From positions 1 through 49,942 of the forward strand of contig JAAYDB010000075.1 in the NCBI GenBank assembly GCA_012729475.1: 49,942 nt of DNA, in the 5' to 3' direction. Position 1 is the stretch's first letter. Each line of letters begins with the position of its first letter. Below the pieces are notes generated by a model, which saw only the letters and a program-made list of their open reading frames with translations, made no database searches and had not been told where the DNA came from. Shown piece by piece: positions 1-49,942 of the stretch. The translations under genes were made by a program, and so were the position numbers. Origin of the DNA: Bacteroidota bacterium (lineage in GTDB: Bacteria > Bacteroidota > Bacteroidia > Bacteroidales > VadinHA17).

Positions 1-171
1 TCTTGCATCACGACCTGTAACAATTTTTATTTCATCATTCTCTCCTGCCTTGTTCTTTATCCATGTCCCGTAAGCTGCACTGAACTTAACTATATCTACA
101 GGTGTAAGACTTTCTCCTGGCCGGCCACCAATAGTGCCCCTGATCCCGGAAATAGATTTAATCAATGCCAT
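1..171 (-). CDS. glmM: Phosphoglucosamine mutase-like protein, N-terminal fragment (runs off the window)
   Basis: Only the first 57 codons are present; the rest lies left of base 1. The peptide opens MALIKSISGIRGTIGGRPGE, the N-terminal signature of alpha-D-phosphohexomutases as found in Bacteroidetes GlmM-type proteins, and reaches VTGRDAR, the start of the next conserved strand. The active-site phosphoserine region is outside the window. Family members interconvert hexose 6- and 1-phosphates; GlmM makes glucosamine-1-phosphate for UDP-GlcNAc, the first peptidoglycan sugar. The gene is divergent from the rluB-like gene, with 99 bases between the two starts. The fragment cannot exclude phosphomannomutase or phosphoglucomutase, so the family call is firm and the exact substrate is inferred. 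Confidence 0.75.
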   Translation of the reverse strand, partial: MALIKSISGIRGTIGGRPGESLTPVDIVKFSAAYGTWIKNKAGENDEIKIVTGRDAR

Positions 172-243
172 TGTAAAGAGTATTAATTATCAAGCACACA
201 AAGGTGCAAAAAAATCATTAAACATTAAATCATCAAATAATTG

Positions 244-251
244 TACCTTTG
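244..251 (+). promoter_or_regulatory. -7 promoter box (TACCTTTG) for the rluB-era-der group
   Basis: An exact match to the Bacteroidetes -7 consensus TAnnTTTG lies 19 bases before the ATG at 271. No TTG -33 element is seen at the usual 17-23 base spacing. A possible TTG start at 241 would overlap this box, which favours 271 as the true start. Confidence 0.5.
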
Positions 252-270
252 TTGGCATTATTTATTCCAC

Positions 271-1113
271 ATGGATAAGAATAAAATTTCAGAAAGACAC
301 TCCGGGAAACAGAAAAAACGGGATACAGGTAAAAATTCCGGTAGAGGGTTACGTGAAAAAGAAAACAGAAGAAACAGCAAAAGCTTAAAAAATGGTCCGG
401 ATACTATTCGTCTTAACAAATTTATTTCTGTCAGCGGTTTATGTTCCAGACGTGAGGCAGATGAAATTATTAAGAACGGTTTTATTACTGTTAACGGGAA
501 AAAGGTAACTACACTGGGGACGGTGGTCTTATCAAAAGATGATGTAAGATATAAAGGCAAAAGACTGTCAGCAGAAAAAAAGGTTTATATTTTGTTGAAT
601 AAACCAAAAGGTTATGTGACCACAATGCATGATCCACACGCTGAAAAAACGGTCATCGAACTCCTTGGAAATGCTCTGCCTGAAAGGGTCTACCCTGTGG
701 GACGTCTTGATAAAGAAACCACAGGAGTCCTTCTCCTGACAAATGACGGCGAGCTTGCAGGGCGACTTACACATCCCCGTTATGACAGAAAAAAAATTTA
801 CCATGCAGGTCTTGATAAACCTGTAACCAAAGAGGATATGTATCGTCTGGTCAATGGTATAGATCTCGAAGGTGATGTTGTTGTGGCAGACTCAGTGGCT
901 TATATCGATCCTTTAGATAAAACAAACATCGGGCTAGAGCTTCATTCCGGTAAAAACAGAGTCGTGAGAAAGATGTTTGAGACCCTGGGTTACAGGGTGA
1001 AAAAACTTGACAGAGTATATTTCGCAGGTCTTACAAAGAAAAATGTCCCACGGGGAAAATGGAGATTTCTTACCATAAAGGAAATTAATATGCTTAAACG
1101 TGGAATTTTTTAG
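271..1113 (+). CDS. rluB: rRNA pseudouridine synthase, RsuA/RluB family
   Basis: The protein isomerises a uridine in ribosomal RNA to pseudouridine. From ATG 271 it has 280 residues: a lysine/arginine-rich tail of about 45 residues, an S4 RNA-binding domain (IRLNKFISVSGLCSRREADE), then the catalytic domain with PVGRLDKETTGVLLLTNDG, where Asp147 is the expected nucleophile. LHSGKNRVVRKMFETLGYRV is the conserved late motif. A reading frame extends back to a TTG at 241, but ATG 271 is chosen because the -7 box overlaps the TTG. The basic tail is common in Bacteroidetes members and probably contacts RNA. era follows 9 bases after the stop, giving a likely ribosome-maturation operon. RluB, RluE, RluF and RsuA cannot be separated by eye; the family is certain and the target site inferred. 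Confidence 0.88.
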   Translation: MDKNKISERHSGKQKKRDTGKNSGRGLREKENRRNSKSLKNGPDTIRLNKFISVSGLCSRREADEIIKNGFITVNGKKVTTLGTVVLSKDDVRYKGKRLSAEKKVYILLNKPKGYVTTMHDPHAEKTVIELLGNALPERVYPVGRLDKETTGVLLLTNDGELAGRLTHPRYDRKKIYHAGLDKPVTKEDMYRLVNGIDLEGDVVVADSVAYIDPLDKTNIGLELHSGKNRVVRKMFETLGYRVKKLDRVYFAGLTKKNVPRGKWRFLTIKEINMLKRGIF

Positions 1114-1122
1114 AAGACAATA

Positions 1123-2007
1123 ATGGATCACAAAGCAGGCTTTGTAAACATTCTGGGGAATCCCAATGTCGGAAAATCGACGATCATGAATGCTCTGGTA
1201 GGTGAAAAACTATCTATAGTAACCTCAAAAGCACAGACTACCCGGCACAGGATAATAGGTATTGTCAATGGAAATAATTTTCAGATTATCTATTCTGACA
1301 CACCAGGCATCCTGAAACCAGGGTATAAGCTTCAGGAAGCCATGATGTCATTTGTAAATATGGCACTGAAAGATGCCGACATTTTTCTCTATGTTACAGA
1401 TGTGACTGAAAAACCCCTCGCTGAAAACATCTTTACTGAGAAAATCAAGTCATCAGGAATACCAATTATTCTGGTGATCAATAAAATTGATCTTTCAAAT
1501 CAGGATGATCTTGGCAGACTTGTTGAAGCATGGAGTAATATTTTCCCAGGATCACCGGTGATATCGCTATCAGCGGCTTATGGCTTTAATATGAATGTTC
1601 TCCTTGAAACCATACTGGCCAAATTACCTGATAATCCTCCCTGGTTTCCGAAAGATCAGCTTACCGACAAATATGAAAGATTTTTTGCTTCAGAAATTTT
1701 ACGTGAGAAAATTCTCCTCAACTATAAGAAAGAAGTACCATATTCCGTTGAGGCAGAAATAGAAAGCTTTCATGAAGAAAAAGATATTATCAGAATACGG
1801 GCTCTCATTCATGTTGAGCGGGATAGCCAGAAAGGGATAATTATAGGACACAGGGGACAAACATTGAAAAAAGTCGGGACTGAAGCCAGGCTTGGTATGG
1901 AAGATTTCTTTGGAAAGAAGGTGTTTCTTGAGTTGTTCGTAAAAGTATCAAAAGAATGGCGCGAAAAACCAATGATGTTGAAGCGTTTTGGATATCGGCA
2001 GAGATAA
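1123..2007 (+). CDS. era: GTPase Era
   Basis: Era is a small GTPase that binds the 3' end of 16S rRNA and promotes 30S subunit maturation. The 294-residue length is normal. The P-loop GNPNVGKST is at residues 12-20, the switch-II motif appears as DTPG, and the guanine-specificity motif as NKID. The C-terminal third is a type-II KH RNA-binding domain with the GxxG loop in GIIIGHRGQ, followed by the conserved KVFLELFVKV strand. It lies 9 bases after the pseudouridine synthase gene and 12 bases before der, so all three are probably co-transcribed as a ribosome-assembly unit. No anomalies are seen. Confidence 0.97.
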   Translation: MDHKAGFVNILGNPNVGKSTIMNALVGEKLSIVTSKAQTTRHRIIGIVNGNNFQIIYSDTPGILKPGYKLQEAMMSFVNMALKDADIFLYVTDVTEKPLAENIFTEKIKSSGIPIILVINKIDLSNQDDLGRLVEAWSNIFPGSPVISLSAAYGFNMNVLLETILAKLPDNPPWFPKDQLTDKYERFFASEILREKILLNYKKEVPYSVEAEIESFHEEKDIIRIRALIHVERDSQKGIIIGHRGQTLKKVGTEARLGMEDFFGKKVFLELFVKVSKEWREKPMMLKRFGYRQR

Positions 2008-2019
2008 CAGTCAGGTAAT

Positions 2020-3324
2020 ATGGGAAAAATTGTAGCTATAGTAGGCAGGCCAAATGTGGGTAAATCAACACTCTTCAACAGGCTGACAGGATCAAGAGAA
2101 GCCATTGTTGATGAGATGAGCGGTGTGACTCGCGATCGCATATATGGTATCTGTAACTGGAACGGGGTCGATTTCTCTTTAATTGACACAGGAGGATATG
2201 TTGAGATGTCTGATGATATATTTGAGGAAGAGATTAATAAACAGGTTCTTCTGGCTATCAATGAATCTGATCTAATCCTCTTTATGGTTGATGTAACTAC
2301 CGGTATTCATCAGCTCGACACTTCTGTAGCCAGGATGCTGAGAAGAACAGAAAAGAAAGTATTTCTGGTGGTTAACAAAGTTGATAACAATCAGAGGCTT
2401 TTTGATGCAAATGAATTTTATGCTCTTGGACTGGGAGATTATTATCCCGTAAGCTCCGTGAGCGGCAGTGGCACAGGGGATCTTCTCGATGCTATTGTAA
2501 AAAACCTTCCAAAGCTCGAAGAAAAACCTTTGCCTGAACTTCCCAGAATAGCTATCACAGGCCGGCCAAATTCAGGAAAATCATCTCTTTTCAATTCTTT
2601 GCTGGGAGAAGAAAGGAATATTGTAACACCTATCCCGGGAACTACGCGTGATTCAATTTTTATCCATTACAATAAATATCAGCATAACTTTTTCCTGGTG
2701 GATACTGCAGGACTGAGGAAAAAAAACAAAGTCAGTGAAGACATTGAGTTCTATTCAGTGATCAGAGCCATAAGAACAATTGAAAATGCAGACATATGCC
2801 TCCTTATGATTGACGGCACAAGAGGGATTGAAGCCCAGGACCTTAATATAATGTCACTTATTTATAAAAACAATAAGGGATTGATTGTTCTGGTCAACAA
2901 ATGGGATATTGTACCAAAAGAGAATAATACAACCCGCGATTTTGAAAAAATAATCAGGAGTAAAACAGCTCCTTTTGTCGATTACGATATCCTTTTCATT
3001 TCTGCTCTTAATAAACAAAGAATACACAAAATACTTGACCTTATTAAAGAAGTTAATACTAACAGAAAAAGACGGATACCCACATCAGAACTAAATGAAG
3101 TAATGCTTGATATTGTGAAAAAGAACCCTCCTCCGGCCCTGAAAGGAAAACAAATAAAAATCAAGTATATAACACAACTACCTTCACAAATACCAACCTT
3201 TGCTTTCTTTTGTAATCTGCCTCAGTATATCAAAGAGCCTTATAAAAGATTTCTTGAAAACAGGATGAGAGAGCATTTCAATTTTACCGGTGCACCTCTC
3301 AGAATATTTTTCAGAAAAAAATAA
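2020..3324 (+). CDS. der: Ribosome biogenesis GTPase Der (EngA)
   Basis: Der is a double GTPase required for assembly of the 50S subunit. The 434-residue protein shows two tandem GTPase domains: the first P-loop GRPNVGKST at residues 9-17 with DTGG and NKVD, the second GRPNSGKSS at residues 181-189 with DTAG and NKWD. A KH-like C-terminal domain follows (about 350-434), containing the typical late motif [20 protein letters not shown]. The order era-der, 12 bases apart, is common in Bacteroidetes. The gene is followed by an unrelated lipoprotein gene. Length and all G motifs are intact. Confidence 0.97.
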
Positions 3325-3371
3325 TGTAATTTGGTGTGGTTTTTGACGAACATATTTTAACACGCCCTGTT

Positions 3372-3899
3372 ATGAAAAAATTCAAATATCTACTGTTCTC
3401 CGTTTTCTTTCTTTCCGTTTTTTTCTCATGCGGGAGAATTGAGCAGTTACCTCCCGAACCTTATATTGATTTCACCAGTTTTACTGTTTTTGACACTATT
3501 GATATTCTCGGGAATGATTGTAAGGGTGGGCGACTAAAGTTTTATTTCGAAGACGGGGACGGAGATTTGGGTCTTGATCCGCCGGAGAATGATAATGATA
3601 CAGATACAACAAATCTCTTCTTCACTGCATACAGGAAAACCGGCGGGATAATGGTGGAAGTGACCAGTGATGATGTGCTGTATCCCTCCGACTACAGGAT
3701 CCCGTATATGGAAAGGCTGGGACAGAACAAGCTTCTTAAAGGGACCATTGCTGTATCTTTCCTATACCTCTTTTATGATGTTTCGGATAATGACACATTA
3801 ATATACGATTTCTTTATCAAAGACAGGGCGGGCAATATAAGCAATACAGAATCAACGACAGAGATCTCACTGTCGCATAACGACATATATCAGGAATAA
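3372..3899 (+). CDS. Small Bacteroidetes lipoprotein of unknown function
   Basis: A 175-residue predicted lipoprotein. It begins MKKFKYLLFSVFFLSVFFSC, a signal peptide ending in a lipobox with Cys20, so it should be lipid-anchored in the envelope. An in-frame GTG lies 36 bases upstream, but ATG 3372 places the signal peptide correctly. The mature part contains the acidic motif EDGDGDLGL (from about residue 60), seen in many uncharacterised Bacteroidetes lipoproteins and reminiscent of a calcium-binding loop, then predicted beta strands and a polar C terminus. It follows der by 47 bases and is convergent with the phosphatase gene; the two stop codons are only 3 bases apart. No function can be assigned. 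Confidence 0.85.
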   Translation: MKKFKYLLFSVFFLSVFFSCGRIEQLPPEPYIDFTSFTVFDTIDILGNDCKGGRLKFYFEDGDGDLGLDPPENDNDTDTTNLFFTAYRKTGGIMVEVTSDDVLYPSDYRIPYMERLGQNKLLKGTIAVSFLYLFYDVSDNDTLIYDFFIKDRAGNISNTESTTEISLSHNDIYQE

Positions 3900-3902
3900 C
3901 TC

Positions 3903-6900
3903 TTAAAACCGTACTCCAATCAGAAGGATATCATCCACCTGGTCATAAGTGCCTTTCCATTCCTCATAAAAGTGTACTATCCTGTCTTTCTGTTCAGTCA
4001 TCGGCAGGTGAGTCCCCTCTTCTATAAGACTCTTCAGTCTGGCTATTTTCATTTTCTTACCGTCAGGTCCTCCAAACTGATCCGGCAACCCATCAGAGAA
4101 AAGATAAATAGTATCTCCTTCATCCAGAAAATATTCCTGGTCATCAAAGAATTTTTCATTTACTGATTCCCCTCCAATAGAGCATCTGTTACCTTTTATA
4201 TAAAGTGATTCTCCCTGAGTAACCAGTATAACCGGACGCATGGCAGACGCAAAACGAATATGGCGGGTCCTTATGTCAATCTCACATATCGTCATATCCA
4301 TTCCATCATTTGACACACCCATTTCAAGGTTCTGATTAAGAGTCGAAAATATCTGGTCATCAAGAACTTTCAGGATTTTTGAAGGTTTGGTAATATGTTG
4401 ACGGAGAATTATATCCTGTAATAATGTTGAACCTATCATTGACATGAACGCTCCAGGCACTCCATGCCCGGTAGAATCAGCACATACCAGAATGAACTTT
4501 TCTTCATTCAGCCTGTCAAACCAATAGAAATCACCGCTCACTATATCACGGGGGTAAAAAACAATAAAGGCATCTTTTACTGCCTCCTTCAGCTTGCTAA
4601 AATCAGGCAGTATGCTGGTTTGTATCCTTTTAGCATAATTAATACTGTCTGTTATTTCAATATTCTGCATCTCGATTTTGTCCTTCTGCCTCATCACCTC
4701 ACTTGTTCTGGCATCCAGCTCTTTTTTAAGATATTGTTCAAGCTTCTTCTGTGCTTTCTCCCTCTCTCTTACAATGATGATAACAACCAGGGTGACAACT
4801 GCAAGAGATAAAAAATAAAACCATAATGTTCTCCAGAATGGCTTTTTTATTATCAGATTAAAAGATACAGGTTCACTGGTCATTTCATCATCACTGACGG
4901 AAACCATTTCAAATCTGTACCTGCCGTCACGGGGTGCAAGAATCACTTCTCTGTCGGTAGTCCATCCCGACCAATCACTATCCCAGTTATCCAAACGGGT
5001 CTGATAAAATACTTTTTCCGGATCCCTCAGACTAATACCTACATAATTTACTTTGATAGTATATTTCTTTCTGTAAGGCAAGGAAAATGAAGACTGATAA
5101 GGATACTGGGTATCGTTAATTGTAATGTAGTTTATGTTATTAAAAGGTGGTACATCAACAGGATTGTCCTTATCCCTGTCATAAATTATCAATCCTTCCG
5201 TAGTACCAAGAAATATATCCCCGTCAGAAGACTCAAACATCCCCTGTGGATTACATTTACCTCCCAGGGCAAAGTCTGTTTCATAAGACTTTATCGTACC
5301 GGTTCTCCTGTCATACAGGGAGAATCCCCGCTCATGACCAATCCATATCCTGTCCTGTGAATCAGAGAGAACACTGTAACAGTAATCCGACATCAGCATG
5401 TCGGATCTGCTGTATGATCTGACTGAATCGCCATATAATTCATATAATCCATACCCTTCAGTGGCAGCCCACATATGACCATCCATGCTCTGGCTGAAAG
5501 CTGTAATGGAATTCATTGTTCCGGGCATAACAGCCTTCCCTGAAGAAACACCTTTTTCCGGATCAATCTGATACAATCTGTCAGTTTTGGTTGCAATAGC
5601 TGCCAAACCTTTATCTCCTATGAAAACCTGAGCTATACTGTTATGCGGAAGTCCATTTGTTATATTATATTCTGCAATAAGGGCGCCGGTATAACGATCC
5701 AGCAGAATCACTCCATTGAGAGATCCCAGCCATATATACTGATCATCTATTGTAATATTTTTTATGTAATCCTTTCCGGAATCTCCGGAAAAATAAACTC
5801 TTTTTACCCTTTTTGTTCTGTCTCTGACAAACAATCCGCTGCCTGTAGTGCCAAACCAAATATCTCCTTCCTGGTGAACATAATAGGAAGATATATCTTC
5901 TCCTCCTGTAACTTTTCTGAGATCAGTGAATGATTCATAAATGTCATTATCCGGATCATAAAAATAGAATCCGGCCGGTGTCCCAAGAAATAACCTTTCC
6001 GCACTTTCCGTAACATATATTATATTGTTAGTTTCCGGTTCTGTCCCCGGAATATAAAATCTGAAAGCAAGAGAATTGAGCATCGACAGTCCGTCTCCGA
6101 ATAAAGCAAACCACATATTTCCTTCAACATCCTGAAAAACATTCCGGGAATTATTACCCGGCAGACCGGAATCCCTGTTAAATATTTTCCAGGATTTAAC
6201 TGACACATCTTCTTCTGAAAGATCCAGATAAATGAAACCTATATCATTAGTTGATATCCATAATGATCCGCCGGAATCTTCATAAATAGAACTTACATTC
6301 AGACTTTTAAATTCTTCAAGATCACTTAAAGGTATGAGTGTATTGGTATCATCAGCAATTTCAAGTTTAAAAAGAGTATTGCCATTGGTTCCTGCTATAT
6401 ACAGACCATCACGGGTATTCAGTTTATGTATTGCTGTTACGTTCGAATAATCAAATCCTTCAACAGAATTTATTTTTATAAGTGTGTCTTTTTCAACACC
6501 CATTATTAAAATGTTCTCCTGTGTTCCCAGAAGGATATTTCCTTCCGAAGTCATAGAAGCAGAGAAAAGAGCAAGGCTACTTTCAATTTTGTAAGTCTTT
6601 ATCTTTTGTCTGTCAAGAGGATCAACCCTGAAAAGAGCGTCTCCCTGAGGTACTATCCAGACAGAACCATCGGGTCCTTCAAATATTTCCTCAATAAACC
6701 GGGTATTTGGTAAGGGCAGTTTATCAAGAACAGCTGCTTCATAATAATAAACAGAACCATTATTGCATCCGAACCACAGAGCACCTTTACTATCTTTAAT
6801 GTTAACCGTAGGGTAATGACCGCTTAGTGAATCAGGATAAGGAATATTATGAAAAGTAAATCCGTCAAACTTTGATAAGCCGTTTGCAGTACCCACCCAA

Positions 6901-7070
6901 AGGTAACCGTCGTTATCCTGTCCGAGAGTATAAATAAAAGTATTTGGTATTCCGCTCTCAATTCCGAAGTTCTTAAACCTGTAGGTCTGACCGTTTAGAA
7001 TATGTGTTATTAATAATAAACACAATAATATGATTCTTTGTGGGTTTCTTCTTTCTTTATTGAATATCAT
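3903..7070 (-). CDS. Propeller/Y_Y_Y sensor protein with SpoIIE-type PP2C phosphatase output
   Basis: A 1055-residue single-pass membrane sensor. A signal peptide (about 1-27) precedes two-component-regulator propeller repeats (about 30-640) with recurrent blades such as DNDGYLWVGTANGLSKFDG and DSQDRIWIGHERGFSLYD. A Y_Y_Y domain follows (about 656-737), then a transmembrane helix (about 750-770) and a coiled coil. The C-terminal SpoIIE/PPM phosphatase domain starts near residue 840, with metal-binding motifs SGDFYWFD, ADSTGHGVPGAFMSMIG and SDGLPDQFGG intact. These periplasmic modules usually feed histidine kinases; here the output is a serine/threonine phosphatase. It is the last gene of the minus-strand envelope block, 17 bases after the secreted-protein gene. 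The likely target would be a phosphorylated regulator such as an anti-sigma-factor antagonist, but no candidate is visible nearby. Confidence 0.9.
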   Translation of the reverse strand: MIFNKERRNPQRIILLCLLLITHILNGQTYRFKNFGIESGIPNTFIYTLGQDNDGYLWVGTANGLSKFDGFTFHNIPYPDSLSGHYPTVNIKDSKGALWFGCNNGSVYYYEAAVLDKLPLPNTRFIEEIFEGPDGSVWIVPQGDALFRVDPLDRQKIKTYKIESSLALFSASMTSEGNILLGTQENILIMGVEKDTLIKINSVEGFDYSNVTAIHKLNTRDGLYIAGTNGNTLFKLEIADDTNTLIPLSDLEEFKSLNVSSIYEDSGGSLWISTNDIGFIYLDLSEEDVSVKSWKIFNRDSGLPGNNSRNVFQDVEGNMWFALFGDGLSMLNSLAFRFYIPGTEPETNNIIYVTESAERLFLGTPAGFYFYDPDNDIYESFTDLRKVTGGEDISSYYVHQEGDIWFGTTGSGLFVRDRTKRVKRVYFSGDSGKDYIKNITIDDQYIWLGSLNGVILLDRYTGALIAEYNITNGLPHNSIAQVFIGDKGLAAIATKTDRLYQIDPEKGVSSGKAVMPGTMNSITAFSQSMDGHMWAATEGYGLYELYGDSVRSYSRSDMLMSDYCYSVLSDSQDRIWIGHERGFSLYDRRTGTIKSYETDFALGGKCNPQGMFESSDGDIFLGTTEGLIIYDRDKDNPVDVPPFNNINYITINDTQYPYQSSFSLPYRKKYTIKVNYVGISLRDPEKVFYQTRLDNWDSDWSGWTTDREVILAPRDGRYRFEMVSVSDDEMTSEPVSFNLIIKKPFWRTLWFYFLSLAVVTLVVIIIVREREKAQKKLEQYLKKELDARTSEVMRQKDKIEMQNIEITDSINYAKRIQTSILPDFSKLKEAVKDAFIVFYPRDIVSGDFYWFDRLNEEKFILVCADSTGHGVPGAFMSMIGSTLLQDIILRQHITKPSKILKVLDDQIFSTLNQNLEMGVSNDGMDMTICEIDIRTRHIRFASAMRPVILVTQGESLYIKGNRCSIGGESVNEKFFDDQEYFLDEGDTIYLFSDGLPDQFGGPDGKKMKIARLKSLIEEGTHLPMTEQKDRIVHFYEEWKGTYDQVDDILLIGVRF

Positions 7071-7087
7071 AACAGCCCTGTAATTGT

Positions 7088-8092
7088 TTATTTAGGCCTT
7101 TTAACCGGTGTGATTTTTACTTTTGGCTGGTAAACAGGTACACCTCCTATAGGAGAGCTGAAAAAAGGTAAAGCATCTCCCCTCTGGCTTTCAAGTGTTA
7201 TTACAACATTATTGTTTCTGACCAGTTCTCCCTGCCTTTTATGGAACTGAAAATCGAGAGAAGAGTTGACTTCCTGATCTTCTATGGGAATTCTGGATTC
7301 CTGCCAGTTGTCTTCACCTGATATGGGGATCTCAATTCCCTGTTTATACCTTGAAACAACCAGAATATTGCCATCGTCATCCCAGTCAAAATTTCGTTGT
7401 CTGATGTAAACTACTCCGGTATCAACATAAGGATATATATGCGCAACACTTTTAAAGTTGTTCCACATCCTGAAAGTATATTCATAAGTAAAAGCGTTCC
7501 CTCCTTCTACCGCCTGATTATTGTCCGGATCACGGCTAAGAAAATAACGATACAAATTGCCATCATCCCCACTAACACCTTCACAAATCACTTTAAAGAG
7601 ATATGAATTCCATTTAGTGCTGAAATCACCCGCAGTCGGATTGAAAGGGCCAAAAGTAAACCAACTGTTATCATATCTCGCCTCTTCCCCAAATGCTCTG
7701 GAGGCCAATAAATTACCCCCCTTGTAATTCAGTCCTTCTATGAGCCCCCTCGATTCTTCATTTCTGTCAGGATCCACTCCACGTCCCCCATAGATTGAAA
7801 AAAGGCATCTTGTATTGAATTCTCCCTGTATTTCATCATTTTCTCCTCCTGTATCAGGATCAAACACCCGTATATAAAATGGTTGTGTATATTCCTGGGG
7901 TATGGAAAAAAACCAGACTGAATAAAAATCATTATCGCCCCAGGATGTCATTGCCTCTTTTCCAAATGTTACAAGAAAAGGTATATTTTCGTCACTTCCC
8001 GGCACTTCCTGTCCCGAAAGTGGATTGACAGATAAAACCAAATAAAATGTTAAAATTAAAAATATTGAGTACAAATGCCTTATAAGTGTCAT
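7088..8092 (-). CDS. Secreted protein of unknown function
   Basis: A 334-residue protein that I do not recognise. It starts MTLIRHLYSIFLILTFYLVL, with a signal peptide apparently cleaved after LSGQ, so it is exported. The mature part is rich in aromatic residues, Gly, Asp and Asn, with few long hydrophobic stretches; predicted strands such as PFYIRVFDPDTGG and YEYTFRMWNN suggest a beta-sandwich. It ends with a basic, proline-containing tail (KVKITPVKRPK) and no T9SS sorting domain. It sits between the PD40-PKD gene (35 bases upstream) and the propeller-phosphatase gene (17 bases downstream), both on the same strand. It could be a periplasmic or surface accessory of the module, or the ligand read by the sensor; both are inference. 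Confidence 0.75.
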   Translation of the reverse strand: MTLIRHLYSIFLILTFYLVLSVNPLSGQEVPGSDENIPFLVTFGKEAMTSWGDNDFYSVWFFSIPQEYTQPFYIRVFDPDTGGENDEIQGEFNTRCLFSIYGGRGVDPDRNEESRGLIEGLNYKGGNLLASRAFGEEARYDNSWFTFGPFNPTAGDFSTKWNSYLFKVICEGVSGDDGNLYRYFLSRDPDNNQAVEGGNAFTYEYTFRMWNNFKSVAHIYPYVDTGVVYIRQRNFDWDDDGNILVVSRYKQGIEIPISGEDNWQESRIPIEDQEVNSSLDFQFHKRQGELVRNNNVVITLESQRGDALPFFSSPIGGVPVYQPKVKITPVKRPK

Positions 8093-8127
8093 TAAATTAG
8101 TAATTTACATATTTTTCATTTTCAGTA

Positions 8128-9558
8128 TCAGGGTGTAACTATAATGCTTTTACAGACACAGGATTCCCTGACAACACCGCTCTGATCCGGGACAGAAGTA
8201 ACTATCAGTTGAATATTATAAGTACCGGGTTTCGTAAACACTTTATCAACTTCCCTGCCAATTGCTATTGTTTCATCACCAAAATTCCAGTAATACCTTG
8301 CGATATTCCACCCGGGCAGATTTGTTTTACTGGCATCAAACTTTATGTCACTTCCGGCAACACATTCATCGGGGCCTGTAATATACGGTTGCTCCGCATC
8401 AGAGATTTCAAGGTTATACGTCTTTTGGTTGAACATTGTTTCTCCTGTAATAAGATTTACAACATCTAGCTGTACCAGATATGATCCGGGGCCCGGATAA
8501 CAATGTTCCACTATTGAACCAACTGCTGTTTCACCATCTCCTAATCTCCATTCATAACTGAAAGGTATGGTATCGTATTTAACAGCGTTTTCCTCAACGA
8601 GTTGATAACAATAATTGTTTTCGACGAGTGTATCGCAATCCGCTTTTCTGATGATGGTAGATACGAACTGATATATGTCGTCACTTCTTCCCCGGTTAGA
8701 TGAAAAATAACCCGATTGAAATGTCTGGTCAGCAACAAATGCAAAATCGTCGGATTCTGAATTAATGGGTTCAGTCATTATAACCGGTTTCTGCCATTCG
8801 CCGAAAGACAATAAAGTATAATAAACGTCCAGATTACCATAACCTCCCGGACGGTCAGAAGAGAAATAGAGGCGTCCTGACGGGTGCATAAAAGGATAAC
8901 TCTCGTTTGAAGATGAATTAACAATTGGACCCAGATTACGTGGTGTACTCCACTCCCCATTGACCATCTCACATAAATAAATATCAGCTCCTCCTTGTCC
9001 TCCCGGCATATCCGAGGAAAAGAACAGATATTTTCCATCCTTGGTGACAGCCGGTTGCGCAATGTTGTAATCGCTGCTGTTAAAAGCAAAAGGACGTAAA
9101 GAGACAAGCTCACTTCCTTCCAGCTCTGCAACAAAAATCCCACTGGAATTATTATAATTTCTTCTTCTTGTGATCTTTCCTGTTTCCGTTTCACTGGTAA
9201 AATACACTGTTTTTCCATCCGGATCAATACACAAAGGTCCGTTATTAAAAAGAAAACTCCTCTCACTAATCACTTCCCTCGGTTTCAACCAGTCAGCGGA
9301 ATCTTTTTTCTCTGCAAAATAGATATTGAAGAGCCGTCTTCCTTCAAAAGTAGTACGGTCAACAATACTACTGAATCTCCTGTCAGAACAGAACAACACT
9401 CCATCCTGCACTATCACAGGAGATATATCATTAAAGATACCCGTGCTGAACGGCATCCTTGTCACTTTATACAATTCCGGATCCTCCTGTGCTGTCGCCC
9501 ATGAGGGCAACAGTACTGCGATCAAAAAAAAGATATTATAGAGAAGCCTTTTATACAT
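8128..9558 (-). CDS. PD40 (TolB-like) propeller protein with two PKD domains
   Basis: From ATG 9558 the protein has 476 residues with a signal peptide ending near TAQ; a TTG codon immediately upstream is in frame but not needed. The N-terminal half holds PD40/WD40-like blades of the TolB type, for example GKYLFFSSDMPGGQGGADIY and SGRLYFSSDRPGGYGNLDVY. The C-terminal half holds two PKD-type folds, at about 335-385 (EWRLGDGET...GSYLVQLDV) and 415-475 (YYWNFGDET...GTYNIQLIV). Unlike PorE-type T9SS proteins, it shows no OmpA peptidoglycan-binding domain. It starts three bases after the PorP/SprF stop codon, so translation is probably coupled. A structural or adaptor role at the outer membrane together with PorP/SprF is inferred. 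Confidence 0.85.
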   Translation of the reverse strand: MYKRLLYNIFFLIAVLLPSWATAQEDPELYKVTRMPFSTGIFNDISPVIVQDGVLFCSDRRFSSIVDRTTFEGRRLFNIYFAEKKDSADWLKPREVISERSFLFNNGPLCIDPDGKTVYFTSETETGKITRRRNYNNSSGIFVAELEGSELVSLRPFAFNSSDYNIAQPAVTKDGKYLFFSSDMPGGQGGADIYLCEMVNGEWSTPRNLGPIVNSSSNESYPFMHPSGRLYFSSDRPGGYGNLDVYYTLLSFGEWQKPVIMTEPINSESDDFAFVADQTFQSGYFSSNRGRSDDIYQFVSTIIRKADCDTLVENNYCYQLVEENAVKYDTIPFSYEWRLGDGETAVGSIVEHCYPGPGSYLVQLDVVNLITGETMFNQKTYNLEISDAEQPYITGPDECVAGSDIKFDASKTNLPGWNIARYYWNFGDETIAIGREVDKVFTKPGTYNIQLIVTSVPDQSGVVRESCVCKSIIVTP

Positions 9559-9561
9559 CAA

Positions 9562-10524
9562 TTAAAAATATCTTGGATTAGCAGCACTCACTTTTGATCC
9601 GAAATCATATCTCAGTATAAACTCTGTGGACCCTTTCGAATAAGAATTCATCCTTCCTGCAGGATAATCGTACGAAAAACCTGCCATCATTTGGGGAGTA
9701 ATCTGAAACTGTAAAAGCCCTACAAACACCTGTCCTGTAATACGGTAAGAACATCCTGCCCACACGATATCAGCAATTATTATGTTACCGTTTATATCAA
9801 ATTGACTGAGTTTCTTCGTTTCCTGCAAAGAATAATTTATCAGCACAGACGGCTTTAACCTGAACAGAGGTGATATATTTATCAGTCCGCCCGCATTGAA
9901 AATAAATTCGTATTCCATGAAATCGTGATAGGCCTGTACATTCCCGTTGCCTGAATTTCTGTAGGATAAAAAAGAAGGAATTGATATTCCTGCAAATAAT
10001 CTGTCATTAAAATAGTAAAGTCCAAATCCCGTATTGGGCAATATATATTTTTTTTCATCTTCAGCAAAGACAGGATCAGGTCTGGATATTCCAAGTAATC
10101 CTGAATAATCGGTATTTGAGATATCTGCTCCGGCTTTTAGTCCAAAAGACAGTTTCCCTCCTGCCATCCTTATATGGTAGGCATAGACTCCAAAAATACT
10201 TGCCGACCTTGTAACTCCATATTGCATAAAACGGGCTTTCATACCAAGAGCCACCCTGTCATTCTTCATGGGTGTATGAAGTGATAATGCCTGTAAGACG
10301 GGAGCTCCTTTAGTTCCCATCCACTGTACCCGGTATGACAATGCTGTGCTTAAAGCACTTCTGGATCCCGCATAAGCCGGATTTATCATCAGTCCGTTAT
10401 GAAGATACTGACTATAGACCGGATATCCTAAGGTGATTCGTGATGAATCATTAAAACCCTGGCCCGACAATACCATTGGAAATAATAACAAAAAAAATGT
10501 CAATATCTTAATGCCCCTGTACAT
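9562..10524 (-). CDS. PorP/SprF family type IX secretion-associated outer-membrane protein
   Basis: A 320-residue predicted outer-membrane beta-barrel. The signal peptide (about 1-22, ending LSGQ) is followed by the family hallmark YSQYLHNGLMINPAYAGSRS and by alternating barrel strands to the terminal aromatic residue (NPRYF). In Flavobacterium johnsoniae SprF is needed to export its partner SprB, and PorP/SprF-like genes often neighbour genes for type-B sorting-domain cargo. That arrangement is seen here, with the large cargo gene 44 bases upstream in the same direction. The PD40-PKD gene follows at once. The core T9SS machinery (gldKLMN, sprA, sprE) is not in this window. The family call is firm; pairing with this cargo is inferred from context. 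Confidence 0.92.
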   Translation of the reverse strand: MYRGIKILTFFLLLFPMVLSGQGFNDSSRITLGYPVYSQYLHNGLMINPAYAGSRSALSTALSYRVQWMGTKGAPVLQALSLHTPMKNDRVALGMKARFMQYGVTRSASIFGVYAYHIRMAGGKLSFGLKAGADISNTDYSGLLGISRPDPVFAEDEKKYILPNTGFGLYYFNDRLFAGISIPSFLSYRNSGNGNVQAYHDFMEYEFIFNAGGLINISPLFRLKPSVLINYSLQETKKLSQFDINGNIIIADIVWAGCSYRITGQVFVGLLQFQITPQMMAGFSYDYPAGRMNSYSKGSTEFILRYDFGSKVSAANPRYF

Positions 10525-10568
10525 TTATCTTTTGTAAGTAATGACGGTATCCAAATCATTCTTTTTTT

Positions 10569-13500
10569 TTATCTCCTTTTCAAAATAATAAACCCGCTAT
10601 TCGGAATTACCGATCCGGTTTTTTCTGAAATTATCTTAAGTAAATAGTAATAGGTGCCTTCAGGCAGTTCTTTCCCCTGTGAACTTCTGCCATCCCAGTT
10701 TTCCCATGTATTGTTGTTTTGATTTGATGTTGAGAATACAATGGTACCGGCTCCGTTAACTATTGTAAGTTCTGCTTTCTGATTAACAGGGTCGAATCCG
10801 GTAATAATAAGTTCATCATTGATATTATCTCCGTTAGGTGAAATAGCTTCCGGAATCACTGAGGAAGTAACTTCAATGTTGACCATATCCTTAAGCTGAC
10901 AAGGCCCATTTGTCACTGTCCACTCATAAGTATTCAGTCCGGTTGATATATTCCGTACATCAGTATCATTCTTTGTGTCATCATCAAAATCTCCTGTTCC
11001 GTTAACGACACTCCATTTCCCCGATTCAAAAGGCTCGACCGGATAGGCATTCAGTTTTACCAGATAATCAAAAGACATGAATGCTGAATCGGCTCCTGCA
11101 CTTATTGTATCTATACGGTTAAAAAAGGTTATAGTAACTGAATCTTTGCTGACACATTGCCAGTTTCTTTCTTCCCAATAGAATTTATACGATACACTTG
11201 CCGCAGTGAATGATGAATCAATCACTACTGTTGTTGTGGGATCACCGGCTACAGACGATACCACCTGTGGAGGAAAAGACCACAAACCTGTACCCACACT
11301 TGGGACTGCGGCCAGTTGATATTCAGGACCACATACCTGGTCATCAGGTCCTGCGTAAGCAACAGGTACACTGTATACATCAGCCTTTCTGCTACCGCTG
11401 AGTGATGTTGCAACACAACCATTATTATCAGTCAGCGAAACCAGGGAGTAATTAAATACCGTCATACTTCCAGCGGCTACAGGAGACACTGTCAGCACTG
11501 TATCTGAAGCCGTTATATCACTTACAACTTTTACTGTGGAATTCTCATTGTATGTCAGAGTCCATTCCGGGGATCCTGTGAGCCGGACTCTGAGCTTAAC
11601 CTGTCCTCCGCTGCATATAGTGGTATCAGTGACTGTTGTAATCATACCGGTGGGCAGAGGATCAATATCAATAACAAATTCATTGGACATACTGTAACAA
11701 CAACTTTCAGGACCAGATAAGATAATTCTTCGGTACCATCTCTTTGAAGTCAGTGGCGGTGGAGAATAATTCTGTTGATCATTGATACCGGCGGCAGGTG
11801 TCCAGTCAATACCGTCTGTACTTTCTTCCCATATCCATTGCGGAGTGCCGTTGGCACCTCCTGTCAGCCCTGTTCCTGTAAGCGGAGAAGGTATCTGATT
11901 ATAACAGGCCGATGTCTTTGCAGAAGTGATAACATTATTTGTAATTGGTGGCAACACGGTTATTTTTATACTGTTACTTTCAGATGAACAGGTTCCTGAA
12001 ATGACTCTTCTCCTGAACCATGTTGTTACAGTTAGTTCACCGGGCTGATAATCCCTGAGGGTTCCTGATTCGCTTATATCAGTGAATTCATTGTTATCTG
12101 TTGAATAAGACCACTGATATGCATAATCGCCTTCATTATCTGTTCCGCCTGAGGGTATACTTCCCCTGATCATATTGGGAACTGATCCGCTGCATATGGT
12201 TGTGTCGGTAGCTGATCCTGACAAAAGAGCTGCAATATTATTTAATATCGGTTTATGAACATTAACCACAACAATATTACTTATGTCCATACACTTTGAT
12301 GAGCTGACGATTCTTCTGTACCATGTTGAATCAGTGAGTGCAGGAGGCGAATAATCTTTAAGGCTGTTAGAACCTGAAGCTTCTGATTCCCATGTCAATC
12401 CATCATCACTCTGCTCCCATGAATATGAGTATGTCCCGTCACCTCTTGTTGGAACAGTACCTTCAAGAGGAGTAGGTACTGAACCTGAACAGATAGTTTC
12501 ATCAGAGGCAATTTCATTGTTTTGTATGCTGAAATATCTTATCAGTTCTATCGGCAGGCTGGAACTCTTACATACATTGTCAGGGCCGGAATAAACTATT
12601 CTCCTGTAATATCTGTTCTGTAATGATGTAAACTGAGATGTGTCCACGTTGTATGCGGGGTTTGAATTAACACCCGGAGCTGTCTGCCATGATCCGGCAG
12701 CTGTACTATCCTGCCATTCATAGATATAGCTTCCTGATCCTTCTCCTGGTGCTGAAGCACTCAGTACAGGGAAAAGAGAACCCTGACATATAACCGAATC
12801 CGGACGTGCGGTAACATTCCCTGTAATTAACGGGAGCACAGTAACAGTAACTGTAGGGCTGTAACTGATACAGCGGCCTGAAGTAACATATCTTTTATAC
12901 CAGGTGGTAGTTGTGAGGGCTGCCGGGTCATAATCTTCAGAAGCAGACGATCCTGGAGCATTAACAGTCCAGGTAGTGTTATCGGTGTTGGCAAGCCATT
13001 GATACTGATAATAGCCGTTACCATTGGAAGGACCGGAATTAAGCGGGATAAGGCTCAAAGGATCCTGTCCGTAACAGATTGTTGTATCACTGCCTACCAG
13101 ATTGCCTGTAATAGCCTGATGGACTATAACCTTAACAGCTTTACTGATATCAGTAACAGGAGTGGAACCCGCATCTGTGACGACTCTTCTGAACCATGTA
13201 TCCTGTGTAAGCAGGTAACTTTCCGGAGGGGTATAATTGATCTGGTTGTTTACACCCGGCGCTGGGGAAAAACCATCATTTTCAGATGTTGTACTATATT
13301 CCCACAAATATGAATAAGGTGTTGTTCCTCCTATAGGTATTGTGCCGGTAAATCCCGGGAATGGTGTATCAGAACATATTGAATCGACCTGTGTCCCGGT
13401 TATCAGTGATCTGACCGAGTTAAAGAGGAAACCGTTAAGGACAGGGGTAAAATCAGATATAGTATCTCCTGCCTGTCCGGGTTGACCTGTTATACCCAGG

Positions 13501-14810
13501 GCCCGTGTTCCCCCCATTCCTCCTTCTACAGTTAATGATCCGTTTGCCGGAAGAGGAGTATTATTGGTTGTAATAAGACCACCGCCACCACCTCCGCCTT
13601 CGCCAAAAGAAGAAGTGGTATTTCCTCCTTTACCTCCTTTGGAGGATAAAATGATACCTGAAGTAAGAGGATCAACAGAATAACTCTGCAAATACAGACC
13701 TATTGCTCCTCCTCCACCACCGCCTCCGGCTCCGGCATCTCCTGACGCCTCTAAAGAAGGAGAAGCTCCTTCGGCAAGTATGCTGTATCCGTTACCTTTC
13801 AGGGTATCGCATACAAGAATGGCTATTCCGCCTCCGTTACCTCCATCAGTTGCCGTATTCACAGTAAGGTATGTTGAAGATCCTCCTCCTCCTCCCAGTA
13901 ACATACTTTTGAGAGTGGTACCCAGATAAGTACTTTTCACCTGAAGACCTCCAAGGCCTCCGGTAAAATTAAAACCACATTCCTGTTCTTCTTTCCCTCC
14001 CAGGCCTCCGGCTCCGTAATTACCACCACCGCCACCGCCGGAGAATCGTCCGTCACCACCACCTCCACCTGTCAGACTGGGTCCTTTCCCTTTGGCAAAA
14101 AGAGGATATAAGGGGTATATCGAATCTTCAGTTATCCAACCTTGTGAAACAGGGCCTTCTCCTTTAAAACCGGCACTATCGGATAAACCTGAATATGCAT
14201 ACTCATACATACGGTCAGTCTCTGCACAAAGCCCGAGACCCTGAGAAGCTTTGCCTCCTGCAAAACCTTTACCAGTTACGTCAATGTCAGCCTTAAGGGA
14301 GAGAGTATTTCCAATAATAGCAGCCAGGACACCGCCGGTTTTTGATATACTGTCCCATGGCTGACAGCTGAGAGTCGCATCAACTTCGGCATAATTATAC
14401 GAAGGAATCTTTACTATCTGAATATCACCCAGAACACTGAAATCTGAATTGACAATATTGTTTTTAAAAGTAATGGTATTAGTTGCATCATTGACTGATT
14501 CAACTATCAGAAACTCATGCTGGCCCGGCAAACCGTAATTATATTCAATAAACCCGTAAGACACCTCCTCTCTGACCAGGATCCTTACCCCTTTCATCTG
14601 GATCAACAGTACTGTGTCGCCTGCTGAAAACTGTCCAAACTGTGCCTCATCATCAACCTGCACAAGATCAGCACCCATAGAGTTCACTCTGGCATATTTA
14701 TTTACAATACCACTAATCTTCTTCTGTGAAAATACAGTAATACTATATCCTGTTAGTAAAATAAGGCACAGAATAAGAAATCTCAAGTGGTCTGATAGTT
14801 TTCGGGTCAT
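10569..14810 (-). CDS. Large T9SS type-B secreted surface protein with glycine-rich domain and Ig-like repeats
   Basis: From ATG 14810 the protein has 1413 residues (two in-frame TTG codons just upstream are not used here). A signal peptide (about 1-31, ending TVFSQ) is followed by a beta-rich region (32-240). A strongly glycine-rich domain with runs of five to seven Gly lies at about 243-443. Six tandem Ig-like repeats of about 97 residues follow (470-1052), with the shared pattern TICSGSVP, W(E/Q)xSxD, YxPPxLT and WYRR. Three more Ig-like modules come next. The C terminus (about 1317-1413) has the CHU_C / gliding-motility type-B sorting domain, with VIPEAISPNGDNINDELII and a final FIILKRR. 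It should therefore be exported by the T9SS and held at the surface, probably with the downstream PorP/SprF protein. An adhesin role is inferred. Confidence 0.92.
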   Translation of the reverse strand: MTRKLSDHLRFLILCLILLTGYSITVFSQKKISGIVNKYARVNSMGADLVQVDDEAQFGQFSAGDTVLLIQMKGVRILVREEVSYGFIEYNYGLPGQHEFLIVESVNDATNTITFKNNIVNSDFSVLGDIQIVKIPSYNYAEVDATLSCQPWDSISKTGGVLAAIIGNTLSLKADIDVTGKGFAGGKASQGLGLCAETDRMYEYAYSGLSDSAGFKGEGPVSQGWITEDSIYPLYPLFAKGKGPSLTGGGGGDGRFSGGGGGGNYGAGGLGGKEEQECGFNFTGGLGGLQVKSTYLGTTLKSMLLGGGGGSSTYLTVNTATDGGNGGGIAILVCDTLKGNGYSILAEGASPSLEASGDAGAGGGGGGGAIGLYLQSYSVDPLTSGIILSSKGGKGGNTTSSFGEGGGGGGGLITTNNTPLPANGSLTVEGGMGGTRALGITGQPGQAGDTISDFTPVLNGFLFNSVRSLITGTQVDSICSDTPFPGFTGTIPIGGTTPYSYLWEYSTTSENDGFSPAPGVNNQINYTPPESYLLTQDTWFRRVVTDAGSTPVTDISKAVKVIVHQAITGNLVGSDTTICYGQDPLSLIPLNSGPSNGNGYYQYQWLANTDNTTWTVNAPGSSASEDYDPAALTTTTWYKRYVTSGRCISYSPTVTVTVLPLITGNVTARPDSVICQGSLFPVLSASAPGEGSGSYIYEWQDSTAAGSWQTAPGVNSNPAYNVDTSQFTSLQNRYYRRIVYSGPDNVCKSSSLPIELIRYFSIQNNEIASDETICSGSVPTPLEGTVPTRGDGTYSYSWEQSDDGLTWESEASGSNSLKDYSPPALTDSTWYRRIVSSSKCMDISNIVVVNVHKPILNNIAALLSGSATDTTICSGSVPNMIRGSIPSGGTDNEGDYAYQWSYSTDNNEFTDISESGTLRDYQPGELTVTTWFRRRVISGTCSSESNSIKITVLPPITNNVITSAKTSACYNQIPSPLTGTGLTGGANGTPQWIWEESTDGIDWTPAAGINDQQNYSPPPLTSKRWYRRIILSGPESCCYSMSNEFVIDIDPLPTGMITTVTDTTICSGGQVKLRVRLTGSPEWTLTYNENSTVKVVSDITASDTVLTVSPVAAGSMTVFNYSLVSLTDNNGCVATSLSGSRKADVYSVPVAYAGPDDQVCGPEYQLAAVPSVGTGLWSFPPQVVSSVAGDPTTTVVIDSSFTAASVSYKFYWEERNWQCVSKDSVTITFFNRIDTISAGADSAFMSFDYLVKLNAYPVEPFESGKWSVVNGTGDFDDDTKNDTDVRNISTGLNTYEWTVTNGPCQLKDMVNIEVTSSVIPEAISPNGDNINDELIITGFDPVNQKAELTIVNGAGTIVFSTSNQNNNTWENWDGRSSQGKELPEGTYYYLLKIISEKTGSVIPNSGFIILKRR
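11655..13405 (-). repeat. Six tandem Ig-like repeats (about 97 codons each) within the T9SS cargo gene
   Basis: Successive units start with I(T/Q/L)(G/N)N-like residues, contain a conserved Cys in ICSGS or ICYGQ, a central Trp, a WYRR or WFRR motif and a second Cys in SGxC. The DNA copies have diverged, so these are protein-level repeats rather than recent DNA duplications. Confidence 0.85.
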
Positions 14811-14864
14811 CAACAACCTGTAATGAAATGCTAATATACTAATAATTGTTAAAACAAAACTGAA

Positions 14865-17800
14865 TCAGTCTGCCATGTCTTTTCCTGCTTGCCCGACAAC
14901 AGACTTCAACGGAAATTCCACGAAAAAAGTTGTCCCTTCATCAGTCTTTGATTCAAACCATATCTTTCCATTTGCAGCTTCAACATATTTTTTAACAATT
15001 GATAAGCCCAGACCTGTCCCTGATGATTTTGTGGTAAAGTTGGGGGTAAACATTCTTCCTCTAAGATTTTCCGGTATTCCAGACCCATTATCAACAACCG
15101 ACACCCTGACTCGTGTACCTGTAATTTCAGCAGATACACTAACATACCCTTTCCGTCCCTGCGGTATTGCCTGTATGCTGTTTTTTATAAGGTTAGAGAA
15201 AATACCGTTAACCTGTTCTTTGTCGGCATAAATAAGCGCATCATTTTCCGAAGGCCAGTTTAGTATAAATGTTATATTTTCTGTATTACGGAAAAGTTCA
15301 AGAGTGGTGTTAATCTGTTCTTTCAAACTCATTACTACGGGATTTGAGCCGGGCATCTTGGCAAAAGAAGAAAAAGCTGAAGCAATAAGTGAGAGATTAT
15401 CAATATATTCAATCTGGTTTCTGACAAAAATCTGTAGCTTCTCCCCAAAACCGGAAGGATTATCCTTCCACGATTTAAGTAGTTGCTGAACATTCAGCTT
15501 CATTGGAGTAAGAGGGTTTTTTATCTCATGGGCTACCTGCTTGGCCATTTCTCTCCAGGCATATTCACGTTCTGTGGAGGCAAGCTTATGAGTGCTCTCT
15601 TCAAGTTCATCAACCATTCTGTTATATTGTCTGACCATATCTCCTATTTCATCCTTCCCGCTGTAATACAGATGTTCACTCTTTTCTCCAAGTCTCACGG
15701 AAGCGAGCCCTTTACTTAACATTGTAAGTGGTGAAGTGAGAGTTCCGCTGATAATGACGGCAAGTCCCATAGTGATCAGGATAAGAAGTAAAGTGAAATT
15801 TATTATGGCAACAATCAGATTTGATATCTCTGTAGCTAACGCACTCTGCATCCTGAAATAAGGCAGGTTAAGAAATGCCTGTATTCTGTAATCTTCACTG
15901 TATAAAGGCATATAAACCGATATATATTTCATGTTTCCCATCTGTTCTGTCTGGAAGAACTCTGTTCTGGTAAAATCGGAAACATTCCTGAAAGCCGTCA
16001 TATCCATCCTGCGGCTGGTAAGATTACGATAATATATTTCCGGACGGGAGGTGGCTGTAAGAAAACCGTTAAGATTATATATATTAATGTCGGTATTGAA
16101 GATATTTGAAAGATCAACGAGAAGTTCATTAAGTGGCTGACTGGTACCTGAACCGTTAACAGGATAAAGCAACATGTCTTCCGATATTTTGTTTTCCAGT
16201 TCAATATTTATCGAATTGAGCTTTTCTTTAATATTTTCATAGTGTTTCGATCTGTATTCATTTACAGTAAAAAGAGCGACCATTACTCCGATAAGAATGA
16301 ATGAGAACAACAGGATTCCAATGTAAGACAACTGAAGTTTTTGACGGAAATTAAGGCTCAGACTTCTATTTATCGAGGGTCTGTTTACAAGAAGGACAAA
16401 AATATTTCCAAGAAGCAAAAGGAAAGTGAAAAGATAGGCAAATGATATTAAAAGGTTACCTGTATTAAGTGATTGTCTGCTTATTACAACTGTAGTATTG
16501 CCGTTTTTGTATGCAACATGCTTGTATTTTCCCGATTCAAATATCCTGTAATCAGTATTCTCTTCAATATATTCATCATCTGTCTTATTGAAGGCAAAAT
16601 CTCCTGAACTCAATACAACAAGGCCATTTATATATTTGGCGAATGAGTAGTTTTTCAGACCAGAAAAGTCATCGAATTTTTTATCTATAAGAAGCTCTGA
16701 ATATCCGGGCTGAAAGACATTAATGTCGCTGTATAATTCTATAAATAAACCATGTATTGTATTCAGGTCTTTACTGAAATTTAAAACACCTATATAGTAT
16801 GATCTCCCACCAAGATTATCAATAAAATAAAAGTTTGTGCCGGTTAGCCTGTGCCCGTATTTAGCTGTCCGTCCGTTGAAAAAATCGAAGCAATTATCCC
16901 AATCATCTTCTCCGGAACCAATCTTCAATAACTGATTTTCGCGGCAGAGAACAAAATTGATATTATAATTAGCCCAGTAACCTGTAAAATACGCTGAGGT
17001 AAGGTAGTCAGTTATCATATTGACATCATCCTGACTCCGGTTGAAATCTTCAGCAACCATCATGTTATACAGTACTGTATCACTTGTCATCAAAGGCCAC
17101 ATATCCAGCAACAGATGCTCAGCTGAAGGATCATTTTCAGTCGACAGCGAAAGAGCCTGCACCTTTATGTTTTCATTTGTCTTTTTTTCAGAGTTTATTG
17201 CTATTACATACAGTGAATATAATCCAAAGAGAAATGAAAATAATACTGTAGAATTAAAAATATTTATCTTCCTCTTTCCAAGAAACCATCTCAATGATAT
17301 AAGTCCCGTAAACAAAAGAGCTACTATCAGAAATGACACTATGCTACTACCGCAAAAGAAAAGAATAATCAGAAAAGAAGGGATAACAGATATTACAGTT
17401 GTTTTCAGTTTTACATCACCGGTATTCCTGAATACTTTAAGAATGATAAACAGAGGGACTAATAACAAAAGAAAAACAGACACATACCCTATAATACTTA
17501 ATGCGCTTATTTTCAACACCTTATAGGTCTCGAAATTAATATTTGAATCAAGGACCAACTGGGTAAAGATACGATGCATCATACTCAGAAGGAGGGCACC
17601 CAGGATGAATAATACTGCCCTCATAGTACATAATTTTTTCTGACTGTCAGTCTGCTTTACAGGCAGTGGAAAGCAAACATAAAAAATATAGGAAAGAACT
17701 GCGCAAAAAATGCTAAAAAGGAACAGATGTCCCAGTGAGGGGATGATACTGTTAAGTGAAAAAACATATGGTGAAAATAATTCTGTCCGTAAAAAGACCT

Positions 17801-18611
17801 CCGGCACTTTGAAATATAGAACCACCAGATAAATAATTGAAAAGAGCAGAGCAGAAGTCACTAATGCCTTCACTCCTTTCCATGATCTTTGCGGTCTTTT
17901 TGTCTGCGACAACATTAACATAATAATTGAGACCAGTACCATTGCCCATAGGATAAGAGGCACTATTATGAGAAGAGTATTGCTTTTTGTTTCCGGAAAG
18001 TCAAGAGAGAAAAGAAAAACACCTGCATTATTGTACACCTTGTATTCTTCTTCACCCGGATGTACATTCAGCATAACGCTTTCAGGCACCCTGAAATCTT
18101 TCACGAAGCCACTTCTTACAATGTCATTCTCATAACTGTAGACGCTTCTGATCCTTACAAGGCCAATCAGTTCATGATTCCCAGTTTTTATCCTGTCATG
18201 AATAAACCATCCGTTTTGAATGAAAACAACAGGATTATTGAATAATGAATCCCCTGGTAATCCGGGAACATCAAAATCGTTGTCAGACCAATAAACAAGA
18301 TTTTGATCAATATATTCAAGTATTGTTATTCCTTCTCTTGCAGCTAAAGAAGAAATACTCCTGCCTGATATTGGCCCGGGAGTCTCTTCCTGACCAGGAA
18401 CAGGTCGTAACTTTTCGAGACAATCCTTCATTATTCTTTCCTTTTCCTGCAGTTTCCTGTTGAATCTTTTAGTCATCAAACGGTATTCGAAGTCGCTTAA
18501 ATAGAAGGATTCAGCTCCCAATGAAGCCAGAATAAGGAATACTGTAAGTATAAAAAGTAATAATCCGGAGCGTCTCTCTCTGCTCATTGAGTGGATATAA
18601 GTTTTAATCAT
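14865..18611 (-). CDS. Large multi-pass sensor histidine kinase, NtrY-like
   Basis: From ATG 18611 the protein has 1248 residues; an ATG at 18587 is an alternative start. A first membrane helix and an extracytoplasmic loop (about 36-210) lead into roughly seven further helices, a second large loop, two helices, a third loop and a last helix before a HAMP domain. The dimerisation domain carries the phospho-acceptor His1028 in QVAHEIKNPLTPMKLNVQQL. The ATPase domain shows NLIKNSIQAIPQG, DNGSGIP and GTGLGLSIVKKY. The HEIKNPLTP motif and HAMP layout resemble NtrY, but I see no PAS domain. It overlaps the end of rlmH by 8 bases (ATGATTAA), so translation is coupled. No response regulator lies in the window, so its partner is unknown. 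The T9SS cargo gene follows 54 bases on. Confidence 0.93.
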   Translation of the reverse strand: MIKTYIHSMSRERRSGLLLFILTVFLILASLGAESFYLSDFEYRLMTKRFNRKLQEKERIMKDCLEKLRPVPGQEETPGPISGRSISSLAAREGITILEYIDQNLVYWSDNDFDVPGLPGDSLFNNPVVFIQNGWFIHDRIKTGNHELIGLVRIRSVYSYENDIVRSGFVKDFRVPESVMLNVHPGEEEYKVYNNAGVFLFSLDFPETKSNTLLIIVPLILWAMVLVSIIMLMLSQTKRPQRSWKGVKALVTSALLFSIIYLVVLYFKVPEVFLRTELFSPYVFSLNSIIPSLGHLFLFSIFCAVLSYIFYVCFPLPVKQTDSQKKLCTMRAVLFILGALLLSMMHRIFTQLVLDSNINFETYKVLKISALSIIGYVSVFLLLLVPLFIILKVFRNTGDVKLKTTVISVIPSFLIILFFCGSSIVSFLIVALLFTGLISLRWFLGKRKINIFNSTVLFSFLFGLYSLYVIAINSEKKTNENIKVQALSLSTENDPSAEHLLLDMWPLMTSDTVLYNMMVAEDFNRSQDDVNMITDYLTSAYFTGYWANYNINFVLCRENQLLKIGSGEDDWDNCFDFFNGRTAKYGHRLTGTNFYFIDNLGGRSYYIGVLNFSKDLNTIHGLFIELYSDINVFQPGYSELLIDKKFDDFSGLKNYSFAKYINGLVVLSSGDFAFNKTDDEYIEENTDYRIFESGKYKHVAYKNGNTTVVISRQSLNTGNLLISFAYLFTFLLLLGNIFVLLVNRPSINRSLSLNFRQKLQLSYIGILLFSFILIGVMVALFTVNEYRSKHYENIKEKLNSINIELENKISEDMLLYPVNGSGTSQPLNELLVDLSNIFNTDINIYNLNGFLTATSRPEIYYRNLTSRRMDMTAFRNVSDFTRTEFFQTEQMGNMKYISVYMPLYSEDYRIQAFLNLPYFRMQSALATEISNLIVAIINFTLLLILITMGLAVIISGTLTSPLTMLSKGLASVRLGEKSEHLYYSGKDEIGDMVRQYNRMVDELEESTHKLASTEREYAWREMAKQVAHEIKNPLTPMKLNVQQLLKSWKDNPSGFGEKLQIFVRNQIEYIDNLSLIASAFSSFAKMPGSNPVVMSLKEQINTTLELFRNTENITFILNWPSENDALIYADKEQVNGIFSNLIKNSIQAIPQGRKGYVSVSAEITGTRVRVSVVDNGSGIPENLRGRMFTPNFTTKSSGTGLGLSIVKKYVEAANGKIWFESKTDEGTTFFVEFPLKSVVGQAGKDMAD

Positions 18612-19077
18612 GGTGATAGGGTTCACCCTTAATGATTGTAAATGCCCTGTAAAGTTGTTCAGCAAACAATAACCGTACCATCTGGTGCGAAAAAGTCATC
18701 TTGGACAGAGATAATTTCATATCAGAGATCTTATAGACATCTCCCGAAAAACCCCAGGGACCACCGATAACAAATAAAATCCTTCTGGTCTGATACATCA
18801 TCTGCCTTTCCAGCCATCCTGCAAATTCACTAGTATTCATTTGTGCACCTGCTTCATCAAGCAGAACAATATAGTCATTCTTTCCGGCTGATTCAATTAT
18901 CTTTTTCCCTTCTTTGTCCTTTTGCTCCACTAACGGCATATTCCTGTTATTCCTTATTGCCGGAATAGTGATTATCTCAAAAGCCGTATATCTTTTAATT
19001 CTTTGTGAATATGTATCTACGCCTGAAACAATATACTGTTCTGTTGTCTTACCTGTTTGCAATAATGCAATTTTCAT
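18604..19077 (-). CDS. rlmH: 23S rRNA (pseudouridine1915-N3)-methyltransferase RlmH
   Basis: RlmH methylates pseudouridine 1915 in helix 69 of 23S rRNA using S-adenosylmethionine, acting on assembled 70S ribosomes. The 157 residues match the usual SPOUT-fold length. The SAM-binding knot is visible as LFVIGGPWGFSGDVY, followed by LSLSKMTFSHQMVRLLFAEQ and the hallmark C terminus GEPYHHD. A full consensus promoter lies upstream (19126-19156). Its last 8 bases overlap the histidine kinase start, so rlmH appears to be the first gene of a transcript that may reach the envelope genes. In many Bacteroidetes rlmH neighbours DUF4783-nadC; here the two units are divergent. Confidence 0.96.
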   Translation of the reverse strand: MKIALLQTGKTTEQYIVSGVDTYSQRIKRYTAFEIITIPAIRNNRNMPLVEQKDKEGKKIIESAGKNDYIVLLDEAGAQMNTSEFAGWLERQMMYQTRRILFVIGGPWGFSGDVYKISDMKLSLSKMTFSHQMVRLLFAEQLYRAFTIIKGEPYHHD

Positions 19078-19125
19078 AAATTATGGCGCGACTTTTGTAA
19101 GTACTTTTATGCTTATACATATCTG

Positions 19126-19156
19126 CAAAAATATAATTAAAAATGTGCTCATACAA
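19126..19156 (-). promoter_or_regulatory. Consensus promoter (TTG-N20-TATTTTTG) for rlmH and the kinase
   Basis: On the minus strand a TTG -33 element (19156-19154) is followed after 20 bases by TATTTTTG (19133-19126), an exact fit to the Bacteroidetes TTG-N17-23-TAnnTTTG consensus. The box ends 48 bases before the rlmH ATG. It is the best promoter candidate seen upstream of the minus-strand block reaching to 3903. Confidence 0.7.
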
Positions 19157-19209
19157 TTATAAATATACTGGTTGGGATGAACATTATCCCTTTATTATGG
19201 GAAAATAGT

Positions 19210-19217
19210 TAAATTTG
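19210..19217 (+). promoter_or_regulatory. -7 promoter box (TAAATTTG) for DUF4783-nadC
   Basis: An exact TAnnTTTG match ends 39 bases before the ATG at 19257. No TTG is seen at the expected spacing, so the -33 element is weak or absent. Confidence 0.45.
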
Positions 19218-19256
19218 TATTGTAGAGAATATGAAAGTCCCCAAAAAACATAAATA

Positions 19257-19661
19257 ATGAGATTAAAAAGTATTTTTCCTGTAATTCTTCTGTTATTCAA
19301 CTATTTTTTTCTTACTGCACAGGAAACACCCCGTATACCAGAGGGTATTTCGGTTGCTTTCAAAGCGGGCAATGCAGTTGAGCTTACAAAGTATATGAAT
19401 TCGACTGTTGAGCTGTTGCTTCTTGAGAATGCTGACTTCTACAAAAGGAATGTTGCTGAGGCTGTCCTGAAAGATTTTTTTGCTGATTACCCGGTGGAAG
19501 ATTTCATCATACGTCATCAGGGAGCTAAAAATGATGCACGGTATGCTATTGGTATACTTAAAACCGGGAAGGGTGATTTCAGGATATATTTTCTTCTTAA
19601 GAAGGTAGAAGAAGATTTGCTCATTCATCTTATACGTATAGAACGAGAAAATGCAGACTGA
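19257..19661 (+). CDS. DUF4783 family exported protein
   Basis: A 134-residue exported protein of the Bacteroidetes-specific DUF4783 family, whose function is not established. A signal peptide (about 1-22, ending LTAQ) is followed by a compact alpha/beta domain with IPEGISVAFKAGNAVELTKY, then DFFADYPVEDFIIRHQGA, then YAIGILKTGKGDFRIYFLLK. This layout resembles NTF2-like folds, which is my inference. It overlaps the start of nadC by 11 bases, so the two are translationally coupled. The adjacency to nadC is, to my knowledge, widespread in Bacteroidales, but does not itself show a role in NAD synthesis. Confidence 0.88.
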   Translation: MRLKSIFPVILLLFNYFFLTAQETPRIPEGISVAFKAGNAVELTKYMNSTVELLLLENADFYKRNVAEAVLKDFFADYPVEDFIIRHQGAKNDARYAIGILKTGKGDFRIYFLLKKVEEDLLIHLIRIERENAD

Positions 19662-20493
19662 CATTCTCCGGGATTTTATCCTGAGAAGTATAAATGAAGA
19701 TGTCGGGGACGGAGACCATTCATCTCTGGCCTGTATTCCTGTGTATGCAGAAGGCAAAGCCAGTCTCCTCATCAAGGATACGGGCATTCTGGCCGGGACA
19801 GAAATAGCCAAAGAGGTTTTTAATGTTGTCGACAAAGATCTTATTTGTGATATCCTGATCCATGACGGTGAAAAAATTGAACACGGGAATATTGCATTTA
19901 CTGTTTCAGGCAGGCAACAATCAATCCTAAAATCGGAAAGGCTGGTACTCAACATACTGCAGAGAATGAGCGGCATAGCTACTACAACCAATAAATATGC
20001 CATGCGCCTTAGTGGTCTTAAAACCAGGATACTGGATACACGAAAGACAACTCCGGGCATAAGGTTTCTCGAAAAGGAGGCTGTGAGAATAGGAGGAGGA
20101 TTTAATCACAGGACAGGACTTTTTGATATGATAATGTTAAAAGATAATCACATCTTTTATGCTGGTGGAATAGAAAAAGCCATAAAAAAAACACAGGAAT
20201 ATCTGAAATCAAATAAAATAGATCTTAAAATAGAGATTGAAGCAAGGAATATTGATGACGTACAGACAATTCTTTCGATCGGAGGTATAGACAGGATCAT
20301 GCTTGATAATTTCAACCTTGAAGATACCCGGACAGCTATAAGGATGATAAATGGAAGATATGAAACAGAGTCTTCCGGAGGGATCACCCTTGACACCCTT
20401 AGGGATTATGCTGAATGCGGAGTTGATTTTATATCGGTAGGAGCTCTAACTCATCAGATAAAAAGTCTGGATATGAGCTTAAATGCTGTTTAA
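19651..20493 (+). CDS. nadC: Nicotinate-nucleotide diphosphorylase (carboxylating), quinolinate phosphoribosyltransferase
   Basis: NadC converts quinolinate and PRPP to nicotinate mononucleotide, CO2 and pyrophosphate, the last step specific to de novo NAD synthesis. The 280-residue protein has the normal length. Visible motifs are EDVGDGDHSS at the N terminus, LNILQRMSGIAT, the substrate-binding stretch LDTRKTTPGIRFLEKEAVRI with GGGFNHRTGL, and MLKDNH. The barrel C-terminal motif SSGGITLDTLRDYAECGVDF is also present. It starts inside the DUF4783 gene. nadA and nadB are not in this window. No anomalies are seen. Confidence 0.96.
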   Translation: MQTDILRDFILRSINEDVGDGDHSSLACIPVYAEGKASLLIKDTGILAGTEIAKEVFNVVDKDLICDILIHDGEKIEHGNIAFTVSGRQQSILKSERLVLNILQRMSGIATTTNKYAMRLSGLKTRILDTRKTTPGIRFLEKEAVRIGGGFNHRTGLFDMIMLKDNHIFYAGGIEKAIKKTQEYLKSNKIDLKIEIEARNIDDVQTILSIGGIDRIMLDNFNLEDTRTAIRMINGRYETESSGGITLDTLRDYAECGVDFISVGALTHQIKSLDMSLNAV

Positions 20494-20595
20494 AAACATA
20501 TAACTTTTTAAAGTCTCCCTGGCTTCATGAAAAATTTAGCAACAACTTATATTATACCTCTGACATCGCATTAAAGTTATTTATTATTTTTTTCA

Positions 20596-20603
20596 TATTT
20601 TTG
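20596..20603 (+). promoter_or_regulatory. -7 promoter box (TATTTTTG) for the 436-residue lipoprotein
   Basis: An exact TAnnTTTG match ends 20 bases before ATG 20624, inside an A/T-rich stretch. No TTG lies at the usual -33 spacing, so this rests on the -7 box alone. Confidence 0.45.
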
Positions 20604-20623
20604 GTGCTGCAAAAAATCATTTA

Positions 20624-21934
20624 ATGAAAAAATTTATATTTTTTTCTATCCTTTTGCTTCTTGCTGCCTGTAAGGAAAAAACTGAAAACACGTATTTTAC
20701 TCCGGAAAGAGCGAAGCATATTTTTGACAGGATTAAGGCTATATGTGAAGAGGATAATGGGGAATTATGGGGAACCAATCTCTACGGCCCATTAATGTAT
20801 GTCGACAGGGGGACACGGAAAATTCTGGCCAATCAACCCGATCAGGAGGGCAATCTAAAAGAAAAAAACGGCATTTATACTGGTAATTATCCCAATGAAT
20901 TAATTATCAATAATACGGCCATTACTTTCGGGGGCACCTTTTTTGCAATGTCGGCTCTTCCCTCGGAGGAAAACCAATACAGAATTATCTCACGAGGTCT
21001 GCACAGTCTCTATCACCGGCATCAGAAAGCATCAGGCTATTTCACCACTTCCAACCATGAATGTAATTCTCCTTTTATGGAAGAAAGGAATGCCAGAATA
21101 TGGACAAAACTTGAATGGAATGCTCTCAGAAAAGCTATCTCATCGGAAGGGCAGGAACAACTGCTAGGCATACGGGATGCCCTTGTATTCAGAGGAGCCC
21201 GGCGGGAGTTCTATCAGGACTACAGCGATTATTCTGACAGATTTGAAACATATGAGGGTCTGGCATTTTTTACTTCTTTACTTCTTGGGACAGAATCACA
21301 GGAAGAATTTAATACACGTTTGACAGAATATCTCGACAGAGTTTACTCCTATGAATCATATTCCAGATCTTACGGAACAGTACAGGGAACCTTATATGCA
21401 ACTCTTCTGTATATGAAGGGGTTTGATTTCACAACTATACAGTCGGAAAATGTTAACCTGGGAGAACTGGTAATGAATCTGTACGACATCCAGTTGCCCG
21501 AACTGTGCCGTGATGTAGCCGGAAGTCTGGCTATCAATTATGATATTGATAAAATCCGTGAAGAAGAAAACCAGAGAGATGCAGATATAAAAGAGTATAT
21601 TCACAAACAGATCAATACTTTCGTTGAAAAACCTGTCGTATATATCGAACTGGAAAGTCCATACTTCGACTTCAATCCGGAAGATATTCAACCTCTGGGA
21701 CCAAACGGCACCCTGTATCATAAAATTCGTATATCCGACAACTGGGGAAAACTGACAGTTACCAAAGGAGGTTGTCTTATCTCAAGTAACTTCACCTTCC
21801 TTCGTGTCACGGCAAAAGGTTACAAGGCTGGCAGAAACCATTATGAAGGAGAAGGTTGGGATCTGATACTTAACAATAACTGGGAAGTCGTAGAAGTTGA
21901 TGATAATTATATCCTTAGAAAATTGCAACCTTAA
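20624..21934 (+). CDS. Predicted lipoprotein of unknown function with a His-rich motif
   Basis: A 436-residue protein that I do not recognise with confidence. A signal peptide with lipobox LAAC (Cys16) predicts a lipid-anchored envelope protein. The mature domain contains HSLYHRHQ (His127 to Gln134) and, about 30 residues later, [15 protein letters not shown]. The spacing recalls families in which a HExxHxxQ-like zinc motif precedes an acidic helix, but here the Glu after the first His is Ser. It could thus be a degenerate or atypical metallohydrolase; this is tentative. The C-terminal part is beta-rich ([20 protein letters not shown]). The gene is convergent with valS, and the two stop codons share the palindrome TTAA. 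Confidence 0.75.
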
Positions 21935-24564
21935 GACATCCCGATCTCTTTAAGCCTGTTTTCAAGTGAACTGATCTTCGTTTCAGCATCATTTTTCTTT
22001 TTCTTTTCCATGTCCAGTATTTTTTCCGGAGCATTCTTTACAAAATTCTCATTCCCAAGCTTCTTCTCTACACTTAGTAGAAAACCCCTGTAATACTTCA
22101 GTTCATTACTTATTTTTTTTGCTTCAGCCTCAATATCCATTTTATCTCCCAAGGGAATAAAATATTCAACGGTCCCTATCATAAAAGAAGCTGCCTCCTC
22201 CTGTTTGCTGTCAACAAACTTAATATGATCCAGATTGCATAAGCGTGTAACAACAGGAAGAAATTCATGATCAGCACTCTTTTCATCAGCTCTGATACAA
22301 AGAATGTGTTTATCTTTATTATTCAGATCTCTCTCCTTTCTTATGCTCCTGATTGCTGTAACCGTCTCTTTTATCAGTTCAAATCTTCCGGTAATATCTT
22401 TGTTATATTTTCTTATTTCAGGCAGTCTGCTTATCATAATACTTTCACCATCTTTCCTCTCATCAATAAGCTGCCATATTTCCTCGGTAATAAAAGGCAT
22501 AAATGGATGTATTATTTTAAGCAGTTTATCGAAAAAGACAAGAGTGGCATCAAAGGTTTTCCTGTCTACAGGTTTTTTATATTCAGGTTTAATGATTTCG
22601 AGATACCATCCCGAAAATTCATCCCAGAATAGTTTGTATACATTCATCAGAGCTTCTGATATCCGGAATTTCCGGAAATTAGAATCAACCTCGCCTATGC
22701 CTTTTGTAAGAATTTCTTCCATCCATCGGACAGCAGCAGCTGAGGAAACAGGCTGTTCAGCAGTATCATCCACATCCCAGCTTTTCACCAGCCTGAAAGC
22801 ATTCCATATCTTATTTGCAAAATTTCTTCCCTGTTCAGGAAGAGTATCATCATAAAGAAGATCATTCCCTGCAGGTGAACAAAGCAACATCCCCACTCTT
22901 ACCCCGTCTGCGCCATACTTTGCGATAAGATCAAGAGGCTCCGGCGAATTTCCCAGAGATTTCGACATTTTTCTCCTTTGCTGATCACGTACCAGTCCTG
23001 TCAGATAAACATTATGAAAGGGTTTTTCTCCTTTAAATTCATAACCGGCAATAATCATTCTGGCTACCCAGAAAAAGAGTATTTCAGGTGCAGTAATAAG
23101 ATCATTCGTGGGATAATAATAATTAATATCCTTATTCCCGGGTTTCATGATACCGTTAAAAGATGTAAGAGGCCATAACCATGATGAAAACCAGGTGTCA
23201 AGAACATCTTCATCCTGCCGTAAATCGCTTTCGCTAAGGGTGGTGTTGCCGCTCTTTTCCCTGGCTTTTTCAAGTGCATCCTGTAAATTCTCTGCCACAA
23301 CTATTTCATTATTCCCATAATACCATGCAGGAATCCTGTGGCCCCACCAAAGCTGACGGCTTATACACCAGTCATGTACATTCTCCATCCAGTGACGGTA
23401 AAGATTCCTGAATTTTGATGGATGCAGGTGGACATCTCCATTAAGGACAGCATTAAGAGCAGGTTTTGAAATATCCTCCATTTTGAGAAACCATTGGGTT
23501 GAAAGCCTGGGTTCAATAATAATATGCGTACGTTCTGAACGTCCTACCTTGTTCCTGTAGGGAATAACTTTTTCAAGATTGCCTGTCCTCCGGAGTTCCT
23601 CTTCTGCCATGTCTTTGGCCGCGAACCTGTCAACCCCTGAAAACATGGGGGCATCATTTATTATTGTACCATCATCGTTGAAAATATCTATTGACTCCAG
23701 ATTATGACGAATCCCTATCTCATAATCATTCACGTCGTGGGCAGGAGTTATCTTAAGACAGCCCGTACCAAACTCCATATCAACATAATCATCAAAAATA
23801 AAGGGCACTTCCCTGTTTGCCATTGGTACTATTACCTTCTTCCCTTTAAGATGTTCATATCTTGAATCGGCCGGATTGGCACATAAGGCAGTATCTCCCA
23901 GAATTGTTTCGGGGCGGGTTGTCGCAACAACTACATAATCATTTTCTCCTGCAATCCTGTATCTTACATAATAAAGCTTTGATTGTTCCTCAGCAAAGTA
24001 CACCTCTTCATCAGATACAGCTGTGCGTGCCTGGGGATCCCAGTTTACCATCCTGACTCCTCTGTAAATAAGCCCCTTATTATAAAGCTCTACAAATACC
24101 CTAATGACTGAATCGTATCTTTCCTGATCCATTGTAAAAAGAGTCCTGTCCCAATCGCATGAAGCACCAAGCTTCTTCAACTGTTCAAGTATAATACCTC
24201 CGTGTTTATGAGTCCATTCCCAGGCATGATCGAGAAACTCTTTCCTGGAAATATCTCTTTTTTCAATACCTTCACTCTTCAGTTTTGCCACCACTTTTGC
24301 TTCAGTTGCTATTGAAGCATGGTCAGTTCCCGGAACCCAGCAGGCATTCTTGCCAAGCATTCTTGCACGGCGTATCAACACATCCTGTATGGTATTGTTG
24401 AGCATGTGACCCATGTGTAGTACCCCTGTAACATTTGGAGGAGGAATGACAATTGTGTAAGGCTCTCTTTCATCGGGAATACTTCTGAAGAAACCATGCT
24501 TCATCCAGTAATCATACCATTTACTCTCAGTGGTAAGCGGATCATATTTTGTGGGTAAATTCAT
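21931..24564 (-). CDS. valS: Valine-tRNA ligase
   Basis: ValRS charges tRNA-Val and proofreads threonine. The 877-residue length is normal for a bacterial class-Ia enzyme. The HIGH-type motif is [14 protein letters not shown] (His50-His53), the zinc/CP1 editing region is present ([20 protein letters not shown]), and the KMSKS loop is [10 protein letters not shown] with residues 532-536. The anticodon-binding domain and the C-terminal coiled-coil arm ([20 protein letters not shown] to the end) complete the layout. It is transcribed alone, divergent from the aminotransferase gene, with a -7 box upstream at 24605-24612. Its stop overlaps the convergent lipoprotein stop. Confidence 0.98.
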
Positions 24565-24604
24565 ATCGCGAATAAAATAATCTATATTGAAATATTTCGA
24601 TCTG

Positions 24605-24612
24605 CAAAAATA
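24605..24612 (-). promoter_or_regulatory. -7 promoter box (TATTTTTG on the minus strand) for valS
   Basis: The plus strand reads CAAAAATA, an exact reverse complement of TAnnTTTG, 40 bases before the valS ATG. No -33 TTG is found at standard spacing. I see no convincing T-box-like antiterminator stem in the leader. Confidence 0.45.
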
Positions 24613-24751
24613 GAAATTATTTATTACTTACTTCCCGGCTGCTCCATTTCATGAAAACCGGCACTTCTCAATATTTCTTCTCCTTTTTCTAAACCCAAAA
24701 GTTTCATATTTTCAGATATAAGGAGATATTATTATCCGAAATAAAAGTTTA

Positions 24752-24785
24752 TTGTATCAATAATCATCCGATTTGTTTATTTTTG
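24752..24785 (+). promoter_or_regulatory. Consensus promoter (TTG-N23-TATTTTTG) for the aminotransferase gene
   Basis: A TTG at 24752-24754 and an exact -7 box at 24778-24785 are 23 bases apart, within the range of the Bacteroidetes housekeeping consensus. The box ends 32 bases before ATG 24818. Confidence 0.65.
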
Positions 24786-24817
24786 CATTTCTCAAATAAT
24801 TTAACGACCATTTTATT

Positions 24818-26020
24818 ATGCCATCAATTTCTGAAAAAGGCAGAGCAATGCCAGCCTCCCCGATAAGGAAACTGGCTCCTTATGCCGAAGATGCAAAAAA
24901 AAGGGGCATAAAAGTCTATCATCTCAATATTGGACAACCAGATATCCCGACACCTGAAGTAGCACTCAATGCCGTACGAAATATTGACCTTAAAGTAATT
25001 GAATACAGTCATTCTGCCGGTAACGAATCGTATCGTCGCAAACTGGCTTCTTTTTACAATAATCTGGGAATAGATATTGCTTACACAGACATTCTGGTCA
25101 CCACAGGAGGATCGGAAGCTATTCTGTTCGCCATGATGGCCTGTATCAATCCGGGAGAAGAGATAATCACATCAGAGCCACTGTATGCCAATTACATTGG
25201 CTTTTCTACTGCCGCAGGTGTAAACATAGTTCCTGTTACCTCACGTATTGAAAATGATTTTGCTCTGCCACCCATTGCTGATATAGAAAAAAAGATCACG
25301 CCGAAAACAAAAGGAATAATAATATGTAACCCGAATAATCCTACAGGATACCTTTATTCCCGGGAGGAATTGCAACAAATAGCCGATATTGTCAAAAAAC
25401 ATGATCTGTATCTCTTTTCTGATGAATCATACAGGGAATTCTGCTATGACGGAGCATCTTTTTTCTCATCAATGAACCTGAAGGGCATTGAAGAGAACAC
25501 AGTTGTTATCGATTCTGTCTCGAAGCGTTACAGTGAATGTGGTATAAGGATTGGTTCTCTTGTTTCGCGTAACCGTGAACTTATATCAACAGTTTTAAAA
25601 TTTGCTCAGGCCAGGCTGTCACCTCCGGGTTTCGGTCAGATTGCAGCTGAAGCCTCCATTGATGCTCCGGCATCATACTTTACAGATATCAACAGAGAAT
25701 ATACTGCCCGCCGTGATAATATGGTTGAAGCTCTTAACAAAATTCCCGGTGTCTATTGTCCTAAACCAAAAGGTGCCTTTTATACCGTTGTAAAACTCCC
25801 GGTTGATGATGCAGACAAGTTTGCACAATGGATTCTTGAAAAATTTGAATACAAAAACCAGACTGTTATGCTGGCTCCGGCTTCAGGTTTTTATTCTACT
25901 CCCGGAATGGGTGTAAATGAGGTGCGTATAGCTTATGTGTTAAACATAAACGACTTAAAAAACGCTATAGAAACTATCTCTGAAGCTTTAAAAGTTTACC
26001 CGGGTACTATACGCTCATAA
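24818..26020 (+). CDS. PLP-dependent aminotransferase, aspartate aminotransferase family (class I/II)
   Basis: A 400-residue fold-type-I aminotransferase, most likely aspartate or a broad-specificity transaminase using 2-oxoglutarate. The N-terminal substrate motif is LNIGQPDIPTP, the phosphate-binding turn is VTTGGSEAILFA, and NPNNPTGYLYSREEL and FSDESYREF mark the cofactor pocket. Lys236 in DSVSKRYSECGIRIGSLVSR is the Schiff-base lysine, with the downstream Arg binding the PLP phosphate. The variant YSECGIRIG replaces the usual MTGWRIG, as I recall for Bacteroidetes members. It stands alone between divergent valS and the convergent NamZ-like gene. Exact substrate is not deducible. Confidence 0.9.
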   Translation: MPSISEKGRAMPASPIRKLAPYAEDAKKRGIKVYHLNIGQPDIPTPEVALNAVRNIDLKVIEYSHSAGNESYRRKLASFYNNLGIDIAYTDILVTTGGSEAILFAMMACINPGEEIITSEPLYANYIGFSTAAGVNIVPVTSRIENDFALPPIADIEKKITPKTKGIIICNPNNPTGYLYSREELQQIADIVKKHDLYLFSDESYREFCYDGASFFSSMNLKGIEENTVVIDSVSKRYSECGIRIGSLVSRNRELISTVLKFAQARLSPPGFGQIAAEASIDAPASYFTDINREYTARRDNMVEALNKIPGVYCPKPKGAFYTVVKLPVDDADKFAQWILEKFEYKNQTVMLAPASGFYSTPGMGVNEVRIAYVLNINDLKNAIETISEALKVYPGTIRS

Positions 26021-26028
26021 TATACCGG

Positions 26029-26059
26029 AGTAATGAGTTACTGCTGACAATGGAAGCAG
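26029..26059. terminator. Possible weak hairpins between convergent genes
   Basis: AGTAA-TGAG-TTACT (26029-26042) and CTGCT-N9-AGCAG (26041-26059) are two overlapping 5-bp stems in the 46-base gap between the aminotransferase and NamZ-like genes. There is no strong T-run on either side, so a termination role is only possible. Confidence 0.2.
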
Positions 26060-26066
26060 CGTGTTG

Positions 26067-27236
26067 TTATTCTTTATATAACAGATACTTAAGTCTGATC
26101 TTGCGGAATTGTACCAGATCGTCTTTCCATGTTGCTTTAATCTGTGTTTCATTCATACCGCTGATAATTTGTTCTCTTAAAACAGGCCCTCCCGCCAGGA
26201 CATCAAAATAAGGTGTAAAAAATTTATCTTTTTCAGGATAATTATTGTAAGCATCCATTAACCAGCCCAGATTTAACTGTGAGGAAGGGACAAGCTTCCG
26301 GTCGATTGCATCACGCAAATCGGTGCCATAACATTTTATCCCCATCAGAGGAGGATTTCCTGATCCCGACATGCTCCGGGGAGTAAAGCTGAAACCCTTA
26401 TCAGGCAATAGAGGAGAACCGTAAACCTGAAAAGGAAATGGAGTTCCTCTCCCCAAAGAAATACTTGTTCCCTCGAATAAACATATGGATGGGTAAAGAT
26501 AAACGGATGTCTGATTGGGAAGATTGGGAGATGGTCTTACCGGCAACTCATAAAAAGTATTATGATCATAATTCTCACATTTCACTACTACAAGATCACA
26601 GGCATTACCATCTGTTAACCATTTCTCTCCATTGATCATCAATGCATATTCTCCAATGGTCATACCATGTACGACGGGTACCGGATGCATCCCTACAAAT
26701 GATCTGTAGGCAGTATCCGGAATATTACCATCCACATAGAAACCATTAGGATTCGGCCTGTCAAGAACAATGCACCTGACATCATTTTCAGCACAAGCCT
26801 CCATAATATAATGCATAGTAGAGATATATGTATAAAACCTCACTCCGACATCCTGTATATCGAACAGGACTACATCAATTCCTTTCATGTGGTCTGGAAG
26901 AGGTTTCCTGTACTTGCCGTAAAGGCTAATAACCGGAAGTCCTGTAATACGATCAGTCTTGTTCTCTATCAACGCTCCATCATCAGCCATATCCCGGAAA
27001 CCGTGTTCAGGAGAGAAAATCAGCTTCACATCAATCCCGTTTTCCAGAAGATAATCAACCAGGTGAAGTTCTCCCACAATAGCAGTCTGGTTAGCAGCCA
27101 CAGCCACCCTCCTGCCTTCAATAAGATGATAGTAGGCTTCCAGCCTGGAAGAACCTGGTACAGGAAGCTTCTGTACTGCCTGACAAGTATAATTCAACAA
27201 ACAAAAAAATGACAGAACAGGAATAATACATTTCAT
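26067..27236 (-). CDS. namZ: DUF1343 / NamZ-type exo-beta-N-acetylmuramidase
   Basis: DUF1343 (YbbC) proteins include NamZ, which releases MurNAc from the non-reducing end of peptidoglycan fragments. The 389-residue protein has an N-terminal signal sequence (about 1-20). Conserved motifs are VAVAANQTAIV, FSPEHGFRD (with the conserved Glu), LFDIQDVGVRFYTYISTMHY, VLDRPNPNGFYVDGN and HGMTIGEYALMINGE. The C-terminal half has LFEGTSISLGRGTPFPFQV, typical of the family. It is exported, so it probably acts in the periplasm on turnover products. It is divergent from the LolC/E-like permease gene and sits near the MltF-like gene, another murein-degrading protein. The Cys in NYTC is not a canonical lipobox. 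Confidence 0.9.
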   Translation of the reverse strand: MKCIIPVLSFFCLLNYTCQAVQKLPVPGSSRLEAYYHLIEGRRVAVAANQTAIVGELHLVDYLLENGIDVKLIFSPEHGFRDMADDGALIENKTDRITGLPVISLYGKYRKPLPDHMKGIDVVLFDIQDVGVRFYTYISTMHYIMEACAENDVRCIVLDRPNPNGFYVDGNIPDTAYRSFVGMHPVPVVHGMTIGEYALMINGEKWLTDGNACDLVVVKCENYDHNTFYELPVRPSPNLPNQTSVYLYPSICLFEGTSISLGRGTPFPFQVYGSPLLPDKGFSFTPRSMSGSGNPPLMGIKCYGTDLRDAIDRKLVPSSQLNLGWLMDAYNNYPEKDKFFTPYFDVLAGGPVLREQIISGMNETQIKATWKDDLVQFRKIRLKYLLYKE

Positions 27237-27252
27237 AATATAGCGGTATAAG

Positions 27253-27260
27253 CAAATATA
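27253..27260 (-). promoter_or_regulatory. -7 promoter box (TATATTTG on the minus strand) for the NamZ-like gene
   Basis: The plus strand reads CAAATATA, an exact match to the consensus in reverse, 16 bases before the ATG at 27236. No -33 TTG is evident. Confidence 0.45.
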
Positions 27261-27361
27261 ATTAATTATAATATCTGTCTAACTGCTTTGATAAAACTGC
27301 AAAATACAATAAATCTTACTATGAGTGAACATAAGACAATCGTGTTAAGTGTATATTTTAT

Positions 27362-27369
27362 TAAATTTG
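27362..27369 (+). promoter_or_regulatory. -7 promoter box (TAAATTTG) for the LolC/E-like permease
   Basis: An exact TAnnTTTG match ends 16 bases before ATG 27386, implying a very short leader. No TTG lies at the usual upstream distance. Confidence 0.4.
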
Positions 27370-27385
27370 AACTGTAATATATCTT

Positions 27386-28630
27386 ATGAATTTACCCTGG
27401 TTCTTAGCACAACGGCTTATAAAAGGAAGAAAAGAAGGAGCTTCTTTCTCTCAACCCATAAATGTGATAGCTATTATCGGCATCTCTCTCGGACTTGCTG
27501 TGATGATTCTTGCTGTAGCAATTCTTACAGGATTTAAAAAAGAGATACGTGAAAAAGTGGTCGGTTTCGGATCCAATATTCAGATAGTTAATTTTGATTC
27601 AAATATTTCATTTGAAACCGTACCGATACATGAGGGACAGGAATTTATCCCAAAAATCAAAAACCTTCCCGGAGTAAAACATGTCCAGGTTTTCGCAACC
27701 AAGGCAGGGATAATAAAGACAGATGAAGATATTCAGGGAGTCGTTCTGAAAGGTATTGGAAGCGATTTTGACTGGAAATACTTCAGCAGTAATCTTGTTG
27801 ATGGTGAAATATTTACGGTATCGGATACTGTCCGCTCCGATCAGGTAATAATCTCCCGGCAGATATCGGATATGCTGTTATTACGTACAGGAGACTCTTT
27901 CGCAATGCATTTCATTCAGGATCCTCCGCGCATGAGGAAATTCACAGTAAGCGGCATATACGAAACAAGTCTTGAAGAATTTGACAAGATGTATGTTTTT
28001 TGCGACATCCATCATATTAAACGGCTTAATGGATGGGATGATGACCAGATAAGTGGTTTTGAGATATATATAGAAAACTTTAATGAACTTGAAGAGATGA
28101 CTGCTACTGTAAGAGATGCAATCGGATACCGTATACTACCAGATGAAGACAGGTTCAAGGTTACCAATATAAGGGAAAAATTTCCTCAGATCTTTGATTG
28201 GCTGGGTTTTCAGGACCTCAATGTGATAATAATAATAACTCTGATGCTTATTGTTGCCGGATTTAATATGATTTCAGGCCTGCTCATTCTCATACTGGAA
28301 AAAACAAATATGATAGGAATTCTTAAAGCCATCGGCTCTGATGATACAACAATCCGGAGAGTATTTATCTATCAGGCTGCTTATCTTATAGGCAAAGGAT
28401 TAATATGGGGTAACCTCATCGGGATAGGCCTTGCTCTGCTTCAGCTCAAAACAGGGCTTGTGAGCCTTGATCCTTCATCATATTATATTAAAACAGTTCC
28501 TGTAAACCTTGAATTATTTCATATAATACTGTTAAATGCAGGTACAATGGCCGCGATAATCATCATGCTGCTTGTTCCCTCCAAACTCATCAGCAGGATA
28601 AGTCCTGTTAAGGCAATAAAATATGACTGA
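27386..28630 (+). CDS. FtsX-family ABC transporter permease, LolC/LolE-like
   Basis: A 414-residue inner-membrane permease of the MacB/FtsX fold with the LolC/E layout. The first helix (about 28-50, IIGISLGLAVMILAVAILTGF) follows a short cytoplasmic N terminus, then a large periplasmic domain (50-275). Three C-terminal helices are visible (about 280-310, 330-352, 375-398). The end motif SKLISRISPVKAIKYD is typical of lipoprotein-releasing permeases, which extract lipoproteins from the inner membrane for LolA. No LolD-type ATPase gene is adjacent, so the ATPase must be encoded elsewhere. It is convergent with the MltF-like gene, with 10 bases between the two coding regions. Confidence 0.88.
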   Translation: MNLPWFLAQRLIKGRKEGASFSQPINVIAIIGISLGLAVMILAVAILTGFKKEIREKVVGFGSNIQIVNFDSNISFETVPIHEGQEFIPKIKNLPGVKHVQVFATKAGIIKTDEDIQGVVLKGIGSDFDWKYFSSNLVDGEIFTVSDTVRSDQVIISRQISDMLLLRTGDSFAMHFIQDPPRMRKFTVSGIYETSLEEFDKMYVFCDIHHIKRLNGWDDDQISGFEIYIENFNELEEMTATVRDAIGYRILPDEDRFKVTNIREKFPQIFDWLGFQDLNVIIIITLMLIVAGFNMISGLLILILEKTNMIGILKAIGSDDTTIRRVFIYQAAYLIGKGLIWGNLIGIGLALLQLKTGLVSLDPSSYYIKTVPVNLELFHIILLNAGTMAAIIIMLLVPSKLISRISPVKAIKYD

Positions 28631-28640
28631 TAAGTAAGGG

Positions 28641-30143
28641 TTAATCTATAAATACCAACGAATCAATACTTACATAAGCTCTCCGGGAATTCCAGGTAAG
28701 GTTTAACTTTGGCTCTTCAGGGATAATGTTCTTATAATGCTCATATCTTTCCAGGACCTCACTCACATAATTCACTGTTTCCTTACCTTTAAAATAGCCA
28801 CTTTTCACAACAGGATCTTTATAATATTGTGGTTCCGCTTTTTTCTGTATCCATACTTCCACGCTTCCATTCCATCTCTGCGGATCCATCCCGTTCTTCC
28901 CAGCCAGTCTTATAGCATCGAGAACATGTCCCTGTCCGGCATTATACGAAGCAAGGATAAACTTAATTCTTTCGTTTTCATCTGCCACTTTCGATTCATA
29001 AAGAGACTGCAGCCAGCGTATATATGATATTCCTGCCTTCACATTATTTGCAGTGGATGAAGTAATGTCAATACCAAACCGTTGTCCTGTTCCCGGCATT
29101 ACCTGCATAAGACCATAGGCTCCGGCACGTGATTCAACTCCGGGATTAAAACGTGACTCCTGATATATAAGTGAGGCCAGTAAGCGCCAGTCCCATCCTA
29201 TCTCAGCACTGGCAGATTTTATCAATTCATCATATTTTGATATCCTTCCTGTCATGAAGGTATAATAATCACTTTTTACAATAATCCTTGACCGAGAATT
29301 TTTAAAATATTTGGCATACAGAAATGCGTATGACTTGCTGCTACGATATCCGTTAACCCATCTGTTAAATTCATCAAGAATACGGTCTGAACCCTCTTTT
29401 CTGACACCCCATACAACATAGCGGGGAAAACTGACAGGAGTATTGATATCTATTCCATTGTAAAATGTTGAATTTACATGAGCAACGTTTTCATTACTTA
29501 CAGTGTATTCTATTATACCATCGGCCACATTCCTGATAAGCTCCTCTGAATCGTACGGAACCTCAATTATACTGACAGAATCCCCTATCTCCCGGGCAAG
29601 TGACCGTATACGATCTGCATGAGAGGAGTATGCCTGAACATATATGGTTTTCCCGGCCAGATCAAGCTGATTCCTTATCAGGTGTCTATCAAGAACTTCT
29701 GCTGTCATGGATCTCCAGTTGTCAGGTTTACGCTGAACTAACATCTGTCGTGTCTCATAAATGGGTTCGGTAAACTGAATAGCTTCTCCGGCAGAAGAAT
29801 TGACTGTGAACCCCAGAGCCAACAGATCTGCCTTTCCTGAATTCAACAACTGAACAGCTTTCTCAGGATTATTTTCCCTGATAATTTCCAGATCCACTCC
29901 TATGTGTTCTGTGAACTGCTTAAGCATCTCATAATGAAAACCCATAGGTTCCCCTTTATATACAAAATAATTCGTGGAATTAAAATCCGACACTGCAATA
30001 AGTCTGCCCCTTTTTACAATGGAGTCAAGATCAATTGATATACTTATATTATTCTGGGGGATTACAGGGATTTCAGTCTTCTCAGTACACGAAAACAATA
30101 CTGATAACAGTATAAAAAATAAAATAATATGCCTCTTCACCAA
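28641..30143 (-). CDS. mltF: MltF-like membrane-bound lytic transglycosylase with solute-binding domain
   Basis: A 500-residue lipoprotein (signal peptide with lipobox LFSC at residues 16-19). An ABC-type solute-binding domain (about 45-280; GRLIAVSDFNSTNYFVYKG, then GKADLLALGFTVNSS) is fused to a C-terminal SLT domain. The catalytic Glu329 lies in LIYQESRFNP, followed by GAYGLMQVMPGTG and LASYNAGQGHVLDA, all family hallmarks. It cleaves the MurNAc-GlcNAc bond of peptidoglycan, leaving 1,6-anhydro-MurNAc ends. In E. coli MltF the solute-binding-like domain controls lytic activity. It has its own promoter box and ends next to the convergent LolC/E-like gene. Confidence 0.93.
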   Translation of the reverse strand: MVKRHIILFFILLSVLFSCTEKTEIPVIPQNNISISIDLDSIVKRGRLIAVSDFNSTNYFVYKGEPMGFHYEMLKQFTEHIGVDLEIIRENNPEKAVQLLNSGKADLLALGFTVNSSAGEAIQFTEPIYETRQMLVQRKPDNWRSMTAEVLDRHLIRNQLDLAGKTIYVQAYSSHADRIRSLAREIGDSVSIIEVPYDSEELIRNVADGIIEYTVSNENVAHVNSTFYNGIDINTPVSFPRYVVWGVRKEGSDRILDEFNRWVNGYRSSKSYAFLYAKYFKNSRSRIIVKSDYYTFMTGRISKYDELIKSASAEIGWDWRLLASLIYQESRFNPGVESRAGAYGLMQVMPGTGQRFGIDITSSTANNVKAGISYIRWLQSLYESKVADENERIKFILASYNAGQGHVLDAIRLAGKNGMDPQRWNGSVEVWIQKKAEPQYYKDPVVKSGYFKGKETVNYVSEVLERYEHYKNIIPEEPKLNLTWNSRRAYVSIDSLVFID

Positions 30144-30185
30144 ATCTCATCATATTAGTTAAAAATCGTCTTCAAAAAAGAGGTG

Positions 30186-30193
30186 CAAAGATA
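30186..30193 (-). promoter_or_regulatory. -7 promoter box (TATCTTTG on the minus strand) for the MltF-like gene
   Basis: The plus strand reads CAAAGATA, giving a perfect TATCTTTG box on the coding strand 42 bases before the ATG at 30143. It falls in the short gap after the porin stop codon, so the MltF-like gene can be transcribed separately from the porin gene. Confidence 0.5.
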
Positions 30194-30202
30194 ATTAATT
30201 TT

Positions 30203-32122
30203 TTAATTATAAAAAGTCCAGGCTAATCCATATCTTATCATTCTGATATTCATTGGATATGAAGGAGTCATAAAATAATCATAACCCATGTATCCCGAAT
30301 TAAGATGATCAACCATTACAAATATCCTGGTCCGTTTAAGTTTTACATTTAAAAAAACATTGATGAAAGGATAATTGCCTGCCTCAACCTCATCCTGTCT
30401 GAAAAACTTCCCTGTAGATGGCATATAGGAATAGGGATGATATAAGGTATGGTATAGAACTTCTACTCCCAACTGGGTGTCAAGTCTGCCGTTTGTCTTT
30501 TTAAACCTGAGTATATGTTCAAAGAAAAATGATGAACGGGTGGAAAATATAGGAAGATCAAGAATTGCAGAATTACTGCTCTTCTGAAGAAGTATATTGG
30601 AATTAATATGGAATTTCCATGCTTTTATCTCTTTCTGAATATTCAGGGATACAATAGATAAACCTCCCTGATGTTGAGAAGGAAGGGCAAGATTGTTGAA
30701 ATCGGTATAATTATCAATTATGGCATAATTGAATTCCATCTTGGTTTTTCTCTCCGGATATGACAAAGCTGTGCCTACATTGATCCGGAATTCTTTTTTC
30801 AGACTGTTATTCCATTCAATGTTATTACTTCCCCATCTTTCATACCAGAATGATGGCTGCATATTAACGATACCCCCTGTTATGTCCCATTTCAAATTGC
30901 CCTTGTCAAACTGAAAAACTTTGGTAATTTCTCCGTTAAGATTAAAATCTCCTGCCCTGTAGCCTGTAAGAAAAAATTCTCCATAGGCTATCCACCTGAA
31001 CTTATCTCCTATATCGTTGTACAACTTGCCGGTAAGCACATTATTATGCTTCTTCCATGAAGCTGTATCAGCATTGGTTGTGTCATGTGTGGGAATAATC
31101 TGACTATACCTGAAGAGCTCATTGCGTAATCCTGCTCCCCCTCCCAACCTGAATTTACGCGATTCATCAGTAGTGAAATCAAAACGGATAGTGTTTTTAA
31201 GGTTTCGGGAATAAAGAGAGTCAAAGGAAAAGGAATCACTGATAAATGCAGTATCGTAAAACCCCGATCGGGGAGCATTATCAAAATACCTTCTGTTATT
31301 GTTCTCCCAGATGAATATATGTGACAGAGTACCGCTGAGGCCTGATAGTCCTGATTTTCTGCTCTTCGAAGTGTCTTGTTCCTGAGCCTGGCCTCCTATT
31401 TTGTACCTTTGAACAAGTAAAATATTTCTGTTTTTGAGAATACTCTTTGATAAATTCAGGGCTCCCATATTGACAGGGACTTCACGGGTTTCATATATTT
31501 CGAGATCTTCCTTGTCAATTATTCCCCCGTTTTCGTAAGATGTTAAATTATTTACACCTGTAGAAAAATAAGCCTTGTATTTCTGTGCTGTATATGATCC
31601 AAAAAAAGTAAAAGCCTTATCGTCAGCTTTCTGGTAATTATACTGTCCCAGATTATATATAACATCAAAAATAAGTCCGAAATTCAGAAAGCGGTTCACG
31701 TTCTGGGTATGACGTACCCTGAATGTTTGTTCTGATGTCTCCCTGGGAGCCCCGTATGTCCATACCATTTCTGAAAATGGAACCTGGGTGTTCATAAAAA
31801 CAGCATTATCGGGATGGTACATAAAAGGGTAAAGGGATGAATAAAGGAACTTATCCGGATCTGTGATTCTGTCAAAAAAGTTTATCTGATAAAAAGGCAG
31901 ACCATAACTTCCCAGTGTTGCATTCATATTTGAATATCTGTCAGTTGTCCTGTATTGGTGAAATAAAGAGAACACTGTATCAAAAGGGATTATCTGTTCT
32001 TCAGTGAAATCACGGGACAAATTCCATTGTTTAATAATTCTGGAATCAGAAGTTTTTTCATCCTGAGCTGATAATCCCCGGGACATAAACAAGATCAGTA
32101 ATATCAACAAGCTTCTTCTCAT
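30203..32122 (-). CDS. Putative outer-membrane porin (Porin_10-like)
   Basis: A 639-residue predicted beta-barrel from ATG 32122, which begins a clean signal peptide (MRRSLLILLILFMSRGLSAQ). The frame stays open to a TTG at 32167, but that extension adds 15 residues ahead of the signal peptide and is unlikely. The mature protein has many alternating amphipathic strands with aromatic girdles (for example KYKAYFSTGVNNLTSYENGG), and ends GLAWTFYN, a typical terminal strand. It matches the Bacteroidetes putative-porin family in length and in the early YQINFFDRITDPDKFLYSS region. Substrate is unknown. A -7 box lies only 5 bases upstream of the start. It is followed by the MltF-like gene and preceded by ftsZ on the same strand. 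Confidence 0.85.
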   Translation of the reverse strand: MRRSLLILLILFMSRGLSAQDEKTSDSRIIKQWNLSRDFTEEQIIPFDTVFSLFHQYRTTDRYSNMNATLGSYGLPFYQINFFDRITDPDKFLYSSLYPFMYHPDNAVFMNTQVPFSEMVWTYGAPRETSEQTFRVRHTQNVNRFLNFGLIFDVIYNLGQYNYQKADDKAFTFFGSYTAQKYKAYFSTGVNNLTSYENGGIIDKEDLEIYETREVPVNMGALNLSKSILKNRNILLVQRYKIGGQAQEQDTSKSRKSGLSGLSGTLSHIFIWENNNRRYFDNAPRSGFYDTAFISDSFSFDSLYSRNLKNTIRFDFTTDESRKFRLGGGAGLRNELFRYSQIIPTHDTTNADTASWKKHNNVLTGKLYNDIGDKFRWIAYGEFFLTGYRAGDFNLNGEITKVFQFDKGNLKWDITGGIVNMQPSFWYERWGSNNIEWNNSLKKEFRINVGTALSYPERKTKMEFNYAIIDNYTDFNNLALPSQHQGGLSIVSLNIQKEIKAWKFHINSNILLQKSSNSAILDLPIFSTRSSFFFEHILRFKKTNGRLDTQLGVEVLYHTLYHPYSYMPSTGKFFRQDEVEAGNYPFINVFLNVKLKRTRIFVMVDHLNSGYMGYDYFMTPSYPMNIRMIRYGLAWTFYN

Positions 32123-32127
32123 CAGCG

Positions 32128-32135
32128 CAAATATA
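32128..32135 (-). promoter_or_regulatory. -7 box (TATATTTG on the minus strand) abutting the porin start
   Basis: An exact consensus box ends 5 bases before the ATG at 32122. If used, the transcript would begin at or next to the start codon, giving a leaderless mRNA, or translation would start downstream. No -33 TTG is seen at normal spacing. Confidence 0.35.
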
Positions 32136-32239
32136 GGAAATAATGAGAAGAGTGATTCTCTTTGCAAGCTGCGGGTACAGGGAGTTATTACAAAACCTTT
32201 TCAGAGAAATGTGCTGAGCAAAACCAGGCTCTCACCTGT

Positions 32240-33724
32240 TCAGTCCACATTATCATTCAGATAGGCATTGTTTTCTCTCAGTACCGGTCCGTCATCATCG
32301 TCAGAGGTAAGAGTAAAACGTGACAATTTACTTTCAGATGTTTTCTCCTTTTGATCAAGTAACATATTCCTTCGTATATAGGCAGGTACATCCTCAAAAG
32401 AATCAATGTTTTCTTTAATTGTCTTATTGGAGAGGCCCTCTTTTTTCAGTATATTCTGCATATGTTTAACCTTTTTTAATGTAGCCTGAGGTTTTTCCTG
32501 CCCGTTATTGTCATCCTCCTCCTCTTCTCTTCTCATCTTCACTCTCTGGTCCTCATTAACCAGGTTAAAATCTATAACACCCTGATATTCTTCTTCATAA
32601 TCAGCAACTATCGATTTATGTCCTTTTTTATGCACTGTAAAACATTCGTCTTTCTTATCTCTGACCAATGCCTCCGGAACAGTATTCCCCTCCTGAAGCA
32701 GTTCAACTCTTGAAGACTTTTTCGGACGGTAAGGCTGAAAGATGGAATTAGCCTCGAAGCCTGTTGCAATAACAATCACATTTATATTTTCACCCAGTGA
32801 TTCATCCTGTGAAAGACCCCTGATTATCAGGGCATCATCGGAAGCAGCGTCATAAACATAGTCTGTTATTTCACCCAGTTCATCCATTGTCAGTTCATGT
32901 TCTCCTTTCCCTGAAGAGATATTTATAAGGATACTTTTAGCTCCGGTGATGTCATTTGAGTTAAGAAGAGGAGAAGCCAGCGCATTTTCTATTGCATTGA
33001 CAGCTCTGTTTTCTCCTTTGGCCATCCCCATTCCCAGGAGAGCTACACCAGAATCTTTCATCACTGTTTCCACATCAGCAAAATCAACGTTGATATATCC
33101 AGTCACTGTGATAATTTCGGCAATACCTTTTACTGCAGTAGTAAGTATATCATCAGCTTTTGAGAAGGCAGTTGAAACGCCTTGGTTGCCATATATTTCC
33201 CTAAGTTTCTCATTGTTTATCACAAGGAGGGAATCAACATTGTCTTTTAGTTCTGATATCCCGTCGATAGCATATCGTATTCGCATTTTACCTTCGGACT
33301 TAAAAGGGATAGTAACCACTGCAATAGTAAGCAGACCTGCCTCTTTACAGGCTTTCGCAATAACAGGGATAGCACCTGTCCCTGTTCCACCCCCCATTCC
33401 TGTTGTTATGAAAACCATTCTGGTATTTCCTGCCAGGGCTTCCATTACTGAATCCAGATTCTCCATAGCAGCCTTCATTCCCTTTTCCGGCTGGCTGCCT
33501 GCACCCATACCCTCAGTAAGCGACTCTCCGATCTGAACCTTGACAGGGACAGGACTCTTAGCCAGGGATTGATGGTCGGTATTACAGACAATGAAGTTCA
33601 CATCAGTGATACCTTTCTCAAACATGTGATTGACGGCATTGGTGCCTCCGCCTCCTATCCCGAGGACTTTTATTATTGATGACCTTTCTACAGGCAGATC
33701 AAAGTTCATTATATCGTCAGGCAT
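32240..33724 (-). CDS. ftsZ: Cell division protein FtsZ
   Basis: FtsZ is the tubulin-like GTPase that forms the division ring. The 494-residue protein is long for the family owing to a charged linker, as is common in Bacteroidetes. The core starts IIKVLGIGGGGTNAVNHM and shows the tubulin signature GGGTGTGAIPVIA and the catalytic T7-type region NVDFADVETVMKDSGVALLG. The C-terminal 180 residues are acidic and low-complexity, ending in ENNAYLNDNVD, the likely conserved tail that binds FtsA. It is the last gene of the dcw cluster, 63 bases after ftsA. No separate promoter was recognised. Confidence 0.97.
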   Translation of the reverse strand: MPDDIMNFDLPVERSSIIKVLGIGGGGTNAVNHMFEKGITDVNFIVCNTDHQSLAKSPVPVKVQIGESLTEGMGAGSQPEKGMKAAMENLDSVMEALAGNTRMVFITTGMGGGTGTGAIPVIAKACKEAGLLTIAVVTIPFKSEGKMRIRYAIDGISELKDNVDSLLVINNEKLREIYGNQGVSTAFSKADDILTTAVKGIAEIITVTGYINVDFADVETVMKDSGVALLGMGMAKGENRAVNAIENALASPLLNSNDITGAKSILINISSGKGEHELTMDELGEITDYVYDAASDDALIIRGLSQDESLGENINVIVIATGFEANSIFQPYRPKKSSRVELLQEGNTVPEALVRDKKDECFTVHKKGHKSIVADYEEEYQGVIDFNLVNEDQRVKMRREEEEDDNNGQEKPQATLKKVKHMQNILKKEGLSNKTIKENIDSFEDVPAYIRRNMLLDQKEKTSESKLSRFTLTSDDDDGPVLRENNAYLNDNVD

Positions 33725-33787
33725 TGTATTAAATTTTTTGTTATCACATTATTAATAAAAACAGTTAAAAAAACCATATCTGAGTAT

Positions 33788-35146
33788 TCAGTTAATTGAC
33801 TGATCTTCTACTTCAAACATCTTTGACATCATTATTTTAATCTTTTCACCCAGTGAGGTCCTGGCTTCCTGCGGCCCCTCCTCGTGTGAAACGAAATTTT
33901 CCTTTTCATTTTTCTCCGTGGCAGTCTGCCTGTGAGCATTTTTGGTAAAATCATCCTCATGACCGGCATTGAACGATTTCTTATAAGTGTCCAGATATTC
34001 AAATCCTCTCATAACAAGCCCCACAGCAGTTGCATACATGGGCTGGTTAATCTCATCTCTTGCCACTCCGGCAAGATGTTCATTGGGTAAACCTATCCTG
34101 ACATCCATCGCTGTTTTAAATTTCATCAGTTGCGCTAAATGTTTCAACATGGCACCTCCTCCTGTAATAACAACACCGGCTGCCAGTTTATCAGCATATC
34201 CAGAGTTCTGAATTTCAAAATTGACAAAATCAATTATCTCTTCCATCCTCGACTGAATAATGTAGGCAAGGCTCCTGAAAGATATTTCCTTAGGTTCACG
34301 ACCACTTATACCGGGAATTGAAACAACTTTGTCCTCCGGAGCAATATCTCCAAGAGCTGATCCATACTGTATTTTAAGTTGTTCAGCATGACGCTGCAGT
34401 ATTGCACAACCTTCCTTTATGTCTTTTGTAACAACATTCCCTCCAAGAGGTATTACTGCGGTATGACGGATAATATTGTCATAATATACAGCCAGGTCGG
34501 TTGTGCCTCCTCCGATATCAACCAGAACAACACCAGCTTCTTTTTCATCTTCTGTAAGAACAGCATCCGATGAGGCAAGAGGTTCCAGGATCATATCCTT
34601 TAAGGTTAGACCTGCCTTCCTTATACATTTCTCAATGTTCTTGGCTGCTGCCACCTGCCCGATCACGATATGAAAATTAGCTTCAAGACGTCTTCCGCAC
34701 ATCCCAATCGGACTCTTTACTCCTGTTTCATTATCAACAATGAAATTCTGAGGTATGACATGTATGATCTCTTCCCCTATATCTATATGGATCTTATGCA
34801 TATCTTCAATAAGTTTGAAGACTTCATCTTTCTTTATCTCATCCTCATAAGAATCCCGTAAAATATATCCGCGGTTCTTCATACTCTTTATGTGTTGCCC
34901 GGCAATACCGACAAACACCTCAGAAAACATAATCCCCGATCTGTTCTGAACATCTTCAACAGTAGTCTGTATGGCCGTAACTGTTTCTTCAATATTCATC
35001 ACAACACCTCTCTTAACGCCTTTGGATAAAGCTTTGCTTAAACCGAGAATCTCTATCTTGTTATTCTCATTTCTTTTACCGACAATAGCCACAATCTTTG
35101 TGGTGCCTATGTCAATCGCTGCTACGTACTGTTCCTTATTATTCAT
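33788..35146 (-). CDS. ftsA: Cell division protein FtsA
   Basis: FtsA is an actin-like ATPase that tethers FtsZ to the membrane. The 452 residues include the phosphate-1 loop AAIDIGTTKIVAIVGKR, the SHS2/1C domain (about 85-165), phosphate-2 VVLVDIGGGTTDLAVY and the adenosine motif VVITGGGAMLKHL. The C-terminal segment SLGEKIKIMMSKMFEVED fits the amphipathic membrane-targeting helix, preceded by a polar linker. It lies 16 bases after ftsQ and 63 bases before ftsZ. All nucleotide-binding motifs are intact. Confidence 0.97.
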   Translation of the reverse strand: MNNKEQYVAAIDIGTTKIVAIVGKRNENNKIEILGLSKALSKGVKRGVVMNIEETVTAIQTTVEDVQNRSGIMFSEVFVGIAGQHIKSMKNRGYILRDSYEDEIKKDEVFKLIEDMHKIHIDIGEEIIHVIPQNFIVDNETGVKSPIGMCGRRLEANFHIVIGQVAAAKNIEKCIRKAGLTLKDMILEPLASSDAVLTEDEKEAGVVLVDIGGGTTDLAVYYDNIIRHTAVIPLGGNVVTKDIKEGCAILQRHAEQLKIQYGSALGDIAPEDKVVSIPGISGREPKEISFRSLAYIIQSRMEEIIDFVNFEIQNSGYADKLAAGVVITGGGAMLKHLAQLMKFKTAMDVRIGLPNEHLAGVARDEINQPMYATAVGLVMRGFEYLDTYKKSFNAGHEDDFTKNAHRQTATEKNEKENFVSHEEGPQEARTSLGEKIKIMMSKMFEVEDQSIN

Positions 35147-35162
35147 ATCAATATGGTTTTTT

Positions 35163-35942
35163 TTACTGTCTTCTTCTGCAAACGATCTGATCTTTGTACT
35201 CCAGGTTGATCATAGAATATCTGTTCCATCCCGCTACTGGCATTACTTCTTCATACAAAGCCTGCAGATTCCTGAGTTTCCCATCGAAGTTATCGACAGG
35301 CCCCAGATGAATCAGATGATTCCCTACACGGGGGAAAAGATCAATCTCTTCCCTGCTGTCTATGTATATCTGATCAATTTGGGCAGACCAGAACCCGTCA
35401 TTTCTTATATATTTTACAAAATGGAATAGGTCTTTCAATATTGTCTTTTTAATACATGTATCAAGCACACTGACATTTTCAAGCATTGCCGGTGTAATAT
35501 CTATATTACCTCCGGCTATATGAAGCCTTGGTGTATACAGATTTCTCTTCCGGAAAATATATCCTTCCTCATCCATAAAAAAATCTCCTCCTTCATCGGG
35601 AATTATTCTGAAAAGAGGATTACGCTGATCGGCATAGACATATAAGGTTCCGTCAAAATCAATGTATACTTCAGCTGTTTTAAGCTCTCGCAGTTCATTT
35701 ATCCTGTTCTCGATAGCAGAAACAGGTATGTCTTCAATTGTTCCTCCCAATATTCTTATATTATCATTATACACCAGATTAAGAATCTGGCTTTTTGTAA
35801 CAAAATTATAATGTGATGAATCGACAATGTTAATTACAACTCTGCTGCATAATGTTGAATTGTGAAAGCCCTCCAGTAAAAAAGGTATTACAGCAAGATA
35901 TAATAAGGGTATCATCATTATTATTTTCATTATCCTCGCCAT
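35163..35942 (-). CDS. ftsQ: Cell division protein FtsQ
   Basis: FtsQ/DivIB bridges the divisome FtsL-FtsB complex and cytoplasmic partners. The 259-residue protein has one N-terminal membrane helix (about 5-27, MKIIMMIPLLYLAVIPFLLEG) and a periplasmic part starting with a POTRA-like domain (about 50-120), then the beta domain. It is shorter and more diverged than proteobacterial FtsQ, as usual for Bacteroidetes, so identification leans on its place between murC and ftsA. Its first 13 bases overlap the end of murC, pointing to coupled translation. Confidence 0.88.
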   Translation of the reverse strand: MARIMKIIMMIPLLYLAVIPFLLEGFHNSTLCSRVVINIVDSSHYNFVTKSQILNLVYNDNIRILGGTIEDIPVSAIENRINELRELKTAEVYIDFDGTLYVYADQRNPLFRIIPDEGGDFFMDEEGYIFRKRNLYTPRLHIAGGNIDITPAMLENVSVLDTCIKKTILKDLFHFVKYIRNDGFWSAQIDQIYIDSREEIDLFPRVGNHLIHLGPVDNFDGKLRNLQALYEEVMPVAGWNRYSMINLEYKDQIVCRRRQ

Positions 35943-37333
35943 TTGCCTACCTCCCGTATTATTTTTGTTTCGATCGGCTCCACTGTTTTATCGATATCTC
36001 CCGCCCCTATGGTTACAAGAACATCCAGTTCATCAACATCGATTGCTGCAGGTATTTCCTCCAGTGAAATGAGTCTCTTGTTTGCAAGTTTCATTTTTTT
36101 GAAAATCATTTCAGAGGAAACTCCGGGTAAGGGTTCTTCCCGTGCCGGATAAACAGGCAGAAGGATCACTTCATCAAGCTCATCAAGTATTTTGGCAAAA
36201 CCCTCTGCATGATCACGAGTCCGGCTGAAAAGATGAGGTTGAAAAATTGCAGTTATCCTCCTTCCTCTGAAGTATTCCCTTAACGAAGAAATGCAGGCTC
36301 TTATCTCCTCTGGATGATGTGCATAATCATCCACATAAGCCAGTCCCGGGATGTTAATCCTGATATCAAATCTCCTCCTTACCCCCAGAAATGAAGATAT
36401 CGCTTCTTTTATTTCGTCTTCTCCTGCCCCGCATTGAAGAGCTACAGCCGTTGCAGCGGTAAGATTTTCTATATTGACGATTCCTGGAAAAGAATAACGG
36501 ATATTTCTTAGCTCGGAGTCAGGAGTGCGGATATTGAAATGGTAAATATTTTCCTTTTTCTCTATATTGAAATATCTGTAATCAGCTTTTTCATTATCTC
36601 CGTATGTAAAGAATCTGACTCCGGCGGGACGTATAATACGCTGACGTATATGATAATTACAAATCAGGGTGCCTCCTTTGGGTATCTTGTCAAGAAACTC
36701 ATTATAAGCATCAATCATTGTATCATGGTCACCATAAATGTCAAGATGATCTGCATCAACTGCTGTGACAACTGCAATCAGAGGGAAAAGTTGAAGGAAA
36801 GACCTGTCATATTCATCAGCTTCTATGACTGTATATCTGCTGTGACCGGTAATGTAATTCGTATTATAATTCTTTGATATTCCGCCAAGGAAAGCGGAAC
36901 AATCTATATCTGATTGTTTAAGCAGATGTGCTGTCATGGTTGAAACAGTTGTCTTTCCATGTGTTCCTGCAACAGCTATGGTGTCGGTCAGTGCTGATAT
37001 GTCTCCGAGTACTTCAGATCTTTTTCTTACAGTATAACCCTCACTTTTGAAATATGTCAGGATCCTGTTTCCTTCAGATATTGCCGGAGTAATTATAATA
37101 AGGACTTTTTCACTGTATTTGTTATCGCGGAACAGTTCCGGTATATCGAATTCATTATCGTTGTAAATAATTTCACATCCTGCCTTTTCAAGAGTTTTTG
37201 TTATGTTGCTCTGGGATCTGTCATAACCTGCAACAATAAAGCCTTTTTTAATGCAATACAAAGCGAGAGCACTCATCCCGATCCCTCCGATGCCTATAAA
37301 ATAAACTCCCTGTATGTTATTATCATCAATCAT
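35930..37333 (-). CDS. murC: UDP-N-acetylmuramate-L-alanine ligase
   Basis: MurC adds L-alanine to UDP-MurNAc, the first amino acid of the peptidoglycan stem. The 467-residue length is normal. Motifs: the UDP-binding loop VYFIGIGGIGMSALAL, the ATP P-loop VAGTHGKTTVSTMTAHLL, VVTAVDADHLDIYGDHD, and the C-terminal VDDYAHHPEEIRACISSLRE with FQPHLFSRTRDH. It overlaps murG by 4 bases upstream and ftsQ by 13 bases downstream, so it sits in a tight operon. Confidence 0.97.
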   Translation of the reverse strand: MIDDNNIQGVYFIGIGGIGMSALALYCIKKGFIVAGYDRSQSNITKTLEKAGCEIIYNDNEFDIPELFRDNKYSEKVLIIITPAISEGNRILTYFKSEGYTVRKRSEVLGDISALTDTIAVAGTHGKTTVSTMTAHLLKQSDIDCSAFLGGISKNYNTNYITGHSRYTVIEADEYDRSFLQLFPLIAVVTAVDADHLDIYGDHDTMIDAYNEFLDKIPKGGTLICNYHIRQRIIRPAGVRFFTYGDNEKADYRYFNIEKKENIYHFNIRTPDSELRNIRYSFPGIVNIENLTAATAVALQCGAGEDEIKEAISSFLGVRRRFDIRINIPGLAYVDDYAHHPEEIRACISSLREYFRGRRITAIFQPHLFSRTRDHAEGFAKILDELDEVILLPVYPAREEPLPGVSSEMIFKKMKLANKRLISLEEIPAAIDVDELDVLVTIGAGDIDKTVEPIETKIIREVGKWRG

Positions 37334-38442
37334 TTACCTGAAATTTTAAGTACCTCTTCAGCTATCCGGATATCAGAATCCCTGTCAGCCATTTTCTTTA
37401 TATTTTCCGAAAGGAACTTTCTTTCTTCTTTATTTGATATAAGATTACTAGCAATATCCACCAGATGCTTCACTGCATCCTCATCACGAACCAGAACAGC
37501 TGCATCGCAGTAAGACAGAGACAGAGCATTTTTTGTCTGATGGTCTTCTGCCACATTCGGAGAAGGGACAAGAATAACAGGTTTCCCCACAAGACATAAC
37601 TCAGATATTGTCCCTGCTCCTGCCCTTGATACTATTATATCGGCAGCAGCATAGGCATAATCCATCCTGCTGATAAAATCATGAACTGATATATTTCCGG
37701 CAGATGATTCCGAAACCAGGCTCTGAGCTGTACTGAAATAACTTTTCCCTGTCTGCCATATCCATTGGTATCCTGATTTACTCATCCTGGAAATACTCTC
37801 TGAAAGACTCTTGTTTATTGTTCCCGCACCAAGAGACCCCCCAATGACAAGCACAACAGGAGCCTTATCTGTGAGATTAAAAAAGGAGAGTGCATTGTCT
37901 TTAAGATCCTCTGTATTGTCATAATTATGACGTACCGGATTTCCCGTTTTAATAATCTTTTTTTTAGGGAAATATTTCTCCATATTGTCATAGGCAACAC
38001 ATATTGCAGATGCCTTTCCTGCAAGGATTTTATTTGTCACCCCGGCATAACTGTTTTGCTCCTGGATGAGAACAGGGATTTTCATCCTTTCGGCCTGCCA
38101 TAAGACCGGACCACTGGCATAACCACCAAATCCGACAACGGCATCAGGATCAAAATCTTTTATAATTTTTCTTGCCATTGAAAGGCTTTTTAACAATTTC
38201 ATAAGCACACTGAAATTCCTGAAGACCAGTTTTCTGTTAAAACCGGCTACAGGCAGGCCAATAATCCTGTATCCTGCCTCTGGCACCAGTTCCATTTCCA
38301 TTTTCCCTTCAGCACCTACAAATAATATATCAACACTACTGTCAATACGCTTGAGAGCATTTGCCACGGAAATAGCCGGGAAAATATGGCCACCGGTACC
38401 TCCTCCTCCAATAATTATTTTTTTATGCTTTTGCCGCTTCAT
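37330..38442 (-). CDS. murG: UDP-N-acetylglucosamine transferase MurG
   Basis: MurG transfers GlcNAc from UDP-GlcNAc onto lipid I to give lipid II at the inner face of the membrane. From ATG 38442 there are 370 residues (an ATG at 38460 would add six). The acceptor-side glycine loop IIIGGGGTGGHIFPAISVAN, VVGFGGYASGPVLWQ and LIQEQNSYAGVTNKIL are the family signatures, followed by VLVIGGSLGA and the UDP-GlcNAc site SRAGAGTISELCLVGKP. The start overlaps the end of ftsW, by 20 bases from 38442 or 38 bases from 38460. Translational coupling with ftsW and murC is likely. Confidence 0.96.
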   Translation of the reverse strand: MKRQKHKKIIIGGGGTGGHIFPAISVANALKRIDSSVDILFVGAEGKMEMELVPEAGYRIIGLPVAGFNRKLVFRNFSVLMKLLKSLSMARKIIKDFDPDAVVGFGGYASGPVLWQAERMKIPVLIQEQNSYAGVTNKILAGKASAICVAYDNMEKYFPKKKIIKTGNPVRHNYDNTEDLKDNALSFFNLTDKAPVVLVIGGSLGAGTINKSLSESISRMSKSGYQWIWQTGKSYFSTAQSLVSESSAGNISVHDFISRMDYAYAAADIIVSRAGAGTISELCLVGKPVILVPSPNVAEDHQTKNALSLSYCDAAVLVRDEDAVKHLVDIASNLISNKEERKFLSENIKKMADRDSDIRIAEEVLKISGK

Positions 38443-39634
38443 ATATTTTTTCTCCTTCATCTTTTATCTCCTCCTCTGGTAGTACTTCCTTTTTCATTCG
38501 GGCAGTAACCACCCTGCTGACACTCAGTATTGCACCTATTGAAAAACTCATCACAAGAACTGAGGTTCTCCCCCAACTGACCATTGGCAGAGTTTGTCCT
38601 GTTACCGGAATCAGGCCCACAGCTACCATCATATTCATAATAGCCTGTACAACAATCATTATGACAAGACTCAGAACAAGAAATGCCGGGAAGGCTGTTT
38701 CACATTTCTTTGCAATGGATATCCCCCTGAATAACAAGATCATATATGCCAGTATAAGAGGTATTGCACCCAGGAACAAACCATATTCCTCAATAATTAT
38801 TGCAAAAATAAAATCAGAGTTAGATTGAGGCAACATATTCCTTTGAGTACTGTGCCCGGGAGCTTTGCCAAATAAGCCTCCGGTTGAAATGGCTATTTTA
38901 GCCTGATTGAGCTGATAATCGCTGTCAGCATCTCCTGCACCTGTAAAATGGTTTTCAATTCTGTTTTTCCATACTTCCACCCTGTTGTCTTCAGTGAAAA
39001 CAGACAGGATAAGGGCAAATATCACCACTGCTGCCATTGCCATAGTTACATAAGCAATGAGGAACTTTACCGGGACTCTTCCTACAAACATAATAATGAT
39101 GCTGATACCAAAAATCATGACTGCTGTTGATAGATTCTCGGGCATGATAAGAGCGCATATTACAGCTACAGGAAAAATAAAATATTTCGTTACCAGAAAG
39201 AAATCAGTCAGCTCATGCTGGTACCTGGAAAGAGTCCGTGCAAGATATATCACAAGAGCTACTTTAGCCAGATCGGAAGTCTGTAACCTGAATCCTGTAC
39301 CTGGTATTAGAAGCCATCTGGTTGCTTCATTTATCCTGGCTCCAAAAACAAGGGTCAATATCAATAGTGCACCTGAAACAATAAGAAATATACCAGCAAG
39401 GGAAGAATAAATCCTGTATGGGAGATAGTGAACAACAACTATTATTACAAGGCTTATTAACAACATTATAAACTGGCTCCTTAGAAAATAGGTCGTATTG
39501 CCGCCATAACTTCTGAATGCAACATTCACTGATGAACTATAAACTGCCAGGAGGGAATAGATCATAAAGAGTACAACCAGGCCCCAGATAACCCTGTCCC
39601 CCTTAAATGTCCGTGTAAACCATCCCTGCTGCAT
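38423..39634 (-). CDS. ftsW: Lipid II polymerase FtsW (SEDS family)
   Basis: FtsW polymerises glycan strands at the septum together with FtsI. The 403-residue protein has about ten hydrophobic helices, starting with VIWGLVVLFMIYSLLAVYSS. Characteristic SEDS motifs are present: RWLLIPGTGFRLQTSDLAKVALVIYLAR near residues 105-130, SDFIFAIIIEEYGLFLG, GLIPVTGQTLPMVSWGRTSVLVM. A charged, cytoplasmic C-terminal tail rich in Glu and Lys follows. RodA is the paralogue; the position between murD and murG supports FtsW. Confidence 0.96.
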   Translation of the reverse strand: MQQGWFTRTFKGDRVIWGLVVLFMIYSLLAVYSSSVNVAFRSYGGNTTYFLRSQFIMLLISLVIIVVVHYLPYRIYSSLAGIFLIVSGALLILTLVFGARINEATRWLLIPGTGFRLQTSDLAKVALVIYLARTLSRYQHELTDFFLVTKYFIFPVAVICALIMPENLSTAVMIFGISIIIMFVGRVPVKFLIAYVTMAMAAVVIFALILSVFTEDNRVEVWKNRIENHFTGAGDADSDYQLNQAKIAISTGGLFGKAPGHSTQRNMLPQSNSDFIFAIIIEEYGLFLGAIPLILAYMILLFRGISIAKKCETAFPAFLVLSLVIMIVVQAIMNMMVAVGLIPVTGQTLPMVSWGRTSVLVMSFSIGAILSVSRVVTARMKKEVLPEEEIKDEGEKIYEAAKA

Positions 39635-39645
39635 TATACTGTCTT

Positions 39646-40983
39646 TTAAAGATTTCTGACTGCCAGTTTAAACTGACGTCCTCTGTCCTCGTAATTATTG
39701 AAAAGATCGAAACTTGCACAAGCCGGTGACAAAAGGACTGTTTCTCCTTTTTTTGCCAGGTAGTATGATGATCTGACAGCCTCCTCCATTGAACTGGTCT
39801 CTATAATTGTGGGTACTTTATCCCTGAATGCTTCTATTATTTTCCTGTTGTCACTTCCCAAACATACAACTGCTTTTACCTTTTCTCTGACAACAGGATA
39901 CAATTCTGAATAATCGTTACCCTTATCAATACCTCCAACAATCCACACCACAGGTGTTTCTATACACTCCAGAGCATACCATGTAGAATTTACATTTGTG
40001 GCTTTTGAATCGTTGATGAAATTTATACCACTTACTTTTATTACAGGCTCAAGCCGGTGTTCAACTCCCTGAAAATCAGCGAGGCTCTCTCTGATAACAT
40101 CTTTTCTGATGTTCAGAACCTTACCTGCTATGGCTGCTGCCATTGAGTTATAGGTATTATGCCGCCCTTTAAGAGCCAACTCGTGAATAGTCATAAGGTT
40201 AGTTTTATGTTGGTAATCAATTACTAAATTCATTTTATCAATATATGCAACCATCCCTTCCTTAAGGGTATCTGAGAAAGGCAGGAGAGTAACCGGCAGT
40301 TTCTGTGCTGCTAATCCCGCAGTAATAACAGGATCATCTGCCCAGTAAATAAGGTAATCAGATGCTGTCTGGTTACGTGTAATTCTGAATTTTGAACTTG
40401 TATATTTAGCAAAGTCATGATCATATCTGTCAAGATGATCAGGAGTGATATTCATCAGAACAGCTATGTCAGCTTTGAAATCATACATACCGTCGAGTTG
40501 AAAGCTGCTTAACTCAAGTACATAATAGTCCCATGATTTTTCGGCAACTGCAAGTGCGAAACTGTTGCCGACATTACCGGCAATAACAGCGTCTTTCCCG
40601 GCTTTGGCCAGAATATGGTAAATCAGATTGGTAACGGTTGTCTTGCCGTTACTTCCGCTAACACATATCTTAATCCCTTTTGCATATCGCCCTGCAAATT
40701 CGATCTCGGAGATGACAGGTATCCCATTTTTACGCAACTTAATTATCAGTTCTGAATCATCTCTTACTCCCGGGCTTTTAATAACCTCTCCTGCTGATAG
40801 AATCCTGGCTTCAGAATGAGTGTTTTCTTCCCATTCTATTTTATGATGGTCGAGTAGGTCTTTATATTTTTCTTTTATCAATCCCAAATCCGAGACGAAA
40901 ACATCAAAGCCCTGTTTCATTGCCAGTACGGCTGAGCCTGTCCCGCTCTCCCCTGCTCCCAGTATGACAATCTTCTTCTTCAT
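39646..40983 (-). CDS. murD: UDP-N-acetylmuramoyl-L-alanine-D-glutamate ligase
   Basis: MurD adds D-glutamate to UDP-MurNAc-L-Ala. The 445-residue protein shows the N-terminal UDP-binding motif IVILGAGESGTGSAVLAMK, the ATP loop VSGSNGKTTVTNLIYHIL, NITPDHLDRYD and the C-terminal LSPACASFDLFNNYEDRGRQF, the family's last conserved block. The N-terminal domain is short, as expected for MurD. It lies 4 bases after mraY and 11 bases before ftsW, in an unbroken operon. Confidence 0.97.
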   Translation of the reverse strand: MKKKIVILGAGESGTGSAVLAMKQGFDVFVSDLGLIKEKYKDLLDHHKIEWEENTHSEARILSAGEVIKSPGVRDDSELIIKLRKNGIPVISEIEFAGRYAKGIKICVSGSNGKTTVTNLIYHILAKAGKDAVIAGNVGNSFALAVAEKSWDYYVLELSSFQLDGMYDFKADIAVLMNITPDHLDRYDHDFAKYTSSKFRITRNQTASDYLIYWADDPVITAGLAAQKLPVTLLPFSDTLKEGMVAYIDKMNLVIDYQHKTNLMTIHELALKGRHNTYNSMAAAIAGKVLNIRKDVIRESLADFQGVEHRLEPVIKVSGINFINDSKATNVNSTWYALECIETPVVWIVGGIDKGNDYSELYPVVREKVKAVVCLGSDNRKIIEAFRDKVPTIIETSSMEEAVRSSYYLAKKGETVLLSPACASFDLFNNYEDRGRQFKLAVRNL

Positions 40984-40987
40984 CAGG

Positions 40988-42244
40988 CTATCTTATCTTA
41001 AGTGTTACAATACTTATTACAGCAAGTATCAGAGCAACTATCCAGAACCTGGTCACTATCTTTGGTTCAGGATAGCCTTTTTTCTGATAATGATGATGCA
41101 ATGGTGCCATGAGAAATACTCTCCTGCCTTCTCCGTATTTTCTTTTCGTCCTTTTAAACCAGGCTACCTGTATTACCACCGAAAGGTTCTCGGCCAGAAA
41201 AATACCGCAAAGCACAGGTATAAGGAGTTCCTTCCGTATCACAACAGCAAAGACGGCAATTATTCCACCAAGAGTAAGAGAACCTGTATCTCCCATAAAG
41301 ACCTGGGCCGGATAAGAATTATACCACAAAAAACCTACTGTCGCTCCTATAAAAGATGCTGCATAAATAACCAGTTCTTCCGAACGCGGTATAAACATAA
41401 TATTCAGATAGTCAGCATAGATAACATTACTCGATACATAGGCAAGGATACCAAGTGCTGTTCCTATTATTGCTGAGGTTCCTGTTGCCAGTCCGTCAAG
41501 ACCATCGGTCAGATTGGCACCGTTGGATACAGCGGTAAGTATGAATATGACAATACTGACAAAAACCAGCCAGGTCCATGGTTTTCTGTGATCCTCATTA
41601 ATGAAGGACACAAGCCATGAATAATCAAATTCATTATTTTTAACAAAGGGGATAGTGGTTCTTGTGGATTTCATTCCAACAGAAATCTCCTCCTGCCCGG
41701 GACTATTATTTTCAGATTCAAGCATTTCTATCTTCTCATGGATGGACAGATCTGATACTTTTACCTTTTCAATTGTCACTACATCATCACACATGAAGAG
41801 CGCCAATCCTATTATCAATCCCAGGATGATCTGTCCTGCAATCTTGAAACGTCCGGCCAGGCCTTCCTTGTTCCTTTTAAATATCTTTATATAATCGTCA
41901 ATAAACCCGATTATTCCCAGCCACACAGTTGTAAGCAACATCAGCAGTACATAAATATTGTCGAGCCGTGCAAAAAGAAGAACCGGAATAATTATTGAGG
42001 CAATAATGATGATCCCTCCCATTGAGGGAGTGCCTTTCTTCTGATACTGCCCTTCAAGACCCAGATCCCTCACTAATTCTCCAACCTGCATTTTCTGGAG
42101 CTTCAGGATAATTTTTTTACCTATAAGCATTGAAATGAAAAGAGAGGTAATAACAGCTGCCGCCGATCTGAAGGAGATATAACTGAAAACTCCTGCACCG
42201 GGTACATTAAGCTTGTCAAGATATTCAAACAGATAGTACAACAT
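40988..42244 (-). CDS. mraY: Phospho-N-acetylmuramoyl-pentapeptide transferase MraY
   Basis: MraY transfers phospho-MurNAc-pentapeptide from UDP to undecaprenyl phosphate, making lipid I. At 418 residues it is longer than the roughly 360 of E. coli, because of a polar insert at about residues 160-210 (from [11 protein letters not shown] to VKNNEFDYS), which fits the Bacteroidetes type. About ten membrane helices are visible. Signature motifs are [38 protein letters not shown] (the DGLDG magnesium site), [10 protein letters not shown] and the cytoplasmic [11 protein letters not shown]. It lies 11 bases after murE and 4 before murD. Confidence 0.97.
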
Positions 42245-42255
42245 TCTCTTTACAT

Positions 42256-43710
42256 TTATTTTTTGGCAAGGGCATTTCTGAGTTCCTCACGATCATCAAA
42301 ATGATGTCTTGTTCCCATTATTTCCTGATACGTTTCATGTCCTTTTCCCGCAACAAGAATCACATCCCCTTTCTCAGCAAGCATTACAGCTGTTTTAATA
42401 GCCTCACGCCTGTTTGATATTCTGAGTGTTTTGTTTACAAACCCGGGATCGATACCGGCCTCCATATCATCAAGTATTTTCTCAGGATCTTCTGTTCTGG
42501 GATTATCTGAAGTCAGGATAAGCTTTGTACTTCTCTCTGCAGAGATAGCAGCCATTATTGGGCGTTTCGTTTTATCCCGGTCACCTCCCGCTCCTATCAC
42601 TGTTATAAGCTTGATATTCCCTTCACGTATACGGTTTATTGTGTCCAGAACATTAACAAGGGCATCCGGAGTATGAGCATAATCAACAATTCCTGTTATA
42701 TCTGCAATTCTGATTACTTCAAGTCTTCCCGGAACCGGTTTGAGGTCACTAATCAGGGTCAGGATTTCCGGTTTTTTTGCTTTTAGCAATTCAGAAGCTG
42801 AATAAACTGCCAGAAGATTTGAAGCATTGTAGTCTCCTATAAACCTTGTCCATACTTCATTTCCCATTATTCTTAAACCCATTCCTTCAAAACTCTCCTC
42901 AATGATTGAGCACCGGAAATCAGCCATTCCCCTTGTGGAATAAGTATAATGTCTTGCTTTGCAGTTCTGAAGCATTACACTGCTGTTTCTGTCATCAGCA
43001 TTAACAAGGGCAAAAGCATCAGAAGGAAGAAGGTCAAAAAAGCTTTTTTTAGCTGCCAGATAGTTATCAAAAGTCTTGTGGTAATCGAGATGATCATGTG
43101 TCAGGTTGGTGAAAATCCCGCCGGCAAATACTAATCCTGCTGTTCGTTGCTGGTCCAGAGCATGTGAACTGACTTCCATGAATGCATAATCACAGCCTTC
43201 TTCTGTCATCTGTGCCATTATCCTGTTCAGCTGAACTGGATCGGGCGTTGTGTGTGTTGCCGGAAGTTCCCTGTTGACGACGTAATTACACACCGTTGAA
43301 AACAACCCGCACTTATATCCAAGACCTGTAAATAATCTGTAAAGGAGAGTTGCAATGGTTGTTTTCCCGTTTGTCCCTGTAATTCCCACAAGCTTAAGCA
43401 TGCGTGACGGATTACCAAAGAAATTTGATGATAACTGTCCGAGAGCCTTTGCCGAATCATCTGTTACAATCCAGCTAATACCAGGATCAGGTTTTTCAGG
43501 CAATCGCTCACATACAACAGCTTTAGCACCGGCATCCAGAGCATCAGGAATATAATCATGACCATCAGTTCTTGATCCTCTGACTGCAACAAAAAGAGAA
43601 TCCTTTTCTGTCTTACGAGAATCAAAAACTATTTTACTGATCTTTTTTTCAGTGTTACCTGTAAAAGAGATCACTTTCACCCCTTCCAGTATATTGTATA
43701 AACTTATCAT
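42256..43710 (-). CDS. murE: UDP-MurNAc-tripeptide synthetase, meso-diaminopimelate type
   Basis: MurE adds the third residue of the peptidoglycan stem. From ATG 43710, one base after the ftsI stop codon, it has 484 residues; an ATG at 43728 inside ftsI would add six. The ATP loop is [20 protein letters not shown] and the middle region has [20 protein letters not shown]. The specificity motif is Asp402-Asn-Pro-Arg405 ([12 protein letters not shown]), the pattern of enzymes that add meso-diaminopimelate; lysine-adding enzymes have a different motif. GKGHETYQ is the late motif. The wall is therefore predicted to be of the mDAP type. murF is not next to it. Confidence 0.97.
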
Positions 43711-43711
43711 C

Positions 43712-45826
43712 CTACATATGCAGTTCAAGTGATACTATCTGACCTTCAAAATAGCGGGCCCCATGTTCAGGTGATTGTCTCAACACCTTGCCTTTACCGC
43801 TGTATCTGACTCTGTAACCCGAATTTTCTAGCAGATGAACAGCATCTCTGAGGCTCATCCCCCGCACATCCGGCACCAGTCCCTCTGTTGTTTTTACACC
43901 TGCCAGAGTAACCGTATCTCCGCTTTCCTTCGTTGTAACCCAGTCACTTTCAGAATCTATTCTGTGTTTTACATTGAATTCTTTTAAAATGGTATTTATA
44001 TCTGATCTGTAACCATTACCAGTCTCAGGTAAAGAATTAATACCATTATCGCTATTTGCAGTACTGTAATCCCTGAAAAAACTGGTTGCATAGATTTTGT
44101 CCGAGATCTCTCTGAAAACAGATCCGGCAACAAGATTGCCGTAATAAACACCATTGGAAGGTGCATTGACAACCACTATGCAGGAATAGAGCGGATTTTC
44201 AGCCGGAAAATATCCTACAAAAGAGGCCTGATAGGACACTCTTTCTCCGGACCGGTAACCACTCTTGCCCCTTGCAATCTGTGCGGTACCCGTTTTCCCT
44301 GCAATTTTATAATCAGCATTTTTTAAATTCTCTGCTGTTCCACTTTCCACAACCCCTTCCATCATATTCCTGGCTTTTTTTATCGTTGACCGTGATGCAA
44401 TTGAATTAACTATCACTGTTGGTTCAAAGCTCTTTATCACACGACCATTACGGGTGACAGCCGATACAAAACGGGGCTTCATCATCTTTCCGTCATTAGC
44501 TACTGCATTATAAAAAGTGAGTATTTGCAAAGGAGTTAGCTGGACCTCATATCCATGGGACATCATAGGAAGGGAAAGACCTGACCAAAACTTGTCTCCG
44601 GGATATCTTATCAGAGGCTCTCCTTCTCCTTTCAGCTGGATATCAAGTTTTTTATTGAGTCTCATGGCGTACAGGCGGTTTACAAAGGCCTGAGGATTAT
44701 CTCCGTAATTTTCACTTATGAGCTTTGAAATGCCAACATTCGAAGACAGCTCAAACACTTGTTTCGCCGTCAGCAGTCCATATCCTTCCTCTCTTGTATC
44801 TCTGATGATTTTATTATAGAATTTTATGCTCCCCTCACCGGTATCTACCATATCTCCGGTATCTATCGCTCCGTCTTCGAGGGCTGCCATGAATACGGGG
44901 AGTTTGAATGTTGACCCAGGCTCCGTACTTTCTCCGATTGCAAAATTATAAGTCTCATGATAATCCCCGTCATTTCCTTTTTCCAGATTCGCTATAGCTC
45001 TTATATCACCTGTTGCAACTTCCATGACGACAGCACAACCATGATTTGCATTATGCCTTTTCAACTGGTTCCTAAGAGCAGAAGAAGCAACATCCTGAAG
45101 ATCAATATCTATCGTACTGACAACATCATTTCCGTTTCTTGATTCACTACTATGTGTATCATTTATTGTTATCCAGCTTCCGCCGGTAAGTCTTTGTTGA
45201 ACGACAATACCGTTACTACCAGCAAGATCCTTTTCAAAAGAACCTTCTATGCCTACACCTGTCCCCGCACTTCCTGCACTTACATATCCAATGGTTCTTG
45301 CAGCCAGATCGCTGTTGGGAAAAATTCTCTGGTTTTCGACCTGAACGACCAGTCCCCCCTTGAATCGTCCTTCACGGAAAATTGGAAGTTCTTTTATCCT
45401 CTGAAGAGTTTCATAGTCAATCCTGCGTTTGACAAGGAAATATCTGTCACCTCTCTTTCTGGCCTGTGTCAGTACACTTTTCCACGCTGCAGCGGATCTT
45501 ACACCGGCCAGCCTGGCCAGTCCGGCTGACAATCCGTCAATACCGTTTATCCATGTATTGTCTGACATTCCGCTGCTACGTGTATCCATATAAAGAGTGT
45601 AGTAAGGAACAGAACTTGCAAGCAGGCGCCCGTCCATAGACAGAATATCACCTCTGTCAGCAGGCATTTCAGCTGTTTTATAGACATATTTTTCACCCAG
45701 CTCAGACCATTTTCCACGCTGTACTATCTGAAGAATGATAATATTACCAAGTATAGCCAGAGCACATAAGACTATAATAAAATAAACTATTCCACTACGT
45801 AACACTATTTCATCACGTATAGCCAT
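43712..45826 (-). CDS. ftsI: Peptidoglycan transpeptidase FtsI (PBP3) with C-terminal PASTA domain
   Basis: FtsI crosslinks septal peptidoglycan in partnership with FtsW. The 704-residue protein has an N-terminal membrane helix (about 13-32), the PBP dimerisation domain, and the transpeptidase domain with catalytic Ser305 in EPGSTFKLPVF, the second motif SSN in ELSSNVGISKLI, and the third motif Lys511-Thr-Gly in GKTGTAQIA. A PASTA domain closes the protein (about 640-703, with VPDVRGMSLRDAVHLLENSG). The PASTA module is usual in Bacteroidetes and Gram-positive class-B PBPs and absent from E. coli FtsI. It is preceded by ftsL with 4 bases between the coding regions and followed directly by murE. 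Confidence 0.97.
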   Translation of the reverse strand: MAIRDEIVLRSGIVYFIIVLCALAILGNIIILQIVQRGKWSELGEKYVYKTAEMPADRGDILSMDGRLLASSVPYYTLYMDTRSSGMSDNTWINGIDGLSAGLARLAGVRSAAAWKSVLTQARKRGDRYFLVKRRIDYETLQRIKELPIFREGRFKGGLVVQVENQRIFPNSDLAARTIGYVSAGSAGTGVGIEGSFEKDLAGSNGIVVQQRLTGGSWITINDTHSSESRNGNDVVSTIDIDLQDVASSALRNQLKRHNANHGCAVVMEVATGDIRAIANLEKGNDGDYHETYNFAIGESTEPGSTFKLPVFMAALEDGAIDTGDMVDTGEGSIKFYNKIIRDTREEGYGLLTAKQVFELSSNVGISKLISENYGDNPQAFVNRLYAMRLNKKLDIQLKGEGEPLIRYPGDKFWSGLSLPMMSHGYEVQLTPLQILTFYNAVANDGKMMKPRFVSAVTRNGRVIKSFEPTVIVNSIASRSTIKKARNMMEGVVESGTAENLKNADYKIAGKTGTAQIARGKSGYRSGERVSYQASFVGYFPAENPLYSCIVVVNAPSNGVYYGNLVAGSVFREISDKIYATSFFRDYSTANSDNGINSLPETGNGYRSDINTILKEFNVKHRIDSESDWVTTKESGDTVTLAGVKTTEGLVPDVRGMSLRDAVHLLENSGYRVRYSGKGKVLRQSPEHGARYFEGQIVSLELHM

Positions 45827-45830
45827 AACA

Positions 45831-46199
45831 TCATTTTTTTTCTACCAGCAACCGGTATGGAGGAGTTTTAAGTTCTTCCAGTTCAAGACCTTTCTCCTTA
45901 ACCATCCTGTATACTTCCGATTGCCTGCTTATAAAAATCAGATCTGCAGAAACAGATAAAGATTCGGCTCTCAGATCTTTCACTTCACTTTGCAGTACTG
46001 TTGTTTCACGTGTAATTTTTTCTGCATGAAACCTGTTTCCTATATAAATTGCAGCCAGAAGAGTCAGGAGAAGCACATACCACAGATTCCCCAGAATGAT
46101 CTTTTCAGTAACCATGCTGCCACTCAGGAGCTCTTTCATAAAGCTTCCTGTATTTTTACCGCCACTACTGTTTTTTGAGCCTCTTCGTTTCCCTGTCAT
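45831..46199 (-). CDS. ftsL: FtsL-like cell division protein
   Basis: A 122-residue bitopic membrane protein from ATG 46199, which lies one base beyond the rsmH stop codon (46201-46203). The N-terminal 35 residues are basic, a single membrane helix follows (about 38-58, ILGNLWYVLLLTLLAAIYIGN), then a periplasmic coiled-coil-like segment (ITRETTVLQSEVKDLRAES...) and a short tail. Sequence conservation in FtsL is low; the call rests on this layout and its canonical position between rsmH and ftsI. In other bacteria FtsL pairs with FtsB and FtsQ to activate FtsWI. Confidence 0.85.
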   Translation of the reverse strand: MTGKRRGSKNSSGGKNTGSFMKELLSGSMVTEKIILGNLWYVLLLTLLAAIYIGNRFHAEKITRETTVLQSEVKDLRAESLSVSADLIFISRQSEVYRMVKEKGLELEELKTPPYRLLVEKK

Positions 46200-46200
46200 T

Positions 46201-47097
46201 TTATATCTTTTCAGCAACTCTCAGCCGGGCACTCCTTGCCCTGTTATTATTCTTAATCTCTTCCTCTCCGGGAGTAATCCCTTTTTTTGTCAATACCCGG
46301 AAGGGTGTTTGAATATTTCCATAAAAATCTTTTTCTTCCAGCCCTTCAAAATTTCCTGATCTCATGAAATTTTTCACGAGCCTGTCTTCCAGTGAATGAT
46401 ATGTGATAATTACCAGCCTCCCTCCGCTTTTCAAAAGATCCAGTGCCTGGATAAGCATTTCTTTAAGAAATTCCATTTCATGGTTAACCTGTATTCTCAA
46501 AGCCTGAAAAAGCTTTGCATAGAACTTGTTCTCCTGTCCCCGGGGAACTACTCCTCTCACTGCTGAAACAAGGTCTTCCGTTGTAAGTAAGGGTTTCTCT
46601 TTCCTGGCTTTAACTATCTGCCGGGCGATCCTCCTGGAATTAACCAGTTCTCCATAGTTGAAAAAAATATCTGAAAGAGATGCTTCGTCAAAAGACTCTA
46701 TGACAGAAGCAGCTGTTATAGCCGCACTTTTATTCATTCTCATGTCGAGAGGAGCATTGTGTCTGAAGGCAAAGCCTCTGGCAGGCTCATCAAATTGATG
46801 AAATGACACTCCAAGATCAGCAATCAGACCGTCAATATCCTTAATCCCATGGTATAAAAGGTTGTTCTTTAAGAACCTGAAATTTTGTTCAATAAATAAA
46901 AACTTATTATCGTCAGGTATATTCATCTTTACATCCTCATCCTGATCAAAAGCGATGAGCCTGCCTTTTTTAAGACGCCTGAGGATCTCTGCTGAATGTC
47001 CGCCCCCACCGAATGTTACATCAACATATACTCCGTCAGGTAACACCCTCAGCCACTCTATACTTTCGTCCAGAAGTGCAGGTATATGGTAAACCAT
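46201..47097 (-). CDS. rsmH: 16S rRNA (cytosine1402-N4)-methyltransferase RsmH
   Basis: RsmH (MraW) methylates N4 of C1402 in the 16S rRNA P site. The 298-residue protein has YHIPALLDESIEWL at the start, the SAM-binding loop VDVTFGGGGHSAEILRRL, IADLGVSFHQFDEPARGFAF with DMRMN and, near the end, VIITYHSLEDRLVKNFM. The terminal NNRARSARLRVAEKI is family-typical. Its ATG overlaps the mraZ stop codon by one base (TAATG), and it precedes ftsL immediately. Confidence 0.97.
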   Translation of the reverse strand: MVYHIPALLDESIEWLRVLPDGVYVDVTFGGGGHSAEILRRLKKGRLIAFDQDEDVKMNIPDDNKFLFIEQNFRFLKNNLLYHGIKDIDGLIADLGVSFHQFDEPARGFAFRHNAPLDMRMNKSAAITAASVIESFDEASLSDIFFNYGELVNSRRIARQIVKARKEKPLLTTEDLVSAVRGVVPRGQENKFYAKLFQALRIQVNHEMEFLKEMLIQALDLLKSGGRLVIITYHSLEDRLVKNFMRSGNFEGLEEKDFYGNIQTPFRVLTKKGITPGEEEIKNNNRARSARLRVAEKI

Positions 47098-47564
47098 TAT
47101 TCTTCAGGCTCATTATTAGTTCCACCCATAAGTTTTTCAGCCAGGTTCGCAAAATCATCCGGAGCCATATCAACTTTTTCATAGATATCTGCTGCCCAAA
47201 TTTCTATTCTGCCATCCTGACCTGCAAGAACAACATCCCTGTCTGCTCCGATTAGATCGAGCAACCTCCTTGGTATCAGAATTCTGTTGTTGTTATCCAG
47301 AGTGAGCTCTGCCGTACCCTTGAAAAAGTTTCTGAGAAATACATTATGCTCACGATTATAAGGATTGATCCTCTTCCTTATCTTCTCCAACTGCCGGTCC
47401 CAGTCCTCAATGGAATAGAGAATCAGACAGTTTTCAAAAATATCTTTCCTCACTACAAAATGGTCACGTGCATCTGCAGGCAGCTGCTTCTTAAATGCCA
47501 TAGGAACAATAATCCTTCCCTTAACATCTACTTTACACGTATAATCACCAATAAATGTGGCCAT
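47097..47564 (-). CDS. mraZ: Transcriptional regulator MraZ
   Basis: MraZ is a ring-forming AbrB-like DNA-binding protein that represses its own dcw promoter in E. coli. The 155 residues contain two SpoVT-AbrB-like units: an N-terminal one with IGDYTCKVDVKGRIIVPMAF and a second one with LTLDNNNRILIPRRLLDLIG. It is the first gene of the minus-strand dcw operon. Three 10-bp repeats that match the MraZ binding pattern lie 44-69 bases upstream of its start, so autoregulation can be inferred. The C-terminal tail is acidic (NNEPEE). Confidence 0.96.
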   Translation of the reverse strand: MATFIGDYTCKVDVKGRIIVPMAFKKQLPADARDHFVVRKDIFENCLILYSIEDWDRQLEKIRKRINPYNREHNVFLRNFFKGTAELTLDNNNRILIPRRLLDLIGADRDVVLAGQDGRIEIWAADIYEKVDMAPDDFANLAEKLMGGTNNEPEE

Positions 47565-47587
47565 AAACCCGTTTTGTATTTAAAATG

Positions 47588-47595
47588 CTAAAATA
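47588..47595 (-). promoter_or_regulatory. Imperfect -7 box (TATTTTAG) for the dcw operon
   Basis: This differs from TAnnTTTG at one position and ends 23 bases before the mraZ ATG. With normal spacing its -33 region would fall inside the MraZ repeats, which would suit repression by occlusion. It is the best candidate I see, not a firm one. Confidence 0.3.
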
Positions 47596-47607
47596 AGTAA
47601 TTTTTAT

Positions 47608-47633
47608 CCACTTACCCCCACTTACCCCCACTT
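47608..47633 (-). promoter_or_regulatory. MraZ operator: three direct repeats at 10-bp period
   Basis: On the minus strand the unit AAGTGGGGGT occurs twice and is followed by AAGTGG, so GTGG recurs every 10 bases on one helix face. Known MraZ sites are TGGG or GTGGG-type direct repeats at 10-bp spacing upstream of mraZ. The third copy (AAGTGGATAA) lacks the third G. Position and period both fit. Confidence 0.8.
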
Positions 47634-47994
47634 TTTTACAAGTTTTGTTAATAACTTTATCCTGTAAAAGTGAAGCCTGAAATCCGGTCTCATTAAAGAA
47701 TCCTCGCCGCATGAGCGCTATGTATTTATCTATCTGCTTATTAACAGGCTTTATATTAACTTTATGTTCCCGATGTAAAAGTTACTTAAGCAGGAAAAAC
47801 CAGGCGGCAAAAACTGCCAGGATATTCACCGGCAATAAAAATCTGTTTATTTGAACAGTTAATTGTAATCCTGATAATTATGAAATGTTATCGGTTAATA
47901 ATACTCCTGATAAATTCTTCCGGTTAAACGCACACAGGAAGGCATTAGAAAGAAGAGAGATGTTTGTGGGATTTATATATCAGTGAAAAATTAA

Positions 47995-48002
47995 TAAATT
48001 TG
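47995..48002 (+). promoter_or_regulatory. -7 promoter box (TAAATTTG) for the glsA-like gene
   Basis: An exact TAnnTTTG match ends 33 bases before ATG 48036. The nearest TTG (47964-47966) is 28 bases away, outside the usual spacing, so an activator may be needed; see the repeats at 47870-47927. Confidence 0.5.
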
Positions 48003-48035
48003 AATCCTTGAACCGTTGCTGTTTAACATCAACAG

Positions 48036-48881
48036 ATGGATAAAAACGCTAAAACGAAGGATTCTGTAAGAATAGACGTAAGTGAAGTGCTCAGATCGAA
48101 GAATCCTTCACTTGCAAAAGTCATTCCCTCTTTTATTGTAAATTATTTAAAGAGGATCATACATCAGGATGAATTGAATGATTTTCTTGAGAGATCAGCT
48201 AATTTAAAAGATATTGATCTGGTTGAAGCTTCTCTTGATTTTCTTAAAATAAATTACAATGTTATCGGGAAGGAAAATCTGCCAGGTGAAGGAAGGTTCA
48301 TTTTTGTTTCCAACCATCCTTTGGGAGGTCTTGACGGAGTGATTTTTATGTATGAGTTATCGAGGCACTACAGTGAAATAAAATTTCCTGTAAATGACAT
48401 ACTTACAAACATAAAAAATCTTTCAGGGATTTTTCTCCCGGTCAATAAGCATGGAAGCCAGGGGAAAGAGGCCATCAGGGTTCTCGAAGAAGCTTACCGT
48501 TCCGACAGTCAGATACTGTATTTTCCTGCAGGATTATGTTCAAGAAAGAAGAAGGGAATAATCACTGATCTGCAATGGCAAAAAAGTTTTATCACAAAAG
48601 CTGTAAAACATCAGAGGGATATTGTTCCTGCATTTTTTTCAGGAAGAAATTCGGATTTTTTCTACAATCTTGCCCGTCTTCGGACATTCTTTGGGATAAA
48701 AGCGAACATAGAGATGTTATATCTCCCGGATGAAATGTTCCGGCAAAGAGGCAAAAAGATCACTCTGGTCTTTGGGAGACCCATATCATGGGAAACATTT
48801 GACAATTCAAAAACTCCGCTTGAATGGGCAGGATGGGTTAAATCGATGACCTACCGGTTACAGTCATTTGTAAACGAATAA
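48036..48881 (+). CDS. glsA: PlsC-type O-acyltransferase, GlsA-like (glycine-lipid synthesis)
   Basis: A 281-residue lysophospholipid acyltransferase-family protein. The catalytic block is FIFVSNHPLGGLDGVIFMYE with His94 and Asp100, a H-x5-D arrangement rather than the usual H-x4-D; the NHPLGGLDG form is what I recall for Bacteroidetes members. YFPAGLCSRKKKG corresponds to the second substrate motif. There is no signal peptide; the enzyme is probably peripheral on the inner membrane. It precedes a GNAT-type N-acyltransferase gene by 76 bases. In Bacteroides thetaiotaomicron glsB and glsA make glycine lipids: GlsB N-acylates glycine and GlsA O-acylates the product. By that precedent this is GlsA; the substrate is inferred. 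Confidence 0.8.
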   Translation: MDKNAKTKDSVRIDVSEVLRSKNPSLAKVIPSFIVNYLKRIIHQDELNDFLERSANLKDIDLVEASLDFLKINYNVIGKENLPGEGRFIFVSNHPLGGLDGVIFMYELSRHYSEIKFPVNDILTNIKNLSGIFLPVNKHGSQGKEAIRVLEEAYRSDSQILYFPAGLCSRKKKGIITDLQWQKSFITKAVKHQRDIVPAFFSGRNSDFFYNLARLRTFFGIKANIEMLYLPDEMFRQRGKKITLVFGRPISWETFDNSKTPLEWAGWVKSMTYRLQSFVNE

Positions 48882-48957
48882 TAATGGAATAAAAAAAATA
48901 TTATCTTGCGTGACATTTTTTTAAATCCTGAAAAGTAATTTGCCAATTTTTCTGCTT

Positions 48958-49920
48958 ATGGAACCTATTGTTTCTCAGCTTCCTATAGATCAAATAATGG
49001 CAGAACTCACAAAAGAGCGGCTGTTACGGACTACTAATAACGGCAACAATGAGCTATATATATTCGATAACAATGTTTCTCCTGTTCTCATGCATGAAGT
49101 CGGCCGGGTAAGAGAAATTACTTTCCGGCATGCAGGAGGGGGCACAGGGCACAGTATTGACATAGATCCTTATGATACAGACAGTGAAGATCCGCAGAAA
49201 CAACTCATTGTCTGGGATCCTGAAAACAAAGAAATTGTAGGGGGTTACAGATTTTATTTCCCTGAAAAAGATTGTAAAAATTTCAATATTAACAGGCTTG
49301 CCTCATCACAGTATTTTAATTTCTCCGATAAGTTCCTTTCGAAATATTTCCCACATTTGATGGAACTGGGACGTTCCTTTGTCCACCCTGAATACCAGAC
49401 ACGGGCTCGTGGAAGGAAAAGCCTGTATGCCTTGGACAACCTGTGGGATGGTCTTGGGGCAATTGTACTTAACAACCATCATCTCAAGTATCTTTTCGGA
49501 AAAGTGACCATGTATTCACATTTCAATCAAAATGCACGAAACATGATACTGTATTTTCTTAAAAAACACTTTTCCGATCCAGACAATCTTGTAACGCCTG
49601 TTGAACCAGCTGATATAGATTTGCATGAAAAAGAAATGAAAAAGATTTTCAGGGGTTGGCGGTATAAAGAAAACTACAGGATTCTGTCATCAGAGGTCAG
49701 AAAACTGGGAGAAAACATTCCTCCCCTGATCAATGCCTATATGAACCTGTCTCCCACAATGAGGACTTTCGGGACTTTCATCAATCACCATTTCGGTGAT
49801 GTTGAAGAAACGGGTATTATGATAACTTTACGGGATATTTATGTTGAAAAAATAAACAGGCATCTTTCTTCTTATCAGAAAGATTTTATGATCACATGGT
49901 TTGCACATGATTCTCAGTAA
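48958..49920 (+). CDS. glsB: GNAT-family N-acyltransferase, GlsB/OlsB-like (glycine-lipid synthesis)
   Basis: A 320-residue protein from ATG 48958; the frame is open to a TTG at 48940 but ATG is preferred. It belongs to the OlsB/hemolysin-like acyltransferases: VGRVREITFRHAGGGTGHSID near residue 40, then DPENKEIVGGYRFYF, MELGRSFVHPEYQTRARGRK and LFGKVTMYSHFN are recognisable blocks. Such enzymes transfer a 3-hydroxy-fatty acyl group from acyl-ACP to the amino group of an amino acid. With the preceding PlsC-type gene it resembles glsB-glsA; some relatives encode both activities as one fused protein (OlsF). The acceptor may be glycine or ornithine and cannot be told from sequence by eye. Confidence 0.82.
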   Translation: MEPIVSQLPIDQIMAELTKERLLRTTNNGNNELYIFDNNVSPVLMHEVGRVREITFRHAGGGTGHSIDIDPYDTDSEDPQKQLIVWDPENKEIVGGYRFYFPEKDCKNFNINRLASSQYFNFSDKFLSKYFPHLMELGRSFVHPEYQTRARGRKSLYALDNLWDGLGAIVLNNHHLKYLFGKVTMYSHFNQNARNMILYFLKKHFSDPDNLVTPVEPADIDLHEKEMKKIFRGWRYKENYRILSSEVRKLGENIPPLINAYMNLSPTMRTFGTFINHHFGDVEETGIMITLRDIYVEKINRHLSSYQKDFMITWFAHDSQ

Positions 49921-49942
49921 GCTCTTATATCTCTACCTTCCA

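Follow-up and report, generated by a model that had tools for sequence, protein, structure and literature searches.

A recurrent five-gene unit of Bacteroidota that may connect a type-B T9SS cargo and its outer-membrane barrel to a propeller receptor

How could a bacterium learn whether one particular protein of its surface has been exported, anchored or engaged? To our knowledge this has not been described for Bacteroidota, whose known T9SS regulators, PorX and PorY, act on the whole machine. The question is raised by a group of five genes in a contig of 49,942 nucleotides from a member of the Bacteroidales (hereafter the window), where the genes of a T9SS cargo and its probable barrel lie in one run with that of a membrane receptor.

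Gene layout of the locus

From the window's letters, the original prediction described five tightly spaced minus-strand genes for a type-B cargo, a PorP/SprF partner, a PD40-PKD protein, an exported protein of 334 residues (UNK334) and a propeller sensor with a PP2C output. The open reading frames, gaps and profile matches confirm this description, with all five frames present as follows, together with the upstream neighbour.

10569..14816, minus strand: type-B T9SS cargo, with an ATG start at 14810 and a C-terminal CHU_C sorting domain
9562..10524, minus strand: outer-membrane barrel of the PorP/SprF family, by family a shuttle or anchor, without a Cys-X-Cys tail
8128..9561, minus strand: PorE-like protein with a PD40 propeller and two PKD stretches, without a TPR or OmpA match
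7088..8092, minus strand: UNK334, exported-looking, 334 aa, of no known family, the usual partner of the receptor
3903..7070, minus strand: receptor with a Reg_prop propeller ectodomain and a PP2C (SpoIIE) output, both by profile matches
14865..18665, minus strand: NtrY-like histidine kinase, upstream neighbour at the home locus, judged to lie outside the module

The genes are separated by 44 nt (cargo and PorP), 0 or 3 nt depending on the start codon chosen (PorP and PD40-PKD), 35 nt (PD40-PKD and UNK334) and 17 nt (UNK334 and receptor). Upstream of the cargo, on the same strand, lie the NtrY-like kinase, after a gap of 48 nt, and then rlmH; both are conserved next to the module at the home locus, but neither is counted in the unit because displaced copies lack them. 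The kinase was considered as a member and rejected, being kept beside the module at the home locus and absent from the displaced copies. Scans for promoters (47 patterns, 47.0 expected) and terminators (12 patterns, 11.3 expected) gave results at chance level.

The T9SS triad

The cargo matches CHU_C (PF13585) with 64.9 bits (cut-off 27) and TIGR04131 with 34.4 bits, slightly below the cut-off of 35. Its residues 35-420 resemble the AgmC N-terminal model, below that model's cut-off, and are followed by a long middle part. Nine cargos from diverged copies differ in their bodies, and every one ends in CHU_C. As for a type-B substrate, the sorting domain is accompanied by a porP/sprF gene directly downstream and by SprA in the window's genome (G000). 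The barrel is assigned by PF11751 (185.5 bits, cut-off 22.3) and TIGR03519 (183.9 bits, cut-off 90.55). In the gliding system (PMC12635249), the type-B cargo SprB likewise has its own barrel, SprF, whose Cys-X-Cys tail couples it to the moving track; the module barrels differ from this track-coupled SprF, Cys-X-Cys being found in the last 45 residues of none of 71 non-redundant PorPs.

The third protein matches PD40 (59.9 bits), PKD (60.6) and PKD_4 (88.9), each above its cut-off, whereas the NCBIfam PorE model gives it 168.3 bits against a cut-off of 600. Unlike PorE, the window's protein has PKD domains and no match to TPR or to the peptidoglycan-binding C-terminal domain of OmpA; the OmpA domain, which PorE has, is found in two of five scanned PD40-PKD homologues of the module (L063 and L172). 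The same combination of type-B cargo, PorP/SprF and PD40-type PorE-like protein is seen in the PorE-PorP-PG1035 complex demonstrated in Porphyromonas gingivalis (PMC9143113) and in five operons of Flavobacterium johnsoniae that combine a PorE homologue with a type-B substrate and a shuttle like SprF (PMC12618676). However, the available text of these two sources names neither an UNK334-like protein nor a receptor, both of which are usually attached here. Pairs of cargo and SprF had already been called familiar in the original prediction, and their coupling to a sensor and UNK334 unfamiliar; our literature searches found no description of UNK334 or a dedicated receptor with cargo, PorP/SprF and PorE.

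Recurrence of the five-gene unit

Conserved co-occurrence of the five families had been set as a test, and the neighbourhood proved strongly conserved: 104 of the 132 distinct UNK334 genes keep the identical five-gene order. Scores below 150 bits and copies identical in the last 200 residues were dropped from this set. Eighty of the 132 come from the genus or from named loci, which are nearly all the home locus because only the best 80 of 429 confirmed relatives were kept. Of the 28 genes outside the full order, 17 lie in runs that are cut off by a contig end on one side or both. The receptor lies directly downstream on the same strand, at gaps of -4 to 82 nt, in 128 of the 129 genes with a readable downstream neighbour, and likewise follows UNK334 in 17 of 20 loci of the wider class, which is beyond chance; four loci (L053, L336, L342 and L351) have a readable neighbour and no adjoining receptor.

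Twelve of the 104 five-gene loci sit outside the home locus, away from NtrY and der. The other 92 have NtrY upstream (66), a contig end (22), a split cargo gene (3) or a single gene between cargo and NtrY (1). Most module copies represent one ancestral locus, but the unit is recurrent. UNK334 matches occur in at least 58 of the 393 order-level and at least 49 of the 395 class-level genomes sampled, the window's genome included in both; these counts are lower bounds because at most five first-look candidates per genome were scored. Some of the carriers, G1059 for example, have single-contig genomes, and cultivated ones may therefore exist. In the order-wide sample 40 of 69 listed places were examined, with several more covered by other sets, and in the class-wide sample 20 of 54.

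SprA was found in all 41 UNK334-positive genomes tested, six of which belong to other classes and carry a fused form of UNK334, compared with 34 of 40 UNK334-negative genomes. This co-occurrence supports a dependence of UNK334 on the T9SS only weakly, because SprA is nearly as common in the negative genomes. A PorP match was obtained in one of the six other-class genomes only (E 5.4e-7).

UNK334 and the receptor

UNK334 has no match in Pfam or NCBIfam up to E 0.1, and its five matches among PDB sequences (best E 0.12) are to designed TPR proteins, so that no family was assigned. Its signal peptide was recognised by eye only. The original prediction of an unknown secreted protein agrees with this exported look and lack of family, but the accessory role it suggested does not hold, since UNK334 is the receptor's usual partner and the most conserved member of the module (median identity 0.52, against 0.33-0.38 for the others, in 71 modules). 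A fold prediction from 21 sequences reached a pLDDT of 67.5, with no PDB match at E <=0.001; one from 57 sequences reached a pLDDT of 89.4 and a pTM of 0.85, with six PDB matches at that threshold. The latter model suggests two beta-sandwich-like parts. The 50 structural matches listed include SIDT ectodomains, PHM, DeCLIC, CUB and viral capsid proteins; the TM-score over the query is at most 0.26 among them, and no relative was identified.

The window's receptor matches Reg_prop (93.8 bits) and SpoIIE (PF07228, 80.6 bits), both above cut-off, and Y_Y_Y was not reported for it in the profile search; a signal peptide and a single membrane segment were assigned by eye. Of 21 aligned receptors, 19 retain the acidic PP2C residues D847, D865, D993 and D1046/D1047, and in the remaining two a histidine kinase replaces the PP2C domain. 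Based on the SpoIIE domain and these metal-binding aspartates, the window's receptor is predicted to be a PP2C/SpoIIE-type phosphatase. Across the UNK334 loci the output is PP2C in 113 receptors and a histidine kinase in two; the receptors of L065 and L069 carry Y_Y_Y and a HisKA/HATPase output, and that of L349 stops after the membrane segment, with no output domain. Then, the PP2C output proposed originally is present in the window, but it is not essential to the design.

The ectodomain follows UNK334 while the output varies. In the ectodomain tree, one split (support 0.995) holds all 57 module receptors, which represent 128 receptors reduced to below 55% identity, and one of 15 other propeller-PP2C receptors, which were selected by score and are not the full set; this one (L308) belongs to the window's own genome. 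In the output-domain tree, all 54 module outputs group with eight of the 15 others. Moreover, among 24 genomes, with contig-end fragments set aside, receptors adjoining UNK334 score at least 949.7 bits, whereas the best receptor without such a neighbour (locus L294) scores 813.1 bits. The 15 other receptors have other gene neighbours, and together with the ectodomain split this supports the earlier idea of a sensor dedicated to the system.

Propeller sensors with Reg_prop and Y_Y_Y include hybrid two-component systems of Bacteroides. These share with the present receptors the propeller ectodomain and the single membrane segment, and L065 and L069 also share Y_Y_Y with HisKA/HATPase. The window's receptor differs in its PP2C output and in the gene just upstream of it, which encodes an exported-looking partner. 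The same propeller-PP2C architecture occurs at six further loci (L294, L295, L296, L300, L301 and L303), where a partner gene of 779-791 aa lies directly upstream and neither UNK334 nor a T9SS triad was recognised. The partner at L294, the only one of the six scanned, has TPR and caspase domains and is unrelated to UNK334. The main text of a survey of bacterial PP2C proteins (PMC12088040) does not contain propeller, Reg_prop or Y_Y_Y. With respect to possible targets, the window's genome encodes, on other contigs, two small STAS proteins (112 and 111 aa) and a single HATPase_c_2 protein above cut-off, and no phosphatase target or STAS/kinase partner linked to the module was seen.

Proposed mechanism and alternatives

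We propose, giving it an even chance, that the five genes form one trans-envelope signalling chain, running from outside to inside, that reports cargo assembly or occupancy. Gene order would match envelope order. The T9SS would export the type-B cargo, which its own PorP/SprF barrel would then retain, and the PorE-like PD40-PKD protein would bind the periplasmic face of this barrel; these steps are inferred from known families. UNK334, probably soluble in the periplasm, would bridge this assembly as a co-receptor to the propeller ectodomain of the inner-membrane receptor, so that cargo assembly or occupancy would alter the receptor and change its cytoplasmic output. The substrate of the PP2C output would be a phosphoprotein whose gene lies elsewhere, for example one of the two small STAS proteins. 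Four elements of this chain are inferred only: which proteins UNK334 touches, which way signalling runs, what the signal is and which protein the phosphatase acts on. Its observed base is the recurrent unit, the near-constant pair of UNK334 and receptor, the exchange of cargos and outputs, and the catalytic residues. The chain would work like FecA-FecR-FecI, in which a periplasmic relay informs the cytoplasm of an event at the outer membrane, although the five module proteins include no TonB-dependent transducer, no FecR and no sigma factor.

It is unlikely, although it deserves serious weight, that UNK334 and the receptor are instead a free-standing sensor of a small ligand, for which LuxP-LuxQ, a periplasmic binding protein with its receptor, is a model; the triad would then be a regulated output or be needed under the same conditions, with no physical link. 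Five of 52 loci (L218, L220, L226, L229 and L238) and 7 of 20 loci of the wider class have the pair but no linked triad, and therefore the signal need not originate from a T9SS cargo. UNK334 also contains conserved Asp/Gly-rich stretches, which could bind a ligand or metal. Distance correlations, calculated for 93 modules with full-length members and then for 71 below 85% identity, are 0.82-0.90 within the triad, and that between UNK334 and PorP is among the lowest (0.65), a pattern that two loosely joined units would give as well. When residue covariation of UNK334 with its neighbours was calculated for the 93 paired modules, a cytoplasmic control scored as high as the ectodomain, so that the measure does not discriminate. 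Nonetheless, a triad placed directly upstream in those 104 of 132 cases, with varied cargo bodies and in several places, exceeds what co-regulation alone would lead one to expect. Moreover, a protein of another class (L163) joins an UNK334-like domain to PKD repeats. In line with the proposed chain, three of nine such loci also have a receiver-SpoIIE gene in the run.

An ordinary T9SS type-B operon, with UNK334 as a structural protein or chaperone and a receptor that regulates the operon's expression but does not sense the surface, appears improbable. It would agree with the F. johnsoniae operons of PMC12618676, with the wide spread of propeller receptors (23 of the 24 genomes searched) and with one locus of the wider class (L342) that retains the full triad and UNK334 with no adjoining receptor. 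However, UNK334 stays with the receptor in 12 loci that have no T9SS genes, against this single locus with the full triad and no receptor. Finally, common descent in a little-rearranged region with no functional unity would account for the conserved run from der to nadC at the home locus and for the predominance of NtrY-flanked copies, but it is very improbable given the same order in the 12 displaced loci, the further gene orders in the wider class (L334, L339, L341, L343, L346 and L347) and the presence of more than one copy in two genomes (G042 and G011).

As a whole, the original interpretation is partly supported; its idea of a sensor that would read assembly or ligand state and dephosphorylate a regulator stays a hypothesis, the module itself encoding no target. 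With somewhat less than even confidence, we consider the module a new class of trans-envelope signalling system, in which a T9SS cargo, its barrel and a PorE-like anchor are wired through UNK334 to a receptor with exchangeable output that reports the assembly or occupancy of a surface structure. If so, swapping the cargo body would alter what is sensed. UNK334 provides a marker for finding such systems, and the question of surface-state sensing would become testable with a unit in which a single cargo and its barrel have a receptor to themselves. If the proposed chain is true, these bacteria may be able to monitor their own surface.

Composition and surroundings of the module

All five minus-strand genes of the original prediction, which had described a T9SS surface module with a dedicated sensor in an unrecognised arrangement, are present in the window, and their families are those listed below in reading order.

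First, minus strand: type-B T9SS cargo, 1415 aa
Second, minus strand: PorP/SprF, 320 aa
Third, minus strand: PD40-PKD protein, 477 aa
Fourth, minus strand: UNK334, 334 aa, exported-looking
Fifth, minus strand: receptor, 1055 aa, combining a Reg_prop propeller with a SpoIIE-type PP2C output; a single membrane segment is seen by eye

The window spans an entire contig (49,942 bases) of a genome of 2.97 Mb in 187 contigs. This genome holds nine PorP/SprF genes, including the one inside the module, and six SpoIIE domains. Elsewhere it encodes one HATPase_c_2 protein (RsbW-like) and two small STAS proteins, all of them possible partners of the module phosphatase.

In the home locus, the place between rlmH and the cargo gene is taken by a large NtrY-like kinase (14865-18665) in which many stretches look hydrophobic by eye. 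A 187-aa protein convergent to the module (3336-3899) is also conserved there; by eye it starts like a lipoprotein, and Pfam did not match it. Genes for a NamZ exo-muramidase, an SBP_bac_3-SLT transglycosylase and Porin_10 adjoin a run from FtsZ to MraW (26067-47097, part of its genes scanned), which is probably a division and cell-wall cluster, and Acyltransf_2 and Acetyltransf_5 genes that adjoin each other (48036-49920) recall ornithine-lipid synthesis.

Conservation of UNK334 and of the five-gene order

UNK334 is the most conserved module member, with a median identity of 0.52 versus 0.33 to 0.38 for the others among 71 non-redundant modules. Neither Pfam nor NCBIfam matches it; it has a signal peptide seen by eye and, in only 2 of 71 modules, a lipobox-like motif. 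Its predicted structure, rich in beta strands (pLDDT 89.4), suggests two sandwich domains, and a PDB search with this model gave no close relative among the matches listed. Among the best 80 of 429 relatives, the closest named records are metagenome-assembled Bacteroidales/Bacteroidetes, the best being ADurb.Bin145 (81% identity).

Among 60 related genomes searched, UNK334 was present in 37, nearly all of the same genus; 4 of 25 genera were represented. Within the genus, conservation extends over the entire stretch from der to nadC. The home locus alone is therefore weak proof of a unit, and the displaced copies at other sites are the informative cases. The full five-gene order was found in 104 loci, with NtrY upstream in 66 and a contig end in 22; four more lie at or near the home locus, three with a split cargo gene and one with an extra gene before NtrY (L062), and other genes stand upstream in 12 (L064, L068, L069, L070, L172, L203, L207, L211, L222, L239, L240 and L241). 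More than one module copy is present in each of two genomes (G042 and G011).

The UNK334-receptor pair

The UNK334-receptor pair is the core of the module. From 132 distinct UNK334 genes, 129 have a readable downstream neighbour, and in 128 this is the receptor, directly downstream on the same strand, the median gap being 9.5 nt and 16 pairs overlapping by 4 nt. In the sole exception, L053, PD40-PKD and UNK334 genes are followed by a DUF5916/CBM9 protein in the receptor's place (133-6018). No cargo, PorP or PD40-PKD gene was recognised beside the pair in 5 of 52 loci (L218, L220, L226, L229 and L238).

In the rest of the class, the receptor is directly downstream in 17 of 20 loci (not in L336, L342 and L351). 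The full triad of cargo, PorP/SprF and PD40-PKD genes occurs in seven (L334, L339, L341, L342, L343, L346 and L347), a PD40-PKD-profile match alone precedes UNK334 in five (L336, L345, L348, L351 and L352), and the pair lacks triad genes in seven (L337, L338, L340, L344, L349, L350 and L353); at L335 no gene was recognised in the PorP position. Only L342 (1-7919) was seen to combine the whole triad with UNK334 but lack an adjacent receptor. In four of the pairs that lack T9SS genes, the next gene downstream encodes 312-351 aa (L340, 11645-17013; L344, 5901-11254; L350, 1781-6965; L353, 7177-12418), with TPR repeats in that of L340, the sole one scanned.

In the ectodomain tree, a split supported at 0.995 separates all 57 module receptors, together with 1 of 15 other propeller-PP2C receptors, from the rest, whereas 8 of these 15 fall on the module side in the output-domain tree. 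Association with UNK334 is thus tighter for the ectodomain than for the output. Across 24 genomes, UNK334-adjacent receptors scored at least 949.7 bits (contig-end fragments excluded) and the best other receptor 813.1. At six loci of one recognisable type, the gene just before the other receptor encodes 779 to 791 aa.

Other-receptor loci
L294, 4610-10122
L295, 1236-6792
L296, 5375-10912
L300, 2778-8335
L301, 8172-13693
L303, 7374-12985

The partner at L294, the sole one scanned, combines a caspase-like Peptidase_C14 domain with TPR repeats. Receptors may generally come with a partner gene of their own upstream. Near each of the six receptors lies a gene that looks ribD-like by eye.

Variable parts and distant relatives

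All nine cargos of diverged copies end in CHU_C, and their bodies differ: Laminin_G_3 and SprB repeats in L063, HYR repeats in L172, SBBP in L069, Ig_7 in L064, L070 and L211, and few or no recognised domains in L222, L239 and L241. The receptor output is PP2C in 113 cases, a histidine kinase in two (L065 and L069) and incomplete or short in 13. In L349 (9639-15031), the receptor has nothing beyond its membrane segment; the genes directly upstream of UNK334 encode a LytTR response regulator and a His_kinase-family protein.

In a phylum sample of 395 genomes, at least 10 gave an UNK334 match, 8 of them outside the class. There, larger proteins begin with the UNK334-like domain; most of the complete ones have 1600 to 1655 aa, and one has 1149. 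The sole fused protein scanned (L163, 2646-19801) has 15 PKD repeats after this domain, and its gene adjoins a LysM-FecR protein and Cache/HAMP sensors; HAMP sensors or cyclases lie near the fused gene in L165 and L166. A receiver-SpoIIE gene is in the same run in 3 of 9 loci (L163; L164, 1-9669; L170, 6087-14280), the other six being incompletely scanned. From this fusion and these neighbours, the domain seems to be linked with PKD domains and PP2C signalling outside the five-gene unit too. In six tested genomes with the fused form, SprA is present and PorP almost absent.

Relation to known systems and proposed mechanism

The first three genes form the same kind of triad as PorE, PorP and the type-B protein PG1035, which form a complex in Porphyromonas gingivalis (PMC9143113), and as five F. 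johnsoniae operons that each join a type-B substrate to a PorE homologue and an SprF-like shuttle (PMC12618676). The OmpA domain is kept in 2 of 5 scanned PD40-PKD homologues (L063 and L172) and is absent from the window protein. SprF is tied to the gliding track through a Cys-X-Cys tail (PMC12635249). This tail was found in none of 71 module PorPs, so the cargo is likely to stay in place on the surface and not to move along it. SprA was nearly as common in non-carriers of UNK334 (34 of 40) as in the carriers tested (41 of 41).

Given its place between triad and receptor, UNK334 is best read as a periplasmic co-receptor, and gene order would then mirror the path from surface to cytoplasm. We infer this co-receptor step, as well as the signal and the phosphatase target. 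Distances correlate at 0.90 for PD40-PKD/PorP, 0.84 for PorP/sorting domain, 0.82 for UNK334/receptor and only 0.65 for UNK334/PorP, a pattern to be expected of two coupled units as much as of a chain. Residue covariation in 93 paired modules scored UNK334 as high with a cytoplasmic control as with the ectodomain. Against the chain reading, the pair occurs without the triad in some genomes, so the signal need not come from the triad and may have another source, such as a small ligand.

Among open-licence PubMed Central papers, a collection with few subscription papers, none was found with SpoIIE, SprF and type IX secretion, none joining type IX secretion and SpoIIE, and none joining two-component regulator propeller, SpoIIE and Bacteroidetes. 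Searches there pairing SprF with surface signalling or two-component, and SpoIIE with Bacteroidota or propeller, gave no such arrangement by title and abstract start. The triad and the receptor type are already known kinds; UNK334 and its coupling of the triad to the receptor appear to be undescribed in these papers, and there is a real chance that the module represents a new class of signalling system.
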